A stretch of DNA of 64,000 bases, from the NCBI RefSeq assembly GCF_009295825.1, contig NZ_WHKF01000001.1:124001-188000 (forward strand), given 5' to 3'. The position numbers were made by a program, and so were the translations under genes. This document shows, piece after piece, positions 1 to 64,000 of the stretch. Position 1 is the stretch's first letter. The number at the start of each line of letters is the position of its first letter. Source of the stretch: Marinifilum sp. N1E240. Its GTDB lineage: Bacteria; Bacteroidota; Bacteroidia; Bacteroidales; Marinifilaceae. Under the pieces are notes generated by a model, which ran no database searches, was not told the DNA's origin, and worked only from the letters and a program-made list of their open reading frames with translations.

Positions 1-1
1 G

Positions 2-322
2 GTTGTTGTATGTGAAACAACTTTATTACCCATTGAGGTTTTAAATAGTACACAGGAAATTGAACTGAATCTGGGACGTGTTCGTAAAAAAAATCGGTAC
101 AGTGAACGAACAATAGATATTGACCTGTTATTCTACGATGATTTAATCATGGATACGGAGAGATTAGAATTACCACATCCTAGAATGGGAGAGAGGATGT
201 TTGCTCTGGCACCATTATCGGAAATTATTCCGGAATTCATTCATCCGATTAGCTTCAAAACAGTTCAAACAATGAAAACTGAATGTGAAGATACTTCAGT
301 AGTTACCATATTTAACTCATAA
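2..322 (+). CDS. folK: HPPK (folate biosynthesis), 3' part only
   Basis: C-terminal 106 residues of 2-amino-4-hydroxy-6-hydroxymethyldihydropteridine pyrophosphokinase, which transfers pyrophosphate from ATP to the pterin in the cytoplasmic folate pathway. The start lies outside the window. The family signature is visible: a basic stretch (GRVRKKNRYSERTID) followed by IDIDLLFYD, which carries the metal-binding Asp pair, then the PHPRMGER segment and APLSEIIPEF. The gene ends at a strong hairpin shared with the convergent upp gene. Confidence 0.92.
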   Translation, partial: VVVCETTLLPIEVLNSTQEIELNLGRVRKKNRYSERTIDIDLLFYDDLIMDTERLELPHPRMGERMFALAPLSEIIPEFIHPISFKTVQTMKTECEDTSVVTIFNS

Positions 323-324
323 AA

Positions 325-348
325 AAAGACTGCCATTTGGCAGTCTTT
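325..348. terminator. bidirectional terminator between folK and upp
   Basis: A perfect 10-bp stem (AAAGACTGCC / GGCAGTCTTT) with a 4-nt loop, flanked by A-rich and T-rich sequence on both sides. It lies between two convergent genes and can serve both. Confidence 0.85.
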
Positions 349-370
349 AATATATAATTTGGATTATTTT

Positions 371-1027
371 CTATCCTAATTTTGGTCCGAAAGCTAAATC
401 TCCAGCATCTCCACAACCAGGAACGATATATGATTTAGAATTTAATTCTGCATCAACAACACCATTCCAAATGGTAATATTTTCTTCAGGAAGATTGTTT
501 TTGATGAAATCGACACCTTGTTGGCTTGCAATAACAGATACAATATGTACATGTTTCGGAGTTCCTTTTGTTAGCATCGCTTTATAGGCTAGCTCCATCG
601 AAGAACCAGTTGCTAACATAGGATCAGCTAGGATTACAATTTTTCCATCGATAGAAGGAGATGAGATGTATTCAAAATTAATTGTGAATTTTCCATCTTC
701 GGTATGCTTACGATATGCTGAGATAAAAGCATTTTCCGACTTGTCGAAATAATTTAATAAACCATTGTGCAAAGGAAGACCAGCTCTTAAAATAGAAGCG
801 ACTACCACTTCATCTTTAGGAAGAGAAGTTTTTGCAGTTCCCAGTGGAGTTTCTACTGACTGCTCTGCGAAATCTAAAGTTTTACTGATTTCATAGGCAT
901 AAATTTCTCCAACTCTTTCAAGATTTCTCCTAAAACGAAGAGGATCATTTTGAACGTTAACGTCTCGGATTTCAGCTATAAATTGGTTAAAAAGGGAGTT
1001 GTTTTCTCCTAAAGTATGGATCACCAT
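371..1027 (-). CDS. upp: uracil phosphoribosyltransferase
   Basis: Converts uracil and PRPP to UMP in pyrimidine salvage; cytoplasmic. The 218-residue length fits the family. The PRPP-binding loop is seen as ILADPMLATGSSM in the second half, and the uracil-binding C-terminus reads GCGDAGDLAFG. The ATG start sits just inside a possible promoter at 1059-1066. It is transcribed alone, toward folK, and shares the folK terminator. Confidence 0.96.
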   Translation of the reverse strand: MVIHTLGENNSLFNQFIAEIRDVNVQNDPLRFRRNLERVGEIYAYEISKTLDFAEQSVETPLGTAKTSLPKDEVVVASILRAGLPLHNGLLNYFDKSENAFISAYRKHTEDGKFTINFEYISSPSIDGKIVILADPMLATGSSMELAYKAMLTKGTPKHVHIVSVIASQQGVDFIKNNLPEENITIWNGVVDAELNSKSYIVPGCGDAGDLAFGPKLG

Positions 1028-1058
1028 GTTATTGTATCATTTAAAAATTAGCTGAGCG

Positions 1059-1066
1059 CAAATATA
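1059..1066 (-). promoter_or_regulatory. candidate -7 box for upp
   Basis: On the minus strand this reads TATATTTG, matching the Bacteroidota -7 consensus TAnnTTTG about 32 bases upstream of the upp start codon. No clear -33 TTTG was found, so support is moderate. Confidence 0.4.
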
Positions 1067-1125
1067 GCCATATTTCAAGAATATTAAAGCAGTAAATAAG
1101 GAAAAAAATAAAAAGCTAATTGATT

Positions 1126-1821
1126 CTAAATTAGACCTTCATCGGCAAAACTGTAATATTGATTATCGCCAATAATTATGTGATCTAAAATGTCTATATT
1201 CATCAGTTTAGCAGCCTCTTTCGCTTTGTTCGTGATATCTTTATCGGCAGCAGAAGGTGATAGATTTCCGGATGGATGGTTGTGGCATAAAATTAGATTT
1301 ACAGCTTCAAGTTGTAGAGCATCTTTTAAGATTAAACGAATATCGAAAACTGTACCAGTAATTCCGCCTGATGACACGTTTTTAATTTCGACAATTTTGT
1401 TGGCTCTATTCATAAACAGAACCCAAAATTCCTCGTGTCCGATATTTTCTACATAAGGAAGGAATAATTCGAAGGCATCCTGACTACAGCTTACTTTTTG
1501 TTTTTGTTTGCTTTGAAAAGCTCTCTGTCTTCTTCCTAATTCAAGTGCAGAAATAATAGCAATGGCTTTGGCTTCCCCAATTCCACGAATTTTCATTAAA
1601 TCGTGAATGGATTTTTTTGCCAAATTATTAAGATCATTATTGCAAGAGGAAAGTATGGATTTGGAAAGTTCTACTGCAGATTGGTTTCGATTACCACTGC
1701 CTATAATTATTGCCAGAAGTTCGGCTGAAGATAAACTTTTAACACCATTGTACATTAATTTTTCTCGCGGGCGATCTTCAAGTGCCCAGTCTTTAATGCT
1801 TAGTTTATTATACTCTTCCAT
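1126..1821 (-). CDS. radC: RadC family JAB/MPN-domain protein
   Basis: 231-residue RadC. An N-terminal helix-hairpin-helix-like region (KIRGIGEAKAIAIISALELGRR, residues about 78-100) precedes a JAB1/MPN metalloprotease-like domain. The zinc motif is intact as CHNHPSGNLSPSAAD near residue 177 (H-x-H...S...D). The annotated DNA repair role of this family is historical and weakly supported; its actual substrate is unknown. The gene stands alone between upp and rpsT. Confidence 0.93.
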   Translation of the reverse strand: MEEYNKLSIKDWALEDRPREKLMYNGVKSLSSAELLAIIIGSGNRNQSAVELSKSILSSCNNDLNNLAKKSIHDLMKIRGIGEAKAIAIISALELGRRQRAFQSKQKQKVSCSQDAFELFLPYVENIGHEEFWVLFMNRANKIVEIKNVSSGGITGTVFDIRLILKDALQLEAVNLILCHNHPSGNLSPSAADKDITNKAKEAAKLMNIDILDHIIIGDNQYYSFADEGLI

Positions 1822-1896
1822 AGTTATTTGTGCAAATACTTAATTAAAGTTATGAATTTGCTCAAACAATACAAATATGAAATAGGTACATGCCAA

Positions 1897-1924
1897 AAAA
1901 GGGTCCTCAAATGAGAACCCTTTA
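1897..1924 (-). terminator. terminator after rpsT
   Basis: Hairpin with arms AAAGGGT..CTC and GAG..ACCCTTT around an AAAT loop and one mismatch. On the minus strand it is followed by a run of T, just beyond the rpsT stop. Confidence 0.7.
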
Positions 1925-1942
1925 TAACAGAGTTATAGTGTC

Positions 1943-2194
1943 TTAAAGCTTGTTAACGTGTGAAGCTAATTTAGATTTCAAGTTAGCAGCTTTGTTCTTA
2001 TGAATCACATTGATTTTTGCAAGCTTATCTAACATTGCAGTAACCTCTGGAAGTAATTCATTAGCAGCTTCCTTATCTGAAGTAGCACGTAACTTTCTTA
2101 CAGCATTTCTAGCAGTCTTAGCAAAATACTTATTGTGTACTCTTTTCTTTTCAGACTGTCTAATTCTTTTAATTGCAGATTGATGATTTGCCAT
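1943..2194 (-). CDS. rpsT: 30S ribosomal protein S20
   Basis: 83-residue basic protein that binds 16S rRNA in the small subunit. The family start [18 protein letters not shown] is clear and the length is standard. It lies 27 nt downstream of a tRNA-Glu gene on the same strand, and I see no promoter box between them, so co-transcription with the tRNA pair is likely. Confidence 0.97.
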
Positions 2195-2221
2195 CTCTTA
2201 AAGTTATCTAAATTATTATCT

Positions 2222-2296
2222 TGGTAGTCCGTACGGGAATCGAACCCGTGTTACCAGAATGAAAATCTGGCGTCCTAACCCCTAGACGAACGGACC
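2222..2296 (-). tRNA. tRNA-Glu (TTC), CCA encoded
   Basis: On the minus strand a full cloverleaf is visible. The acceptor stem is GGTCCGT/ACGGACT, the anticodon stem CCAGA/TCTGG carries the seven-base loop TTTTCAT (anticodon TTC), and the T-arm contains GGTTCGATTCC. The discriminator A is at 2225 and a genome-encoded CCA occupies 2224-2222. This is the second of two tandem copies whose bodies are identical. Confidence 0.96.
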
Positions 2297-2355
2297 ATTG
2301 GTTTATTAATACACAACAAATATAATTTAACATTTAATTTGCTGCGAAATCTTAG

Positions 2356-2427
2356 TAGTCCGTACGGGAATCGAACCCGTGTTACCAGAATGAAAATCTG
2401 GCGTCCTAACCCCTAGACGAACGGACC
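2356..2427 (-). tRNA. tRNA-Glu (TTC), CCA not encoded
   Basis: Its 72-nt body is identical to that of the copy at 2225-2296, with anticodon TTC. Unlike that copy, the three bases after the discriminator read CTA instead of CCA, so the 3' end must be supplied by the CCA-adding enzyme. It is the promoter-proximal gene of the pair. Confidence 0.95.
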
Positions 2428-2446
2428 ATCTAATTTTTCAGAGCTG

Positions 2447-2477
2447 CAAAGATAATTCTTTTTTTTGTTTCCACAAA
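2447..2477 (-). promoter_or_regulatory. promoter for the tRNA-Glu/rpsT unit
   Basis: On the minus strand TTTG (2477-2474) is followed after 19 nt by TATCTTTG (2454-2447), 20 nt before the first tRNA. Both boxes match the Bacteroidota sigma consensus exactly, making this one of the best promoters in the window. Confidence 0.8.
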
Positions 2478-2658
2478 TACTTTGCAATATTTCTCTTTTG
2501 TTTTTGCTAGCGAATGTTTGAGTTTTTAAGGCTCATCTTTTTTTCTTTAGCGATGCAAAGTAAATTATAATTCTTTAAACCCACAATACTTTTTTTGAAA
2601 AAAAACAGACATTTTTTTCATTCTTAAACTAAGTGCTTCAATTTAAGCGAGAAAAAAA

Positions 2659-3600
2659 TTAGCGCCATTCTACAATTGTTCCTCTATCACTATTCAAAAG
2701 GCTGTTTGGGATTGTTTTTTGTATGTGTTCGCCCAGTAATTCTAACAATTTATTTTTTGAATAATGTCTGGAATAAACCAAACTTACTTCACGAAGAGGG
2801 TGTAAGTTTGAAAATTTCTTTACCTGTTTTAATTTTTCTTCAGGTAAATATTGGGTAGCTAGTTCAGGAATTAAAGTAAAACCACCTTCTCGATCTACAA
2901 TTTTCATTAATGTCTCTAAAGAGTTACTTTCAAATTCAAATGGCAATTCCTGATGTTGCAAGTCATGCATCTCACATAAATTGATCACCTGATTTCTGAA
3001 ACAGTGTCCATCTCCAAGCATCCATATTTCAGGAGTAGCAATATCTTTTACTTCTATATGTGATTGTTGCAATAAATTGTGATCCTTGTGTGCGTAAATC
3101 ATCATTTCTTCGAAAAAGAGAGGACGCTCCAGAATTTTTTCATCTTTGGCAGGTGTAACAAATATACCAACATCAATTTGATCCTTTTTTAAGCTCTTCA
3201 TGATATCTTCCGAAACCATTTCTTCTACTTCAACCTTAATTGCCGGATATTTTCGAATGTAATCACCTATAAACATAGGAAGTAGAAAAGGAGCGAGAGT
3301 TGGAATAATACCAATTTTTAAATTACCTTCAACTGTATTTTTGTGATCTTTAATAATCTCATCAACCTTTTTGGTTTCACCCAGGATAATTCTGGCTTGC
3401 TCAATAATACGCTCACCAACATCGGTGGGAATAATTGGTTGCTTAGTTCTATCGAATAATGTTACATCAAGAAATTCTTCTAACTTCTTGATTTGCATAC
3501 TTAAGGTTGGTTGAGTGATAAAACATTTTTCGGCAGCAGTTGCAAAATGGCGAAAGGTGTCAACAGCAACAATGTATTCGAGTTGAGTAATTGTGATCAT
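2659..3600 (-). CDS. oxyR: OxyR-type peroxide-sensing LysR regulator
   Basis: 313-residue LysR-family activator. The N-terminal winged helix-turn-helix (FRHFATAAEKCFITQPTLSMQ) is followed by the substrate-binding-like fold. The redox pair is at C200 and C209 within GHCFRNQVINLC, almost exactly the spacing and position of the peroxide-sensing C199/C208 of E. coli OxyR, so peroxide sensing is likely. I place the start at 3600 (MITITQLEYI), where the family begins; an in-frame extension to 3732 encodes a non-conserved, AT-rich leader. No target catalase or peroxiredoxin gene is adjacent. Confidence 0.92.
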   Translation of the reverse strand: MITITQLEYIVAVDTFRHFATAAEKCFITQPTLSMQIKKLEEFLDVTLFDRTKQPIIPTDVGERIIEQARIILGETKKVDEIIKDHKNTVEGNLKIGIIPTLAPFLLPMFIGDYIRKYPAIKVEVEEMVSEDIMKSLKKDQIDVGIFVTPAKDEKILERPLFFEEMMIYAHKDHNLLQQSHIEVKDIATPEIWMLGDGHCFRNQVINLCEMHDLQHQELPFEFESNSLETLMKIVDREGGFTLIPELATQYLPEEKLKQVKKFSNLHPLREVSLVYSRHYSKNKLLELLGEHIQKTIPNSLLNSDRGTIVEWR

Positions 3601-3731
3601 GAGATATTTCGTTTGTTTGATTTCAAGCCAAATATAAAAAATATCTATAATATTATAAACAATATTGATTTGATTGATACGAATAAGCTTAGTATATTTG
3701 ATATAGAAAACAAATAGTAAGTTGGTTTTCA

Positions 3732-3739
3732 CAAAATTA
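3732..3739 (-). promoter_or_regulatory. candidate -7 box for oxyR
   Basis: The minus strand reads TAATTTTG, a full match to TAnnTTTG. It implies an AT-rich 5' UTR of about 125 nt before the oxyR start at 3600, which supports the shorter start choice. Confidence 0.45.
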
Positions 3740-4132
3740 CTTACAACACAATTAAAAAATTACCTTTTACTAGGGTTAGTAAAAATAATAGTTTGATAGT
3801 TTTTGTTATTTAAGTTTTATTAGATGTTTGGGTTTTGCAGCCGGGGTTTGGGTCCCCGGCTTCTTTATTTTATATTTCTTCCTAAGTCATTTCATCATTA
3901 TTTATCTACTTTTGCCATTCGGCTAAAAAAACTGAGTAGTTAGTATCTTTTTATCTTTCAAATTAATTTAAGTTATTTCTGGGAGTAAATTTGCAAAGTC
4001 TTAATTATGAATTGATAATGAAGATATGTTTTGTAGCACTCATGCTGAATAGCAGAAACTGCACCTAAAAAATGTACTACTTTAGTCGGCGATTTAGAAT
4101 AATATAAACATCAATATAAAAACCGATTAGAG
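3740..4132. other. intergenic region between divergent oxyR and CoA-transferase
   Basis: No gene is seen. The region contains a strong plus-strand hairpin at 3840-3860 and two exact -7 boxes on the plus strand: TACTTTTG at 3907-3914 and TAAATTTG at 3986-3993. Either could drive the CoA-transferase gene with a 5' UTR of roughly 135-215 nt. A -33 element is not clear for either. Confidence 0.5.
3840..3860 (+). terminator. orphan rho-independent terminator-like hairpin
   Basis: A perfect 7-bp GC-only stem (GCCGGGG / CCCCGGC) with a 7-nt loop, followed by TTCTTTATTTT. It points along the plus strand, yet no plus-strand gene lies upstream: the neighbour, oxyR, is transcribed the other way. It could end a small RNA or an antisense transcript. 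Confidence 0.6.
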
Positions 4133-5440
4133 ATGCGTAAGGAGATTAAGACAGTTTCTTTTGAAGAAGCAGCGAAGGTGATTAAGTCTGGCGATAGAGT
4201 ACATTTACACTCTGTTGCATTGACACCTCATAAATTTATTAATGCAATGTGCGATCGCGGTCGTAACGGCGAAATTTACGATGTAACAATTCAGCACATT
4301 CACACCGAGGGTCCAGCACCTTATGCTGATCCGGAATTTGAAGGAATTTTTAATCTTGAATCTTTGTTTGTAGGAGCAAACGTTAGAAAGCAAACTCAAG
4401 CTGGATACGCAGATTATATTCCTGTTTTCTTGGGAGAAACTCAACAGTTGATTCGCGAAGGTATTTTGAATGTAAATGTTGCGGTTGTACAAGTAAGTAC
4501 TCCTGATAAGCATGGATATGTATCTTTAGGAACTTCAGTAGAGGCTAGTAAAGCTGCAGTTGAAGAAGCTGATACAGTTGTTGCAATTATCAACCCAAAT
4601 GTACCTCGTGCTTTTGGTGATGCAATGATGCCATTAAGTATGTTCGATGTTTTCTGTGAAGATAATTCTCCACTAATAGAGCATCACAACGCACCTTTAT
4701 CTGATCTTGATATTCAAATTGGTAAAAATGTTGCTGGTTTAATTCCTGATGGAGCTTGTCTTCAAATGGGTATTGGTGGTATTCCTAATGCTGTATTGGC
4801 ACAGTTAGGAAATCACAAAGATCTTGGAGTACATACTGAAATGTTTGCTGACGGTCTTCTTCCTTTGGTAGAAAGCGGTGTTGTAAACGGTAGAAACAAG
4901 AAATTAGATCCAGGTAAAATTGTTGCTGGTTTCTTGATGGGAACAAAAGAGCTTTACGATTTCGTTGATGATAACCCAGGAGTATTAATGATGGATGTAT
5001 CATATACTAATGGTGTTGGTATTATCAAGCAAAATCCTAAGGTTTGTGCAATTAACTCTGCATTATCAATTGATATTACAGGTCAGGTTTGTGCTGATTC
5101 TATCGGAACTAAGCATTATTCTGGAGTAGGTGGTCAAATTGACTTTACTCGTGGAGCAGCGGCTTCTGAAGGTGGTGTACCAATTATTGCAATGCCATCG
5201 GTAACAGGAAAAGGTGTTTCGAAAATTACTCCAACATTGTTGACTGGTTCGGGTGTTGTAACTACTCGTAACAACATGAGATGGTTTGTAACAGAACACG
5301 GAGCTGTAAACTTATTTGGTAAATCTCTTCAACAAAGAGCTAAAGCAATTATTTCTGTTGCTCACCCAGATTTTAGAGAAGAGTTGGATAGAGCTGCATT
5401 CGAAAGATTCGGAAGCCACTATCACTTTGTAAAGAAATAG
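4133..5440 (+). CDS. acetyl-CoA hydrolase/transferase family CoA-transferase
   Basis: 435-residue two-domain CoA-transferase resembling 4-hydroxybutyrate or butyryl-CoA:acetate CoA-transferases. It moves CoA between acyl-CoA and a free carboxylate such as acetate. The family motifs QMGIGGIPNAVL and HTEMFADG (the Glu being the expected covalent CoA-thioester residue) are present. The length fits the 4-hydroxybutyrate/butyrate transferase type, shorter than succinate-type relatives of about 500 residues. Substrate cannot be fixed from sequence. It could interlock with the propionate pathway implied by mutAB about 7 kb away. Monocistronic, ending at a strong terminator. Confidence 0.85.
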   Translation: MRKEIKTVSFEEAAKVIKSGDRVHLHSVALTPHKFINAMCDRGRNGEIYDVTIQHIHTEGPAPYADPEFEGIFNLESLFVGANVRKQTQAGYADYIPVFLGETQQLIREGILNVNVAVVQVSTPDKHGYVSLGTSVEASKAAVEEADTVVAIINPNVPRAFGDAMMPLSMFDVFCEDNSPLIEHHNAPLSDLDIQIGKNVAGLIPDGACLQMGIGGIPNAVLAQLGNHKDLGVHTEMFADGLLPLVESGVVNGRNKKLDPGKIVAGFLMGTKELYDFVDDNPGVLMMDVSYTNGVGIIKQNPKVCAINSALSIDITGQVCADSIGTKHYSGVGGQIDFTRGAAASEGGVPIIAMPSVTGKGVSKITPTLLTGSGVVTTRNNMRWFVTEHGAVNLFGKSLQQRAKAIISVAHPDFREELDRAAFERFGSHYHFVKK

Positions 5441-5466
5441 TAAATAAGTTATTTTAGATATATCAA

Positions 5467-5490
5467 AAAGGCATCCAACAGGATGCCTTT
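5467..5490. terminator. bidirectional terminator
   Basis: A 10-bp stem AAAGGCATCC / GGATGCCTTT with loop AACA and T-runs on both sides. It separates the CoA-transferase from the convergent sensor kinase gene. Confidence 0.88.
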
Positions 5491-5492
5491 TT

Positions 5493-7811
5493 TTATGCGT
5501 TTGATTTTGGAACTGATTCCATCAGTTTTTCTGATTTTGGAATAGTTATGTAGAAACTACTTCCTTTTCCTTCTTCACTTTCAGCCCAAATTTTACCTCC
5601 ATTTTTTTCTACGTACTCTTTGCAAAGTAATAATCCAATTCCGGCACCCTTCTCCTGAGCAGTTCCCAAAGCTAGATAATTGCTATCCAAACGGAATATT
5701 TTATTCAAATTCCGCTTGCTCATACCTACACCTTCATCCGAAATTTCCAATTCAACTAAATATTTTTTCTCTCTTGCTGATAACGTAATTTTGCCTTCTG
5801 GAAAGGAAAATTTAACTGCATTTGAAATTAAATTTTTAAAGACTTCGGTGATTGCTGCCGGATCGGCATAAACCATTGAGGTGTTATCCATATTAAAAAT
5901 CACCTTAATGTTCTTTTCAATAATAGGACCTGATAATTTTTGCAAAGTATTGTTTAAATACTCCTTAATATTAAAATATCGTGGAACAAAATTTGTTTTT
6001 CCAGCCTGCGAAGCCGACCAAAGTAAAATATTTTCAACAAGGTTGTTGGTATGTGTTGAGACATCTCGAATTTCTCTCGCCAGAGTTTTTTGAACTTCAA
6101 TATCGTTCTCTTCTAAGCTGTCAATTAAATTTGAACTGATGTTTTTTAAATCGATAAAAGGTTCTCTTAGGTCGCTCGATATGATATTGAAAATTTTATC
6201 TTTAGTAAGATTCAGATCTCTTAGGATCAATTCCGATTCTTTTAAACGTGAATTGATATCCTCAAGTTCATTGTTTTTTTCACTTAGTGCAGTTGTAGCT
6301 TCTTTCCTGATTTTAATGTTCTTTTTAACGAAGTAGCCTATTATACCTGCGGAAATAATCAGAGTAATAAAAAGATAAATAAGAATGGTTTGCATTCTAT
6401 TGTATTCTTTCAAACTTTTGATCTCATCTTTATTTTTAGAAATTTCATAATTGGCTTCAAATTCCGATATTTTTCCTTTATCTAGCTGATCAACAATGCT
6501 ATCGTATTGTGTATTGGAATAGTTGCGGTAATATTTTAGAGCCTTCTGATAATCACCTTTATTGGAAAAATATTCGAATAAATTCTCTGAAGTTTTCTTC
6601 TGAAGATTTCTGTCGTTGGATAAGTTTGCATTTTCAAAAGCGGTTTTTAAAAATTGCAAAGCTTCATCACTCTTGTAAAAATTCATTAGAATTTCACCAA
6701 TGCTATTCGAAGAATAGGCTATGCCTTTTACATTCCCTATTTTCTCATGAAGATTCAAAGCAATTTTATGGAATTCCTGACTTTTATCGAAATTATTAAA
6801 ACTACGATACAGGTTTCCAATCAAAGAAAATACATTGGCTTGTTCTTTTAGATCTCCGATCTCATCGTAAATTTTTAAAGATTCGTTGTAATGTTTTAGT
6901 GAAAAATCAAGTTCGTTTAAATCTTTGTATACAGTTCCGATATTTTTAAGAGTGGCAGCGGTAAATCTTTTATTGCCTTGATTTCTTCTTAATTCAAGTG
7001 CTCTATTATAGAAAATTAAAGATTCGTTGTAGTTATTTAATCGCCAGTAAATTCCTCCAATATCATTTAAAGTATAGGCAATTAATGATTTGTTACCTGC
7101 CTCTTCTCTAAGTACCAATGCTTTTTTGTAATAATCTAGGGCTTTATTGTATTTGTTGAGGTTCTTGTATACATTTCCCAGATTATTTAAGGAAGCAGCA
7201 ATGTCTGATTTATCACCAAGTTTAGATCGAATTTCCAGAGATTTTAGATAGTATTCCAGAGAGTTGGCGTAATCTTTTTTTAGCCAATAAACACTACCAA
7301 TATTATTTAAGGTGTAGGCAACTTCTTTTTCGGTTCCTTCTTTTGCTCTAATATCAAGCGATTTATTGAAATACTCAAGAGCTTTTTCGTATTTCTGAAG
7401 TATTTTATAAATCTCACCTATATTATTGTATGACGCGGAAATAGATAAATATTCGGTAGTTGTTTTTCTAATTGCGAGAGCTTGTTCATGACAATCCAAT
7501 GCCCTTCTTAAATTGTTTATTTTTCGGTACAGATTGCCAAGCTCATATAAGGCATCTGATTTTTCGATTGGTTTTTCCGCTAATAAAACAACAATTTCCT
7601 TAGAGTAATTTATGCTTTTATTGAGGTTTACTTCCTGGTATAATTTTGAGAGTTCCTCCAGTAAGGCAATTCTTTCGTTACCTTGAGTTTTTAGAAGCAT
7701 CTCTTCCGCCTTCTGAATTTGATCCTGTGAAATTGCATTCATACCAGGTATGAAAGCAAGAAGAAGAATCAAAGAAAAAATTCTGGAGTAATGAGAAATG
7801 GCGTAGCACAT
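5493..7811 (-). CDS. TPR-repeat sensor histidine kinase lacking the H-box His
   Basis: 772 residues: signal peptide (1-28), about ten tetratricopeptide repeats in the periplasm (about 70-440), a transmembrane helix (about 465-490), a coiled coil, a HisKA-like dimerisation region and a C-terminal HATPase_c domain. The ATP-binding boxes look intact (NLISNAVKF, DEGVGM, IFRL, GAGIGLLLCKEY). The H-box, normally IIAHDLRNP in this family, reads IISSDLREP, with Ser546 where the phospho-accepting His should be. It may therefore be a pseudokinase, or act with a partner. No response regulator is adjacent, and the protein has no receiver domain. Confidence 0.88.
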   Translation of the reverse strand: MCYAISHYSRIFSLILLLAFIPGMNAISQDQIQKAEEMLLKTQGNERIALLEELSKLYQEVNLNKSINYSKEIVVLLAEKPIEKSDALYELGNLYRKINNLRRALDCHEQALAIRKTTTEYLSISASYNNIGEIYKILQKYEKALEYFNKSLDIRAKEGTEKEVAYTLNNIGSVYWLKKDYANSLEYYLKSLEIRSKLGDKSDIAASLNNLGNVYKNLNKYNKALDYYKKALVLREEAGNKSLIAYTLNDIGGIYWRLNNYNESLIFYNRALELRRNQGNKRFTAATLKNIGTVYKDLNELDFSLKHYNESLKIYDEIGDLKEQANVFSLIGNLYRSFNNFDKSQEFHKIALNLHEKIGNVKGIAYSSNSIGEILMNFYKSDEALQFLKTAFENANLSNDRNLQKKTSENLFEYFSNKGDYQKALKYYRNYSNTQYDSIVDQLDKGKISEFEANYEISKNKDEIKSLKEYNRMQTILIYLFITLIISAGIIGYFVKKNIKIRKEATTALSEKNNELEDINSRLKESELILRDLNLTKDKIFNIISSDLREPFIDLKNISSNLIDSLEENDIEVQKTLAREIRDVSTHTNNLVENILLWSASQAGKTNFVPRYFNIKEYLNNTLQKLSGPIIEKNIKVIFNMDNTSMVYADPAAITEVFKNLISNAVKFSFPEGKITLSAREKKYLVELEISDEGVGMSKRNLNKIFRLDSNYLALGTAQEKGAGIGLLLCKEYVEKNGGKIWAESEEGKGSSFYITIPKSEKLMESVPKSNA

Positions 7812-7894
7812 TTTAGAATCAGTTTAATTCTAAAAATAGCATTATTTTACTACCGATCAAAACATTACTACCAGAACCTTTAAGGCAAAAAACA

Positions 7895-9256
7895 CTATTT
7901 TTTGATAATGTTTTCAGCCAATTCGTTAAGGTTTACTCCTGAGAAATTTCCTGAACTCATCAGTAAGACATTGGTATGCTTAAAATCTTTCGATAAAAGA
8001 TCAGAAATTACCTTATCTGAATCTGTGTAAACCGTAATGTTCTTACCACCAAAAGCATCAGCAACCTGTTCTTTGCTTATTTGTTCCAGTTTTTTGTGTT
8101 CTATGGTTTTTGGATTAAAATAGACGATTGCCTCATCAGCCATTATCATAGAGTTTTTGTATTGTGGCAAAAATTCTTTCTTTAAGCTACTGAATGTATG
8201 TAACTCCATGCATGCAATTAATTTTCTAGAATTGAATTGTTTTTTGACAGCTTCAGTTGTAGCTTTTAATTTTGAAGGAGAGTGTGCAAAATCCTGGAAA
8301 ACAGTACAGGATTCATTCTCTGATAATTTTTGTAAACGCTTTGCGGCACCAGAAAAGCTATTGATTGTTGAGTAGAATTGCTCATCGCTTAATCCGGCTT
8401 GCTTGCAAATGTAATAGGCACCCATCAAATTTTGAAGGTTGTGCTCTCCAAAAATCTCCAATTCAACATCACCATTATCCGTCTTTAATATGGTTTTATT
8501 GTTCACCACTTCAAATTTTGGTGTATTGTATGGCAAATACTCAACATCAGACCTTTTGTTATCAACAATTTTATTGATGTGTTCATCGCCATCAAAATAA
8601 ATCAGGCTGCCATTGGGTTGAATTTTATTGGTGAAAATTTTAAATTGCTCAATGTAACCTTCAAAAGTTGGAAATACATTAATGTGATCCCAAGCAATTC
8701 CGGTTAGTAGTGCAATATTGGGATGATACAAATGAAATTTTGGTCGTCGATCTATTGGAGAAGATAAATATTCATCACCTTCGAAAATGGCAATTTTGGC
8801 TTCTTTACTTAGTTTAACCATGGTTTCGAAACCTTCAATTTGGGCTCCAACCATATAATCAAAATCAAAATTGTTCTCTTTAAAAACATGCATCACCATC
8901 GATGTGGTTGTTGTTTTTCCATGACTTCCACCAATTACAATTCTGATTTTGTCTTTAGTCTGTTCATAAATATATTCTGGATAGGAATAAATTTTGACTC
9001 CTAATTCTTGAGCTTTTAGCAATTCAGGATTATCAATTCTGGCATGCATTCCCAGAATAACAGCATTTAAATTGGTATTTATTTTCTCAGGAAACCATCC
9101 CCATTTTTCTGGTAAGATTCCATATTTTTCTAATCTTGATTTAGAAGGATCAAAAATTTCATCATCCGAACCTGTTATTTCAAATCCTTTTTTGTGTAAT
9201 GCGATTGCTAAATTGTGCATGGCACTTCCGCCAATTGCTATAAAATGAACCTTCAT
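7895..9256 (-). CDS. mpl: Mpl-like UDP-N-acetylmuramate:tripeptide ligase
   Basis: 453-residue Mur-ligase. Mpl enzymes recycle peptidoglycan by joining L-Ala-gamma-D-Glu-meso-DAP to UDP-MurNAc with ATP in the cytoplasm. The N-terminal Rossmann-like domain begins HFIAIGGSAMHNLA, the ATP loop is GGSHGKTTTTS near residue 110, and the central domain includes EGDEYLSSP and AWDHINVFPTF. The C-terminal ligase domain has QDFAHSPSKLKAT. MurC is the nearest alternative, but the overall pattern (AIGGSAMHNLA start, EGDEY) favours Mpl. It is transcribed alone; the start overlaps no other gene. Confidence 0.86.
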   Translation of the reverse strand: MKVHFIAIGGSAMHNLAIALHKKGFEITGSDDEIFDPSKSRLEKYGILPEKWGWFPEKINTNLNAVILGMHARIDNPELLKAQELGVKIYSYPEYIYEQTKDKIRIVIGGSHGKTTTTSMVMHVFKENNFDFDYMVGAQIEGFETMVKLSKEAKIAIFEGDEYLSSPIDRRPKFHLYHPNIALLTGIAWDHINVFPTFEGYIEQFKIFTNKIQPNGSLIYFDGDEHINKIVDNKRSDVEYLPYNTPKFEVVNNKTILKTDNGDVELEIFGEHNLQNLMGAYYICKQAGLSDEQFYSTINSFSGAAKRLQKLSENESCTVFQDFAHSPSKLKATTEAVKKQFNSRKLIACMELHTFSSLKKEFLPQYKNSMIMADEAIVYFNPKTIEHKKLEQISKEQVADAFGGKNITVYTDSDKVISDLLSKDFKHTNVLLMSSGNFSGVNLNELAENIIKK

Positions 9257-9363
9257 TGATAATCGTTTATAAAGTTGTATTTTTGATCTCTGTGTAAATA
9301 CGCAAGACTTCTGATTTTAGGTGTTTGCGAAGTTTAAAGATACTAGAATAAAACAAAATAATC

Positions 9364-10206
9364 ATGGAAATATTCAATATAGAAACCGGAAATTTTATGT
9401 GCGATGGGGGAGCAATGTTTAGTGTTGTTCCAAAAGTAATGTGGAGTAGAAAGTATCCGAGTAACGAAGACAACTATTGTAATTGCGCAATGAGATGTAT
9501 GTTGGTAGTTGATGGCGATAGGAAAATATTGATTGATAATGGAACTGGTGATAAGCAAAGTGAAGAATTTTTTAAACATCAACATTTAAATGGGGATGCA
9601 CGTTTGCTTGATTCTTTAAGAAATGTTGGATATTCTGCTGATGATATCACAGATGTTGTGTTTTCCCATTTGCATTTTGACCATTGTGGAGGAGCTGTAA
9701 AATGGAATAAGGATAGAAGCGCTTATGAATTGGTGTTTAAAAATGCCGAGCATTGGGTAAGCAAACAACAATGGGAAAACTATTTGAATCCTAACATTCG
9801 TGAAAAAGATGCTTTTTTCGATGAAAATATTATGCCAGTGAAGGAATCGGGTAAGCTCCATTTTGTTGAGGAAGAAGGCGAGTTGTTCCCAAATATTGAA
9901 GTGCGAATTTTCGAAGGACATACTCCTGGATTGATGATTCCAATAATCAATTACAATGGAACTAAAGTAGTATTTGCAGGAGATTTTATTCCAACCGCTG
10001 CCAATGTTCCGGTTAAATGGTTGGCGAGTTACGATTTGAATCCAACAGCTTCATTAAACGAAAAAGACAACTTCCTAAAGGAAGCTGTCCTTGAAAATTG
10101 TATTCTTTTCTTACAGCATGACATTACCACTGAATGTTGTAGTCTTATTCAAACAGAGCGAGGAGTAAAAGCAAATAAATTTTTCCCGCTATCGGATCTT
10201 AAGTAA
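9364..10206 (+). CDS. MBL-fold metallohydrolase
   Basis: 280-residue metallo-beta-lactamase-fold enzyme. The metal site is SHLHFDHCGG near residue 100, with further ligands in EGHTPGLM and FAGDFIP and near QHD. The layout resembles acyl-homoserine lactonase-like MBL proteins, but the substrate cannot be inferred. No signal peptide is seen, so it is probably cytoplasmic. It overlaps the convergent small gene downstream by 8 nt at their 3' ends. Confidence 0.85.
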   Translation: MEIFNIETGNFMCDGGAMFSVVPKVMWSRKYPSNEDNYCNCAMRCMLVVDGDRKILIDNGTGDKQSEEFFKHQHLNGDARLLDSLRNVGYSADDITDVVFSHLHFDHCGGAVKWNKDRSAYELVFKNAEHWVSKQQWENYLNPNIREKDAFFDENIMPVKESGKLHFVEEEGELFPNIEVRIFEGHTPGLMIPIINYNGTKVVFAGDFIPTAANVPVKWLASYDLNPTASLNEKDNFLKEAVLENCILFLQHDITTECCSLIQTERGVKANKFFPLSDLK

Positions 10207-10537
10207 GACTTAGTTCTTGATTTAATCCATAAGAATCGGTTAGTACAGCTTCGATATTTGCGATGCGTTGGAAAACCGATTTTTTTGTACCAAAATCTTT
10301 ATAGTTTGAATCAAGATAATTCAGATAATATTCAATAACTCTTATTTGAGTTGTGAGAGTTGAGGTTTCAAATTTCTTGTCAAAATCAATATGATTTATT
10401 CCATTTTGATCTAATAACTGTTGCACAATAATTCCTGCCTTCAATATTCTTTTGGAAAGACTATTTTCATTATAAATGTGCATTGCCATTAGACTTGTTA
10501 GTAGTGTTAGGCATAAAATTACAAGTACAACTGACAT
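10199..10537 (-). CDS. small single-pass membrane protein, unknown
   Basis: 112 residues. A hydrophobic helix (residues 2-20) is followed by a soluble, mostly helical tail with no cysteines or recognisable motif. I do not recognise the family. The 3' end overlaps the MBL gene tail-to-tail by 8 nt, and the gene follows the DUF2752-like gene on the same strand by 36 nt, so it may share that transcript. Confidence 0.6.
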   Translation of the reverse strand: MSVVLVILCLTLLTSLMAMHIYNENSLSKRILKAGIIVQQLLDQNGINHIDFDKKFETSTLTTQIRVIEYYLNYLDSNYKDFGTKKSVFQRIANIEAVLTDSYGLNQELSLT

Positions 10538-10573
10538 ATCGTAAATTTTTGTTTAACAAATATTAATCTACAA

Positions 10574-11023
10574 TCAATTTACGATAAATTTTTTGAAAAG
10601 TTCAAATGTGAATTTTATCAATGGGCTGAAAACCAGTAAAAAACCTATTGTCGACAATGTAATGTCGGATAAAATATAGGCTTTAATCAAAGTAAATCTT
10701 TCTTTTATCAGGAAAAAGCTACCAATTCTAAAAACGAGCTGTATTAGGAAAAAAATAAATATCTGTAAGCCAATGGGATTGAAGTTTATGGCTGATTTAA
10801 CATCACAGCGTATCAGTGAGGAAAAACTTCTGGATAACCCTGTAGAAGGACTAATTTCACCTGTTAATTGGGTAAAAACAGATGGAATTGGATGATTTAT
10901 TTTATTAGGGGAGTAAATTGCAGAGTAACTGAAAATGGCAAACAGAATGCTTGCCAAAATCAGATTTATAATTCTGTAATTTGAAAACAGAAGCGAGTTA
11001 TTCAATTTTTGTTTCAACTTCAA
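10574..11023 (-). CDS. DUF2752-like membrane protein
   Basis: 149 residues with about three hydrophobic helices. The segment GEISPSTGLSRSF..LIRCDVKSAINFNPIG resembles the DUF2752 signature CPGCGLTRAF...G(D)...AFxxNP(L)G, although the usual cysteines are replaced. Function is unknown. The start assigned here is a TTG that overlaps the preceding gene by 26 nt; further in-frame TTG codons at 11017 and 11005 are possible. It sits in a run of three small membrane genes. Confidence 0.65.
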   Translation of the reverse strand: MKLKQKLNNSLLFSNYRIINLILASILFAIFSYSAIYSPNKINHPIPSVFTQLTGEISPSTGLSRSFSSLIRCDVKSAINFNPIGLQIFIFFLIQLVFRIGSFFLIKERFTLIKAYILSDITLSTIGFLLVFSPLIKFTFELFKKFIVN

Positions 11024-11468
11024 CTTTTACTTTCAGTTCAATACTATCAGCTTTTATTTGAATAGAGTCAATATGGATTTCCTCCAGTTGATCTTCAAGT
11101 TCTTCCAAAGCTTCTTGCAAATCAGGATTGTGTATAGATTCTTCAATTACTTCCTCAATTACATCCTCAACAAATCCCTCAATATCTTCATCATCTATAC
11201 TAGCTAATCCAGCAAGGAAAAATAACCAAACTGAAGCTACGAGTAATCCAACAACTGACACAATAAGAGCACCAATGTTAAGACCACGTGCGCCATTATC
11301 TTTATTGGCTTGACTTAACCCTATAATACTAATGATAATTGCAATGATTCCTGGAATGAATGCTATAAAGCCAATACAAGGTATAAATCCAATGAATAGT
11401 GTAAGAATACCCAGAATTAATCCTATAATTCCTAAAGTCTGTCCTGCATTTGAGCGTACTTGTTCCAT
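10998..11468 (-). CDS. DUF4190-like membrane protein with acidic tail
   Basis: 156 residues. Two hydrophobic segments (about 11-48 and 66-90) are rich in Gly and Ile, with the GxxLGIIGLILG start typical of DUF4190-type proteins and a central loop (GLSQANKDNGARGLN). The C-terminal half is strongly acidic (DDEDIEGFVEDVIEEVIEE) and then switches to repeated short strands. No enzymatic motif is present. It leads the small membrane-gene run. Confidence 0.65.
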   Translation of the reverse strand: MEQVRSNAGQTLGIIGLILGILTLFIGFIPCIGFIAFIPGIIAIIISIIGLSQANKDNGARGLNIGALIVSVVGLLVASVWLFFLAGLASIDDEDIEGFVEDVIEEVIEESIHNPDLQEALEELEDQLEEIHIDSIQIKADSIELKVKVEVETKIE

Positions 11469-11505
11469 GATTTAATTTATTGATCAGTGCTTAAAGTTAG
11501 TAATT

Positions 11506-12009
11506 TTAGTTTAAGATTTTTAAAAGATCTTTCTCCAAACTTTTATTTGGTGTTTCTATAATACGACCAATTTCTTTTCCATTGCAATAAATAATTGCGG
11601 TAGGTACTCTGCTGACATTATTAACTTTTGCATCGTAATCTGGAGAATTCTTTTTTGTATCGAGAGCGTTCATTGTTAGTTTTTGAAAAGGGAAACGAAT
11701 CTCATCTAGTATTTTTATAAAACGTGGTACTTCACGATGGGAGTCGTGACACCAGGAACCTAAAATGAGAGTAATACTTATATCCTCAAAAGATTTTTTT
11801 CTCAATTTCTTAATGATTCCTTTTTTAGGATGATAAGATTTATACTCAGGACCATACCAATCTTTGCAAATATCTCCTTCAAAAGCTTCCAAAGTAACTC
11901 GTCCATGCAAGACATTTCTATTGATTCTTTGATCGAATTTGCTTTTGTTTTGAGAAAATCCGGAAATACCGATGGATATAAGTAATACGAGAAAAAGAAA
12001 TCTTATCAT
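11506..12009 (-). CDS. secreted thioredoxin-like protein
   Basis: 167 residues starting MIRFLFLVLL at 12009, where a signal peptide (to about residue 20, GFSQ) begins; a longer in-frame ORF reaches 12102 but overlaps mutB. The thioredoxin-like centre is LGSWCHDSHREVPRF near residue 83. This C-H-D-S motif replaces the second catalytic Cys with Ser, so a simple disulfide exchange is not expected. The cis-Pro loop VSRVPTAIIY is present. It follows the mutB terminator, so it probably has its own promoter. Confidence 0.75.
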   Translation of the reverse strand: MIRFLFLVLLISIGISGFSQNKSKFDQRINRNVLHGRVTLEAFEGDICKDWYGPEYKSYHPKKGIIKKLRKKSFEDISITLILGSWCHDSHREVPRFIKILDEIRFPFQKLTMNALDTKKNSPDYDAKVNNVSRVPTAIIYCNGKEIGRIIETPNKSLEKDLLKILN

Positions 12010-12032
12010 GATATTGATTTTAGTGCATAAAA

Positions 12033-12060
12033 AAAGACAGGAAGTAAACTCCCTGTCTTT
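12033..12060 (-). terminator. terminator after mutB
   Basis: Stem AAAGACAGG / CCTGTCTTT with an intervening loop of about 10 nt, followed on the minus strand by an uninterrupted T-run (12036-12028). It lies between mutB and the thioredoxin-like gene. Confidence 0.8.
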
Positions 12061-12082
12061 AAATATAATGATAATATCAATA

Positions 12083-14239
12083 TTAGTCTTGATACTGCTC
12101 AATTAGGATATCAAGCATTTGCATTGCACATTTTGATACTTTGGTACCAGGACCAAATACACCAACAACACCAGCTTCGTATAAGAAATCGTAATCCTGA
12201 GCTGGAATAACACCACCTGCAGTAACCATGATATCTTCACGACCTAATTTCTTTAATTCCTCGATAATTGCAGGAACCAAAGTTTTGTGACCAGCAGCCA
12301 ATGAAGAAACACCAACGATGTGTACATCATTCTCTACAGCTTGCTTAGCAGACTCTTCCGGAGTTTGGAACAATGGTCCCATATCCACGTCGAATCCTAT
12401 ATCAGCAAAACCAGTAGCAACAACTTTACCACCACGGTCGTGACCATCCTGACCCATTTTTGCAACCATGATACGAGGACGACGTCCTGACATTTCTGCA
12501 AATTGATCTGCTTTTGCTTTCGCGTTAGCGAAGTCAGCATCTTGTGCTGATTCTGATGAATATACTCCTGACACGGTTCTAATTACAGCTTTATATCTAC
12601 CACAAATTTTCTCACATGCATCTGAAATCTCACCAAGAGAAGCACGCAATTGTGCAGCCTTAACAGCAAGATCCAATAAGTTACCTTCACCTCCGTTTGC
12701 ACAAGCAGTGATGGCTTCAAGAGCAGCTTGAACAGCTTTCTCGTCACGGTTAGCACGTAGTTTGTTCAATCTTTCGATCTGAGCAGTACGTACAGCAGTG
12801 TTATCTACCTCCAAGATATCCAAAGGATCTTCTTTCTCCAAACGATATTTGTTAGTACCAACAATAGTTTGAGTGTTCGCGTCAATCTTAGCTTGAGTAC
12901 GAGCAGCAGCTTCTTCGATACGAAGTTTTGGAATACCAGACTCAATCGCCTTAGCCATACCACCTAATTTCTCAACCTCTTCGATATGAGCCCAAGCTTT
13001 GTCTACCAACTCCTGAGTTAATGACTCAACGTAGTATGAACCAGCCCAAGGATCTACCGCCTTACAGATTGTAGTCTCATCCTGAATATAAATCTGAGTA
13101 TTACGAGCAATACGTGCAGAGAAGTCAGTTGGCAATGCAATCGCCTCATCCAATGCATTTGTATGCAACGACTGAGTGTGACCCAATGCAGCAGCCATAG
13201 CCTCTATACAAGTACGTCCAACGTTGTTGAAAGGATCTTGCTCAGTTAATGACCAACCTGAAGTCTGTGAGTGAGTACGCAATGCCATAGACTTAGGGTT
13301 CTTAGGATTGAATTGTTTTACAATCTTAGACCATAGTAAACGACCAGCACGCATCTTAGCAATCTCCATGAAGTGATTCATTCCGATAGCCCAGAAGAAA
13401 GACAAACGAGGAGCAAAAGCATCAACGTCCATACCTGCAGCAACACCTTTCTTCAAGTACTCCAAACCATCAGCAAGTGTGTAAGCTAACTCGATATCTG
13501 CTGTAGCACCTGCTTCTTGCATGTGGTAACCAGAGATAGAAATAGAGTTAAACTTAGGCATCTTCTGCGAAGTAAATTCGAAGATATCAGCAATAATTTT
13601 CATAGAAAACTCTGGTGGGTAAATATAAGTGTTACGCACCATGAATTCCTTAAGGATATCATTCTGGATAGTACCTGAAAGTTCATCCAACTTAGCTCCT
13701 TGCTCCAAACCTGCAACAATATAGAAAGCCAATACTGGAAGTACAGCACCATTCATAGTCATAGAAACAGACATCTTATTCAGTGGAATCTGATCGAAAA
13801 GGATCTCCATATCAAGAATAGAGTCGATAGCAACCCCAGCCTTACCTACATCACCAATTACACGAGGATGATCTGAATCATATCCACGGTGAGTAGCCAA
13901 GTCAAATGCTACAGAAAGACCTTTCTGACCAGCAGCTAGGTTACGACGGTAGAATGCATTTGATTCTTCAGCAGTAGAGAAACCTGCGTACTGACGAACT
14001 GTCCAAGGACGCAAAGGATACATTGCTGAATAAGGTCCACGTAGGAATGGTGGTAAACCTGAAACATAGTTCAAGTGCTCCATACCTTCTAAATCTTCCT
14101 TGTTAAAAGCTGTTTTAACCGGAATTTGCTCTGGTGTCATCCAAGATTTTTCAATGCCGTTTTCCTTTTCCCATTCCTGAGAAGTAGCAGCAGCTCTTTG
14201 TGATGACTTGATATTTATATCTTTAAAATTTGGTTTCAT
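12083..14239 (-). CDS. mutB: methylmalonyl-CoA mutase large subunit
   Basis: 718 residues. Interconverts succinyl-CoA and (R)-methylmalonyl-CoA using adenosylcobalamin, as in propionate formation or use. The catalytic TIM barrel has the family segments [25 protein letters not shown] and [13 protein letters not shown]. The C-terminal cobalamin domain has the DxHxxG ligand motif in [15 protein letters not shown] near residue 595. I chose the start at 14239 ([11 protein letters not shown]); an upstream ATG at 14272 sits inside a palindrome and adds only 11 residues. Partner mutA lies 62 nt upstream. The mutase chaperone and epimerase genes are not in this window. Confidence 0.97.
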
Positions 14240-14261
14240 TTTTTCTGTTTTTATCCTGTAG

Positions 14262-14281
14262 AGACGTAGCATGCTACGTCT
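14262..14281. repeat. 20-bp perfect palindrome between mutA and mutB
   Basis: AGACGTAGCATGCTACGTCT is a perfect 20-bp palindrome in the 62-nt mutA-mutB gap. In RNA it could form a stem-loop that sets relative subunit expression or protects mRNA ends. The core CGTAGCA/TGCTACG also occurs in the hairpin at 19453-19485, so it may be a dispersed REP-like element. Confidence 0.75.
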
Positions 14282-14301
14282 TTACCGTGCAACATCTCTA
14301 A

Positions 14302-16164
14302 TTAAATTCCAAGATTAGCTTGGTAAGCTTTTAAAGTTTCAAGAACGTTAGATTTCACGTTAACGAAGTTCTCGATACCCTTAGCTTTTAACTCGTCAGC
14401 ACATGCAGGAGCACCTGCTACAACAAGAGTTGCGCTTCCTTTAAGTGCTTCGAAAAGCTCAGGAGCGATAGTTGCGTACTCATCATCTGATGAACAAAGT
14501 ACAACGATCTTAGCATTTTTCTCTGTTACGAATTTCACACCTTCTTCAACTGAAGTAAAACCATTGTGGTCTTCAACATCGAATCCGGCACAAGCGAAGA
14601 AGTTACATGCAAACTGTGCACGAGCCTTACGCATATTCAAGTTACCGATAGGGAACATCATCACTTTAGGGCGACCATTTTCCTTAGCATAAATATCAGT
14701 CTTATTACGAAGAGCTTCGAAAGCTTGAGCACCACGGTATGGCTTCAATGTTTCGCAAACTGCATTGTCAGCAGTTTTATCTTCTGGAGAAAGTACTGAC
14801 TCAGGAATGGTTTCAAGAACCTCACCGAAGTTAGGGAATTGATTTGTTCCTAAGAAGTTCTCTTTACGAGTCGCAATAGCTAAATCTCTCTTCTGAGCAG
14901 TAGCCTTAATTGTTTCCTGAATGAATCCAGCTTTGAAAGCAGCAAGGTATCCACCTTTTTCTTCAACAGCTAAGAATAATTTCCAAGCCTCATCAGCGAT
15001 TGATTCAGTTAATGACTCAATATAGTATGAACCAGCAGCAGGGTCAGCAATCTTACCCAAGTGCGATTCTTCTTTTAATAATAATTGTTGGTTACGAGCA
15101 ATTCTTTCGGAGAATACTGAAGATTCAGCATAAACAGAATCGAAAGGTTTCACTGTGAATGAATCCAAACCACCTAAAACAGCAGACATAGATTCAGTTT
15201 GAGTACGCAACATGTTCACATAAGGATCATAAACAGATTTGTTCCACTCTGAAGTCTCACCGTGTACAAACATTTTACAAACAGTTTCGTTTGAAGCACC
15301 AAATGCTTTAACGATGTTCGCCCATAGCATACGACCAGCTCTTAACTTAGCAATCTCCATGAAATACTTAGAGCTTGTTGCAAAGTTGAAACGCATTTTA
15401 GGAGCAACTTCGTCAACTGAAAGTCCAGCTTCGATCATTTTTCCTAAATACTCAGCACCTGATGCTAAAGAGAAACCTAATTCTTCAACAATTGAAGATC
15501 CAGAGTTGTTGAATAAGCTTCCACCTACTGCAATAACTTTGTAGTTAGGAAGAACTTTTGCAGCTTCAATAGCACCTTTCACGTATGCGAAAGCGCTCTC
15601 TTCAGATTGACAATAGTTACCTACTGTACTGAATCCCTTAATAACATCGATAGAAACACCACCACGAACTTTATCTAAAGCAATGCCTTTTTCAGTAGCT
15701 AATGCTTGTAGGTTTTGAAGAAGTTCAACAGAAGAATGTGCTTTCTCGAAGTTAATCTCAACACAATCCATATAGATACCATCTAATAAGGTAGCTAATT
15801 CTTCTTTGCTGATTGATTTCCAATCTAATACAAATCCAATTGAGTCAACACCTTTGTTCATGATGTCAAGAGCAGTTGCATTAGCTTCTTTTACATCCTT
15901 TACAATGATATCCTGACGAACTAACCAATTATTGTTATCCTTCTTGTTTCCACGAACATATGGGAAATCTCCAGGATAAGTGTTCATGAAGGCTTTGTCA
16001 TCCATGTTCTCCAGTCTGTAGAAAGGCTGTACATTGAATCCTTCATTTGTTCTCCAAACTAACTTTCTATCAAAGTCAGCCCCTTTAAGATCTTTAGCGA
16101 TTTTGTCAATCCACTCTTGAGTCGATTGAGGAGCAAAGTCACTAAAAAGTTTATTATCTGCCAT
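14302..16164 (-). CDS. mutA: methylmalonyl-CoA mutase small subunit
   Basis: 620 residues, the non-catalytic partner of the heterodimeric methylmalonyl-CoA mutase. The barrel portion parallels MutB (LRAGRMLWANIVKAFG, DPAAGSYYIESLT), but the C-terminal cobalamin-domain equivalent lacks the DxHxxG ligand (PIGNLNMRKARAQF instead), as expected for a small subunit. It is the first gene of the mutAB transcript. The upstream region carries an inverted repeat at 16246-16270. Confidence 0.96.
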   Translation of the reverse strand: MADNKLFSDFAPQSTQEWIDKIAKDLKGADFDRKLVWRTNEGFNVQPFYRLENMDDKAFMNTYPGDFPYVRGNKKDNNNWLVRQDIIVKDVKEANATALDIMNKGVDSIGFVLDWKSISKEELATLLDGIYMDCVEINFEKAHSSVELLQNLQALATEKGIALDKVRGGVSIDVIKGFSTVGNYCQSEESAFAYVKGAIEAAKVLPNYKVIAVGGSLFNNSGSSIVEELGFSLASGAEYLGKMIEAGLSVDEVAPKMRFNFATSSKYFMEIAKLRAGRMLWANIVKAFGASNETVCKMFVHGETSEWNKSVYDPYVNMLRTQTESMSAVLGGLDSFTVKPFDSVYAESSVFSERIARNQQLLLKEESHLGKIADPAAGSYYIESLTESIADEAWKLFLAVEEKGGYLAAFKAGFIQETIKATAQKRDLAIATRKENFLGTNQFPNFGEVLETIPESVLSPEDKTADNAVCETLKPYRGAQAFEALRNKTDIYAKENGRPKVMMFPIGNLNMRKARAQFACNFFACAGFDVEDHNGFTSVEEGVKFVTEKNAKIVVLCSSDDEYATIAPELFEALKGSATLVVAGAPACADELKAKGIENFVNVKSNVLETLKAYQANLGI

Positions 16165-16245
16165 AACTGTAACTGTTAATGTAACTGTTTAAAAATTAGA
16201 GCCTAAAAATAAGCTCTTTTTATCATTTACGGAAAGTTTAAATAA

Positions 16246-16270
16246 TGTTCTAAATCATACTTTTAGAACA
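16246..16270. repeat. inverted repeat upstream of mutA
   Basis: Nine-base arms TGTTCTAAA and TTTAGAACA around a 7-nt spacer, located 82-106 bp upstream of the mutA start and just after the stop of the EEP gene. It has no T-tract, so an operator for mutAB is as likely as a terminator. Confidence 0.4.
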
Positions 16271-16279
16271 TGAAAAACT

Positions 16280-17335
16280 TTATTGTTTTGTGTTGTATTC
16301 TACTATAATTGGAGCATGATCAGATACTTGCATCCAATCTTGCATCGTTTTTCCACTTTCGTTAATAAAACTTCCATTGGTAAAAATGAAATCTACTTTA
16401 CGATTCCAAAAGCCATTCTTGTCGGTTGTGTGAGTAAAATGGTTTTTGTTATTCGTTTTATAGTTTTCTAATGGAATAGCTGCCATATAATTTTCATAAA
16501 ATGGCATCATCCATTGTTTTTCGACACTGTAATCATCTGCTTCAAAATCACCATCGGTACAAACCGAATCGTCAAACTTACTGGTTTGTTTGGAATAAGG
16601 TGGTAAAGAATTAAAATCACCAGCAAGGATCAATTGCTGCCCTGCGTTTGAGATTGAATCAGCATAAGCTTTAATAATTTCCAATTGTTTTTTCTTGGTA
16701 TCATCTTGTGCATAGGCTGATGCGTGAGTATTTAACAGATGTATAGATTTTCCACTATGTTCCAATTTGGCTTCCAAAATATTTCTCTTGAGATAAAAAT
16801 ATTTTACAATGAAATTTTGTGATTTAATAAGAGGCAATGCAATTCGGTTGGCATCGGTAAATTTCCATTTTGATAGAATTGCATTTCCTGAATCCATTTT
16901 TCCAATCCCATCGCTTGGAATATGACTTGCTTTCCACTGCGAAGCATAAACGGCATAATTAAAATCGGTGCTGTCAAGCAGATATTGAACCTGATCGACA
17001 AAAGCACTTCTTTTGGCATTTACATCTGCTTCCTGAATCATTAAAATATCAGGATTAAGCTGTTTGATTTTTTCAGCAAGAACTTTCATATTATCAAGTA
17101 CTTCCGATTTTCCCATAATGACTCTATCACCATGGCAATCGAAAAAGAAATCGATTCTTCCACCTCCAAATTTAATGTTCCAAGTCATCACTTTCAAAGA
17201 GTCTGGAAAGGGAACATCGTTCATTTCATCGCTTACATATAGCGAAACTTCACTACCGATTTTCGTTTGAAAAGGATCGCAAGCAGCCGCTAAAATCGAT
17301 AACATGATCAAAGATATCTTCCTTAATTTGTTCAT
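16280..17335 (-). CDS. EEP-fold lipoprotein phosphodiesterase
   Basis: 351 residues with a lipoprotein signal peptide (lipobox LAAAC, Cys19), so anchored in the envelope. The endonuclease/exonuclease/phosphatase fold is complete: TWNIKFGGG, IQEADVNAKRS, LNTHASAYAQ, LAGDFNSLPP and the C-terminal SDHAPIIVEY. The substrate may be nucleic acid or a phosphoester; this family also holds sphingomyelinases and phosphatases, so I leave it open. It precedes mutA on the same strand with a 115-nt gap. Confidence 0.85.
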   Translation of the reverse strand: MNKLRKISLIMLSILAAACDPFQTKIGSEVSLYVSDEMNDVPFPDSLKVMTWNIKFGGGRIDFFFDCHGDRVIMGKSEVLDNMKVLAEKIKQLNPDILMIQEADVNAKRSAFVDQVQYLLDSTDFNYAVYASQWKASHIPSDGIGKMDSGNAILSKWKFTDANRIALPLIKSQNFIVKYFYLKRNILEAKLEHSGKSIHLLNTHASAYAQDDTKKKQLEIIKAYADSISNAGQQLILAGDFNSLPPYSKQTSKFDDSVCTDGDFEADDYSVEKQWMMPFYENYMAAIPLENYKTNNKNHFTHTTDKNGFWNRKVDFIFTNGSFINESGKTMQDWMQVSDHAPIIVEYNTKQ

Positions 17336-17439
17336 AAACAGATTCTGTTAGAATTCTCGATTGTGCATTATCATATTGGTACAAATCAATGAAATGTACC
17401 TTGAGCCGTGTAAATATTTATAAATAAGAAGTTGAGGAT

Positions 17440-17781
17440 TTATAAAATCTCGTCAACATTTTCAGTAGGGTGAGCAAAAATTGCCTTGTGATCTTTTACA
17501 ACAATTGGGCGTTGAATTAAATTAGGGTATTCAATTAAAATCTTGATCCACTCATCACGATTAAAATTCTTTCCTTTAAAATCGGTTTTGTAGATTTTTT
17601 CGTGAGTACGAACAATATCCTGAGGCTCTTTGTTCATTCTCATTAAAACGTCAGCAAGCTCAGCTTCGGTAAATTCTTCTTTTAAATAAAGTCTGATTTC
17701 CGGTTCTAAACCTTTGTCTTGTAAATATTTTAATCCTGCTCTACTTTTACTACAACGAGGATTGTGATATATCTTTAACAT
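17440..17781 (-). CDS. arsC: ArsC/Spx-family reductase-like protein
   Basis: 113 residues of the ArsC/YffB fold. The N-terminal thioredoxin-like motif reads IYHNPRCSKSRAGLKYL with a single catalytic Cys in the CxxS form. The later RPIVVKDHKAIFAHPTENVDEIL matches glutaredoxin-dependent arsenate reductases. The start at 17781 (MLKIYHNP) is chosen over an N-terminal extension without family support. No arsenic resistance genes are nearby, so arsenate reduction is only one possibility. Confidence 0.8.
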   Translation of the reverse strand: MLKIYHNPRCSKSRAGLKYLQDKGLEPEIRLYLKEEFTEAELADVLMRMNKEPQDIVRTHEKIYKTDFKGKNFNRDEWIKILIEYPNLIQRPIVVKDHKAIFAHPTENVDEIL

Positions 17782-17952
17782 CTTGTTGGTCTGAGTTTTT
17801 GGTTTTGTGTGTACAAATATACGCCTTTCCATAAGATTTGAAGAACAGCTTTAGGATAAATTTCACTTGAAATTTAAAAGCTAAATGTCAAGTTTTCGAC
17901 ACTATATTTAAAATATCTTTGTTAGGTTTAAGTAGTGAAAAATTGAAAGGGG

Positions 17953-18174
17953 ATGATGAAGAACTTTATAAAGAATAGAAAATTTGAAATAATAGGAGGT
18001 TTGGTAGGACTGCTGGGAGGATTTCTTTACTGGAAATATGTTGGTTGTATTAGTGGCACTTGCCCGATACAAGCAAATTGGTACAGCATGGTTCCTTATG
18101 GAGGATTATTTGGTGTATTGTTGGGTGGCATGTTTAAGCCTAAAACAAAAAAGAAAGATGAAGTAGAGGTTTAA
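17953..18174 (+). CDS. DUF6132-like small membrane protein
   Basis: 73 residues with two hydrophobic segments (about 13-29 and 47-60) separated by the conserved-looking GCISGTCPIQANWYS, holding two cysteines. A clear AAAGGGG-type ribosome site precedes ATGATG. The pattern matches small DUF6132-type proteins, whose role is unknown; the paired Cys suggest redox or sulfur chemistry. It converges on the Crp/Fnr gene (gap 30 nt). Confidence 0.7.
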   Translation: MMKNFIKNRKFEIIGGLVGLLGGFLYWKYVGCISGTCPIQANWYSMVPYGGLFGVLLGGMFKPKTKKKDEVEV

Positions 18175-18204
18175 TCTGTAATGCCTCTGGATATTTCGCA
18201 AGCA

Positions 18205-18870
18205 TTAGCCATGTTGTGCAATATCCTGTAAGCGTGCAAAATTTATTATTGAGAATAGTTTTCCATTGCTTTCTATGATTCCTTCTTTACGAAAATCAGC
18301 AAGATTTTTTAAGACACTTTCTTTCGAAAAACCTATGATTCTTGCTATATCTTGCCTAGTTAAAGGAATGTTGAATGTGCTTTTACCTGTGTTTTTTTCG
18401 AATTCGCATATTAAAAAAGCAAGTGCTCCAGCTGAATTTTTTTCCTTCAGATTCATATGCCAGTTAAGAAAATTCTCATTCACCATGGAGATATATTTAA
18501 TAAATGCCATTGCAAATTCTTTATTTGTCTGCAGTAGTTTAGAGAATAAATCCTTACTAAAAATTTCAATGGTACAATTGGTTAATGCTTTAGCTGAGAA
18601 TCGGTAACTAGTTCCTGAGTAAACACAATTAATTCCGATAAATTCTCCCTGAAATAGCAAGTTGAGAGCTTGATTTTTAGAATCTTGTTTCAATGAAAGT
18701 TCGACTAATCCCGATTTTAAAAAGTAGAGATTGTGTACTGGTGTTCCCTTTTTTACAACAAGCTCTCCTTCTTCAAATCTTAAACTACTACTAGAATTGA
18801 ATAGTTCATTTTTTTCCTCTTGACTAAGAGTCGATAAACAGTTTTTTCCTGAGAGATGTGTTAATTCCAT
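18205..18870 (-). CDS. Crp/Fnr family transcription regulator
   Basis: 221 residues: N-terminal cyclic-nucleotide-binding-like beta-barrel (LRFEEGELVVKKGTPVHNLYFLKSG) and a C-terminal winged helix-turn-helix (LTRQDIARIIGFSKESVLKNLADF). No cysteine cluster for an iron-sulfur centre is evident. The cNMP pocket residues are not obviously conserved, so the effector is unknown. It is divergent from osmC across 126 bp, suggesting joint regulation. Confidence 0.88.
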   Translation of the reverse strand: MELTHLSGKNCLSTLSQEEKNELFNSSSSLRFEEGELVVKKGTPVHNLYFLKSGLVELSLKQDSKNQALNLLFQGEFIGINCVYSGTSYRFSAKALTNCTIEIFSKDLFSKLLQTNKEFAMAFIKYISMVNENFLNWHMNLKEKNSAGALAFLICEFEKNTGKSTFNIPLTRQDIARIIGFSKESVLKNLADFRKEGIIESNGKLFSIINFARLQDIAQHG

Positions 18871-18960
18871 AATTCCTAATTTGATGCTGGGGTGTAAAAT
18901 TACACTCTGATAGCTTTCTAACTACATCTTGCATTACAATAATACAATCAAACAAGGGGT

Positions 18961-18968
18961 TAGTTTTG
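18961..18968 (+). promoter_or_regulatory. candidate -7 box for osmC
   Basis: TAGTTTTG matches TAnnTTTG exactly, 28 bases before the osmC start and inside the crp-osmC divergent region. No obvious -33 TTTG precedes it. Confidence 0.45.
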
Positions 18969-18996
18969 CAAATGTACAATTTTAAAGATATATACT

Positions 18997-19446
18997 ATGG
19001 AACAAATGGAAATACAAAAGATTGGATTTACAGTTCAATCAGAAAGTAAATCAAGCTCAAAATCAGAAATTAGAGTAAGAGATTTTAAAGTTATTGTGGA
19101 TGAACCGGAACAATTAGGAGGAACAGATCATGCACCGAATCCTGTTGAGTATATTCTTTGTGGTTTAACTGGTTGTGTTCATATCCTTGCATATAAAGTG
19201 GCAAAGGAATTAAACTTTGAGCTTCAAGATTTAAAGATTAAGGTAAGTGGTGATTTAAATCCTGAAAAATTATTTGGAATGTCAACAGATGAACGTGCAG
19301 GATATCAAAATATCAAGGTTAAACTGAATCCAATAAGTAATGCAAGTGAAGATTTGCTTAAAAAATGGCAAGAAGTAATGGCGGAAAGAAGTCCGGTTTT
19401 GGATAATTTATTGAATACGACACCCGTTTCAATAACTATTGAATAA
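18997..19446 (+). CDS. osmC: OsmC family protein, one redox Cys missing
   Basis: 149-residue OsmC/Ohr-fold protein, a family that reduces organic peroxides with two cysteines. The first site is present in YILCGLTGCVHILAYKVAKE; the second, normally Cys-Pro-Val, reads RSPVLDNL, with Ser in its place. It may act by a different route. The divergent Crp/Fnr gene is the likely regulator. It ends at a hairpin shared with prfB. Confidence 0.8.
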   Translation: MEQMEIQKIGFTVQSESKSSSKSEIRVRDFKVIVDEPEQLGGTDHAPNPVEYILCGLTGCVHILAYKVAKELNFELQDLKIKVSGDLNPEKLFGMSTDERAGYQNIKVKLNPISNASEDLLKKWQEVMAERSPVLDNLLNTTPVSITIE

Positions 19447-19452
19447 TAGCAA

Positions 19453-19485
19453 AGCCGTAGCAACTAATAATAGTATGCTACGGCT
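19453..19485. terminator. bidirectional terminator, osmC/prfB
   Basis: Ten-base arms AGCCGTAGCA / TGCTACGGCT around a 13-nt loop, followed by TTAAATTTTATTTTT. It lies between the convergent osmC and prfB genes and shares its CGTAGCA core with the palindrome at 14262-14281. Confidence 0.75.
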
Positions 19486-19493
19486 CTTAAATT

Positions 19494-20589
19494 TTATTTT
19501 TCTTCTCCTGAGAATTCCATCAGGTATGCTTTAATGAATCCATCTAAATCTCCATCCATTACGGCTTGAACATTCGATGATTCATGACTGGTTCTTACAT
19601 CTTTTACCAGTTTGTACGGTTGCATAACGTATGATCTGATTTGAGATCCCCATTCAATTTTCATTTTGGAGCCTTCAATTTTGTCAATCTCTTCCTGACG
19701 TTTTCTTAATTCCAGTTCGTACAACTGAGATTTTAGCAAACGAAGTGCATTTTCACGATTACCTAATTGTGAACGACTTTCGGTATTTTCAATAATGATT
19801 CCGGTAGGAGCATGTCGCAATCGAACTCCTGTTTCTACTTTATTTACATTCTGTCCACCTGCACCACCAGATCGGAATGTATCCCAAGAGATATCTGCAT
19901 TGTTGATTTCAATTTCTATTGAATCATCAATAGCAGGATAAACATAGACCGATGCAAAGGAAGTCATGCGTTTATTAGCGGCATTGAAAGGAGAGAGACG
20001 TACCAAACGGTGAACGCCATTTTCTGATTTCAAGTATCCGTAAGCAAAATCGCCTTCAAATTCTAAAGTTGCCGACTTAATTCCTGCTTCATCACCTTCC
20101 TGATATTCCAGTTGCTTTACCTTATATCCATGAGATTCACCATATCGCAGATACATACGGTGTAACATGTCTGCCCAGTCGCAACTTTCGGTTCCACCAG
20201 CACCTGCATTAATTTTAAGAATAGCACCTAATTTATCTTCGTCTTTGCGAAGCATGTTTTTTAGCTCTAACTCTTCAATTAAGGTTTCGGTAACGGCAAA
20301 TTGTTCATCAACTTCTTCAGGTGAGGCTTCACCTTCTTTTGCAAAATCGTATAAAACAGCTAAATCTTCAACCGATTCTTTAACTTTTTCGTAGGATTCA
20401 ACCCAGGACTTTAGTCCTTTTACCAATTTCATTTGAACTTCGGCTTCTTTAGGATTGTCCCAAAATCCTGGAGCTTGAGTTCTCATTTCTTCTTCTTGTA
20501 TCTGAATTAATTTGGCATCAATGTCAAAGATACCTCCTTAGCGCTTCCGTGCGCTCCGCTAAACTCTTTAGCTGGTCTGTTGTAATCAT
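19494..20589 (-). CDS. prfB: peptide chain release factor 2, programmed +1 frameshift
   Basis: Releases completed chains at UGA and UAA. The main reading frame shows RF2's SPF tripeptide (LVRLSPFNAANK) and GGQ catalytic motif (RSGGAGGQNVNK). Translation starts at 20589 with MITTDQLKSLAERTEALRRYL, meets an in-frame TGA at 20526-20524, and must shift +1 to continue as DIDAKLIQIQEEE and onward, giving about 364 residues. The signal is classical: AGGAGG, then CTTTGAC. This is the known autoregulatory loop in which low RF2 favours the shift. A partial copy of the start region lies upstream. Confidence 0.97.
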
Positions 20590-20622
20590 TCTAGAAATTT
20601 ATAATTGAGATGTAAAGGTAAT
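20502..20622 (-). repeat. prfB leader repeat, copy A (functional)
   Basis: The 121-bp unit spans the prfB 5' UTR, start codon, first 21 codons, frameshift signal and eight following codons. It is a direct repeat of 20728-20858 with a 105-bp spacer between. Confidence 0.9.
20523..20538 (-). promoter_or_regulatory. prfB programmed +1 frameshift site
   Basis: On the minus strand: a Shine-Dalgarno-like AGGAGG (20538-20533), then TAT and the slippery CTT TGA C (20529-20523). The P-site Leu-tRNA slips from CUU to UUU, and GAC is then decoded. Spacing matches bacterial RF2 sites. Confidence 0.95.
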
Positions 20623-20706
20623 AAACAAAGAGTAATGAACAATCTGAAATGAATAGGTAATAGTATTGTACGAAGAAAAATGATTAGACGACGATCGTGT
20701 AAAGAT

Positions 20707-20824
20707 TTAGAAATTGATTAAGAAAAACTGAATTAATTTGGCATCAATGTCAAAGATACCTCCGATTACAACTTAGGGCTTCCGTACGATCAGCTATACT
20801 CTTTAGCTGGTCTGTTGTAATCAT
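20707..20824 (-). pseudogene. truncated duplicate of the prfB 5' end
   Basis: Starts with ATG at 20824 and encodes MITTDQLKSIADRTEALSCNRRYL before TGA at 20752-20750. The CTTTGAC and the GGAGG are retained, so a +1 shift could occur; it would add DIDAKLIQFFLINF before TAA at 20709-20707. No further RF2 sequence follows. It is either a remnant of tandem duplication or a small upstream reading frame with a working shift signal. Confidence 0.75.
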
Positions 20825-20858
20825 TCTAGAAATTTAATAATTGAGATGTAAAGGTAAT
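20728..20858 (-). repeat. prfB leader repeat, copy B
   Basis: A 131-bp near-copy of 20502-20622, with long identical blocks at both ends and around the start codon and frameshift site. A 9-nt insertion (TTGTAATCG on the minus strand) sits just before the SD-like GGAGG, and scattered substitutions occur in the middle. Confidence 0.9.
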
Positions 20859-21193
20859 GAAAAGTACTGGAAGTGTATTGTTACAACTTTTAAGTCATGA
20901 TGAAATAGTTAATTAATCATAAAATTCAACAAGCGTTCTCGTTTATGCGCTTCAATAATTAAACAAAGCACTTAGAAAGTTAGCCTATTTATGTTTGTTA
21001 TTGTCTGATTGATATTTGTTTAATTTATAATCCGGGCAGAAAAATAAAATTGGATTTTGAAAGTATAAAGAACTTAAAATCGAACATTTAATATTCTTTA
21101 TTTACTAAATATTTTAAAAATAATTGTTCCATAAAATTAAAATGTTGGAACATCTTATTATTGTCCATGTTACTAATTATTAAAAAGAAAAAA
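20859..21193. other. intergenic region before the set A operon
   Basis: No gene seen. A plus-strand TATGTTTG at 20990-20997 matches the -7 consensus but lies about 200 bp from the first set A gene. An inverted repeat occupies 21125-21152, close to that gene. Confidence 0.4.
21125..21152. repeat. inverted repeat upstream of set A operon
   Basis: Seven-base arms TGTTCCA (21125-21131) and TGGAACA (21146-21152), centre-to-centre about 21 bp or two helical turns, ending 41 bp before the first start codon. The geometry suits a dimeric repressor or activator site. Confidence 0.4.
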
Positions 21194-22060
21194 ATGAAAA
21201 AACTATCTGTACTCTTAACACTAATGATGATGGTGAGCATTTTATTTGCTCAGGAAAAAAAAGAAGTTGTGTTGATTGGTGATATTAAGTGTTCTTATAA
21301 GAATTCTGAACAGTTTAAAAAAAATGTTCATGATGTAATTGTTCAAGCTTTTGTAGAAAAAGGATTACATGATGTGATTGATATTAACACTTTGTCAGCA
21401 GTTGGTCAGGAAATTTATCGTCAATCAGGTGAAACAGCATTGAACGAAGACAATATGAGACGTTTAAGCGAAGCTGGAGTAAAAGGTGCAGATTGGATTG
21501 TGACAGGTACACTATCTAATTATGATGCTGTTCCTGTTAAAAATGACAAAGGACAATTGACTGGTTACAATGGGAAATTAAATTTCGTATTCAAGGTAAC
21601 CAATTTAAAAGATGGCACTCAAAAAGGTGTAGCTGATATTGCTTGTTCTACTTTTTTATCTGAGAAAACAAAGGATGCAGCAATTATGAAAGCTGTGAAG
21701 AATGCGAAAGATAAAGTGATAAAGAAAATCAAAGGAATTTTTCCAGTTGTTGCTGAAATCGTTGAAATTACAGCAGAGAAAAAAGGTGCTGCTAAAACTT
21801 TATTGATTGAAGCTGGAACTGCTTTAGGTGTTCAAAAAGGTGATCAGTTTAAGATTTGTGAAGAGAAAATGTTTAGAGGGAAAAAACGCATTGTTGAAAT
21901 TGGTAGAATTAAGGTTGTGGATGTGCAAGGTGATGATTTTGCAGAGTGCAAGGTTGTAAAAGGTGGTGATAAAATTTTAAAAGATTTTAATGCTGAACTA
22001 AAGATTTTTGCAGAAATGATTGAAAGAACAGGCGGATTACCAGGTGGTCTAAAGTTATAA
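21194..22060 (+). CDS. secreted CsgG/FlgT-like protein (set A)
   Basis: 288 residues with an N-terminal signal peptide (MKKLSVLLTLMMMVSILFAQ). The first part resembles the CsgG/LpoB fold, which detects or assembles envelope lipoprotein complexes (ADWIVTGTLSNYDAV strand region). The last third (EAGTALGVQKGDQFKIC..RIVEIGRIKVVDVQGD) resembles the FlgT C-terminal domain. I chose the start at 21194 because a preceding ATG only adds a Lys-rich stretch. First gene of a tight run of seven; the next start is 15 nt on. Confidence 0.75.
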   Translation: MKKLSVLLTLMMMVSILFAQEKKEVVLIGDIKCSYKNSEQFKKNVHDVIVQAFVEKGLHDVIDINTLSAVGQEIYRQSGETALNEDNMRRLSEAGVKGADWIVTGTLSNYDAVPVKNDKGQLTGYNGKLNFVFKVTNLKDGTQKGVADIACSTFLSEKTKDAAIMKAVKNAKDKVIKKIKGIFPVVAEIVEITAEKKGAAKTLLIEAGTALGVQKGDQFKICEEKMFRGKKRIVEIGRIKVVDVQGDDFAECKVVKGGDKILKDFNAELKIFAEMIERTGGLPGGLKL

Positions 22061-22075
22061 TACAGAACCAACAAT

Positions 22076-22975
22076 ATGAAAAGAAAATTAGTTTCAAAAT
22101 TAATTCTTGTTCTGTTCTCTTTATTTATTTCCATTCCTAATGGAAAAGCTCAAAGCTCAAATATAGAGGAAGTTCAATTGCCAACTATCATGGTTATTCC
22201 TTACAAAAAGGATGGAGATTCTTACAAGAATATTCTTCAGAATGATTTTGACAAGAGAATAGCTGTGGCATCGGTGCAGGAAGGATTCAATCAAAAAGGA
22301 ATTACAACCATCGATTTTGAAGCCAAATTGAATGCGGCTATTCGTTCGGCTAATTTTGAGATGAATGATGCCCAGACTGTAGATAAGCAATTGATTCGAA
22401 ATTCAGGTGCTGATGTTTACGTGTCGGTAGATATAAAGAAGGATTTTGCAGCAAATGGCAACAGAGTTGCACTGGTTTTAAAGGCTTACGAAACCGCTTC
22501 AGGAAATGTGTTAGCCAGTAAGCAAACCTGGTCGCCACGTTTTCGAACTTCGGCAATAGATAAATTGACTTCTCTGGCAATTAAAATCATGATGGATGAT
22601 TTTTTGGCACAGATCAACACCAACTTTCAGAAGAAGGTGAGCAATGGAAATACCGTTGTATTGAATGTTTCTATTGCCAGCGATTCTATGACAGATATGG
22701 ATAGTGAGTTGGGTAACGATCAGCTTCCACTTTCGGACGTGTTGCGTCTTTGGGTTAAAAAGAATGCACATAAAGGTCGTTATCATGTTCAGGGCTCTGT
22801 AGCCGAAGCGGTTATTTTCGATCAGATTCAAGTGCCTAGCAAAGATGAAAATGGAAATACATACAGTGTAAGCGACTTTGCTTTTAATCTGTGGGATTAT
22901 TTGAGAAGTGATATTGGCATTGCTTGCAAAAAGCGAGTGGATGGAAATACCATTTACATTACCATTCTGGAATAA
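22076..22975 (+). CDS. DUF6175-like secreted protein (set A)
   Basis: 299 residues with a signal peptide ending near GKAQ. The body begins PTIMVIPYKKDGDSYKNIL, followed by segments that recur in CsgG-like proteins (NSGADVYVSVDIK). It resembles proteins annotated DUF6175 in Bacteroidota, with no enzymatic motif. Its position, right behind the CsgG-like gene and in front of the LPP20-LamG gene, argues for a shared envelope complex. Confidence 0.6.
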   Translation: MKRKLVSKLILVLFSLFISIPNGKAQSSNIEEVQLPTIMVIPYKKDGDSYKNILQNDFDKRIAVASVQEGFNQKGITTIDFEAKLNAAIRSANFEMNDAQTVDKQLIRNSGADVYVSVDIKKDFAANGNRVALVLKAYETASGNVLASKQTWSPRFRTSAIDKLTSLAIKIMMDDFLAQINTNFQKKVSNGNTVVLNVSIASDSMTDMDSELGNDQLPLSDVLRLWVKKNAHKGRYHVQGSVAEAVIFDQIQVPSKDENGNTYSVSDFAFNLWDYLRSDIGIACKKRVDGNTIYITILE

Positions 22976-23000
22976 GCGTAAACACATAAAACAAATAACA

Positions 23001-25124
23001 ATGTTGAGTTTTCAAGTGTTGAATATAAAAGGTGCTTTGCCGGGGAAAATTATTTCCCTGGCTTTGTGCCTGATATTATTGGGATCTGTTAAGGCAAAAG
23101 CACAAAACCGACCACAATGGATTACAAGTAGACCAATAAATACAATGTATTATATTGGAATTGGATCTGCTTCAAAATCGGAAACCGATTACATGAAAAT
23201 TGCCAAACAAAAGGCTTTAAGTGATTTGATTTCGGAAATTGAAGTGAAAGTAGCTAGTAATTCTCTTTTAAATTCTTTGGATGATAATGGGAATATATCC
23301 TCTTATTTTCAGGAGAATATTAAAATTGAAGCTAAGCGTACAATTGAAGATTACCAATTGGTAGAATCCTGGGAAGGAGATTCTGAATATTGGGTTTACT
23401 ATCAGTTGAATAAATATAGTTATCAGGAGAAAGAGCGTATCCGAATTGAGAATATGCAGGATAAGGCATACGACTACCTTCAGAAAGGAAATGCCGGAAA
23501 AAATTCAGGAGAAGTTTCCGCTTCTATTTATAATTATTTGGAAGGTTTGAAGCTGATACAGGCTGATTTAAATAAGAATTTGCCATATCAGAAAAATGGT
23601 CAAACCATTTATTTAGGTAATGAATTGTATGCTGGTTTAAACAATGTATTTACAGGAGTTCAGATAAAAGCTGATCCTTCATCGGTAAAAGGACAAGCTT
23701 TTCAGGCGGTAAAAGATCAAATTCAGATTAGAGTTAGCAGAGGAATGCAAGTTCTTGCTAATTTGCCATTACATGTCGAATTCATTTCCGGATCAGGTGA
23801 ATTGAATCATGGGTTGATAACCAATGAATCAGGAATTGCTCATTTGCAAGTTTTGAATATTAGTAGCAAGCAAAAGCAACAATTGGTCTTGATAAAACCA
23901 GATTTGAAGAAACTTTGCTCCGATAGAAAAAATAAGTTGTTGCATGGTATTTTAAACCAGTTGAAATCTTTACCTGAAACGCAGGTAAGTATTAGTCTCG
24001 AAAGTGCAACCATTAAAGCTTTTTTAAAACAAAGTCAGGATGGTAATTCTGCTTTAGTGAAATCCGTTAAGAGAATTTTGAGTAACAACTATTTCAATTT
24101 TGTGCCTAGCGAATCGCTTGCTGATGTTGTGGTGGAATTGGATGAGGAATTCAAAAAAGGAGGAAAAGTGAATGGTGAAATGTATAACATGCAGGAGTAT
24201 TTCTCATCGCTTAGTTTGCAGATTACCAATCGTTATAGCAAAGAAACGGTGTTTAGTTATGGCGTGAACGATTTACGCACCTTAGCACCTGAAAGTACTT
24301 CGCCAAAAACAGCTCGAATGTCGGCAAGTAGAAGTATCATGAAAAAAATGCAGCGTAAATTAATTCAAGAATTAAAGAAGCTGCAAATGATCATTGATAA
24401 GTCGATAGTGGTTCCTGAAGTTGTGCCAAATGTGCAAAGAACAGAACCGAGCAGAAGTCAGACCACAAGTACTCAAAGTCCAAAAACGATTGTTACTTCG
24501 GGCTTGTTGGCTTACTATACCTTTAATGATGGAACGGGGAGAAACAGTACAGGAATAAACAATTACAATGCATTGGTTGAAGGTGAAAATGCACCTTTAT
24601 GCGTTACAAGCACTTTGACTGGAGAAGGTAAGGCAGCTCAGTTTAGTGGCAATTCATACTTAAGTATTCCTGAACATCCTATTCAACAATGGACTGCCTA
24701 TTCCATTAGTACATGGGTGAAAACAACTTCGGGAGGAGCGGTATTGGGTCGAAAAGGATCCGGACCTACCATTTTAGGAACAACCATTCAAAATCAGTTA
24801 TTCTATCAGAAAAATCATTACGGTCGTTACGACACGTTTAGTTTCGATACGGATAAAATGCTGCTGGATTCTCAATGGCACATGCTCACCTTAACTGTTG
24901 AGGTTTTACAAAACGGATCACGTTCCAGATTGTTTGTTGATGGGCAAATGGTTTTGGTCGAAAATACTCAATTGAATGATAAGATAAAAGGTGGCGAAGG
25001 AGCTTATATCGGTTACGATCCCGGATCGAAAAGATATTTCACTGGTGAAATTGACAATTTGAGGATTTACAATCGAAAATTAAGAGATGAAGAAATTCAG
25101 CAGCTTTATCGCAGTCAGCAGTAA
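23001..25124 (+). CDS. LPP20-like protein fused to a LamG domain (set A)
   Basis: 707 residues starting MLSFQVLNIKG at 23001, with a signal peptide to about residue 35 (KAKAQ). An LPP20-type domain follows (PQWITSRPINTMYYIGIGSA, then AKQKALSDLISEIEVKVASNS), then a linker with an Ig-like patch (GSGELNHGLITNESGIAHLQ), and from about residue 500 a LamG/concanavalin-like domain (GLLAYYTFNDGTG, STWVKT, FTGEIDNLRIYNRKLRDEEIQQLY). The LamG part may bind sugar or protein. The N-terminal two-thirds is clearly paralogous to 43781-45190, which lacks LamG. Confidence 0.8.
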   Translation: MLSFQVLNIKGALPGKIISLALCLILLGSVKAKAQNRPQWITSRPINTMYYIGIGSASKSETDYMKIAKQKALSDLISEIEVKVASNSLLNSLDDNGNISSYFQENIKIEAKRTIEDYQLVESWEGDSEYWVYYQLNKYSYQEKERIRIENMQDKAYDYLQKGNAGKNSGEVSASIYNYLEGLKLIQADLNKNLPYQKNGQTIYLGNELYAGLNNVFTGVQIKADPSSVKGQAFQAVKDQIQIRVSRGMQVLANLPLHVEFISGSGELNHGLITNESGIAHLQVLNISSKQKQQLVLIKPDLKKLCSDRKNKLLHGILNQLKSLPETQVSISLESATIKAFLKQSQDGNSALVKSVKRILSNNYFNFVPSESLADVVVELDEEFKKGGKVNGEMYNMQEYFSSLSLQITNRYSKETVFSYGVNDLRTLAPESTSPKTARMSASRSIMKKMQRKLIQELKKLQMIIDKSIVVPEVVPNVQRTEPSRSQTTSTQSPKTIVTSGLLAYYTFNDGTGRNSTGINNYNALVEGENAPLCVTSTLTGEGKAAQFSGNSYLSIPEHPIQQWTAYSISTWVKTTSGGAVLGRKGSGPTILGTTIQNQLFYQKNHYGRYDTFSFDTDKMLLDSQWHMLTLTVEVLQNGSRSRLFVDGQMVLVENTQLNDKIKGGEGAYIGYDPGSKRYFTGEIDNLRIYNRKLRDEEIQQLYRSQQ

Positions 25125-25169
25125 GAATATCAATAAGTAATACAATTAAATCTTTAAAATTTACTAATA

Positions 25170-25739
25170 ATGAAAAAACGTTTTTATCAATTTGCAGCAG
25201 TAGTAATGATGGGTGCCATGTTCGCATGTTCGGCACCACAACAAGTAGCACAAGTACAGCAACCAGATGAGGTTGATTTTGATGTGCCTTGTACAGGTCC
25301 TGATTTTAGAACCAACGCGGAATATTTTAGAGCATCGGCAGATGGTTTAAGTATGAATATGGATATCGCTAAGAAAATGGCATATACCAATGCACGTGCC
25401 GAGTTGGCAACAGCTATTCAGGCTAAGGTTGAGCGAGTAACTGATAACTATTCTTCATCGCATAATTTCAATGGTAACGAAGAAGCTAAACAACGTTTCC
25501 AGGATCTTCCAAGAATAGTAGTAAAGCAAGTAGTAAGCGGGACACGTATCATTTGCGAGAAAATGAAAAAAACCAAAGAAGGTAAATTTCATTGCTATGT
25601 TGCTATGGAATTGGCAGGTGATGAGATCGTGAATTCTATGAAAGACAGAATCAGTGGAGATGACAAATTGAAAATTGATTTTGAATACGAGAAATTTAAA
25701 AAAGAACTAAAAGAGGAGATGGCTAAAGGAAATTCATAA
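25170..25739 (+). CDS. small lipoprotein, paralogue of 43124-43720 (set A)
   Basis: 189 residues with a lipobox (MFACSAP, Cys20). The body has a cysteine early (VPCTGPDF), the block AYTNARAELATAIQAKVERVTDNY and a highly charged C-terminus (DDKLKIDFEYEKFKKELKEEM). The 43124-43720 lipoprotein aligns over its whole length (CTGSDY, TNARAELATLIQSTVQ, DDKLKVDYDYEKFKK), so the two are duplicates. Function unknown. Confidence 0.75.
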   Translation: MKKRFYQFAAVVMMGAMFACSAPQQVAQVQQPDEVDFDVPCTGPDFRTNAEYFRASADGLSMNMDIAKKMAYTNARAELATAIQAKVERVTDNYSSSHNFNGNEEAKQRFQDLPRIVVKQVVSGTRIICEKMKKTKEGKFHCYVAMELAGDEIVNSMKDRISGDDKLKIDFEYEKFKKELKEEMAKGNS

Positions 25740-25761
25740 TCCTTTTTATTCCATTAAAAAT

Positions 25762-26727
25762 ATGCATATCAAATTATTGTTGATATCGATTCTAATTATT
25801 TTAACAGTTTTTTCTACCAAAGGACAGGAGATAGACTCTTGTCTTTTGGAGAAAGACTCTATTGCTGATGTTCTGTTAACAAAGCATCAGAGTTTTCCAA
25901 ATTGGTTGGTAGAACAGGCATTGGAAAATGAATGTTGCATAGGAATTTCAGATCCTTATTTGGATACCGATTTGGCTCTCGAACAAGCCAAAATTAGAGC
26001 GGTTGCCATTGCCAGCTTGAAAGAGGAATTGGCTTACCGATCTATAGTTGATAATTACGTATCGGATAAAGGAGGAAAATACGCAAATACCAAATTTGTG
26101 AGCTTAACCAATATGGTTTCGATAGCACATATTGATTTAAAATCTATTGAAGTTTTAAAAACTTATACATCACCATTCGATGAGGTCTTTGTATTGATAA
26201 AAAAACCAAAATTCAACACTTCAGATTCTTTAAAAGATACTACCAATACAATAAAAATAACTGCTGATTTACTTCTAAGTGAAACCAAAGGAAGAGGTGA
26301 GGACAGTTATAATTTTATAAAGTTTCACATTCAGAATCCGGATCAATATCCTATTAAAAAGCTCAATTACTATTCTTACAATACCAAGTCGGGAAAGAAT
26401 ATTGTTTCAAAAATCAACCAGTTCGAAATAAAATTCCCAAGTGGAATGTTTCGTTATCAGCCTTATCAGGCTCAGGATACCATTCATTATCAAAATGGAT
26501 TTATCGAGGCATCCTTAAACTACTCATTTTGGAATGCTTATTTGGATGTGATTTTAAACAATCTATTACTGATGACTAAAGATGGAGGAGAAGTAAAATC
26601 TTTAGGAGATAAATACAATCAGATTTTTAAAAACATGTTTCGGGTGGTTGATTACCAGAAAATGCATTTTCGAATTTCGAACTTAAAAGTGAAAGGCAAC
26701 AGGTTGTATATGAAAACCACATTGTAA
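25762..26727 (+). CDS. LPP20-like secreted protein (set A)
   Basis: 321 residues with a signal peptide (VFSTKGQ). The region around residues 45-110 (FPNWLVEQALENECCIGISDPYLDTDLALEQAKIR, with AKIRAVAIASLKEELAYR) has the LPP20 pattern: Trp-Leu, a Gly-Ile-Ser turn and an Ala-rich helix. The second half is distinctive and unrecognised. It sits 22 nt after the small lipoprotein gene. Confidence 0.6.
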   Translation: MHIKLLLISILIILTVFSTKGQEIDSCLLEKDSIADVLLTKHQSFPNWLVEQALENECCIGISDPYLDTDLALEQAKIRAVAIASLKEELAYRSIVDNYVSDKGGKYANTKFVSLTNMVSIAHIDLKSIEVLKTYTSPFDEVFVLIKKPKFNTSDSLKDTTNTIKITADLLLSETKGRGEDSYNFIKFHIQNPDQYPIKKLNYYSYNTKSGKNIVSKINQFEIKFPSGMFRYQPYQAQDTIHYQNGFIEASLNYSFWNAYLDVILNNLLLMTKDGGEVKSLGDKYNQIFKNMFRVVDYQKMHFRISNLKVKGNRLYMKTTL

Positions 26728-26747
26728 GCCATAAAATCCTTAATATC

Positions 26748-27794
26748 ATGAAGAAATTTACTTTAATAACAGGTTTTTTACTAGTAATTCTTGGCTTTTG
26801 TACCATATCAATTAAGGCGCAAGAGGTTGAATCATTCGAAGAATTTAAGAAGAAAGAAAAAGCAAAATTTCAACAGTTTAAAGAAGAATACAAACGACAA
26901 TTCGAAGCTTTTAAAAAGAACGAACAGGATTGGAATAAGGAAATATTGGGTGTGGATGTTGAAACACCAGTATCGGAACGTGTAGAGGAAAAAGATAAGG
27001 ATTTTATTACCAAACCTTCGGTACCAAAATATGTGAATTTAAGTGCAAGTTTGGATGATGAAATTGAGCAAATAAAACGTAAGGTTGAAAAGATTACAGT
27101 TCAGGATTTAACAGAGGCTGAACCGATGAAATCTCCTGAAATAAAACCAGAGCCAATAGCAGATGCAAAATCTAATAAACAGGCAGATCAGTTCGCAGAG
27201 AAAGCACGAAAAATGTCTAATCCGGTAAGCAGCGCTTCCAGAGAGGAATTGAAAGTTGTCAATGTAGATTTGAATCCCACTAAAATGGGAAATCCTGTCG
27301 CAAGTGCATCCACAAATACAAGTACGATTGCGAATCCAGGTGCAAAAACTGCCACGAATATAGAAAATCACAAAGTTAGTTTAATAGAGATTGAAAAGCG
27401 CAGTATTCCTTCAACCAAGCCAATTTTAGCCAAGTTCCGATTGAGTTCAAAATTTGGGAATAGATTTCACCCAACTTTGTACCGTTGGCGCTTTCATGGT
27501 GGCGTAGATATGGCATGTCCAAAGGGAACAGAAATACACATACCAGCCGATGGCGTAGTTGTAAAATCGGGCTGGAATGGAGGCTATGGCAATTACATTA
27601 AGGTGAAGCATGGCAATGGTTACGAAACAGTTTACGGTCATCTCTCAAAAGTAAGTGTAAAAAAAGGACAAAAAGTTAAAAAAGGTGATGTAATAGGCAA
27701 AGTGGGAAGTACTGGTCGATCGACAGGAGCACATTTGCATTACGAAATCATAAAAAATAAAAAACGAGTGAATCCAGAACGATTTTTTGGATAG
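26748..27794 (+). CDS. secreted M23 (LytM-type) peptidase (set A)
   Basis: 348 residues. Signal peptide, a Lys/Glu-rich coiled region (EFKKKEKAKFQQFKEEYKRQ) and a Ser/Asn-rich linker come before a C-terminal M23 domain. The zinc sites are intact: H250 and D254 in FHGGVDMACPKG, and H329-L-H331 in GAHLHYE. The GYGNYIKVKHGNGYETVYGHLS strand pair is typical. Such enzymes cut peptidoglycan or act as regulators of cutting. Here it sits among envelope lipoproteins, which suggests wall remodelling as part of the set. Confidence 0.88.
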   Translation: MKKFTLITGFLLVILGFCTISIKAQEVESFEEFKKKEKAKFQQFKEEYKRQFEAFKKNEQDWNKEILGVDVETPVSERVEEKDKDFITKPSVPKYVNLSASLDDEIEQIKRKVEKITVQDLTEAEPMKSPEIKPEPIADAKSNKQADQFAEKARKMSNPVSSASREELKVVNVDLNPTKMGNPVASASTNTSTIANPGAKTATNIENHKVSLIEIEKRSIPSTKPILAKFRLSSKFGNRFHPTLYRWRFHGGVDMACPKGTEIHIPADGVVVKSGWNGGYGNYIKVKHGNGYETVYGHLSKVSVKKGQKVKKGDVIGKVGSTGRSTGAHLHYEIIKNKKRVNPERFFG

Positions 27795-27827
27795 GAAAAC
27801 GAAATCTCAACTCAACATTCTTACATC

Positions 27828-28502
27828 ATGATTACGAAACTATTTAAGCTACTTATACCACTCTTACTTTATGCCTTTGGACGTGAATTCATTGCTACTG
27901 TGCAGATGATTTCATTCGCTGATTTGTATCAGAAAATCTTCCTGATAGCCTTAGGAGGTGGATTCTTATTTACAACTCTTTTTGTGAAAGCACACGGATA
28001 TTTGGCGATACTATCTCATGAATTAACACACAATACACTTGGCGTTTTAACCTTTAATAAACCAGTAGGCTTAAATGTTGAAGCCAATATGGGTGGTGTT
28101 TTTATGTTTCAGGGTAAACACAATATAATGTCGGTGTTATCGCCTTATTTTTTTCCGCTAATCACGGTATTCATTTTTCCAATTTATTTCATTTTGGCAA
28201 GTTCGGGAGCCGAAGTTTATTTTGGTTTATTAGGCGCATCCTTGGGTTTTTCATTTTCAATTGGAATACGTCAGGCACATCGTCATCAACCCGATTTTCA
28301 GGTTTATGGAGTCACTTGGTCCTACCTGATTATATTGTTTTTTCAGATTGTAATATTTGGTCTGATGATATCATTTGTAATTGGTCGAATGCCAATGCTT
28401 ATCAGTTTTGTAAAAATGAGTGCAGATCACATTATAGAACTGTATGATATTTTAAAGGCTTTGGTGATGATGGGAATAGATATAATATCAAGTAATTCAT
28501 AA
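27828..28502 (+). CDS. multi-pass HExxH membrane protein (set A)
   Basis: 224 residues with about six hydrophobic segments. The third helix boundary holds SHELTHNTLG (H64-E65-x-x-H68), the zinc-binding pattern of membrane metallopeptidases of the M50 type. A third ligand is not obvious; IRQAHRHQPDF in the loop is a candidate. No signal peptide or soluble domain is present. It closes the tight run of seven genes (33 nt after the M23 gene). Protease function is an inference. Confidence 0.6.
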   Translation: MITKLFKLLIPLLLYAFGREFIATVQMISFADLYQKIFLIALGGGFLFTTLFVKAHGYLAILSHELTHNTLGVLTFNKPVGLNVEANMGGVFMFQGKHNIMSVLSPYFFPLITVFIFPIYFILASSGAEVYFGLLGASLGFSFSIGIRQAHRHQPDFQVYGVTWSYLIILFFQIVIFGLMISFVIGRMPMLISFVKMSADHIIELYDILKALVMMGIDIISSNS

Positions 28503-28618
28503 TTAGACTACTTAATTAAATCAGAATATGATCTAAAATTAAAATGGAGTTCAGACACCATATAAAAAAACGAGGCGCTACCGAAAAGCCTTACGAGTAG
28601 GATGTAAACATTTAAGCT

Positions 28619-29074
28619 ATGAGATTTTTAGGAAACATTATTTGGCATTTTCCATTCTTTGGATTTGTATCGGCATTTTTCACCTTTTTGTTGGGAGGAT
28701 TGCTTGTAATCACTGTAATTGGCGCACCTATTGGATTGGGTTTAATTCAGTTGTCAAAATTTCTTCTGTCGCCTTTTTCGAGTTCAATGATAGACAATAA
28801 AGAGTTAAACGCAGAACCCAATAAAGCATGGGAAGCATTTGGCTTAATTGTAAGAATATTGTATTTCCCATTCGGCTTATTCCTTACGGTTATCACCTTA
28901 TTCCAAATTGTTGGATTGTTTGTTTCCATAGTTGGAATTCCAGTAGCCTTGGTATTAGCTAAATCTCTAGGAACTTATTTAAATCCGGTAAATAAAACAT
29001 GTGTTTCTACATCGGTAGCAAAAGAATTGGAAAGCCGTAAAGCAAAAGCTCAGGTTGATGCTATGGTAGGATAA
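28619..29074 (+). CDS. YccF-like inner membrane protein
   Basis: 151 residues. Two symmetric hydrophobic halves with the repeated pattern GGLLVITVIGAPIGLGLIQLSKF and FQIVGLFVSIVGIPVALVLAKSL match the YccF family of small membrane proteins of unknown role. It is 116 nt downstream of the HExxH gene and in the same orientation. Confidence 0.75.
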   Translation: MRFLGNIIWHFPFFGFVSAFFTFLLGGLLVITVIGAPIGLGLIQLSKFLLSPFSSSMIDNKELNAEPNKAWEAFGLIVRILYFPFGLFLTVITLFQIVGLFVSIVGIPVALVLAKSLGTYLNPVNKTCVSTSVAKELESRKAKAQVDAMVG

Positions 29075-29219
29075 TATCTTTAGTAAGTAACTCTGGTTGT
29101 ATGCTGGAGCTATTAATACGATTTAGACCCCAAAACTCTTATTCTTTTTTTAGAATTAATGCGACTTAAAAATGATGTGATAATAAGAAATTTACTTTAA
29201 CTAAACCAAAACCCAAACC

Positions 29220-30236
29220 ATGAAAAAATTAATCCTATTTGCTCTGTTTGCAGTTCTTTGCGAGACTTATTCAGTTCAGGCAAATACTTTCATTCAAACT
29301 GAAGAGCAAACCGAAATTACAAATATTGAACAGGCACAACCAATTGATAAAGCTGTTCCTGAAAAAGGATTTGATTGGATGCAATTTATTTTTGCAGGCA
29401 GTTATTTGTTAGGTGTATTTGTCTTGTTTCCACTGGTAGTTTATACCAATTACCAGGAAAAAATGCTAGGCGATGTAAATCCGGATAAGGTGAAAATTCT
29501 TGAAAATTTATCGGAAGAAGAAAGAAACAACAGAGCCGAACATATTCTGGTTACCATTGAAGAAAAGTTAACTGCGTTTACCGATGATGATGGTTACGAA
29601 ATGATTACCATAACAAAAGGATCACAGGCAAGATTCATGAGACATGGATTGAATTATATCAATAAAAGATTATGCCCTACTGATCCTATTATACAGGAGC
29701 GGGTTGAAGAATTCACGAATGTTTATTTCGACAGAACAAAAAGACAATACACCGGCTCGAATTGGATATTGGGTTGTGCCATTGGAATATTGGTGTTTAT
29801 GGGTTTTATGGATATTGGAATGTTACTTTCAAGCTTTACCTTAATTCATATTATTGGAATTACTTTTTATTACCTGTCGAGCAGAACAGCAAAATATGCT
29901 TTGGAAAAAAGATTGGAGACTTTTAAAACGAAAAAGCTGGGATTTATTGGAGGTGTAATGGCTGCCCTATTTGCAGGTTTCTCTATTAAAGAGTACGTAA
30001 GTGTAAATGGAGGTCCTTGGAAAAGAGATCACGAATCGGAAGGAACATCAGCCTTGGTTTTAATTTTAGTGATTGTAATGGTTGCCTTTTTTGTTGGATT
30101 CCTGGTGGCATTTTTTGGAATTATCAACTTCGTGATTAATTACTCAGTATCCTTTATCAGTCCATTAAATACACCGGAAAAATGGTATGCTACTAAATTT
30201 GAGAAACAAGCAGAAGTTGTTGTTGCTCAACATTGA
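29220..30236 (+). CDS. membrane protein with cytoplasmic loop, unknown
   Basis: 338 residues. A signal-like N-terminus is followed by a helix (about 56-75), a soluble section (about 80-180) and four or more C-terminal helices (LLSSFTLIHIIGITFYYLSS; VALVLILVIVMVAFFVGFLVAFF region). I do not recognise the family. It ends the set A neighbourhood and is followed by a hairpin at 30501-30529. Confidence 0.6.
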   Translation: MKKLILFALFAVLCETYSVQANTFIQTEEQTEITNIEQAQPIDKAVPEKGFDWMQFIFAGSYLLGVFVLFPLVVYTNYQEKMLGDVNPDKVKILENLSEEERNNRAEHILVTIEEKLTAFTDDDGYEMITITKGSQARFMRHGLNYINKRLCPTDPIIQERVEEFTNVYFDRTKRQYTGSNWILGCAIGILVFMGFMDIGMLLSSFTLIHIIGITFYYLSSRTAKYALEKRLETFKTKKLGFIGGVMAALFAGFSIKEYVSVNGGPWKRDHESEGTSALVLILVIVMVAFFVGFLVAFFGIINFVINYSVSFISPLNTPEKWYATKFEKQAEVVVAQH

Positions 30237-30613
30237 TTTAAGCAGAAATTTGCATGTATATCATACTTTGATAAAATATTACTTACAACTTTAATGCTTA
30301 ACATGGAAAGGAGTCGACCAATTTGGTGATTTGATTTAGTAGATAGAGATTTGGTTGTTGCCATCTTGGTTGATTCTTACCAGATAAATTGCAGTATTAA
30401 TGGAAGAAGACGGTGAATTTTCACTACTACTACATTCTTCATTATGGTTTTGGGATTGGATTTTCTATTCACAAATAAAATTGCAGATGTACCAAAACCA
30501 AGCGCCACTTCCTGTTAGGGAGTGGTGCTCTGATTTAAGAATATTAAAATCGCTTAAACAAATTAGCTTTATCAAGCATTTGTAGTGAATACAAAATTTA
30601 AACAATAAATTAT
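30237..30613. other. intergenic region after set A
   Basis: No supported gene; a 61-codon reading frame at 30400-30585 has no signal or family support. The region contains the hairpin at 30501-30529. Confidence 0.5.
30501..30529 (+). terminator. hairpin similar to 31396-31426
   Basis: Arms AGCGCCACTTCC and GGGAGTGGTGCT around a short loop; the following sequence has no long T-run. An almost identical hairpin occurs 890 bp downstream, on either side of the gene at 30614-31345. Confidence 0.55.
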
Positions 30614-31345
30614 ATGACAAATAAAATTAACCTGATGAAAAAAATTGATCAGATATTAAAATTTAGAAAGCAAATTATTATTGCAGCAAGCGTACTAGTT
30701 GTGATTTATATTTTGATTACTATCCCATGGACTAATGAGCAAAGGGCAAAACAAGAATGTTTAGACTATGTAAAATCACGCTATGACAATATTTCTGTAA
30801 ATCACTTTAATTTGCTTTATGAAGCAAGTCCAAAAAATGATTTAGATTATACCGAATTTGATTATAATAGAAAGCTAATTAAAATTAATTATTCTCTTGC
30901 TGGCATAGAAGAAAAAAAAAGGACGGGCAAGTTGCCGTTTATGAATAATATGGCTGTGCGAGAAAGTGATTTAATTAAAGGTAAAAAAGAATTAGAAAAT
31001 CGTTTGAATTTAATTGATGAAATAAGAACAAAAAAAACTGAATTATCAGAAGAAGTATATGCTTATTATGCGGAACTTGAAGTATGTAAAAAATCCTCAA
31101 GAGGAAGTAAAAGTAAAAAGTATTTTAATTTTGTATTTGATAAATCCTGGAAAATAAAACAAGTAAGAAAATATGAAATTACCCCTGATTACAGCAATTA
31201 TCCTAATGGTGATAAATTAAGAGAAAGAATGCCTTATATAGAAACGTTTTCTTTTCAGGAAAATATTATTGATAGTATTGTATCTAGTGCATTAAATTGT
31301 GAAGTAAGACGTATTGTTCACCACCCATGGTATTGGGAGAAATAA
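30614..31345 (+). CDS. membrane-anchored protein, unknown
   Basis: 243 residues with an N-terminal anchor (about residues 21-38: IIIAASVLVVIYILIT) and a soluble outer part rich in Lys, Glu and Asn. Three cysteines occur (CLDY, VCKKS, NCEVRR). No family recognised. The codon use is very AT-rich compared with neighbours. It lies between two near-identical hairpins, so it may be an inserted cassette. Confidence 0.5.
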   Translation: MTNKINLMKKIDQILKFRKQIIIAASVLVVIYILITIPWTNEQRAKQECLDYVKSRYDNISVNHFNLLYEASPKNDLDYTEFDYNRKLIKINYSLAGIEEKKRTGKLPFMNNMAVRESDLIKGKKELENRLNLIDEIRTKKTELSEEVYAYYAELEVCKKSSRGSKSKKYFNFVFDKSWKIKQVRKYEITPDYSNYPNGDKLRERMPYIETFSFQENIIDSIVSSALNCEVRRIVHHPWYWEK

Positions 31346-31395
31346 TTTATAGGAATTAGAAGAAGTATAATATTTTTCGTTGTAAAATACAAATT

Positions 31396-31426
31396 AAGCG
31401 CCACTTCCGTAATGGGAGTGGCGCTT
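31396..31426 (+). terminator. rho-independent terminator
   Basis: Arms AAGCGCCACTTCC and GGGAGTGGCGCTT (one G-T pair) with a 5-nt loop, followed by TTATTCTTGT. It ends the unknown gene at 30614-31345 and faces the convergent phosphodiesterase gene. Confidence 0.75.
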
Positions 31427-31462
31427 TTATTCTTGTGTTTTAGAAGCAAATTCGATATGCCT

Positions 31463-32332
31463 TTATTTAATAAGTTTGATTGTATTTCTTGGCTTGTTCG
31501 TAATAATTCCATCAACTTTTAAATCAATCATTCTATTAATTACCGCTTCTGAATCGCATGTCCAGGCATTTACTTTTTTATTCGATTGATGAATGGATTC
31601 AATAATGCCCGAAGAAAGGAAGAAACAGTTCACATTGTAGGCTTTAATATAAGGATTTTCATTAGGTCGAAAAGCATGCGGCAAGCCATCAAAGGCAAAG
31701 TTTAAAGAGGGCAGTACAAATATCTCCAGTTTATGCAATTCCAATGAAGAGTCCAGCCTGTGAATTTTCTCAATCACATCCATATTAAAACTTTGCACGG
31801 CACACCATTGCTGAGCATTGTGTTTTTGAATGATTCTGACTACTTTTTCTTCGATATCAGGATAATAGGGATCGCCTTTTTTGATTTCTATTAGTAGTTT
31901 GCATTTGCCATTTATAGCTTGTATAACCTGCTCCAACAAAGGAACTTTTTCGTTTTTAAACTTTGGTGAAAGCCACGATCCTGCATCTAATTTTTGAATC
32001 TCTTCCCAGGTCAGATTCTTTATTTTTCCTTTTCCATCGGTGGTTCTGTTCACGGTTCTGTCGTGCATCACGCAAATTGCTCCATCCTTGCTTTCGTGCA
32101 CATCTATTTCAATGTAATCCGATTTATCGTTAATAGCTTGTTTAACAGCGGCAATAGTATTCTCAGGCATTTCGCCACCAGCTCCTCTATGCGCAATAAT
32201 AGTTCTTTCGGGATGATTATCTGTACCTGAAAAAGTTATTAGTTTGATGTAATGAAATCCGCTGTAAAATAAAGGAATACAGATTAGGATTAAAATGATT
32301 TTTTTGATTGTAAATTTCCTTTTATTACTCAT
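31463..32332 (-). CDS. glycerophosphodiester phosphodiesterase
   Basis: 289 residues. An N-terminal hydrophobic anchor (about 10-30) precedes a GDPD domain with IAHRGAGGEMPENTIAA (catalytic His and Arg), EIDVHESKDGAICVMHD (metal-binding Glu/Asp and second catalytic His) and IEIKKGDPYY. It hydrolyses glycerophosphodiesters in the periplasm. It starts 11 nt after the NACHT-type gene on the same strand, so the two are probably co-transcribed. Confidence 0.9.
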   Translation of the reverse strand: MSNKRKFTIKKIILILICIPLFYSGFHYIKLITFSGTDNHPERTIIAHRGAGGEMPENTIAAVKQAINDKSDYIEIDVHESKDGAICVMHDRTVNRTTDGKGKIKNLTWEEIQKLDAGSWLSPKFKNEKVPLLEQVIQAINGKCKLLIEIKKGDPYYPDIEEKVVRIIQKHNAQQWCAVQSFNMDVIEKIHRLDSSLELHKLEIFVLPSLNFAFDGLPHAFRPNENPYIKAYNVNCFFLSSGIIESIHQSNKKVNAWTCDSEAVINRMIDLKVDGIITNKPRNTIKLIK

Positions 32333-32343
32333 TTTATTCTTTT

Positions 32344-35300
32344 TTAAAATTCGATACCAAAAAGTTGATCAAATACATGAGTCGATAGTTTTTTAAACCA
32401 TCCTTTGTAATTGTCCGCTTCGGTTCCGTATTGCATAATTTGTTTTAAAGATGCACTAACTTTTGGGTCGTTTTGGAAAGACCAAATTATAAAATTGCCA
32501 AATTTATGGGTCAGTAAGTCTCCAATGTTTTCGTAAGATTGATTGTATTTGATCAATTCCTCTCGGAATTTGTCGATCTCTGGAAAAGTAGAATTTCTTA
32601 AGTTGTTGTAGATAAAGAAATCGACTTCCTTGTGATGATAGCTTTTAATGGTACCCAGCGTTTTACACAAAAAGGTTCTAAGATCGTCCTGGTAATTGTC
32701 TCGTTCTACCTGTATGGAATCCAATTCGATAATTGTGGATTCGTACTGAATCTTATTTACAACATATTCGAAAAGTTGCAGTGCACTTTTGTAGTAACCA
32801 AAATCGGTTACCAAAACAGCAATGTTTTCTATGCAGCAGTACAATAAATCCTTATCCATTTTCTGCATTGCTTCATCAATAAGCTGATAGAAAATTGGCA
32901 TTGGATACTCATCTCCTTCACGCTTGTTTCCATCGCCGTAATGCGTACAGTAAGCCGCACCATACCAGTTTAGAGTATATTGCTTGTAGGGTTTGTTGTT
33001 GTTGGCTGCAAAATTGTTGTGTGCATAATACGAACCCTTGCATCTTGTGGTCCAATTGTAAACAAGCACCGAAAACAAATGCATGGCTTCCTTGTCAGGA
33101 TTTTTAGTTTTGATCATATACCTGAACAAAACATACATAATAGACATCTGCATGTAATCGGTACAAGGATTCGAAACATCGGCATTGTTAACCTGCTGAA
33201 CGATATTTTCTATCCGTTTCCAGTCTTTAAAAGCTTGCATGATTAGAACTCTCTCCAGCATAAAAAAACTGTAAGAATCGCCTGAATACATCGCTTTCAT
33301 TGCAAGAGGGTGCAGCTTGATAAAATCTTCCTTATCGTTGGTTAAATAATCCAGCACTTGGTTGTAACCTTCGTGAGACCATTCTCCATTTTGGCTGTGA
33401 ATGGGAATTTTATCCCAGAAATGTTGGTATTCGATTCCATTGTTCACATACTCAGACTGCACGGTAGCCAACTTTCGCAGGGTGAATTTCTTTAAAACAG
33501 GAAAAACAATGCTAAATTCGGTTAAAATCTTAATCCATCTATTGATAATGGAAAAGGTAAAATCATAATCTTTGCTGAGATCTACATTCTTTTTGCTCGA
33601 CAAATCTTCCACAATCAAAAGCGTACTGATACGAATAGCTGGCTCGAATACATGCTTTTTTAATGAATCGTTCCAAAAATTCAGAATTACATTCGATTTG
33701 GTCATTTTACCTGCAAGCTGATCTAAAATTTCGGACCACAGGTTTTTATCCAATTTGGTGATGTAGTACACATACAAACTAACAATATCCCTAACTCTTG
33801 AAATCGGGTTAGCCATGGCATGCAAAAGTGACGAAACAGGATGTTTTTCTTTAGGATATAAATGGTTTTGATAGATATCCGATTTAAAGATTTCGTAAAT
33901 GGCATAGATAGCAATCTTTTTAACCTGAATGGTATGCGATAAATCGTTCAAAATTAGGTTGCGTTCCTGCCATCGTTGTTCATATCTTGTGGATGGATTA
34001 TTGGTTTTTTTTTTGCTGTAGTCTTCCAGCAACTTCTCCAATTTATCAAGGCGTTTCCCTTTTTCGTTTGAATGCTCACAATTATAGGATAACATTTGCT
34101 CCAATAAACTCCATAGTTGATTGTAATCTTCCTGTAAAATCACCGAAAGGGCATCTATTACCAATTGCTGAACTTCATAATTGTTATCGCAAGCCAGGCT
34201 TAAAATGGTTTTTGGATCGTTGTTTTTGTCCAGATAATCCTGTAAAAGGGCAGAACGTAGTGCATTACGCACCACAGCATAATTTTTACCAGTTAGCAAC
34301 TCCCTTTTATAGGCTTCTGCTGGGATAGTAAGAGCCGGATGACTTAGTTTTAGATTTTCCTGATCCTTAAAAATGCGAGCGAATAAATATTCCTGATATC
34401 GTTCGTAAACAAATCGAATTTCATCGCGACCATACTTCTTCTCAATTTTTAAAATTCCCTTTTCAATCAAAGCATCGAATACTAAACTGAATTCAAATTC
34501 ATCGTTGTCAAAAATGCTTTTGCTTAGCTTGTGTAAAGGGTAATCATCATCGTCGAAAGCCAGAATAAGTTGTTCCATCGAAATGGAATCCTGACCCGAT
34601 TTCCAAAGGTATTTGGCAATTTTATTGAGCAGAATGTGTTCGCGCTTGTTTTTAGCTGTTTGTGTAATTCCCTTCTCCTTTAGCAGATTTTCAAACAGTT
34701 GGTTGGAATGGAAGAGGCGAATGTCTTTGGGTAAAACCTGATTTTGAAATACCAGAGAAGCCATTTTTAGGATCAAGGGATCGCTTAAACGATTTCGAAT
34801 CAGATTGAAATCGGAATGAAAAAGCTCCTCGCTACTGGTTTTGAGCTGATATTTGTTCTGATATTTTTTGTAAGTGCACTTTAATTCCGATTCACTCAAA
34901 TGCTGAATGGTGGTGTGCTCCTCTTTTCTTTGATTGGAATAGTACAAATCGTGTTTGATAGCCGATGCTTCCAGTTCAATCAGCTCTTTCCAGGTGTAGG
35001 AACGACAACTGATCACAATTTTAAGATTGGGCAAATTGTGTTTGATAAAATACTTGTCGATTATTTTTAACAGCTCAATAGGACCTTTCTGATTCTTCTG
35101 AGAAGATTTATCGAAATAGTCTACACATTCGTTAATGGCATCGAAAAAAAGGTAGACTCTCTTTCTGTTTTGATTGGCTAGAATCTGCAAATTGGTCAAA
35201 AGCGTTTCCAGTTTGAGTTCTCCGAAAGCAGTCTGAAAATACTCTTCAAGGCTAATGTTCGAGAAAATTTTGCTGTTGATACAGATAACACACTCGTTCT

Positions 35301-36267
35301 TTTCTAACAATTGGGATGCCCAATGGCAAATTTGATTGGTTTTTCCGCTTCCTGCACTTCCCAAAAGAATAAAGGCTGTTGATGTTGATTTCGCAAATTC
35401 CTGAAACGATTGGCTAATCTGATTCCGGTCGGTGAATACCTCGGCATCGTATTTTTCTTTCGACATTTCAGCCAGGAAACCATAGGTTTGATTGTTAGCT
35501 TCTTTCAGATAATCATCCCATTGTTTCTTGCTTTGCAAAAGGCTAATGCCTTCCTTTTTACGTGCCTCGATAACTGAATATTCTTCCTGTAAATCGAGCA
35601 TTAAAAGTCCAATTGCAAAGTTGATGGTGTAGTCGCGGAATTCGGTGGTGCAATTTCCAGTGATTAGGCTTTGAGACTGTTTAAAATCGCCGGCATTCAA
35701 ATCAAAACTTTTTAGAATTTCCTTATCTGATAGATCTTTAATCTCAGCTAAAAATGGATCGGTGATCATTCTGCATCCCTTCAGGGTATTTATGGCATCG
35801 AGCAGGATTTTTTGCTCTACAAAATCGGTAAATTCTACTTGCAGGCGCAGTAGTTCTTCATACTTGCCCTTCTCTTTCCAAACCCTTGTATTTTCCTCAA
35901 TTATTGATTGTAGCTCCTTATTTTGAGCGATCAAAAATTGATTGTTTTGCACGTAATCATTCAGACTTGAGTAGTCGCTTAACATGGCAAGACAGCGCTT
36001 GGCACAAAAATTGGTTTGAGTTTTTTCATTGGCAAAAAGCTCTTCCATATTTTCTTGCCAAGCCTTCATAGATTTATTCCAGATGGCATGAATGTATTTT
36101 AGGAGCCCATTGTTTACATGATTTTTTATTCTGGAGGCTGTACTTAACAGCTCCATGTTTTCATGTTGCTGAAATTCTTTACGGATTAGGGTTCTTATTT
36201 CGCAGCCATTGGCTTTCACCTCCGCTTCGGCAAAGTATCTGATTGGGGATATTTCTGTTATCAGCAT
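32344..36267 (-). CDS. NACHT/STAND-type P-loop NTPase, very large
   Basis: 1307 residues. N-terminal region about 1-290, helical and of unknown role, then a P-loop GSAGSGKT (residues 303-310), Walker B at RVYLFFDAINEC (Asp376 region) and a sensor-like ISCRSYTW, which is the STAND pattern. The C-terminal half (about 600-1307) is helical without recognised repeats. STAND NTPases act as molecular switches; some bacterial NACHT proteins are antiphage sensors. Here a GDPD gene follows immediately, and no other defence gene is adjacent. The family assignment rests on the NTPase motifs only. Confidence 0.75.
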   Translation of the reverse strand: MLITEISPIRYFAEAEVKANGCEIRTLIRKEFQQHENMELLSTASRIKNHVNNGLLKYIHAIWNKSMKAWQENMEELFANEKTQTNFCAKRCLAMLSDYSSLNDYVQNNQFLIAQNKELQSIIEENTRVWKEKGKYEELLRLQVEFTDFVEQKILLDAINTLKGCRMITDPFLAEIKDLSDKEILKSFDLNAGDFKQSQSLITGNCTTEFRDYTINFAIGLLMLDLQEEYSVIEARKKEGISLLQSKKQWDDYLKEANNQTYGFLAEMSKEKYDAEVFTDRNQISQSFQEFAKSTSTAFILLGSAGSGKTNQICHWASQLLEKNECVICINSKIFSNISLEEYFQTAFGELKLETLLTNLQILANQNRKRVYLFFDAINECVDYFDKSSQKNQKGPIELLKIIDKYFIKHNLPNLKIVISCRSYTWKELIELEASAIKHDLYYSNQRKEEHTTIQHLSESELKCTYKKYQNKYQLKTSSEELFHSDFNLIRNRLSDPLILKMASLVFQNQVLPKDIRLFHSNQLFENLLKEKGITQTAKNKREHILLNKIAKYLWKSGQDSISMEQLILAFDDDDYPLHKLSKSIFDNDEFEFSLVFDALIEKGILKIEKKYGRDEIRFVYERYQEYLFARIFKDQENLKLSHPALTIPAEAYKRELLTGKNYAVVRNALRSALLQDYLDKNNDPKTILSLACDNNYEVQQLVIDALSVILQEDYNQLWSLLEQMLSYNCEHSNEKGKRLDKLEKLLEDYSKKKTNNPSTRYEQRWQERNLILNDLSHTIQVKKIAIYAIYEIFKSDIYQNHLYPKEKHPVSSLLHAMANPISRVRDIVSLYVYYITKLDKNLWSEILDQLAGKMTKSNVILNFWNDSLKKHVFEPAIRISTLLIVEDLSSKKNVDLSKDYDFTFSIINRWIKILTEFSIVFPVLKKFTLRKLATVQSEYVNNGIEYQHFWDKIPIHSQNGEWSHEGYNQVLDYLTNDKEDFIKLHPLAMKAMYSGDSYSFFMLERVLIMQAFKDWKRIENIVQQVNNADVSNPCTDYMQMSIMYVLFRYMIKTKNPDKEAMHLFSVLVYNWTTRCKGSYYAHNNFAANNNKPYKQYTLNWYGAAYCTHYGDGNKREGDEYPMPIFYQLIDEAMQKMDKDLLYCCIENIAVLVTDFGYYKSALQLFEYVVNKIQYESTIIELDSIQVERDNYQDDLRTFLCKTLGTIKSYHHKEVDFFIYNNLRNSTFPEIDKFREELIKYNQSYENIGDLLTHKFGNFIIWSFQNDPKVSASLKQIMQYGTEADNYKGWFKKLSTHVFDQLFGIEF

Positions 36268-36671
36268 ATCTTTTTTTTTACAATGACAGATGAAAGTTGT
36301 TGTCCATTAAAAGCCTGAATTTACAGAGAATATCTCCAGCTTTTGATCTTATTTTTTTCACTATCATTTTTTGGAAATGGAGGTTTCCAATCATTTCCAA
36401 AATTAAAATTTGGCTTCTCTATAGATTTGTTCATAGAAATTTCAACTGAATGTTTGTTCCGTACGAACTTGGTTAGCTACCAAAGATAATAAACATTCTC
36501 AAAGAGTGAACATAAGCAATTCGATAATTGCTTTGAAAGGACGACTTGTCGTTTTGCTTACTGTTCATTCATCCTTTCACAAACTTTTTACCAGAAGGTT
36601 TTCTGGTTTTCAATTTAAACGCTCACCAAGCTTACTGGGCGAGCTATGTCAAATTTTTAAATCCAAAAAAA
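36268..36671. other. divergent intergenic region
   Basis: No gene seen. It holds an inverted repeat at 36370-36401 and small stem-loops near the lipoprotein start, such as ACCAGAA...TTCTGGT around 36580-36605. It separates the divergent NACHT and lipoprotein genes. Confidence 0.4.
36370..36401. repeat. inverted repeat upstream of the NACHT-type gene
   Basis: Ten-base arms TTTGGAAATG and CATTTCCAAA around a 12-nt centre, 103 bp or more upstream of the NACHT start and about 270 bp from the lipoprotein start. A stem-loop or an operator. Confidence 0.4.
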
Positions 36672-37067
36672 ATGAAAAAATATACATTTATTTCGACCGT
36701 ATTAATCGCTTTATTCTCTTTAATTTTTGTTAGTTGTGATAATAATGATGAGGATTTTGTGCCAGAAAAGCAGACTGTATCTATCAAATGGGATAAGTGG
36801 AAAACTCAGGTTAAGAGTGGTGATAATGATGATGATCTGTTACCTGATATTCCTATACTAACAGGAAAGGCAAGTAATTCTGATGGTTCGGCAGCAATTG
36901 AAGTGAGTGTTGAATTACAGTCTTTGCCTAATTTTACATTGAAAGATCAATCTGTAACAGATCTAGAAGGAAATTTTATCTTTTATGATGTTGCAAAAGG
37001 GGCTTATCAGATTGTAGTAAAACAGCACGGAGAGGTAGTAGGAACTTCAGAACTTCTAATAGAGTAA
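36672..37067 (+). CDS. lipoprotein with carboxypeptidase-regulatory-like domain
   Basis: 131 residues. Lipobox FVSCDNN (Cys22), an acidic linker (NNDEDF, GDNDDD) and a single beta-sandwich (VTDLEGNFIFYDVAKGAYQIVVKQHGE). This last motif is typical of carboxypeptidase-D regulatory-like/SdrD-B-type folds used as surface modules. I take 36672 as the start because it gives a proper signal peptide. It precedes the TPR kinase gene by 172 nt in set B. Confidence 0.75.
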   Translation: MKKYTFISTVLIALFSLIFVSCDNNDEDFVPEKQTVSIKWDKWKTQVKSGDNDDDLLPDIPILTGKASNSDGSAAIEVSVELQSLPNFTLKDQSVTDLEGNFIFYDVAKGAYQIVVKQHGEVVGTSELLIE

Positions 37068-37239
37068 GTTAAAGTGATGATTATCCCATTTCTATTTAAA
37101 TTGATCAACTTTTATTGAGTTATAATAGAGGATAATAATAGAAATGTTAAATTTACGAAAGTCATCTTAAAGGATGACTTTCCTTTTTCAAATGTATTTG
37201 TCAGTTTTTAAACTATCTATATTTTAAATGTAATATCAA

Positions 37240-39060
37240 ATGCTAAAAATTATATTCCTTTCTTTAATACTAGTTATAGAAGTTGTATATTCTGTAAAAG
37301 CTGAATCAGAAAATAAAACTCTTTCTCGAGAGAAAGTGGTTAAATTGATTAAAGTTGGAGTTGTACATTGGTCAAAACAAGAATATGATAGTGCTGCATA
37401 TTATTTGTCTAAAGCAGAAAAGAAGTCAATTGAGATAAAGGACACACAGTTAATGATTTCTTGCACGAATAATATGGGAATGCTTCAAACATCAATTGGG
37501 GAGTATGACAAAGGAATTGAATATTATAAGAAGACTTTAAATCAATTACCTCCTAATAAATCATCAAAATCAAAATTATTGGCTTTACTGAATATAGGAA
37601 TTACCTATAAGAGGAAAGGTGACTACGAAACAGCATTGCATTATTTATTACAAGCACAGATATCTGCCTTAGATTTTCCTAATGGAAAAGAGTTAGGATC
37701 TTGTTATAATGAGATAGGTATTGTGAAATTTTCACAAAAACAATATGAATCTGCAATAGAATATTATCAGAAATCATTAAAAATAAGAAGGGAAATAGGT
37801 TATAAAAAGGGAATTGTTGGATCACTTAATAATATTGGGAATGCATATAAGGAATTAAAGCAATATGATAAGGCATTGAAATTTTTTCATGAATCTTTAG
37901 AACTTAAAAAGCAGTTAGGAAATATTAAATATTTGTCCACAACTTATACCAATATCGGGGAAATGAAATTTCGATTGGGAAATTATGTCCAAGCTGAAGA
38001 AAATTTACAAAAATCACTTTGTTTAAAAGAATTGGGAAAGGATCGTGCTGGTTGTGTTACAAGTCTTTGTTTATTGGGTGAGCTCTATATTATACAAAAC
38101 AAATATACAAATGCTGAAAGTTATCTGTTAAGAGCAATGGCAACTGCAGAAGAAATCAAAGCTTTGGATTTACAAAGAGAAGTTTATCTACAATTAAAAA
38201 ACTTATATGCCGCCCAAAACCAAGGAAAACAAGCCTTGGCTTATTACGACAAATACATTGCAGTAAAAGACAGCATTTTCAATACTGAAAATATGCAGCA
38301 CATGCAGGAGATGGAAACCCGTTACCAAACTCGTGAAAAAGAGCAGCAAATAGAGGTGTTGAACATTGAAAAGGAAGCCAAGGAAAAGGAAAGTTTGTAT
38401 ATGAAGATTGTGCTAGGCGTGTTTTTATTTTCTATGCTACCACTTGCTTTTTTTATGAAACAACGCCATAAAACCAGGTTGTTACAAGAGAGAATTACCG
38501 GAGAAAATAGGGAGTGCAATCGCATTAGTCGCGATTTACACGATGGCGTAGCAAGTAGCTTGAGTCATTTGTGCCGAAGTATAGAAAAGGAAGATACAGA
38601 GCAGGAATTTGCAGTACAGTTACGAAAAATTAGCGATGAGGTGCGAAGCATTTCTCATCAGTTAAATATGACTGCCATTGGCAATCAAAAGTTTCGAGAG
38701 GCTTTGTCCGATTCATTGCCATTGGATCATTTCCCTAAGGATATTGATTTAAAAATTCATTTGTCGGAAGATTTTGAAATTGACGATTACAAGAAGAAAG
38801 TTTATATCATTCGCATTGTTCAGGAATTGATAAACAACAGTCTAAAACATGCTCAGGCATCTACCATTATCATTAAATTTAAAAAGGAAAACAGCAAATT
38901 GCAATTGGAATATGCCGACGATGGAATTGGTGTAGATTTGGAAAAAATCCGCAAAGGAAATGGCTGGCACAACATTCACGAGCGAGCGGAATTTTTATCG
39001 GGCAAGCTAAAGATTGATAGCTCTGAAGGCAATGGGTTTTATTTGAAGTTGGTGGTTTGA
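37240..39060 (+). CDS. TPR-repeat NarX-type sensor histidine kinase (set B)
   Basis: 606 residues: signal peptide, about eight TPR repeats (33-350), a transmembrane helix (about 390-405), HisKA_3 with H434 in RISRDLHDGVASSLS, and HATPase_c (ELINNSLKHAQA, ADDGIGVD, GNGWHNIHERAEFLSGKL). The kinase looks intact, in contrast to the one at 5493-7811. Response regulators at 41231-41890 and 42139-42879 are the likely partners; HisKA_3 kinases usually pair with LuxR-type regulators, so the first is favoured. Confidence 0.88.
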   Translation: MLKIIFLSLILVIEVVYSVKAESENKTLSREKVVKLIKVGVVHWSKQEYDSAAYYLSKAEKKSIEIKDTQLMISCTNNMGMLQTSIGEYDKGIEYYKKTLNQLPPNKSSKSKLLALLNIGITYKRKGDYETALHYLLQAQISALDFPNGKELGSCYNEIGIVKFSQKQYESAIEYYQKSLKIRREIGYKKGIVGSLNNIGNAYKELKQYDKALKFFHESLELKKQLGNIKYLSTTYTNIGEMKFRLGNYVQAEENLQKSLCLKELGKDRAGCVTSLCLLGELYIIQNKYTNAESYLLRAMATAEEIKALDLQREVYLQLKNLYAAQNQGKQALAYYDKYIAVKDSIFNTENMQHMQEMETRYQTREKEQQIEVLNIEKEAKEKESLYMKIVLGVFLFSMLPLAFFMKQRHKTRLLQERITGENRECNRISRDLHDGVASSLSHLCRSIEKEDTEQEFAVQLRKISDEVRSISHQLNMTAIGNQKFREALSDSLPLDHFPKDIDLKIHLSEDFEIDDYKKKVYIIRIVQELINNSLKHAQASTIIIKFKKENSKLQLEYADDGIGVDLEKIRKGNGWHNIHERAEFLSGKLKIDSSEGNGFYLKLVV

Positions 39061-39238
39061 TTGTTACAATTGAGTTTTTGTATCATGAATAAGGCAATTA
39101 TTTTTTCACTCTGAAAAATAAATAAATGAGTCTGTTACTTTGATTGCAATGCTGGGTAAATAGCCTATTATCTTAAACAATTGTAAGGTATTTCATTTTA
39201 TTTTTGATTTGGTAAGTTTAGATCAAACAGCTAATAAA

Positions 39239-40162
39239 ATGAATATTCCGATGAAACAAATCCTGCTATTTTTCTCTGTTTTTTTAACATCCTTAACTCT
39301 TCTTGGTCAAATAAAAAAAGTTGCCATGCTCGAACCTATTGCTCAAACCGAAGGGGTAACGGTAATGGTTAAAGGAATGGTTCGAGGAGAACTTACTAAA
39401 TCGATTAGTAAAGAACCTGGTTTTAATGCCTTTACTCGCACCGATATCGATAAAATGATGAAAGAGCTGAAGTTTCAAGATTCAGGTATGGTTAATGACG
39501 AACAGAGAATTAAATTGGGTCAACTTTCAGGAGCTGATTATGTGTGTGTATCGAAAGTGACAAAAGATGGAAATGCCTATTATTTGGAAGCATTTTTAGT
39601 GCATTTGGAAAGTGGAAGAATAGACAATCCTGCCTCAGCTTTTGTTGAAGGTGGTTATGCATCTGTAAATAAAGCCTGTCAGAAAATTGCCGGTGAAATG
39701 GTAGGGAAAAAGGTGGATGTGCAAATACCAATTGTTGAAAAGAAAATAGATGCGAAATATCAAAAAGAAGCTAGCTCTAAAATGACAGTCTCTACCAAAC
39801 AACCATTTGAAATCTATAATGTGTCGGTGAACTTTAAAAACCATAAAATAATGGTAATTGATAAAGATTTTACCAAAGGAATGACAAAAGGTGAGGCTGT
39901 AAAAGCATGTAAGAATTTAAATTATGGTGGATATAACGATTGGCGATTACCTACCCAACAGGAGATAATTGTGCTTCATCAGCACAGGCTTGAATTAACA
40001 GGATTAAATCATAAACAATACTGGTATACTGAAAGAGGTAGAATTGGGAGTTTAAATTTTAAAAGTTTTGCTTCTAGATATGAATCATCCCGAAAGAATG
40101 CCTGGTGGAAAGGTTATGATGATACAAGATTGGGAGTTAGATGTGTAAGAACTGTAAATTAA
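39239..40162 (+). CDS. CsgG-like protein with DUF1566 C-terminal domain (set B)
   Basis: 307 residues. Signal peptide (to about GQIKK), then a CsgG-like domain (KKVAMLEPIAQTEGVTV, SGADYVCVSKVTKDG; residues about 22-170), and a C-terminal DUF1566 domain (GGYNDWRLPTQQEI, RLGVRCVRTVN). I set the start at 39239, the first ATG of the frame; 39251 is also possible. It overlaps in role with the set A CsgG/FlgT-like protein. The next gene starts 4 nt after its stop. Confidence 0.75.
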   Translation: MNIPMKQILLFFSVFLTSLTLLGQIKKVAMLEPIAQTEGVTVMVKGMVRGELTKSISKEPGFNAFTRTDIDKMMKELKFQDSGMVNDEQRIKLGQLSGADYVCVSKVTKDGNAYYLEAFLVHLESGRIDNPASAFVEGGYASVNKACQKIAGEMVGKKVDVQIPIVEKKIDAKYQKEASSKMTVSTKQPFEIYNVSVNFKNHKIMVIDKDFTKGMTKGEAVKACKNLNYGGYNDWRLPTQQEIIVLHQHRLELTGLNHKQYWYTERGRIGSLNFKSFASRYESSRKNAWWKGYDDTRLGVRCVRTVN

Positions 40163-40166
40163 GTTT

Positions 40167-41222
40167 ATGATGAAGTGTGTTAAGTTGTTAATATTGATTT
40201 TTATGGGACAATTAACTTATGCTCAATCGACAGATTGGATGACAGAAGATTACCGTAGGTTAAATTTCCCGAATAATAATTACCTAACAGCATTTGTTAG
40301 TGGTGAAAAGAATCAGGATGAAGAATTATCTGATGCGATTGCTCGAATTAAAGAATTAGCCAAAGAAGAAATCTCTTCTAATATCTTAACTACGATAAAA
40401 AGCAGTTCTGAATTAAATTTAGTAAGTAGAGTAGATGAAGGAGCAGAAAAGATTAACCAATCGTATTCTACAAGTATTAAATCATCAAGCTTTACAAAAA
40501 TTAATGGAATTCATGTAGATACTCATGTACAAAAAGGGAAAAAGAGAAAACAGCTGATTTATGCTTTTGCGTATGTTAGAAAAGAAGATTTGATAAGCTA
40601 TTATAAAAAGGATATTAAGAAAAAAATGAGTGAGCTTGAATCTTTTATTAATACAGCGGATCAACACATTAAAAATCTTGAAAATAGTAAAGCAAAGGAA
40701 AAATTTTTAGCTGCAAGAAGAATGTATAATGAAATTGATTTTGATTACGAAATTTTGATGGCACTTGATGGTGAACTACTAAGTTTAGGGATTAGTGTAG
40801 ATGATATTATTAAAGTGAAAGAAGAAGTTGAAAAGGGTTTACACGCTATTAAATCTGGACCGAGCTTTTATTTACAAATACAATCTGAAATTTTTAATAC
40901 GAAAACTTCCGTTCTTGCGAACAAATTAAAGGCAGAGTTGGCAGAAAGTAAATATTCTTATACTAGACTAATTGCTAATGCAGATTGGTTAATAAGAATT
41001 AATGCCAAGGCTCGAAAGCACAACAATAATTATGGTACATACATTAGCTATGTGGATGCTACGGTTTGTTTTGAGAAAACATTTAATAAAGAAGAAGTAT
41101 ATCAGAATACAATAAAACAAAAGGGCGTTAGTATGAATAATTTTAAAGATGCATCGGAATTGGCTTACGAAGATCTTGCTAAAAAAATCAAGGACTTAAT
41201 GATTGAATTTTGTACAGATTAA
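40167..41222 (+). CDS. LPP20-like secreted protein (set B)
   Basis: 351 residues with a signal peptide (to LTYAQ). Motif-bearing N-terminus: FPNNNYLTAFVSGEKNQDEELSDAIARIKELAKEEIS and a Ser-rich stretch of the kind seen in LPP20-like proteins. The remainder is predicted mostly helical. It forms a two-gene unit with the CsgG-DUF1566 gene and converges on the LuxR-type regulator (gap 8 nt). Confidence 0.6.
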   Translation: MMKCVKLLILIFMGQLTYAQSTDWMTEDYRRLNFPNNNYLTAFVSGEKNQDEELSDAIARIKELAKEEISSNILTTIKSSSELNLVSRVDEGAEKINQSYSTSIKSSSFTKINGIHVDTHVQKGKKRKQLIYAFAYVRKEDLISYYKKDIKKKMSELESFINTADQHIKNLENSKAKEKFLAARRMYNEIDFDYEILMALDGELLSLGISVDDIIKVKEEVEKGLHAIKSGPSFYLQIQSEIFNTKTSVLANKLKAELAESKYSYTRLIANADWLIRINAKARKHNNNYGTYISYVDATVCFEKTFNKEEVYQNTIKQKGVSMNNFKDASELAYEDLAKKIKDLMIEFCTD

Positions 41223-41230
41223 AAGTACCA

Positions 41231-41890
41231 TTAGTCATTCATTGTCCTATTCCAAAAATGCTTTAAACCATCCTTACTTTTCACATTTAACTTACGGTAA
41301 ATATTGGAGAGGTGCTTTTTCATGGTGTTTAGTCGAATACCTAATTTGTTTGCCAATAAATCGTTACTACTGGTATTTTCTTCGGAGATTAACTGAAGCG
41401 CTTTTTTCTCTGTTTTGGTTAGCGACTTTAGTTTTTCGTAATCGGTACTGTAGTATTTGCTTTCCTGTTCTTCAATTGCTTTTTTGAACTTTAGATAAGA
41501 GCTGGATTCATAAAAAACATCATCAGGCTGATCTAGCACTGCATCAACAGTCTCAAGCATTTCCTTTTCGCTGGCATCTTTGTTTAGATACGAATTAAAA
41601 CCTGCTTCGCGAATGTCTTTAAGAACCTGGTTAATTTTATGGCTGGTGTAAGCAATGCATTTTATATTGCTCTTTTTCTGTTTCACTTCTTTTACAAAGG
41701 AGATCCCATCTTCCTGATTGTTGTATTCCAAATCAACAATCATAAATTCCACATCTCGATTTTGAATAAAAGGCATTGCTTTCGACGGAGAACTGAATCC
41801 TTCCACACGAGCTTCGGGAAACATTTCTTTTAAAAGTTTCTCACTGGCTGTTCTCAATAAAGTGTGATCTTCTACGACTAATATATTCAT
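41231..41890 (-). CDS. LuxR-type response regulator (set B)
   Basis: 219 residues. Receiver domain MNILVVEDHTLLR with D53 (MIVDLEYN) as phospho-acceptor, and a C-terminal helix-turn-helix (LTKTEKKALQLISEENTSSNDLLANKLGIRLNTMKKHLSNIYRKL). I place the start at 41890; a longer frame to 41956 lacks family support. The gene is convergent with the LPP20-like gene. It is the natural partner of the HisKA_3 kinase at 37240-39060. Confidence 0.88.
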   Translation of the reverse strand: MNILVVEDHTLLRTASEKLLKEMFPEARVEGFSSPSKAMPFIQNRDVEFMIVDLEYNNQEDGISFVKEVKQKKSNIKCIAYTSHKINQVLKDIREAGFNSYLNKDASEKEMLETVDAVLDQPDDVFYESSSYLKFKKAIEEQESKYYSTDYEKLKSLTKTEKKALQLISEENTSSNDLLANKLGIRLNTMKKHLSNIYRKLNVKSKDGLKHFWNRTMND

Positions 41891-42138
41891 TTTAGAAAAT
41901 AATGGTATTAAGCTAGTGGGGTAATCGAAAATAGAAATTAATAGTGGAATATTCATTTACTAGTTAATTTATTTTATGAATAGCATGATTCTGGGTTTTA
42001 ATCATTGAATTGCTTGTTTGGAGAGTTCAAAATTGGCTTTTGATAATTTGCTAGCCAGGATTTGTACTACTTCGGGTTATTTTAAAGATCATCAGGAATG
42101 GTGAATTTCGCAGGTATAAACCTTTAAAACTATCTGCT

Positions 42139-42879
42139 ATGTCAAACTATTTAATCGTCGACACCGACAAAAAAGCCAGTAATGACCTTAAATTAAAATT
42201 AAGAGAGGTGGAATCTAAGTGTGGTATATATCAGGCTTATACTATAGAGGAGGCACTTTTGCTTTATGTCTTACACAAGCCTCAAGTAATTTTTTTAGAA
42301 GTGAAATTAAAGAATGATAATGGCTTTGAATTGATACATCAATTGCTGGAATTAGGGGAACATCCGAAGTTTGCTTTTGTAACTAAGAGTAAAGACTTTA
42401 CGATTAAAGCCATTCGATCATCAGCTGTAGATTATTTACTGAAACCTGTAAACAAGGAAGATCTGCAATTTTGTTTGAACAGAGTTCAGTGTTTAGAAGA
42501 TGAGGAGTTGGAGAAGCAAAAAATGTCGGAATTATTCTTGAAATTGAGAATTAACAAAAGAGTAAGAATAAATACCCGAGTGGGTTTTGAAGTAATTAAA
42601 CCTGAAGAAATTTTATATTGTAAGGCGGATCGAAACTATACCGATATCAAGTTGGTGAGTGGATCTTGTTTAACCACTTCGAACACACTAAGCAGTGTGA
42701 TTCAACAATTGCCAACAGAATTGTTCTTTAGAATCGGTCGATCGGCTACGATTAATCTGGATTATTTAAAATCGGTAAATCGCAAAGAAAAGCAGTGTTT
42801 GTTGTGTTGTGATAATGAAATTTACAAATTGCCAATGTCACCGAATCGTGTTCATCAATTATCAGAAGTATTGCGGTAA
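42139..42879 (+). CDS. LytTR response regulator with Asp-to-Glu receiver (set B)
   Basis: 246 residues. Receiver domain YLIVDTDKKAS with Glu54 in the position of the phospho-acceptor Asp (VIFLEVKLKNDNGFEL, normally LD), and the acidic pair reduced to D8-T9. The conserved Lys is in DYLLKPV. The C-terminal LytTR DNA-binding domain (VRINTRVGFEVIKPEEILYCKADRNYTDI) is intact. The Glu may mimic phosphorylation, so the protein may be constitutively active or phosphorylation-independent. Three nt later a small Cys-containing gene starts. Confidence 0.85.
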   Translation: MSNYLIVDTDKKASNDLKLKLREVESKCGIYQAYTIEEALLLYVLHKPQVIFLEVKLKNDNGFELIHQLLELGEHPKFAFVTKSKDFTIKAIRSSAVDYLLKPVNKEDLQFCLNRVQCLEDEELEKQKMSELFLKLRINKRVRINTRVGFEVIKPEEILYCKADRNYTDIKLVSGSCLTTSNTLSSVIQQLPTELFFRIGRSATINLDYLKSVNRKEKQCLLCCDNEIYKLPMSPNRVHQLSEVLR

Positions 42880-42882
42880 GTT

Positions 42883-43068
42883 ATGAAGATATTGAAGGAT
42901 TTATTTGACTTGCTAAACGATAGGGGATTTTCCATTTATTGTAATAGTTGTCGAGAGGCAATAGATAAAGTGGAAATTATTCCGTATCAAAAAGAATTGG
43001 TTTGCAAATATGGCGGGCATCGGAATAGTATAGCGATTGATCGGGATGGGAATATTATTCGGATATAA
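42883..43068 (+). CDS. small Cys-containing protein, unknown
   Basis: 61 residues, starting 3 nt after the LytTR gene stop. The sequence holds a C-x2-C pair (IYCNSCREAI) and a later Cys (LVCKYGGHRN), suggesting a metal site or zinc ribbon. No family recognised. Coupled translation with the regulator is likely if it is real. It ends at a strong terminator. Confidence 0.5.
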   Translation: MKILKDLFDLLNDRGFSIYCNSCREAIDKVEIIPYQKELVCKYGGHRNSIAIDRDGNIIRI

Positions 43069-43070
43069 AA

Positions 43071-43105
43071 AAACAGCGCATGAAGAATTTCTCCATGCGC
43101 CGTTT
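43071..43105. terminator. bidirectional terminator, LytTR unit / lipoprotein
   Basis: Arms around GCGCATGGAGAA / TTCTCCATGCGC with one mismatch, loop about 3 nt, and T-runs on both sides (AAAAAAAC on the left, GTTTAT on the right). It sits between the convergent small gene and the set B lipoprotein. Confidence 0.75.
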
Positions 43106-43123
43106 ATAGATGTGTATAATTTC

Positions 43124-43720
43124 TTAAAAACCTCTTTGCTGAGTCTGTAATTTTTGCATTTCCTCTTCAAAAGTCTTCTTGAATTTTTCGTAATCGTAAT
43201 CAACTTTTAATTTATCATCTTGCGATAATTTTTGGTTGATAGCTTCTTCCAAATCTTTAGCGCTCATTTCAATAGCGATATAAGTTTTGTATTTGTTTTG
43301 AGCAGTTCTGGTTTGCTTTTCGCAAATTACCTTAATGTTGTTTAACTGCTGGTTGATTACCTCGCGTGTTAGGCCTTCAAAACGCTCTTCAACCTGCTCA
43401 ACATTGTTCAATTCAGTTGAATTTACATAGTTGTCGATAGTTCCCTGAACAGTTGATTGAATTAAAGTAGCCAACTCAGCACGAGCGTTGGTTCCAGCTT
43501 TTTTCTTCGAAACCATTTGGTCTAAACTCTCGCCAATAGCTGAAGCTCTAAAGTTGTTTTTGTCACTCTGGTAATCAGAACCAGTGCAATACACTTCGAT
43601 TAATTCTTCGCCTTGTGCTTTTGTCGATACCGCTTTTTCTGCTGAACCGCATGAGCTTAATCCTGCAGCTAATAATACTCCTAATCCTAGGAATAACGAT
43701 TGTAGTTTTCTTGTTTTCAT
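43124..43720 (-). CDS. small lipoprotein, paralogue of 25170-25739 (set B)
   Basis: 198 residues with a lipobox (GLSSCGS, Cys24). The body repeats the features of the set A lipoprotein: YCTGSDYQSD, TNARAELATLIQSTVQ, EKQTRTAQNK and the C-terminal DDKLKVDYDYEKFKKTFEEEM. I take 43720 as the start (MKTRKLQS), where the signal peptide begins. It follows the LPP20 gene on the minus strand, 60 nt apart. Confidence 0.75.
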   Translation of the reverse strand: MKTRKLQSLFLGLGVLLAAGLSSCGSAEKAVSTKAQGEELIEVYCTGSDYQSDKNNFRASAIGESLDQMVSKKKAGTNARAELATLIQSTVQGTIDNYVNSTELNNVEQVEERFEGLTREVINQQLNNIKVICEKQTRTAQNKYKTYIAIEMSAKDLEEAINQKLSQDDKLKVDYDYEKFKKTFEEEMQKLQTQQRGF

Positions 43721-43780
43721 GTGTGTTGAATTTTTGTTGTAATGGCAAATTAACAAATGCTCATTACTAATTATTCATTT

Positions 43781-45190
43781 TTATAAGTCTAACTGATTTA
43801 ATTTTGGAATAATGGTATTGTGAATTTCGTCAACCGCCTCCTCGTAAGCTTCTTTTACCGCATAGTCGTAGCTGATTGGTTTCATTCCCTTTACTTCATA
43901 TATCGCATCATTAAATATTTCCATACCAGTTTTCACATCGGTAAGAGAGAAGAAGCAATCCAGGTAAACAATGAATACCTTGTAATTTCTCCCTTCCTTC
44001 ACTTCACCTTTGGTCACATTGGTATTGATATCCAAAATTACCTTGGCTTTCTCTTTATCATTGGTAAAAGAGAAGAAATTTTCTGATAATTCCTTTTTCA
44101 GATTGTTCTTTAAAATCTCACGTTGAGAATCTTTCCCAAAAATTTTCTCTTTAAAATTCATGTAAGCTTTTAATCGCTCAACATTAATAATGATTTTGCT
44201 TTTTGGTGCCAATTCAGGAGTAAAGAATAGTTTATGTAGCTTGTAATTATCTTCATTTTCATTTAGAATGGAACTCATATCCAGGCTCACCTCAATTTCC
44301 TGCAGTTTCATTCTAGAGGTAACTTTCGAAAGTTTAGAAGCTGCATAACCAAACTGATCGGTGGTAACCTTGTTATTTAAAACGCCATCACCTTTCGTGA
44401 AAGCAAGCTGAATAGGTAAGCTAGGAATCAATTTTTCCTCGCTATCACCCAGCCATTCCGCTTTAATTAAGATTGGCTCTTTTTGCGAAGTAGATATTTC
44501 CAGTTTAATCTGCTTTCTGTCCGGAGTCAGTTGAGTGCGCTTAAAAATATTCTGAATGGAATTGTAAATGCCTGTTCCCAGGTTGATTCTACCATCAAAT
44601 GTCATTACCGATAAATCTTCATCTAAATGTTTCTCAATAGCATCAAGTGCCTTAGCATAGTAGCTTAACGCCTGAAATAAATCCAGATTTTTTTCACTTT
44701 GTTTTGCTTGTTCAAAATAGTTTTGGGCAACTTTCTTCGCCTTATTTAATTTCAAGCGTTTCTGTAATTCGTATTGAGCTTTCGATAATCGATAATACAC
44801 CCAATATTCATTTCCTCTTTTGTTATCCCATGAACCAACAATTTCGTATCCCTCAATTTCCTGCGCAAGATTGGTTTGTATGTTCGATTGAAACTCCTCT
44901 TTAAATTGAGTCTCATCTTCGAATTGCTGTAAAACTGAATTGGCTGAAATGGATATGGAAATTTCAGAGCACAAATCGTGCAATGCCTGACTTTTTGCTA
45001 GCTGAATGTAATTGGTTTGTGAAACATCTTTTTTAACAACAGCAATTCCAACAAAATAATCCGGAGTAATTGGTCTTTCCTTCACCCATTTTGGAGGTCT
45101 TCTTTTTGCCATACTGCTTTGAGCCGAACAGCTCACAAGAAGTAAAATTATAAGAGAATAATTAAATAGTGTGCGTAGAGTTTTTATCAT
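43781..45190 (-). CDS. LPP20-family lipoprotein (set B)
   Basis: 469 residues, start at 45190. Lipobox LLVSCSAQ (Cys20). LPP20 domain: PPKWVKERPITPDYFVGIAVV, then AKSQALHDLCSEISISISANS and a later patch (GDGVLNNKVTTDQFGYAASKL) matching the Ig-like patch of the set A protein. Overall it parallels the first two-thirds of 23001-25124 without its LamG domain. It and the small lipoprotein form the second half of set B, on the opposite strand. Confidence 0.8.
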   Translation of the reverse strand: MIKTLRTLFNYSLIILLLVSCSAQSSMAKRRPPKWVKERPITPDYFVGIAVVKKDVSQTNYIQLAKSQALHDLCSEISISISANSVLQQFEDETQFKEEFQSNIQTNLAQEIEGYEIVGSWDNKRGNEYWVYYRLSKAQYELQKRLKLNKAKKVAQNYFEQAKQSEKNLDLFQALSYYAKALDAIEKHLDEDLSVMTFDGRINLGTGIYNSIQNIFKRTQLTPDRKQIKLEISTSQKEPILIKAEWLGDSEEKLIPSLPIQLAFTKGDGVLNNKVTTDQFGYAASKLSKVTSRMKLQEIEVSLDMSSILNENEDNYKLHKLFFTPELAPKSKIIINVERLKAYMNFKEKIFGKDSQREILKNNLKKELSENFFSFTNDKEKAKVILDINTNVTKGEVKEGRNYKVFIVYLDCFFSLTDVKTGMEIFNDAIYEVKGMKPISYDYAVKEAYEEAVDEIHNTIIPKLNQLDL

Positions 45191-45273
45191 TAGAATAGGT
45201 TTTGTGAGATCTAAAATCAATTTTAAAGATAATGATTCGTTAACAATAAGCTTGCCAAAGTTGAATTAATATT

Positions 45274-45765
45274 TTATTTCAAATCTGAAAGGAGTTGATC
45301 GATAAGCTTAAGTGAGATTTGTGATTCGAAACCCCGACCTTGTGCAAATCGGAACAGCTTTGATTTTAACTGGTAGGGATCATCATCCTTTAATCCCTTT
45401 AATTTCGCATGTAAGAGCTCTTGTAAATTTTCACGATAATCATTCTCATTTATCTGTTTCAATGCTTCATCAATCAGCCGTTCAGGTATTTGTTTCTGCT
45501 TTAAATGATAGGATATTTTTACTTTTCCCCATTTGTTAAAACGGAATTTATCGCGAACGTAAAATGTAGTAAATCGTTCTTCGTTTATAAATTTATCTTC
45601 GATCAACGATTGAATGATTTCATCCTGTTCATCGCGGGGCAAGTTCCAATCTTTTAATTTTTTTCGAATATCACTACAGCATTTTTCCATTCGGCTGCAA
45701 ATAAACTGAACCTTCGATAAAGCTTCACTGGCACTAACAGTTTTCGGTGTGTTCTTCTTGTACAT
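45274..45765 (-). CDS. recX: RecX-type regulator of RecA
   Basis: 163 residues of the RecX family, which binds RecA filaments and limits recombination. Typical helical motifs are seen (SASEALSKVQFICSRMEKCCSDIRKKL, DEIIQSLIEDKFINEERF, KWGKVKISYHLKQKQIPE). It starts immediately after the prmC stop with no gap, so the two are cotranscribed and translationally coupled. Confidence 0.9.
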   Translation of the reverse strand: MYKKNTPKTVSASEALSKVQFICSRMEKCCSDIRKKLKDWNLPRDEQDEIIQSLIEDKFINEERFTTFYVRDKFRFNKWGKVKISYHLKQKQIPERLIDEALKQINENDYRENLQELLHAKLKGLKDDDPYQLKSKLFRFAQGRGFESQISLKLIDQLLSDLK

Positions 45766-46629
45766 TTAGGCTGTTTTTATAGCAGACATCATACGATTTT
45801 TGCCGTTAATATCTTTATGAAGCGATATGTTGGTAAAGCCTTTTTCTTTGAGAAGCTCTTTCATCTCATTGCCTAAACTTTCGTTGATTTCGAAATACAA
45901 TTTGCCTCCCTTTTTCAGATGAGAAATTGCTAATTCTGAAATGGTTCTGTAGAAAATTAAGGGATCATGATCACTCACAAAAAGTGCCGTGTGAGGTTCG
46001 TATTTTAATACATTTTTCTCCATTTTCTCCTTTTCAGCTTCGGTAACATAGGGTGGATTGCTTACGATTATATCATACTTTTCCCAATTAAAATCCATCC
46101 ACTTTAAAATGTCCCGATTGTAAAATGAAATTTCAACATCATTTAATTTTGCGTTCTCTTTAGCTGTTTCAATTGCTTTTTCGGAAATATCAGCGGTACT
46201 AATTTTGGCTTGATTTAAATTTTTCGCCAAACAAATAGGAATGCATCCACTACCTGTTCCAATATCTAAAATAGTAAGGTTTGTTGATTTATTTTCATTG
46301 ATAATGGCATGCACTAACTCCTCAGTTTCAGGTCTGGGAATTAGAGTGTGTTCATTTACTTTAAACTTTAATTCATAAAAATCGGCTTCACCTAATACAT
46401 ATTGAATGGGTTTGTTGGTTTTTAATTCTTCAACAAAATTTTTGACCTGTTCTAGTGTATTTTGTTCAAGTGTTTCAGTTTTACTAAACTGAATCTGCAT
46501 TCGAGAATAATCCAAAACATGTTCCAGTAATATGTACGAAATACTCTCCGTTTCGCGTGAACTATAAATCGTATTAAGTTCGTTTTTTATGTAATTTATT
46601 GTAGATTGTATGCTGTATAGTTGACTCAT
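45766..46629 (-). CDS. prmC: release factor glutamine methyltransferase
   Basis: 287 residues. Methylates the Gln of the GGQ motif in release factors RF1 and RF2 (the RF2 gene is in this window, at 19494). SAM-binding motif ILDIGTGSGCIPICLA and the catalytic NPPY in IVSNPPYVTEAEKEKM near residue 190 are both present, along with the helical N-terminal domain. It leads the prmC-recX unit behind a promoter at 46648-46655. Confidence 0.95.
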   Translation of the reverse strand: MSQLYSIQSTINYIKNELNTIYSSRETESISYILLEHVLDYSRMQIQFSKTETLEQNTLEQVKNFVEELKTNKPIQYVLGEADFYELKFKVNEHTLIPRPETEELVHAIINENKSTNLTILDIGTGSGCIPICLAKNLNQAKISTADISEKAIETAKENAKLNDVEISFYNRDILKWMDFNWEKYDIIVSNPPYVTEAEKEKMEKNVLKYEPHTALFVSDHDPLIFYRTISELAISHLKKGGKLYFEINESLGNEMKELLKEKGFTNISLHKDINGKNRMMSAIKTA

Positions 46630-46647
46630 GTTATTCTATATTTAATG

Positions 46648-46655
46648 CAAAGATA
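46648..46655 (-). promoter_or_regulatory. promoter box for prmC-recX
   Basis: On the minus strand TATCTTTG, an exact -7 consensus, 18 nt upstream of the prmC start in the divergent region shared with the cardiolipin synthase gene. Confidence 0.6.
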
Positions 46656-46676
46656 CAAATCTTCTATTCTCATAAA

Positions 46677-48155
46677 ATGACAATGTTATTATCGTTTGAT
46701 TGGTCACAATTTTGGGTGCACTTTTTTGAGGTGTTGGGTGTCCTGTATATTATATCGATTATTGCCACAGTAATTATTGTAATCCTTGAGAATCGAAGTC
46801 CTTTAAAAACGATTTCCTGGACTTTGGTTTTAATATTTCTTCCTGTATTCGGTTTTATTTTTTATTTGGTTTTCGGGCAAAGTTTTCGGAAAAGAAAGAT
46901 GTTCGGCTTAAAAGAATATGGCGATATTAAATGGCTTCAGGTTATGAGTCATGATCAGAAACTGCGCTTGGAGAAGAGTCGATTCTTAAAAGATGAGCGG
47001 ATACATGAGAAGAAGAATATCATGACTCTGCTTTTGAACAATTCAAAAGCACTGCTAACCGGATATAATAAGGTAAAAATTCTAAATGATGGTAAGGAAA
47101 CATTTTCGTCAATTTTTAAAGCACTAAAACGAGCAAAAGACCACATCCACTTGGAATATTACATTATAGAAGATGGTGAATTGGCTTCGGAATTACTCGA
47201 TATTCTGGTTGCAAAAGCAAGAGAAGGGGTGGAGGTTCGTGTTATTTACGATGATGTAGGCAGTTGGAAATTGAGTAAAGAATACGTTAGAGCGTTGGAA
47301 GATGCAGGAATTAAAGTACAGGCTTTTTTACCCGTTCGATTTCCCATTTTAACAAGTCGGGTGAACTATCGAAATCATCGTAAGATAATTGTGATTGATG
47401 GGAAAACTGCTTTTGTTGGTGGTCTGAATTTTGCGGATAGGTATTTGAATGGATTACCTGAAATTGGCATTTGGCGCGATACTCACCTAAAAGTTCGAGG
47501 CGAAGCAGCATCAAGTCTTCAAATTGTCTTTTTAATCGATTGGTATTTTGTTCGTCAGGAAGTTTTAATGAATGAGAAGTATTTGCCTTATAAAAAAGCC
47601 AAAGAGAAATGTTTGTTGCAAATTACTGCTTCGGGTGCAGATTCCGACTGGGCAAGCATTATGCAGGCTTATTTTTCGGCCATTACATCTGCCAAGCAAA
47701 ATGTATATATTTCTTCACCTTATTTTATGCCGAATGGTAGCATTTTAATGGCTCTAAAAACTTCTGCTATGAGTGGAGTAGATGTGCGAGTCTTGATTCC
47801 TAAAAAGTCGGATTCTTTTATGACCTATTGGGGCACGCTATCTTATATTGAAGAGTTGTTAGAAGCTGGAGTTCGAATTTATTTTTATAATGCCGGATTC
47901 AATCATAGTAAGATCATGACGGTTGATGGTATCATGTCTACTGTTGGAACAGCAAATATGGATGTGCGCAGTTTCGAGCAAAATTTTGAAGTAAACGCTT
48001 TGGTTTACGATGAAAAAGTAACGCTTGAATTGCGAGATCGTTTTTTACAGGATTTGGAGCAGAGTACAGAAATTAACCTGGAACAGTGGACAAGTAGAAA
48101 TAAAATTCAAAAGTTAAAAGAATCTATAGCACGATTGTTTACTCCTCTTTTGTAG
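46677..48155 (+). CDS. cls: cardiolipin synthase (PLD family)
   Basis: 492 residues. Makes cardiolipin from phosphatidylglycerol at the inner membrane. Two N-terminal transmembrane helices (about 12-35 and 42-65), and two HKD motifs: NHRKIIVIDGKTAFVGGLN near residue 231 and NHSKIMTVDGIMSTVGTANMD near residue 409. The 3' end overlaps the convergent CarboxypepD-like gene by 17 nt. Confidence 0.95.
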   Translation: MTMLLSFDWSQFWVHFFEVLGVLYIISIIATVIIVILENRSPLKTISWTLVLIFLPVFGFIFYLVFGQSFRKRKMFGLKEYGDIKWLQVMSHDQKLRLEKSRFLKDERIHEKKNIMTLLLNNSKALLTGYNKVKILNDGKETFSSIFKALKRAKDHIHLEYYIIEDGELASELLDILVAKAREGVEVRVIYDDVGSWKLSKEYVRALEDAGIKVQAFLPVRFPILTSRVNYRNHRKIIVIDGKTAFVGGLNFADRYLNGLPEIGIWRDTHLKVRGEAASSLQIVFLIDWYFVRQEVLMNEKYLPYKKAKEKCLLQITASGADSDWASIMQAYFSAITSAKQNVYISSPYFMPNGSILMALKTSAMSGVDVRVLIPKKSDSFMTYWGTLSYIEELLEAGVRIYFYNAGFNHSKIMTVDGIMSTVGTANMDVRSFEQNFEVNALVYDEKVTLELRDRFLQDLEQSTEINLEQWTSRNKIQKLKESIARLFTPLL

Positions 48156-48972
48156 TGTATTCTTTATACAAATCAAGAATTTGTTTCATTACATCGTAAT
48201 CTGTCGAATTTTCAGTAACATGAATCTTTTTACCACAAAAGCCCATAAAATCTAACAATTCATCTCCTTCTAATCCTGTAGCATCAGCTACAATTTGGGC
48301 ATTGTATTTTTTGCTGATTTTATTGTTTTTCCCTTCCTCTTTAATTCGTTTTGAGAGTTTTCTTTTATTTTTTTCGGACTTACTCAGTTTTCCAAATAGG
48401 AAATCGGTAGGTGCAAAAATCGCTTGAACGACTCCTAATTTTTCATTTTTAGGTCGATATTGAGCAGGTACAGGATTGGGTTTTCTTGTGTTGTATGGTT
48501 TCAGTTGTTTTTTTATGTCTGTATTAATTGGATTTTTTTCTTTCACTTCAGCATTCAAAAAATCATCTTTAAATTCATCCCAGCTTCCTAGAGCATATAT
48601 ATCTACATCATCAAGTAAATAGGAAATATCTTCCATTTTAATAGAAAAAAATGGGGGGAATTCAGGATTGAAAATGAAGGGAACAGCCCATTCTTTAGTT
48701 TGATAGCCAAGAGCACTTATTACCAATGTATCTGCTTGTTGAATTTGCAGATGAAAAACACCTAAACTGTCGCATATAGTTCCCATTCGTGTTCGTTTAA
48801 TACTAATGGTCGCTCTTGATATGACTTCCAGATTCTTAGCTTGAAGAACCTGTCCTGAAATACTAATATTTTTATTCTCTTGTGATTTGGCAGTGAAACA
48901 AAAGAAGAAAAACAAAAATAAGCAGGAGGTAAATACACTAATTTTTCGATATTTTTTAATTGTTAATTTCAA
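48139..48972 (-). CDS. carboxypeptidase-regulatory-like protein 3 of 3
   Basis: 277 residues, starting with TTG. Signal peptide and a beta-sandwich (SISGQVLQAKNLEVISRATISIKRT, GTICDSLGVFHLQIQQADTLVISALGYQTKEW), the carboxypeptidase-D regulatory fold that opens many Bacteroidota surface proteins. A variable, charged tail follows and no catalytic motif is present. It overlaps the previous gene by TTGA (4 nt), so translation is coupled. It is the last of three tandem paralogues. Confidence 0.75.
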   Translation of the reverse strand: MKLTIKKYRKISVFTSCLFLFFFFCFTAKSQENKNISISGQVLQAKNLEVISRATISIKRTRMGTICDSLGVFHLQIQQADTLVISALGYQTKEWAVPFIFNPEFPPFFSIKMEDISYLLDDVDIYALGSWDEFKDDFLNAEVKEKNPINTDIKKQLKPYNTRKPNPVPAQYRPKNEKLGVVQAIFAPTDFLFGKLSKSEKNKRKLSKRIKEEGKNNKISKKYNAQIVADATGLEGDELLDFMGFCGKKIHVTENSTDYDVMKQILDLYKEYTTKEE

Positions 48973-49817
48973 GGTCGTATGTGATTGGTTAAGGTTTTAG
49001 CAGATTCTAAATTTACACTTTGTTGTTCTAATATTTCTGGATTTGATTTAAATTCTTTGTAAAGTTCCAATATCCTGGATTGAATTTTAAACTCGCTATC
49101 TTTAAAAGTAAAATTAGTTTTGCTATTGATAAAAATGCAGAGTTGATTTAAACGATCACCATTTTCCTGAGTCAATTCCTGAATTATATTATTGTTGAAT
49201 TTTTCATTTAAAATTTGCCGATGCAATTCCTTTTCATGATCTGTATAGATGATTTCAGGTTCTTTTTTTCTTTCAAAAAGCTTGGCTCCATAGTATATTA
49301 AACCTCCAATAATATTACCAGCCTTCTCTGATTCTAATTTATCGTTTATATCTTTTAATTCTTCCTCAGAGAGAAAACAAGCTTTGCCCATATTGACCTC
49401 CACGGGAACTTCTGCTTTTATAAACTCTTCTTTAAATTCACTCCAATTTCTCCAGTTAAGAATTGCTACTTCATCTAACATGTAAGAAACCGTTTCTAGT
49501 TTTAATGTAAAAAATGACTGTTCAGGAGTGTAATGATCTGATATTGCCCATTTTTTTGGTTTGTAGCCCAAAGCGCTAATGTTTAATGTATCCGATTGTT
49601 GAACCTGAAGGTGAAATATTCCCAGGCTATCACAGATATTTCCTCTTCTGGATCTTTGAATTGTTACAGTAGCTAAGGAAATGGGTTGGTTGTTTTTGAT
49701 ATTTATTACTCGTCCTGAAATGGTAAATGTTGAATCTTGTTTTTGTTTGTTAGCAAAAGAGCTTGTGGTAACAATACATAATGTGAATATAGATATAAGT
49801 TTTTGGGCAAAGTTCAT
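48969..49817 (-). CDS. carboxypeptidase-regulatory-like protein 2 of 3
   Basis: 282 residues. Signal peptide, then ISGRVINIKNNQPISLATVTIQRS and GNICDSLGIFHLQVQQSDTLNISALGYKPKKW, matching the beta-sandwich of its two neighbours, most closely that of copy 3. The C-terminal half (about 120-282) is helical and charged. Middle copy of the tandem triplet; gap of 30 nt to copy 1. Confidence 0.75.
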   Translation of the reverse strand: MNFAQKLISIFTLCIVTTSSFANKQKQDSTFTISGRVINIKNNQPISLATVTIQRSRRGNICDSLGIFHLQVQQSDTLNISALGYKPKKWAISDHYTPEQSFFTLKLETVSYMLDEVAILNWRNWSEFKEEFIKAEVPVEVNMGKACFLSEEELKDINDKLESEKAGNIIGGLIYYGAKLFERKKEPEIIYTDHEKELHRQILNEKFNNNIIQELTQENGDRLNQLCIFINSKTNFTFKDSEFKIQSRILELYKEFKSNPEILEQQSVNLESAKTLTNHIRP

Positions 49818-49847
49818 TTAGTTTTTGGGTAGAGTGGGTTGTGTGGT

Positions 49848-50669
49848 TTAAGGTCTCAGGTGATTCGGAATATTGCCTAAAGAATCGGTATAGGTAAAAT
49901 CGTAATCCCAGCTTGGGTTTTCTTGCTGAAATTTATTATACAGTTGCTCTATTCGATTCACAATATATATGTCGCGAGTTTGGTAAGTGAAATTGGTTTG
50001 CGAATTAATGAATTTCATTAACAAATCCAGTCTTTCTCCAGACTCACGGGTTATTTCAGCTACAATTTGTTTATTGTATTTATTGGCTAAGAGTTGTTCG
50101 TGAAGATCATCTAAAGGATTTGGTAATTTCCCTTTGGCTCTTTTTTTTCCTGATCCAAACATTCCGAAACTAAGACCAAAACCACCATGGTTAAGTGTTT
50201 TTGCTTTGGCTTGTTCAAGATTTAATTTTCCAAAATCAAAGGATTCAGCAATATTCTTTTCCTGAGGAATTTCCTGTTTTGTAAATTGTTCTTTAAAATC
50301 ATTCCAGGAACCTAAAGAATATACATCTACCTCGCGAAGCATATAGGTCTCTCTCTCCAAAAATATTTCCTGAAATACTTCATTTTCGGCACTTGGTTCG
50401 GCAACGGCAACAATTTGTTCTTTGTAACCTATTGCTGAAATTTTTAATTTTTGTTCCGGATTTATGCGCAATCTAAAATAGCCTAAACTATCGCAAATAA
50501 TTCCCCAATAGGTATCATCCAGGTTAATATTGGCAAAAGAAATCCCTTCTAAAGTTTCAGGGTTAATTACTTTTCCGGAGACGATAAAACTCTTGTCAGA
50601 TTCATCTTGTGAAAATCCAATAGAATGAAATGTAACAAGTAGTATGAGAGTTATTATTGCTGCTTTCAA
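49848..50669 (-). CDS. carboxypeptidase-regulatory-like protein 1 of 3
   Basis: 273 residues, TTG start at 50669 with signal peptide IITLILLVTFHSIGFSQ. The sandwich reads VSGKVINPETLEGISFANINLDDT and GIICDSLGYFRLRINPEQKLKISAIGYKEQIV. The tail (FDFGKLNLEQAKAKTL, then GFGLSFGMFGSGKKR) differs from the other copies. It is the promoter-proximal paralogue of the triplet. Confidence 0.75.
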   Translation of the reverse strand: MKAAIITLILLVTFHSIGFSQDESDKSFIVSGKVINPETLEGISFANINLDDTYWGIICDSLGYFRLRINPEQKLKISAIGYKEQIVAVAEPSAENEVFQEIFLERETYMLREVDVYSLGSWNDFKEQFTKQEIPQEKNIAESFDFGKLNLEQAKAKTLNHGGFGLSFGMFGSGKKRAKGKLPNPLDDLHEQLLANKYNKQIVAEITRESGERLDLLMKFINSQTNFTYQTRDIYIVNRIEQLYNKFQQENPSWDYDFTYTDSLGNIPNHLRP

Positions 50670-50776
50670 ATCGTTTATGTTTCAAGTGAAACCTAAAGAT
50701 AGTAAGGCAATATCTCTAACAGATAGATTTTTACATTGTTTAACACTCTTTAACCGAAATTAAGCGGATACAGCGA

Positions 50777-51526
50777 TTATTGTTGAATACCTAGCCAATT
50801 AACAAGTTGCATTGTTTCGAAGAAAGGATTTGTTTTGCCAAATAGGATATCATTTTCTCTTTGGTAGCACATCATTGGGTGAGCCGTCTCTATTTTATGG
50901 TTAACCTTAATATTCTCAACAATTTTCTGAGCATTATTGCCCCATAAAAACCAAATTGCATTCGGGTTGTTATCTGCTAAAAAGTTTAACACTCGCTGTG
51001 TGAATGGAGCCCATAGTTTAGTGTGTGAGTTTGGCTTTCCAATTTCGCAAGTTAAGGCAGTATTTAGCAACAGAACATTCTCTTTTTCCCACCAATATTT
51101 AAAAAGTTGATTGGGAGGTAATATAGAAAAATCGTTATCCATTGGCAATCGATCACCTTCATTCAATCTCCCTTGGATCTCTGAATATTTCAAAGTTTCA
51201 CCAGTTTGAGCTTTGTAAATGCTTCGTAAAATGTTTTTCAACGATACATTTCTAAATTTATCGTGCCACGAATTTAAACCATTAACCTCAAATGAACGCC
51301 CGGTTGCAACTCCTTCTTGTGGATAAGGATCTTGTCCTAAAATAACAACTGGAATTTTATCTACATCCATTTCTAAAAAACGAAGAACTAATGCGATATT
51401 AGGAGTTGAAGCTTTTATATCAATAGCTTCTTCAATTTTTTTAATCAATGCTACTACTTCATCAGTAAGAAAAGAATTCCAGGACTCATGAATATTGATG
51501 TTGGAAAGGAATCTTGAGTTTTGCAT
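50777..51526 (-). CDS. ung: divergent uracil-DNA glycosylase (family 1-like)
   Basis: 249 residues. Removes uracil from DNA. The catalytic segment is VVILGQDPYPQEGVATGRSF, with Asp66 kept as the general base but Pro69 where most Ung proteins have His. The later His motif reads AHPMMCYQ in place of HPSPLS. Supporting blocks are LLLNTALTCE and IWFLWGNNAQK. The pattern recalls the variant DPYP seen in poxviral enzymes. Nothing about the gene context is unusual. Confidence 0.75.
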   Translation of the reverse strand: MQNSRFLSNINIHESWNSFLTDEVVALIKKIEEAIDIKASTPNIALVLRFLEMDVDKIPVVILGQDPYPQEGVATGRSFEVNGLNSWHDKFRNVSLKNILRSIYKAQTGETLKYSEIQGRLNEGDRLPMDNDFSILPPNQLFKYWWEKENVLLLNTALTCEIGKPNSHTKLWAPFTQRVLNFLADNNPNAIWFLWGNNAQKIVENIKVNHKIETAHPMMCYQRENDILFGKTNPFFETMQLVNWLGIQQ

Positions 51527-51651
51527 TTTGAGGTGATTTATTGTTTGTTCAAAAGTAATACGGATTCATTATTGTTGCAACCATTTCTTTAGTATCGTAT
51601 GATTAATAAGAAATATACTTGCAACTTTTTGACTATTCGACTTTTCTACTT

Positions 51652-51681
51652 TTTGACTTTCCTACATTTTAACTAGTTTTG
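51652..51681 (+). promoter_or_regulatory. promoter for dapD
   Basis: TTTG at 51652-51655, an 18-nt spacer and TAGTTTTG at 51674-51681, matching both boxes of the Bacteroidota consensus, 35 nt before the dapD start. The area upstream also contains short repeats of CTTTTTGACT around 51625-51660. Confidence 0.65.
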
Positions 51682-51716
51682 TTGTCATTAACCAAAATAC
51701 CATAAGGAATACAACT

Positions 51717-52535
51717 ATGTACGAGAATCTTAAGCAAAGTATCGAAGCTGCATGGGAAGATAGATCATTATTGACATCTTCTGATGTGCAGAAAAATATA
51801 GAAGAAGTTATTGAACTTCTTGATAAAGGAATTTTAAGAACAGCAGAGCCTGTAGAAGGTGGCTGGCAAGTGAACGAGTGGGTAAAAAAGGCTGTAATTC
51901 TTTATTTCCCGATTCGTAAAATGGAAACCATTGAGGTGGGTCCATTCGAATTCCACGATAAAATAGCATTGAAAACCAACTATGCCGAGTTAGGAGTTCG
52001 TGTTGTTCCTCATGCAGTATCCCGTTATGGTGCTTTTATAGCTAAAGATGTTGTAATGATGCCATCTTACGTTAATATTGGAGCCTATGTCGATCAGGGA
52101 ACCATGGTTGATACCTGGGCTACAGTTGGATCTTGTGCGCAAATTGGTAAACATGTTCACTTGAGTGGAGGTGTTGGTATTGGTGGCGTTTTAGAGCCAA
52201 TTCAGGCAGCTCCGGTAATTATCGAAGACAATTGTTTCATCGGTTCTCGTTGTATTGTTGTGGAAGGTGTTCATTTGGAAAAAGAAGTTGTTTTGGGGGC
52301 AAATGTTGTCTTAACAGGATCTACAAAAATTATAGATGTAACAGGTGAAGAACCTGTTGAATATTCAGGTTTTGTTCCAGCACGTTCAGTTGTGATTCCT
52401 GGTACTAGAGCCAAGAAATTTCCAGCAGGAGAGTATCAAGTTCCTTGTGCGTTAATTATTGGTAAACGTAAACCATCAACCGACTTAAAAACTTCATTGA
52501 ACGATGCACTGCGCGAATACAATGTAGCTGTTTAG
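51717..52535 (+). CDS. dapD: tetrahydrodipicolinate N-succinyltransferase
   Basis: 272 residues. Succinylates tetrahydrodipicolinate in the lysine/meso-DAP pathway. The left-handed beta-helix hexapeptide repeats are visible (VVMMPSYVNIGAYVDQGTMVDTWATVGSCAQIG, GGVGIGGVLEPIQAAPVIIEDNCFIG), with the DapD-type N-terminal helical part. It has its own promoter and a clear GGAA ribosome site. Confidence 0.96.
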   Translation: MYENLKQSIEAAWEDRSLLTSSDVQKNIEEVIELLDKGILRTAEPVEGGWQVNEWVKKAVILYFPIRKMETIEVGPFEFHDKIALKTNYAELGVRVVPHAVSRYGAFIAKDVVMMPSYVNIGAYVDQGTMVDTWATVGSCAQIGKHVHLSGGVGIGGVLEPIQAAPVIIEDNCFIGSRCIVVEGVHLEKEVVLGANVVLTGSTKIIDVTGEEPVEYSGFVPARSVVIPGTRAKKFPAGEYQVPCALIIGKRKPSTDLKTSLNDALREYNVAV

Positions 52536-52671
52536 ATCAATTTATAACTATTAATTAACAATGAGTAATTAAAAAATGTTGATTACTCATTGATTTTTAT
52601 TGAGAGTTAAATAGAATCGTGTAGATGAATGGTAATATCCTCATTTGCACATTCACTCATTCATTAAAGCT

Positions 52672-53235
52672 ATGCACAACGACATAAACAAAGCACTAGA
52701 GGTTTTAAAAGCAGGAGGTGTTATCCTTTATCCAACCGATACCATTTGGGGAATTGGTTGCGATGCAACGAATGCCGAAGCTGTTAAAAGAGTGTATGAA
52801 ATAAAGAACCGCGAAGATTCAAAAGCCATGTTGGTTTTAATGGAGAATCCGAACCGATTAAATTCCTATGTTGATGAGGTTCCCGAAATTGCCTGGGATT
52901 TAATTGATGCCAACGACAAACCAATGACTCTGATTTATCCTGGAGCAAAGAATCTGGCGCCAAATTTGATTAATTCAGATGGAACCATTGGCATTCGTAT
53001 CTCGAATGAAGAGTTTACTCAGAATCTGATCCAAAGATTTAAAAGACCAATTGTATCAACTTCAGCTAATATAAGCGGAGATCCATCGCCAGCTAATTTT
53101 CTTGAAATTAACGAAAAATTAAAAGAATTGGTTGATTATGTGGTGGAATACCGTCAGGATGATATGGAGAAGGCGAGTGCTTCAAGTATCATTAAAATTG
53201 GGGTAGGAGGAGAAATTCAAATCCTTCGAAAGTAA
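52672..53235 (+). CDS. Sua5/YrdC/YciO-family L-threonylcarbamoyladenylate synthase
   Basis: 187 residues. The enzyme uses ATP, bicarbonate and threonine to make the tRNA t6A precursor, or is a YciO-type relative. Motif block: GGVILYPTDTIWGIGCDATN and a later STSANISGDPSP. The start at 52672 is chosen because the extra nine upstream codons are unconserved. It follows dapD after 136 nt. Confidence 0.85.
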   Translation: MHNDINKALEVLKAGGVILYPTDTIWGIGCDATNAEAVKRVYEIKNREDSKAMLVLMENPNRLNSYVDEVPEIAWDLIDANDKPMTLIYPGAKNLAPNLINSDGTIGIRISNEEFTQNLIQRFKRPIVSTSANISGDPSPANFLEINEKLKELVDYVVEYRQDDMEKASASSIIKIGVGGEIQILRK

Positions 53236-53726
53236 TCAGCTTGTTTAACGCATAATTTTCCTATCCTGAGAGGGATTTATGCTTTTTTTTAGGGAAACGT
53301 CCTTGTTCAAATAGAACTGATTCTTGATGCGAAGGGAATCTTGCCTGTTTTAGAGGGGATCTTCCCTATTTTTATTACAATTATCCTTATTTAATATACA
53401 ACCTTCCTCTGGAAAGAGAGAATGTTCTTGTACAAAGAAGGACGTATCCATGTTTTTATTGAATCATTCTTACTCAAAAAAGCAAGGTTCTAATTCGGGA
53501 AGGAAAGCTTGATAATAAAACTGGCAATCTTGTCTATCCAAGAAGGAATCTTCTTTTAGTGGAAAGGAATTTTCCATCATGAAGAGTAAGAATTGATTAC
53601 TGCAGTAGCATGAGTGTATAGTGAGGTGGAAAGCTAGAAGTTCTTGTTAGGAGTTATTGCTACGAAAAAGGAAAGATGTTACCGGAATAGGCGGATATTG
53701 CTTCCGGTAACATTATAAGTTATTAT
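53236..53726. other. 491-bp non-coding region of imperfect short repeats
   Basis: No gene. About 53270-53580 is filled with loosely repeated units that mix purine-rich and C/T-rich bits. Examples are AGGGGATCTTCCCT, AAGAAGGAATCTTCTTT and GGAAAGGAATTTTCC, many of them nearly self-complementary. A stem-loop occupies 53676-53713. Confidence 0.5.
53676..53713 (-). terminator. hairpin downstream of the DUF2807 gene
   Basis: A perfect 12-bp stem (ATGTTACCGGAA / TTCCGGTAACAT) with a 14-nt loop, just past the stop of the minus-strand DUF2807 gene. On that strand it is followed by CTTTCCTTTTTC, a weak T-rich tract. Confidence 0.6.
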
Positions 53727-54446
53727 TTATTCACCAATCGATTTAATAGATCCCGATCCTGCAGATTTTGAATTTACATGATCTGGTTTTCCTCTGTAAT
53801 AAATGTCACCACTACCGGCTACGCGAGCATCAATACTTTCCGAAGCATATACTTTGCAATCGCCTGATCCGGAAACACGAATGCTAACGTCTTTAGCTTC
53901 GAAATAAGCAGCTTCAACATCACCAGAACCACTAATGTGAATATCTAAATCATTATTGCATTCACCTTTAAGTCGGATATCACCTGACCCGGAAATATGG
54001 CACTCCACATTTTCAGCCATTAATTTTTCGATAATTATATTGCCACTTCCACTAATAGAATAATCAACACTACCGGATTTGATAGGAGTTTTAGCAATAA
54101 TATTTCCAGAACCCGAAATTCTTAAATCTTCAACATTTGGTGTAGAAATGTAAACTTCTACTTTTTTAAAGGAATCTTTCCATCCCCAGGACTTGTTCTT
54201 TTTGCGTTTAATCTTTAGTGTCGATCCTTCAACTTCGGTGATTATTTTCTCTAAATCACCGGTATATCCTTTAATTACAACTGAGGTTTTGTCATTTTGT
54301 TTCACATATACTTTAGCTGCAATCGATAGGCTGATAGATTCAAAAGAATCTACTTTTCGGTCTTCAGTTTCCTGAGCAAAAGCGAGAGTACTGCTCAATA
54401 CAAGAGCAAATACTGCAATAATAGACGTTAATCGTTTTGTGTTCAT
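53727..54446 (-). CDS. DUF2807 (GIN-domain) secreted protein
   Basis: 239 residues with a signal peptide (TLAFAQE). The body is a right-handed beta-helix-like repeat with ISGSGNI / ISGSGDI / VSGSGDC / VAGSGDI / SAGSGSI at roughly 20-residue spacing, the hallmark of DUF2807 (putative adhesin head, GIN domain). Role unknown. It ends at a hairpin in the repeat-rich gap. Confidence 0.85.
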   Translation of the reverse strand: MNTKRLTSIIAVFALVLSSTLAFAQETEDRKVDSFESISLSIAAKVYVKQNDKTSVVIKGYTGDLEKIITEVEGSTLKIKRKKNKSWGWKDSFKKVEVYISTPNVEDLRISGSGNIIAKTPIKSGSVDYSISGSGNIIIEKLMAENVECHISGSGDIRLKGECNNDLDIHISGSGDVEAAYFEAKDVSIRVSGSGDCKVYASESIDARVAGSGDIYYRGKPDHVNSKSAGSGSIKSIGE

Positions 54447-54607
54447 ATTGAAAGGTTTTTAGGTTAAAATTCAACGTACTATAAAAGGACGAATAAGTCT
54501 TCCAAAAGTTGCACCTCTATGTTAGTTTTTTAATGAGTTATTGATAAAATTGTTTTTTCAAATTCGAAACTCAAAATTTGTACATACATTCGCATAAAAT
54601 TTTTGCA

Positions 54608-55030
54608 ATGGAATTCAATCACAAAAAGAAGATACAGATACGATTTGGGGATATCGATTTAATGGGACACGCCAATAATGGAGTTCAATTGAGTTACCTG
54701 GATTTGGCAAGAATGGATTATTTCCAGCAAGTTTACGGACAAGTTATTGATTGGAATGATTCCGCCTTAATTGTTGCACATCTGGAAATCGATTATATCT
54801 CATCCATCACCTTAAGCGATAAAATTGAAGTGCATACTAAAATCCATCGAATTGGAACCAAAAGTGTTGGGCTATACCAAAATATTGTTGATACAGTAAG
54901 TGGAGAAATTAAAACCAAAACAAGCCAGGTAATGGTTGGTTACAGTCAGAAATTAGGCGAAAGTATTCCTGTGCCTGAGACTTTAAAAATTAGAATTCGG
55001 GAATTTGAGAATGAAGTAGTGGGAGAGTAA
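54608..55030 (+). CDS. hotdog-fold acyl-CoA thioesterase
   Basis: 140 residues starting MEFNHKKKI at 54608. The 4HBT-type active segment is GDIDLMGHANNGVQLSYLDLARMDYF, and the LEIDYISSITLSDKIEVHT strand follows. It hydrolyses acyl-CoA thioesters; substrate unknown. The gene is monocistronic and divergent from the DUF2807 gene. Confidence 0.85.
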   Translation: MEFNHKKKIQIRFGDIDLMGHANNGVQLSYLDLARMDYFQQVYGQVIDWNDSALIVAHLEIDYISSITLSDKIEVHTKIHRIGTKSVGLYQNIVDTVSGEIKTKTSQVMVGYSQKLGESIPVPETLKIRIREFENEVVGE

Positions 55031-55091
55031 TGAAAAGTAAACAGTTATTAGTGAACTGATTTAATCATTAAACCTTAAGTGTTAAAAACGA

Positions 55092-55628
55092 TTAAAGGTA
55101 TAAATCAAGTAAGCCATCAGGAGTATCCATGGTGATGGTTTTATTTTCTTCATCAAGGTCGATGAAGTTTTCGTCCGCAAAAGGGATCAGTACTTCTTCA
55201 TTTTTAATTGAAATGACAAGAATAATATTACCGGCATAATCCTGAATATCTTCGATTTCTCCCAGTTCACCTTTCTCTTCATCTACATAGGTAAAACCGA
55301 TTAGAACGTTAGGATCAAGATCTTCTGCTTCTTCAATATAATCTGGAACACTCTTAGTGGGAATGTAAATGTCGCAACCAATAAATCGTTTGGCTTTGGC
55401 TTCGGTGTCCATATCCTCCAATAAAATTTTTACACTGGAGTGATTTCGGGAGGTAATCCCTTTTTTAGGAATGAAAAAAGGAACCAATCCTCCGTCGATA
55501 TCGACCAGGATTGATTCCAATTTATTTCTTTCAAGAAGATCGCCATTTTTCTTAGCAACCAATTCACCTTTTACTCCGTGAGTTTTTGTAAACGATCCGG
55601 CTAAGTAACAATCTTCTATTCTAAGCAT
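55092..55628 (-). CDS. rimM: ribosome maturation factor RimM
   Basis: 178 residues, start at 55628 (MLRIEDCYLAG). Helps assemble the head of the 30S subunit, binding S19. The N-terminal RimM beta-barrel (GSFTKTHGVKGELVAK) and PRC-barrel-like C-terminus (VLIGFTYVDEEKGELGEIEDIQDYAGNI, with LIPFADENFI) are clear. It lies 10 nt after rpsP on the same strand, the usual rpsP-rimM order. Confidence 0.93.
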   Translation of the reverse strand: MLRIEDCYLAGSFTKTHGVKGELVAKKNGDLLERNKLESILVDIDGGLVPFFIPKKGITSRNHSSVKILLEDMDTEAKAKRFIGCDIYIPTKSVPDYIEEAEDLDPNVLIGFTYVDEEKGELGEIEDIQDYAGNIILVISIKNEEVLIPFADENFIDLDEENKTITMDTPDGLLDLYL

Positions 55629-55638
55629 GCAATCTAAA

Positions 55639-56169
55639 TTAAGCTTCAGTTTCTTCAGATCCTTCTTCGCTTGCAGCACCAGCTTCTTCAGCTTTAGCAG
55701 CAGCTTCAGCGTCAGCAGCTTTCTTAGCGATAGCTTCTGCTCTGTCTGAGCTAATCTTAGTTTCTGCTTCTAAACGAGCTTTAGCTTCATCAGCCGCAGC
55801 TTGAGAAAGACCTTCTTTCTTAGCGTTGATTTTAGCCTCTTTTTCTTGTTTCCAAGCTTGGTATTTTTCTTCAGCAGCAGCTTCGTCAAAAGCACCTTTT
55901 TTAACACCATCTAACAAGTGTTTTTTCATCATAACACCTTCGTATGATAAAATAGCTCTTGCAGTGTCGGTAGGCTGAGCACCATTACCAAGCCATGTTA
56001 AGGCTTTGTCAAAATTTAGGTCAATTGTAGCAGGATTGGTGTTTGGATTGTAAGATCCAATACGCTCAATGTACTTACCATCACGTGGTGCTCTGCTATC
56101 TGCTACCACGATGTGGTAGAATGCACGTCTTTTACGACCGTGTCTTGCTAGTCTAATTTTTACTGGCAT
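55639..56169 (-). CDS. rpsP: 30S ribosomal protein S16, extended C-terminus
   Basis: 176 residues. The first 80 are standard S16 ([41 protein letters not shown]), and the rest is an Ala/Glu/Lys-rich tail ([20 protein letters not shown], then [17 protein letters not shown]). Such tails are common in Bacteroidota S16. It leads the rpsP-rimM unit behind a strong promoter. Confidence 0.96.
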
Positions 56170-56244
56170 AACTCTTTTAAAATAAGATTAATAAATTTGC
56201 CTACTTTATAGTTGTGGCATACATACCACGATTTATAAGCGCGA

Positions 56245-56252
56245 CAAAGATA
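56245..56252 (-). promoter_or_regulatory. promoter for rpsP-rimM
   Basis: Minus-strand TATCTTTG, an exact -7 box with a T-rich stretch about 20 nt upstream, giving a 5' UTR of about 70 nt to the rpsP start. Confidence 0.65.
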
Positions 56253-56426
56253 CAATTTTATTTTTGATTAAAAATGCCTTGCGAAAGAATATTTTATTCG
56301 CTAGAAATCACATATCTAGAGTGGTTGAATGCAGGGATTTAACGATATTAAAAAGATGTTGATAACTTTAAAAAATTGCACTCTCTTATTTGTTATTTAC
56401 TCTGATTGAATCTTTTTTTAATTCCT

Positions 56427-56434
56427 TATCTTCG
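56427..56434 (+). promoter_or_regulatory. promoter for dnaE
   Basis: Plus-strand TATCTTCG, one base off the -7 consensus, with a TTG about 18 nt upstream in GATTGAATC. It lies about 50 nt before the dnaE start. Confidence 0.5.
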
Positions 56435-56484
56435 CAGACCGCCTTTTATTGTAAGGCGTAAATTACAAAAAATCTGATACTGAG

Positions 56485-59400
56485 ATGTTTTTAATATTTG
56501 ATACCGAAACTACAGGATTACCTAAGAAATGGAAAGCACCGCTAAGCGATTTTAACAATTGGCCGCGCATGGTTCAATTGGCTTGGCAATGTCATGATAT
56601 GAAAGGTAATTTTCTTTTTGCAAAAAATCATGTGATTACACCTGATGGCTATACCATTCCTGATGATGTAGTGGCGGTGCATGGTATCTCAACAGAAATA
56701 GCGCAGGAGAAGGGAATTCCGCTTAAGGATGCCTTACTTGATTTTATGGAGGATGTTAGGAAATCAAAATTCATCATCGGACATAATGTTTCCTTCGACA
56801 TAAATATAGTTGGCTGTGAGCTTTTGCGAAACGAGATGAATGAACAGGAACTCGTGAATGCAGCTTCTCTTGATACCATGATTGGTAGTAAAGAGTTTTG
56901 TGATTTAAAGCGCAGAGGGCAACTTAAAAACCCAACACTTACCGAATTGCACACAAAACTGTTTGGTGTTCCTTTTGCTGAAGCTCATAATGCTGCAGCT
57001 GACGTAGAGGCAACCACACGCTGTTTTTTAGAATTGATTAGGGTTGATGGATTAAGATCGGAACATCTAATAATGATGCCTGATCAGTTGAAAGCGTTTA
57101 AACTCAATAATCCGGATGTTATTGATCTGGTAGGTATCGAGTATGAATCGTTTAAAGTAAATACCACTTTTGATGATATTTCTATTGAAAAGGAGGAGCG
57201 AAAAAGGAAAGAAGCGGCGAAAAATGCCATAGTTCAAGATTTTGTTCATCTGCATGTTCATTCGCAATACTCCATACTTGATGGAGCTGCAAAAACAGCT
57301 CATATAGCCGCCAAAGCTAAAGAAGATGGAATGACTGCTGTTGCAATTACCGATCATGGTAGCATGTTTGGGGTAAAAGAATTTCATGTTGCTTGTGGAA
57401 AAGCAGGCGTAAAACCAATTATTGGTGTGGAAGCCTATGTTGCAAGACGTGGACATTTAACCAAAGAAAATAAAGGCGACGGATCGGGTTATCACATTAT
57501 ATTACTGGCTAAAAACTATAAAGGATACCAGAACCTCTTAAGGTTAACTTCTGTTGCCCACACCGATGGTATGTATTACAAGCCTCGTATAGATAAAGAT
57601 TTGCTTGAAGAATACAATGAAGGTCTTATTGTAAGTAGTGCTTGTCTTGGTGGTGAAGTATCACAGCACATCATGGGCGGTAATATTGCTAAAGCAAGAG
57701 AAACCATTCTTTGGTTCAAGGAAGTGTTTGGGGAAGATTATTACCTTGAAATTATGCGCCACCCGAATAATGATCCTCGTTTAAAGGCTGATGTTTGGGA
57801 AAAACAGGTTAGAGTGAATAAAATTATTCGTGAATTGGCCGCAGAATTGGGAGTAAAGGTTATTGCTACAAACGATTCACACTTTATAAACCCAGAAGAT
57901 GCCGAAGCACACGATGTTCTTGTTTGCTTAAATACAGGACGTGATTACGATGATCCTACTCGTATGCGTTATACCAAGCAGGAATGGTTTAAAACCAAGC
58001 AGGAGATGAGTGAGCTCTTTGCTGATGTGCCAGATGCCTTAGCCAATACAGTAGAAATTGCTGATAAGGTGGAAGCTTTTGAACTGGATGCCAATCCTAT
58101 TATGCCTCCATTTGATATACCGGAAGAGTTCGGTACCGTGGAAGGTTACAGAGAGAAATTCGATGAAGCAGCACTTATTGAAGAATTTGAAGAAGAGCGT
58201 TATGAAAAAATTGGTGGATATGATAAAGTATTGCCCATTAAACTTGAGGCTGATTATCTGAAACACCTTGCTTTTGAAGGTGCAAAAAAGCGCTATGGCG
58301 AGAATCTTGAGGAACATGTTGTTGAGCGTTTAAATTTTGAGCTCGACACAATTAAAACAATGGGTTTCCCCGGATATTTCTTGATTACGCAGGATTTTAT
58401 TAACTGGGCAAAAGATCATGGTGTAATTGTAGGTCCAGGTCGTGGTTCGGCTGCCGGTTCAGTGGTGGCATATAGTATTTCTATTACCGATGTAGACCCA
58501 ATTAGATACGATTTGCTGTTCGAGCGTTTTCTGAATCCTGATCGTATCTCGATGCCCGATGTGGATATTGACTTTGATGATGATGGACGACAGCAGGTAC
58601 TGGATTATGTGACAAGAAAATATGGACAAGATAAAGTAGCTCATATTTGCACCTTTGGTACAATGGCTACAAAAAGTTCCATTAAGGATGTTGCACGTGT
58701 ATTGCGTTTGGATCTTTCGGAAGCCATTCGCTTAACCAAATTGGTGCCTGAAGCGCCAAAGATGAGTTTCAAGAAGGCTTACGAAGAAGAGCCAGCTCTA
58801 CTTGAAGAAAAGGACTCTCCAAATCCGTTAATTGCACAAACCATTAAATTTGCTGAATCTCTGGAAGGATCGGTAAGACAAACAGGTGTGCATGCTTGTG
58901 GAGTTCTAATTGGGAAAAATCCATTAGTCGAGCATTTACCGGTTATGCCTACAAAAGGAGAGGAACTGTTAACTACCCAATATGATGGTCGTTTTGTGGA
59001 AGATATCGGCCTGTTGAAGATGGATTTCCTTGGGTTAAAAACATTATCCATCATTAAAGAGGTATTAGCAAATGTAAAGCTTTCAAGAGATATCGATATT
59101 GATATTAACAATGTTGATCTTGAAAATGAAAAAACTTTTCAATTGTTTAGTCGCGGAGAAACAACTGCTATTTTCCAGTTTGAGTCGCCAGGAATGAAAA
59201 AACATCTTAGAGCATTGAAACCAAACCGTTTTGAAGATTTGGTAGCCATGAATGCTCTGTACCGTCCAGGACCAATGGAATACATTCCTTCCTTTATCCG
59301 ACGGAAGAATGGAGAAGAGGAGATTGCTTACGATCACCCAATAATGGAGGATTATCTTAAGGATACCTACGGAATTACAGTGTATCAGGAGCAGGTGATG

Positions 59401-60861
59401 CTCCAGTCGAGAGCATTGGGACAATTTACTCGTGGTATGTCCGATTCTTTGCGTAAGGCAATGGGTAAAAAGATTATTGCCATGATGGATAAACTTAAGG
59501 TGGAGTTTATCAATGGCTGTCACGATAACCCAAAATTTATGGAGGGTGTTAGTGGCGATAATGCTAAAGCAGATAAGCTGATTGAAAAAATTTGGTCGGA
59601 CTGGGAGGCATTTGCCAAGTACGCCTTTAATAAATCTCATTCGGTATGTTACGCTTATATTGCTTATCAAACAGGTTTTCTTAAAGCTCATTATCCAGCT
59701 GAATTTATGGCGGCTGTTCTAAGTCGTAATTTATCGGATATCACGAAAGTGACTATTTTTATGGATGAGTGCAAGCGAATGGGCTTGCCGGTACTTGGAC
59801 CGGATGTAAATGAATCCTATTCAACATTTACCGTAAATAAGGAAGGAGCAATTCGTTTTGGAATGGCTGGTGTTAAGGGAGTTGGAGAGCAGGCTGTTAA
59901 TGATATTATTGAAGAACGAAAGAATGGTCCTTTTACAAGTATTTTTGATTTTATTGAGCGTGTAAACTTAAGATCGGTTAACAAGAGAACTCTTGAAAAC
60001 CTTGCTATGTCGGGTGGATTTGATAGTTTTGGATTGAAGCGTAGCCAATATTTTCAACCCGATGAACTGGACGTTACCTTTATGGAATATCTGGTTAAAT
60101 ATGGTAACAAACTTCAAGCTGAGAAAAACAATTCGCAGCAAACCTTGTTTGGAGGTGTGGAAGATTATGTAGTTACGCCACCAAAAATTCCAGAGTGTGC
60201 AGAATGGAATAAGCTGGAACGCTTGAATAAGGAGAAAGAGTTAATTGGAATTTACCTCTCAGCTCATCCACTTGATGATTACAAATTGGAAATTGATTCC
60301 TTCTGTAATGCTACCTTATCGGAATTGTCGGCAGATATGGCTAACTTTAAGGATAAGGATGTAAATATTGCAGGAATGGTAACTGCCATTCGTAGGGGAA
60401 CAACAAAAAATGGGAATCCTTTTGCAATTGTTAATATTGAAGATTTTACAGATTCGTATGAATTGGCTTTCTTTGCTAAAGATTTCGTAGAATATAGTAA
60501 TTATTTCATAGAAGGATTATCCGTTTTTATAAATGGTAGAGTTCAAACTCGATCTTGGCCCAGAGATTCCACCGAATTGGAATTTAAGGTGAAAGGTTTT
60601 ACCTTGTTAACAGAGATAATTGAGAAAAGAGTGAAGGAAGTTACGATTGAGATTTCCTTACAAAATCTGACTCAAGAATTGGTTACCGAAATGGTTGCCT
60701 GCATGGAAGAAAGTAAAGGGAATTTAAAGGTGAATTTTGTAATTTCTGATGACAAAAACATGAAAGTTAAAATGTTCTCGCGAACTTGTAAAGTTGAGTT
60801 GAGGAGTGAATTGATCGAATATTTTAAAAATAATTCGGAAATTAATTTCAAAATTAACTAA
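56485..60861 (+). CDS. dnaE: DNA polymerase III alpha subunit with N-terminal exonuclease
   Basis: 1458 residues, longer than a typical DnaE of about 1150-1260. Residues 1-195 are a DEDDh 3'-5' exonuclease like DnaQ: FDTETTG at D6/E8, HNVSFDINI near residue 100 and HNAAADVEATT near residue 170. The PHP domain follows (FVHLHVHSQYSILDG, ITDHGSMFG), then the polymerase core (GPGRGSAAGS; MPDVDIDFDDDG near 690), a beta-clamp motif QQTLFG near 1218 and an OB-fold. The exonuclease domain in cis suggests built-in proofreading. It leads a unit with trxA. Confidence 0.96.
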   Translation: MFLIFDTETTGLPKKWKAPLSDFNNWPRMVQLAWQCHDMKGNFLFAKNHVITPDGYTIPDDVVAVHGISTEIAQEKGIPLKDALLDFMEDVRKSKFIIGHNVSFDINIVGCELLRNEMNEQELVNAASLDTMIGSKEFCDLKRRGQLKNPTLTELHTKLFGVPFAEAHNAAADVEATTRCFLELIRVDGLRSEHLIMMPDQLKAFKLNNPDVIDLVGIEYESFKVNTTFDDISIEKEERKRKEAAKNAIVQDFVHLHVHSQYSILDGAAKTAHIAAKAKEDGMTAVAITDHGSMFGVKEFHVACGKAGVKPIIGVEAYVARRGHLTKENKGDGSGYHIILLAKNYKGYQNLLRLTSVAHTDGMYYKPRIDKDLLEEYNEGLIVSSACLGGEVSQHIMGGNIAKARETILWFKEVFGEDYYLEIMRHPNNDPRLKADVWEKQVRVNKIIRELAAELGVKVIATNDSHFINPEDAEAHDVLVCLNTGRDYDDPTRMRYTKQEWFKTKQEMSELFADVPDALANTVEIADKVEAFELDANPIMPPFDIPEEFGTVEGYREKFDEAALIEEFEEERYEKIGGYDKVLPIKLEADYLKHLAFEGAKKRYGENLEEHVVERLNFELDTIKTMGFPGYFLITQDFINWAKDHGVIVGPGRGSAAGSVVAYSISITDVDPIRYDLLFERFLNPDRISMPDVDIDFDDDGRQQVLDYVTRKYGQDKVAHICTFGTMATKSSIKDVARVLRLDLSEAIRLTKLVPEAPKMSFKKAYEEEPALLEEKDSPNPLIAQTIKFAESLEGSVRQTGVHACGVLIGKNPLVEHLPVMPTKGEELLTTQYDGRFVEDIGLLKMDFLGLKTLSIIKEVLANVKLSRDIDIDINNVDLENEKTFQLFSRGETTAIFQFESPGMKKHLRALKPNRFEDLVAMNALYRPGPMEYIPSFIRRKNGEEEIAYDHPIMEDYLKDTYGITVYQEQVMLQSRALGQFTRGMSDSLRKAMGKKIIAMMDKLKVEFINGCHDNPKFMEGVSGDNAKADKLIEKIWSDWEAFAKYAFNKSHSVCYAYIAYQTGFLKAHYPAEFMAAVLSRNLSDITKVTIFMDECKRMGLPVLGPDVNESYSTFTVNKEGAIRFGMAGVKGVGEQAVNDIIEERKNGPFTSIFDFIERVNLRSVNKRTLENLAMSGGFDSFGLKRSQYFQPDELDVTFMEYLVKYGNKLQAEKNNSQQTLFGGVEDYVVTPPKIPECAEWNKLERLNKEKELIGIYLSAHPLDDYKLEIDSFCNATLSELSADMANFKDKDVNIAGMVTAIRRGTTKNGNPFAIVNIEDFTDSYELAFFAKDFVEYSNYFIEGLSVFINGRVQTRSWPRDSTELEFKVKGFTLLTEIIEKRVKEVTIEISLQNLTQELVTEMVACMEESKGNLKVNFVISDDKNMKVKMFSRTCKVELRSELIEYFKNNSEINFKIN

Positions 60862-60912
60862 ATTGCACTAGTTAAAAATAACATACATATAAAACGCTAA
60901 AAATAGATTACC

Positions 60913-61230
60913 ATGACAATTGAAGTAAACGATTCTAATTTCGAAGAAGTTGTATTGAAATCAGATAAGCCAGTATTGGTTGACTTCTGGGCAGAATGGT
61001 GTGGTCCTTGTAGAATGGTTGGCCCAATTGTGGACGAACTTTCACAAGATTACGACGGTAAAGTTGTAGTAACCAAATTGGATGTGGATAGCAGTCCTGC
61101 AACTTCCGCTAAATTTGGAATCCGAAACATTCCTACTGTTCTTTTCTTTAAGGGCGGAGAAGTTGTTGATAAACAAGTTGGAGCAGTTCCAAAATCAAGC
61201 TTAGCTGAAAAAATTGACGCTCTATTGTAA
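60913..61230 (+). CDS. trxA: thioredoxin
   Basis: 105 residues, the general cytoplasmic disulfide reductase. Active site WAEWCGPCRMVGP, and the cis-Pro loop in IRNIPTVLFF. Its start is 51 nt past the dnaE stop, and it ends at a strong terminator. Confidence 0.97.
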   Translation: MTIEVNDSNFEEVVLKSDKPVLVDFWAEWCGPCRMVGPIVDELSQDYDGKVVVTKLDVDSSPATSAKFGIRNIPTVLFFKGGEVVDKQVGAVPKSSLAEKIDALL

Positions 61231-61250
61231 GAGAGTATTCAAAATATTCA

Positions 61251-61283
61251 GGGCATAGAACGTTGTTTCTATGCCCTTTTTTT
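61251..61283 (+). terminator. rho-independent terminator after trxA
   Basis: Ten-base stem GGGCATAGAA / TTCTATGCCC with a 6-nt loop, followed by seven T (61277-61283), 21 nt past the trxA stop. Confidence 0.92.
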
Positions 61284-61308
61284 ATCTTTAAAAAATAAAA
61301 CTTCAAGT

Positions 61309-62229
61309 GTGAAACAACTATCTGATTTTATACAATTCGAAGAGTTTGATAATTTGGAAATTCTTGCCAAGCAGATTGTCGAGGGGTTTTTAATTGGGTT
61401 GCATCGTAGTCCTTATCATGGTTTTTCAGTTGAATTTGCTGAACATCGTTTGTACAATAAAGGAGAATCGACCAAGCACATCGATTGGAAGCTGTATGCT
61501 CGAAGCGATAAAATGTTTGTGAAGCAATTCGAGGAAGAAACCAATCTTAGAGCTCATATCGTATTGGACACTTCTTCATCAATGTTATTTCCTTACAATA
61601 AGAAAAGCCAATCGAAATTGAGCTATTCGGTGCTTTGTAGTGCTGCTCTTGTTCATTTACTTCGAAAGCAAAGAGATGCAGTTGGTTTGTGCACTTTTTC
61701 AGATCAAATAAATATTATGACTCCTGCAAAATTGTCCATGACTCATGCTCAATCTTTGTATGCTCATTTGAATAAAATTTATCATGCCGAGGGAATCGAT
61801 ACCAATCGTGAAACCAGAATTTCGGATACTTTGCATCAGTTGGCAGAGAGCTTGCACAAAAGATCATTGGTGATTGTTTTTTCAGATTTTACAGGAACAG
61901 AAACTCCCAAAGAATTGTTGGAAGCCCTACAGCATCTTAGATTTAATAAACATGAAGTGCTTTTGTTTTCGGTTAGAGATGCTGAATTGGAGTCAGATTT
62001 CAATTTTGAGAATCGTCCAACTCATTTTATTGATTTGGAAACAGGTGAAAATCTGAAATTAAATCCACATGAAATTCGTGATTTATATCAGAAAGAGCAG
62101 AAGCATTTCTTTGACGAGTTGAAATTACTTTGCGGGCAATTTTCTATAGATTTTATTGAGGCTGATATCCGAAGAGAATTTAATACAGTTCTGCAAGCCT
62201 ATCTTTTAAAGAGAAAGAAATTGATGTAG
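61309..62229 (+). CDS. DUF58-family protein (VWA-like)
   Basis: 306 residues, starting with GTG at 61309. DUF58 signature GLHRSPYHGFSVEFAEHRLYN and the metal-site-like LDTSSSMLFPYN of a von Willebrand A-type fold, with the conserved KHIDWKLYARSDK. The family is usually encoded next to a MoxR-type AAA ATPase, but none is seen here. Role uncertain; possibly a cofactor-insertion or chaperone complex. Confidence 0.8.
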   Translation: MKQLSDFIQFEEFDNLEILAKQIVEGFLIGLHRSPYHGFSVEFAEHRLYNKGESTKHIDWKLYARSDKMFVKQFEEETNLRAHIVLDTSSSMLFPYNKKSQSKLSYSVLCSAALVHLLRKQRDAVGLCTFSDQINIMTPAKLSMTHAQSLYAHLNKIYHAEGIDTNRETRISDTLHQLAESLHKRSLVIVFSDFTGTETPKELLEALQHLRFNKHEVLLFSVRDAELESDFNFENRPTHFIDLETGENLKLNPHEIRDLYQKEQKHFFDELKLLCGQFSIDFIEADIRREFNTVLQAYLLKRKKLM

Positions 62230-62318
62230 AATTAATAGGGTAATAATTTTTAAGTTCCCAATGTTTCATTTATTTTTATTGAGAACTAGTGCTATCCATT
62301 TAAATGTAGGATCTCTCA

Positions 62319-63041
62319 ATGAAGAATATCGTATTCGTTTTATGTTTTTTTCTTTTCATCGCGTGTGAGCAGCGATCGGATCGCAACTCGCAACAGGATG
62401 AAAATTTTATTGAGAATGGCGTACTGAAAAAATATGATGCTCAGAACCGACTTTCTGCAGAGGTTACCTATAAAAATGGCGTTCGACATGGAATAACTCG
62501 TATTTATTATTCATCTGGTGCATTAAGTGATGAGATAATGTATGTTGGCGATGAAAAACATGGTTTGGCGAAAAAGTATCACAAAAACGGGAAGATCTAC
62601 AGTTTAACTCCTTATTTGAAAGGTGAGAAGGATGGAATCCAGAAAAAATACTACGCCAATGGCAAACTTTGGGCTGAAACTCCTTACATGAGAGGTCAGG
62701 CAGGTATTGGATTAAAAGAATACAAGCGTGATGGTAGTTTGCGAGATAAATTTCCTTCTATTGAGGTTCAAAAGCTGGTAAAATCGGATAAGGTAATTTT
62801 AAAGTTTTTTCTTACCAATTACTCGAAAAATGTTGTGTTTTACGTTACCGATTTAATGCACGATAAATACATTCCTATGGCGGCAAATCCCTTGTATGCA
62901 AAAGAGGGATCGGTTAGATACGAATTGCCATTAAAGCAAGGATTATCTATGGATATGACAGTGAGTATCGTTGCCAAATATCAAACTCAGGATTACAATA
63001 TTTACGTTTCGAAACGAGATTATCGTATTCTGGTTAATTAA
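62319..63041 (+). CDS. lipoprotein with MORN-like repeats
   Basis: 240 residues. Lipobox FIACEQR (Cys16), then four or five MORN-like repeats (YKNGVRHGITRIYYSSGALSDE, DEKHGLAKKYHKNGKIYS, EKDGIQKKYYANGKLWAE), which resemble the YwqK/MORN_2 repeat. The C-terminal half has a beta-rich section (VILKFFLTNYSKNVVFYV) without family match. Its stop overlaps the convergent EEP gene by 8 nt. Confidence 0.75.
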   Translation: MKNIVFVLCFFLFIACEQRSDRNSQQDENFIENGVLKKYDAQNRLSAEVTYKNGVRHGITRIYYSSGALSDEIMYVGDEKHGLAKKYHKNGKIYSLTPYLKGEKDGIQKKYYANGKLWAETPYMRGQAGIGLKEYKRDGSLRDKFPSIEVQKLVKSDKVILKFFLTNYSKNVVFYVTDLMHDKYIPMAANPLYAKEGSVRYELPLKQGLSMDMTVSIVAKYQTQDYNIYVSKRDYRILVN

Positions 63042-64000
63042 GCTCTTCTTCAGTAAGAATTCCCAATTCTACATAAACAGGAAAATGATCGGAGTATTTC
63101 TTTTTGATTCGTTTGTAATGATTGCAAACGGTTTTGTTATCGTGCAATATAAAATCAATTCGGAAAGAAGGAAAATCTCCAGAATAGGTGGTTCCAATCC
63201 CAAAACCTTTTTCCCTGAAACAATCGGTTAAATTATTTTTAATGGTACTATAGGAATAGGAGTGAGATGTATCGTTAAAATCGCCACATACAATTGTAGG
63301 ATAGGGTGATTCTGAAATGTGTTTTTGAATTATTTTTGCCTGATTAGCTCTGCGCATGAACGCATGTCGTAATCTAAACGAGATATCTTTAATTTCTTCC
63401 AGTTCTTGCTCATCGCCCTTAAATTCCTTTTTGTTGATAAAGGCGTAGTTTTTTCCTCCCAATCGGTTCGATTCCAAATGGAGGTTGTAAACTCTAAACA
63501 TCTTGCCTTCAATTTTAAGGTCAACAAAAATAGCATTACACCAGTTGCCTTTTGCAAAATTGATTTCACCTTTTTTTACGATAGGGTATTTGGTGAAAAT
63601 AGCGACTCTATTTTGTTTATTACCCAAATAGGAATACTTGCAATCCGTAGTTTTCTTAAGGTTGTAAATAGATAGTTTGCCAGTTCGGGTATGTCTAAAT
63701 TCCTGAAAACAAAATATCCCAGCCTTGCTTTCCTTTAATAATTGAATGATATTTTCAGGAGTTTTAGGATCTTTTGTCCATTCGTATTTATCGAAAGCTC
63801 TTACATTATAAGTTAGAATATTAATTCCTGATTTATCTTCCGTATTAGGTTTCGATTGATTGAATTGAATAAAATCGGAAAACTGTTGATGACCGATTAG
63901 AATTACAATTAAAGGAATTAAAAAACTCCACCTTCGTCTGAAAACCCAATAGATTACAAATAGAATATTTGCTGCTAAAAGGTAAGGATAAGCCAATCCC
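63034..64000 (-). CDS. EEP-fold protein with N-terminal membrane part, 5' end cut
   Basis: At least 320 residues visible. Two N-terminal hydrophobic segments (AYPYLLAANILFVIYWVF, then SFLIPLIVILIG) precede an endonuclease/exonuclease/phosphatase domain (ILTYNVRAFDKYEW, CFQEFRHTRTG, VCGDFNDTSHSYSY, SDHFPVYVEL). No ATG is found before the window edge, so the gene most likely begins outside it. It is a different EEP member from the 16280-17335 lipoprotein. Confidence 0.85.
   Translation of the reverse strand, partial: GLAYPYLLAANILFVIYWVFRRRWSFLIPLIVILIGHQQFSDFIQFNQSKPNTEDKSGINILTYNVRAFDKYEWTKDPKTPENIIQLLKESKAGIFCFQEFRHTRTGKLSIYNLKKTTDCKYSYLGNKQNRVAIFTKYPIVKKGEINFAKGNWCNAIFVDLKIEGKMFRVYNLHLESNRLGGKNYAFINKKEFKGDEQELEEIKDISFRLRHAFMRRANQAKIIQKHISESPYPTIVCGDFNDTSHSYSYSTIKNNLTDCFREKGFGIGTTYSGDFPSFRIDFILHDNKTVCNHYKRIKKKYSDHFPVYVELGILTEEELN

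Follow-up and report, generated by a model that had tools for sequence, protein, structure and literature searches.

The genes at 21194-28502 of the window, by which is meant the whole 64,000-nucleotide stretch of Marinifilum sp. N1E240 DNA analysed here, are neither a chance neighbourhood nor one equal block, and their core consists of genes 1-4. In our estimate the chances are about even that these four genes, together with genes 5, 6 and 9, build an outer-membrane-associated periplasmic assembly with parts of the kinds that make up the H ring and basal disc of flagella, an assembly that is proposed here from genes and models. It may be a structure of the outer membrane that has not been described before.

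The original prediction of seven plus-strand genes separated by 15-45 nt is confirmed by the ORF coordinates, the successive gaps being 15, 25, 45, 22, 20 and 33 nt, and a further 116 nt separate gene 7 from gene 8. All coordinates given below are on the plus strand. ATG starts were taken for genes 1 and 3, for which the ORF list gives longer TTG/GTG starts. Signal peptides on genes 1, 2, 3, 5 and 6 were read from the sequence, with no predictor used.

Gene 1 (21194-22060) appears from Pfam, an AF2 model and Foldseek to encode a secreted FlgT-like protein, in which a TolB_N domain of the CsgG/PelC type is joined to an SH3-like C domain. At the level of sequence the Pfam matches lie below their cut-offs, both for CsgG (PF03783; 14.8 vs 20.8 bits) and for FlgT_C (17.5 vs 27), LpoB (PF13036) gives no match up to E 1, and the profile of gene 1 against the PDB has no significant match (best LpoB, E 0.18; FlgT, E 0.53). 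Structure models were considered for gene 1 and for one long-form DUF6175 protein from another genome. The gene 1 model (mean pLDDT 78.8) places two chains of FlgT rings first and second among 350,542 chains in Foldseek, the LPHT-ring chain 8z5n_0 (E 4.7e-16) and FlgT 3w1e (E 1.8e-15); alignment to the latter with VIA-align 2 gives Z 12.4 over 224 residues with an rmsd of 10.3, the aligned FlgT residues spanning 92-355, first to last. As the domains are arranged differently, the TM-scores to FlgT remain low (0.22-0.39). The TolB_N-type domain alone fits PelC (Z 14.1) better than FlgT, with CsgG at Z 12.3. The CsgG label of the original prediction, along with the curli-type pore that it would imply, is rejected for gene 1 on the grounds of the sub-threshold Pfam score, the placing of FlgT-ring chains above CsgG by Foldseek, and the lack of a lipobox, since by reading the first 32 residues contain no cysteine.

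Gene 2 (22076-22975) is a DUF6175 protein (PF19672; 240.1 bits, cut-off 23) of the short form, which is without the N domain of ca 120 residues found in long forms. Foldseek ranks the same two chains, 8z5n_0 and 3w1e, first and second for the long-form model (E 2.8e-7 and 3.8e-7), here with aligned FlgT residues that span 1-264, first to last. The gene 1 and DUF6175 models have in common an alpha/beta domain of the CsgG/PelC/LpoB type, and BLASTP finds no match between genes 1 and 2 themselves. No single protein has the N, M and C domains of the FlgT fold, which are instead distributed between genes 1 and 2. Other clusters encode the N domain of long DUF6175 in a gene of its own that lies upstream, and in locus L051 it is fused, according to an HMM search that gave 0 matches on reversed sequences; hhalign found nothing between the separate N-domain gene and DUF6175, a result that probably reflects the predominance of gaps in the N columns of the DUF6175 alignment. 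DUF6175 is far commoner than gene 1 (67 vs 15 of 295 genomes in an order-wide sample) and has other partners in loci L046-L052. Neither 'DUF6175' nor 'LPP20 family lipoprotein' is mentioned in the literature searched, and public annotation of the DUF6175 and LPP20 entries at these loci assigns no function or system.

The domains of gene 1 bear directly on two other explanations of the locus. The first, which we regard as unlikely, is that of a set of LpoB-type regulators, in which gene 1 and DUF6175 would activate wall synthases or hydrolases from the outer-membrane side, gene 6 being the regulated enzyme, with no large ring. In this regard, the gene 1 protein of one relative exceeds the Pfam cut-off for LpoB (L041; 25.9 vs 22.3) and that of another stays below it (L040; 18.9), LpoB is the best, albeit non-significant, PDB profile match of gene 1, and M23 or SLT genes nearby would fit such regulation. 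The window's own gene 1, however, has neither an LpoB match nor a lipobox, and the FlgT-like SH3-like C domain of its model, which Pfam scores below the FlgT_C cut-off, also counts against LpoB. Furthermore, we know of no LpoB system with LPP20-type partners, which argues in the same direction. The second explanation, less probable again, is an export apparatus of the CsgG or PelC type that would carry a polysaccharide or a protein across the outer membrane. The good fit of the TolB_N-type domain to PelC and CsgG is in keeping with this, as is a C-terminal stretch that, by reading, resembles a beta-barrel in some proteins from the gene-1 slot of the other type of cluster. Against it stand the sub-threshold CsgG score of gene 1 and its lack of a lipobox; in addition, none of the ten genes scanned with Pfam was recognised as a polysaccharide synthase, an exporter or a curli-type substrate, and the two members of CsgG over cut-off in the same genome (211.9 and 147.3 bits) both sit elsewhere.

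The H-ring-like assembly that we favour would draw its remaining core parts from LPP20-type proteins. Gene 3 (23001-25124) is the only gene above the LPP20 cut-off in Pfam (PF02169; 43.2 vs 25.9), and its secreted product ends in a LamG-type domain (Laminin_G_3; 75.2, cut-off 27.6), which is present in 4 of 10 aligned rows, namely those of the window, Labilibaculum and two Marinifilum. Gene 4 (25170-25739) scores below the cut-off (17.0 vs 25.9) and is LPP20-like by its profile, which weakly matches Lpp20 (5ok8, E 7e-4) and 9hmf_C (E 0.15) in the PDB; the latter, titled 'Lipoprotein, putative', we take to be FlgP. By reading, gene 4 has a lipobox-type cysteine with no acidic run after it. One match to gene 4 in a plasmid collection (L067) is found without any of genes 1-3. 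Gene 5 (25762-26727) encodes a secreted protein that is at most faintly LPP20-like: Pfam gives no match for it at E values up to 1, and homology with genes 3 and 4 is too weak to claim (hhalign probability 11% and 0.4%). The same slot recurs in Bacteroides and Mediterranea, as well as in a second Odoribacter locus. Of the domain labels first proposed, those of DUF6175, LPP20 with LamG on gene 3 and M23 hold, that of CsgG falls, and that of LPP20 on gene 5 finds no Pfam match.

Gene 6 (26748-27794) combines a secreted, charged leader with an M23 peptidase (131.3 vs 28.7 bits in Pfam), in which both M23 motifs, HxxxD and HxH, are present as HGGVD and HLH. The enzyme in this slot is exchanged, being M23 in the window and a transglutaminase-like domain after a similar leader in Bacteroides and Odoribacter. 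The profile matches the leader only weakly (E 0.002 and 0.008); in L066 and L083 the leader is missed by the profile at E 0.05 and seen by alignment only. A Butyricimonas-type cluster (L041) is preceded by an SLT transglycosylase in a tight run. Gene 9 (29220-30236), which lies beyond the range of the original prediction and is by reading a membrane protein, has a homologue that follows the gene 6 slot in Bacteroides (pairwise E 4e-16).

The two genes between these behave differently. Gene 7 (27828-28502) encodes a hydrophobic protein, membrane-bound by reading, that scores 12.9 against Peptidase_M50B (cut-off 26), with a HELTH motif that is invariant in 3/3 close sequences and a conserved QPD. 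It is found in 5 of 115 relatives, the genome itself included, all of them close; four copies are on the contig of the core and one adjoins gene 6 on a separate contig. This HExxH protein is accordingly rejected as a core part and regarded as lineage-restricted. Gene 8 (28619-29074), a YccF-type membrane protein by Pfam, is likewise rejected, since it occurs only with Marinifilum and Labilibaculum among the loci compared and lies 116 nt from gene 7; it is probably a local neighbour and not part of the machine.

As regards conservation of gene order, the 295 genomes sampled across the order contain 16 strong gene-1 places, of which 14 have DUF6175 at a distance of no more than 5 kb, or 12 of 14 when two rows of the gene-1 profile are left out, leaving 2 of 16 places with gene 1 and without DUF6175. 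The corresponding figure in the 115 relatives is 13/14, a count that is largely circular, as 12 places or contigs supplied the profile. Across the phylum, DUF6175 is missing from 3 of the 6 strong gene-1 places, and those 3 belong to a single family. Five gene 3 matches in the 295 genomes have E < 1e-100, all of them beside genes 1 and 2. In named genomes the gene-3 profile finds 35 loci, of which 19 have genes 1, 2 and 3 together; 7 of these are on contigs fetched earlier through DUF6175 and 12 are independent, the latter including records of Bacteroides, Mediterranea and Muribaculaceae. In B. finegoldii (NZ_OY725910.1) the order hypothetical, DUF6175, LPP20, LPP20, hypothetical, hypothetical matches that of the window, and gene 5, the gene 6 leader and gene 9 also recur in Bacteroides. 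B. xylanisolvens XB1A (L083) has this order too. Absences in the larger genome searches are soft, because these scored a subset of the initial candidates, 6-8 per genome for gene 1 and 5 for gene 3. Comparison of the two cluster types by hhalign is weak for the gene-1 slots and moderate for the LPP20 slots (E 9e-5, probability 60%), such that the equivalence of their slots rests mainly on position. The check set by the original prediction, whether the genes keep their order elsewhere, speaks for linkage of genes 1-4 and, in fewer genomes, of genes 5-6, and not for gene 7. That genes 1-4 are an inherited neighbourhood without joint function, held by slow rearrangement, is most improbable: such rearrangement could explain why genes 6-9 are syntenic in Marinifilum and Labilibaculum, but genes 1-4 retain their order across genera with differing flanks, and the slots persist while their proteins swap (the gene 6 enzyme, the gene 1/2 cassette).

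According to PMC12222027, FlgP, Lpp20 and FlgT have an SHS2-like fold in common, and FlgP and FlgT form rings; PMC6504787 describes the Vibrio H ring as composed of FlgT and FlgO, with the lipoprotein FlgP likely associated. The locus resembles this H ring in that two FlgT-like proteins are co-encoded with LPP20-type (lipo)proteins, with export signals. It differs in the division of the FlgT domains over two genes and in the addition of a LamG domain, gene 5, a wall enzyme and a membrane protein. It also differs in that FliF (PF01514), the one flagellar family searched, has 0 matches in the genome (completeness 99.99; 4/14 control genomes were positive), and without FliF no flagellum is expected. 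To our knowledge, FlgT, FlgO and FlgP are known only as flagellar parts. Gene 4 is akin to the LPP20-type lipoproteins of the Campylobacter/Helicobacter basal disc (FlgP) and Lpp20, here with no motor. The alpha/beta domain in the gene 1 and DUF6175 models is that of the TolB_N-type outer-membrane proteins CsgG, PelC and LpoB, from which gene 1 is set apart by its SH3-like C domain, its lack of a lipobox and the lack of a recognised cognate substrate or enzyme.

In the favoured assembly, the gene 4 product would be anchored in the inner leaflet of the outer membrane, and LPP20 subunits (genes 3 and 4, perhaps 5) would oligomerise with the FlgT-like proteins of genes 1 and 2 into a ring or scaffold. 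The leader would bring gene 6 to this assembly, where the enzyme may cut or modify cross-links and so allow the assembly to be embedded in the wall or coupled to it. Gene 9 could be the inner-membrane end. The role that we favour is that of a putative tether or collar joining outer membrane and wall locally. The proposal that the genes form one envelope machine is reasonable for genes 1-6 plus gene 9, and does not extend to gene 7; a role in envelope surveillance is not supported. A broader reading, to which we attach distinctly less confidence, is that of a non-flagellar periplasmic ring machine that is recurrent in Bacteroidales, with H-ring-type subunits, an exchangeable wall enzyme attached through a common leader, and an upstream cassette (gene 1 and the start of gene 2) that is mobile between genera. 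If this were true, the parts of the H ring and the basal disc would represent a sample recruited from an older family of envelope scaffolds. A set of these fold classes conserved in a group that lacks flagella, and in commensal Bacteroides among them, would inform the question of how such rings originated, would offer a genetically tractable system in which to learn the function of an outer-membrane ring that has no motor, and would give DUF6175 its first testable role.

With respect to expression signals, the number of matches in a scan for sigma-70-type promoters is not above chance, and a Bacteroides-type promoter pattern has 7 matches in the window vs 6.6 expected, none upstream of gene 1. 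Terminator-like sites in 20487-31460 number 4 vs 5.3 expected in shuffles, again not above chance, the longest being a stem of 14 pairs at 31396-31426. In comparison with the Labilibaculum copy, genes 2-9 have dN/dS values of 0.05-0.13. The value for gene 1 is 0.41, but its copies in the window and in Labilibaculum are not simple orthologues.

Genes 1 to 7 are seven open reading frames on the plus strand (21194-28502), with intergenic gaps of 15, 25, 45, 22, 20 and 33 nt, and are followed on the same strand by gene 8, of the YccF type (28619-29074, 116 nt after gene 7), and by gene 9, read as a membrane protein (29220-30236, 145 nt after gene 8). Pfam matches lie above cut-off for gene 2 (DUF6175), gene 3 (LPP20 and Laminin_G_3) and gene 6 (M23), and below it for gene 1 (CsgG and FlgT_C), gene 4 (LPP20) and gene 7 (Peptidase_M50B); the scan found no Pfam domain in gene 5. 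The original prediction had labelled gene 1 CsgG/FlgT-like; the two CsgG members above cut-off in the host genome (65 contigs, 4.98 Mb in total) both lie away from this locus. Of the named records, those of Labilibaculum and Marinifilum are the most similar, which suggests a host in the Marinifilaceae. Judged from sequence, ordinary signal peptides appear to be present on genes 1, 2, 3, 5 and 6, and a lipobox on gene 4. In the surface-export rule of Bacteroidetes, an acidic run after the lipoprotein cysteine is the surface signal; the cysteine of gene 4 is followed by no such run, which suggests that its product would sit at the periplasmic face. By eye, a near-identical stretch occurs twice within 20500-20850 (about 20502-20620 and 20731-20850), upstream of a release-factor-like gene on the minus strand.

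The core of the set, genes 1 to 4, is often kept in order. A gene 3 profile scan of named genomes gave 35 loci, and genes 1, 2 and 3 occur together at 19 of them, in genera including Labilibaculum, Marinifilum, Odoribacter, Bacteroides, Mediterranea, Butyricimonas and Culturomica; seven of the 19 (L068, L070, L071, L072, L076, L077 and L089) are contigs already fetched via DUF6175 and the other 12 are independent. Sixteen keep the order 1-2-3-4, Culturomica has 2-3-4-1, and two contigs stop inside gene 3. The remaining 16 loci hold distant gene 3 relatives (24-33% identity), adjoined at eight by a gene 4 relative, twice on the other strand; genes 1 and 2 were not seen at these 16, where several contigs are short. 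One Bacteroides finegoldii record, which bears the label plasmid 8 (NZ_OY725910.1, L066), has the order of genes 1 to 6 beside dprA and peptidase U32, housekeeping-type neighbours, and may therefore be a piece of chromosome.

Sampled genomes were searched with profiles of genes 1, 3, 4 and 5 whose rows came from the neighbourhoods of DUF6175 matches, which makes any count in a genome that supplied rows partly circular. Among 115 relatives, DUF6175 is found in 31 genomes and gene 1 in 16; 13 of the 14 strong gene 1 places (E < 1e-90, in 13 genomes) lie at most 5 kb from DUF6175, these being mostly profile rows, and the other, L117, is a second locus of genome G023 with genes 1, 4 and 5 and a gene-6-like gene. 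The order as a whole was sampled with 295 genomes (gene 1 in 15, DUF6175 in 67, gene 3 in 42); 14 of 16 gene 1 places with E < 1e-30 are within 5 kb of DUF6175, or 12 of 14 once two profile rows are removed, and all five gene 3 matches with E < 1e-100 fall at places with gene 1 and DUF6175. Phylum-wide (345 genomes; gene 1 in 12, DUF6175 in 16), there are six gene 1 places with E < 1e-20, our own included and one with stops in the match; three are near DUF6175 and three, all of one family, are not. In genome G035, which has no DUF6175 match, a gene 1 relative with one internal stop in the match (L116, 9259-10122) is possibly a relic of the cluster.

No significant match was obtained from a PDB search with the gene 1 sequence profile alone. 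Its AlphaFold2 model (12 alignment rows, pTM 0.67, mean pLDDT 78.8) was placed by Foldseek closest to 8z5n_0, a 352-residue chain of the LPHT ring which we take to be FlgT (E 4.7e-16), then to FlgT itself (3w1e, E 1.8e-15), Cj1090c (7rxu, E 7.4e-7) and PelC (E 1.2e-6). With VIA-align 2, the first domain aligns with PelC over 118 residues (Z 14.1), and model residues 17-279 with FlgT over 224 residues at Z 12.4 and an rmsd of 10.3, from which the domains would match those of FlgT and be set in a different arrangement. DUF6175 exists in long and short forms, with and without an N domain of about 120 residues, the window copy being short. A long-form model (G023, Odoribacter laneus contig; 18 rows, pLDDT 83.8, pTM 0.51) has the same top two Foldseek matches, 8z5n_0 (E 2.8e-7) and 3w1e (E 3.8e-7), the outermost aligned FlgT residues being 1 and 264. 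On these models, long DUF6175 appears to resemble the N and M domains of FlgT and gene 1 the M and C domains, with low TM-scores to FlgT of 0.22-0.39. The gene 4 profile matches Lpp20 (5ok8, E 7e-4) and, at E 0.15, 9hmf_C. An SHS2-like fold is common to FlgP, Lpp20 and FlgT, according to PMC12222027.

Gene 1 appears to stand apart in its descent. Its dN/dS against the Labilibaculum copy is 0.41, and that of genes 2 to 9 is 0.05-0.13. Between the window and Labilibaculum, whose contig belongs to a MAG (no Marinifilum record is so labelled), identity is 44% for gene 1 and 79, 90 and 85% for genes 2, 3 and 4, the main DNA match picking up again at about 22167, within gene 2; against Marinifilum sp. 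D737 it is 87, 65 and 77% for genes 1, 3 and 4. Across the four loci with a short gene 2 (window and three Marinifilum), gene 1 is 87-94% alike, and for the two with a long one (Labilibaculum and M. breve) the value is just 41%; M. breve and D737, long and short in gene 2, share 68% in gene 1 and 95% in gene 3. Judged by identity, gene 1 and the first part of gene 2 appear to have a history different from that of genes 3 and 4, with a cassette edge inside gene 2, and the simplest reading is that 21194-22167 was transferred between lineages as a unit.

In a second type of cluster (L046-L052), DUF6175 has different partners, namely proteins of about 440-590, 170, 325 and 430 residues and a gene 4 relative, with DUF6175 following the 170-residue gene; each locus need not have all. 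The 170-residue gene is the counterpart of the long DUF6175 N domain, since a profile of it hits long forms (best E 1.8e-11) as well as the fused gene of L051 (E 8.6e-48), with no matches on reversed sequences. Mixed clusters also occur (L045, L103, L105, L110, L111, L114 and L115). Such splitting, joining and exchange of slots suggest that these parts function jointly.

The original prediction had suggested one machine for all seven genes, perhaps for assembly or surveillance of the envelope; the outer genes are found at fewer loci. Gene 5 is at seven of the 19 named loci with genes 1, 2 and 3, and in nine of 74 relatives, with five strong places, all adjoining gene 4 (four are profile rows, the fifth L117), and five weaker ones (E 1.9e-18 to 1.8e-7). 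Gene 7 is in five of 115 relatives, four times on the core's contig and once adjoining gene 6 on a separate one. In Bacteroides xylanisolvens (L083), the genes after gene 5 encode a 525-residue protein and then a gene 9 homologue (E 4e-16); the former is similar to the gene 6 leader in its N-terminal part (pairwise E 0.007), and its end may be transglutaminase-like, with Cys-His-Asp, at a Pfam E of only 0.095. A profile of five Marinifilum and Labilibaculum leaders, run on 3678 stop-to-stop ORFs from the loci retrieved, picked out two beyond its own kind at E <= 0.05, L117 (E 0.002) and L073 (E 0.008), both in the gene 6 slot, and none up to 0.05 on reversed sequences; it misses L066 and L083, where alignment shows the leader. 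On a Marinifilum flexuosum contig (L038, 13624-18498), a 1624-residue protein with Sortilin-Vps10, GEVED and Por_Secre_tail lies between genes 5 and 6. In a Butyricimonas-type locus (L041, 731-7744), a tight run upstream of genes 1 to 4 encodes an SLT transglycosylase and zinc-ribbon proteins, one with a weak Peptidase_C25 match above cut-off; L042-L044 have similar runs, the proteins scanned being those of L041.

We give an even chance to a scaffold associated with the outer membrane, built of FlgT-like and LPP20 subunits together with a wall enzyme. Of the main rivals, a regulator of wall enzymes is improbable, and an export apparatus a little more so; a flagellar ring was dropped, since FliF was not found in the host genome. 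PMC11756786 describes a ring formed by an outer-membrane lipoprotein, with its gene next to flgP, that guards the barrier during rotation; this is a precedent for an envelope role and not evidence for this locus. In the open-licence literature we found no mention of DUF6175, of LPP20 with CsgG in Bacteroid-, or of 'LPP20 family lipoprotein', each of which may be described elsewhere, and LPP20 with thetaiotaomicron gave off-topic matches only, judged by listing.

A further set of this type lies at 39239-45190. It comprises a gene with LpoB above and CsgG and Lcl_C below cut-off (39239-40162), one with LPP20 below cut-off (40167-41222) and, on the minus strand, a gene 3 paralogue with LPP20 above cut-off (43781-45190) followed by a gene 4 paralogue (43124-43720).
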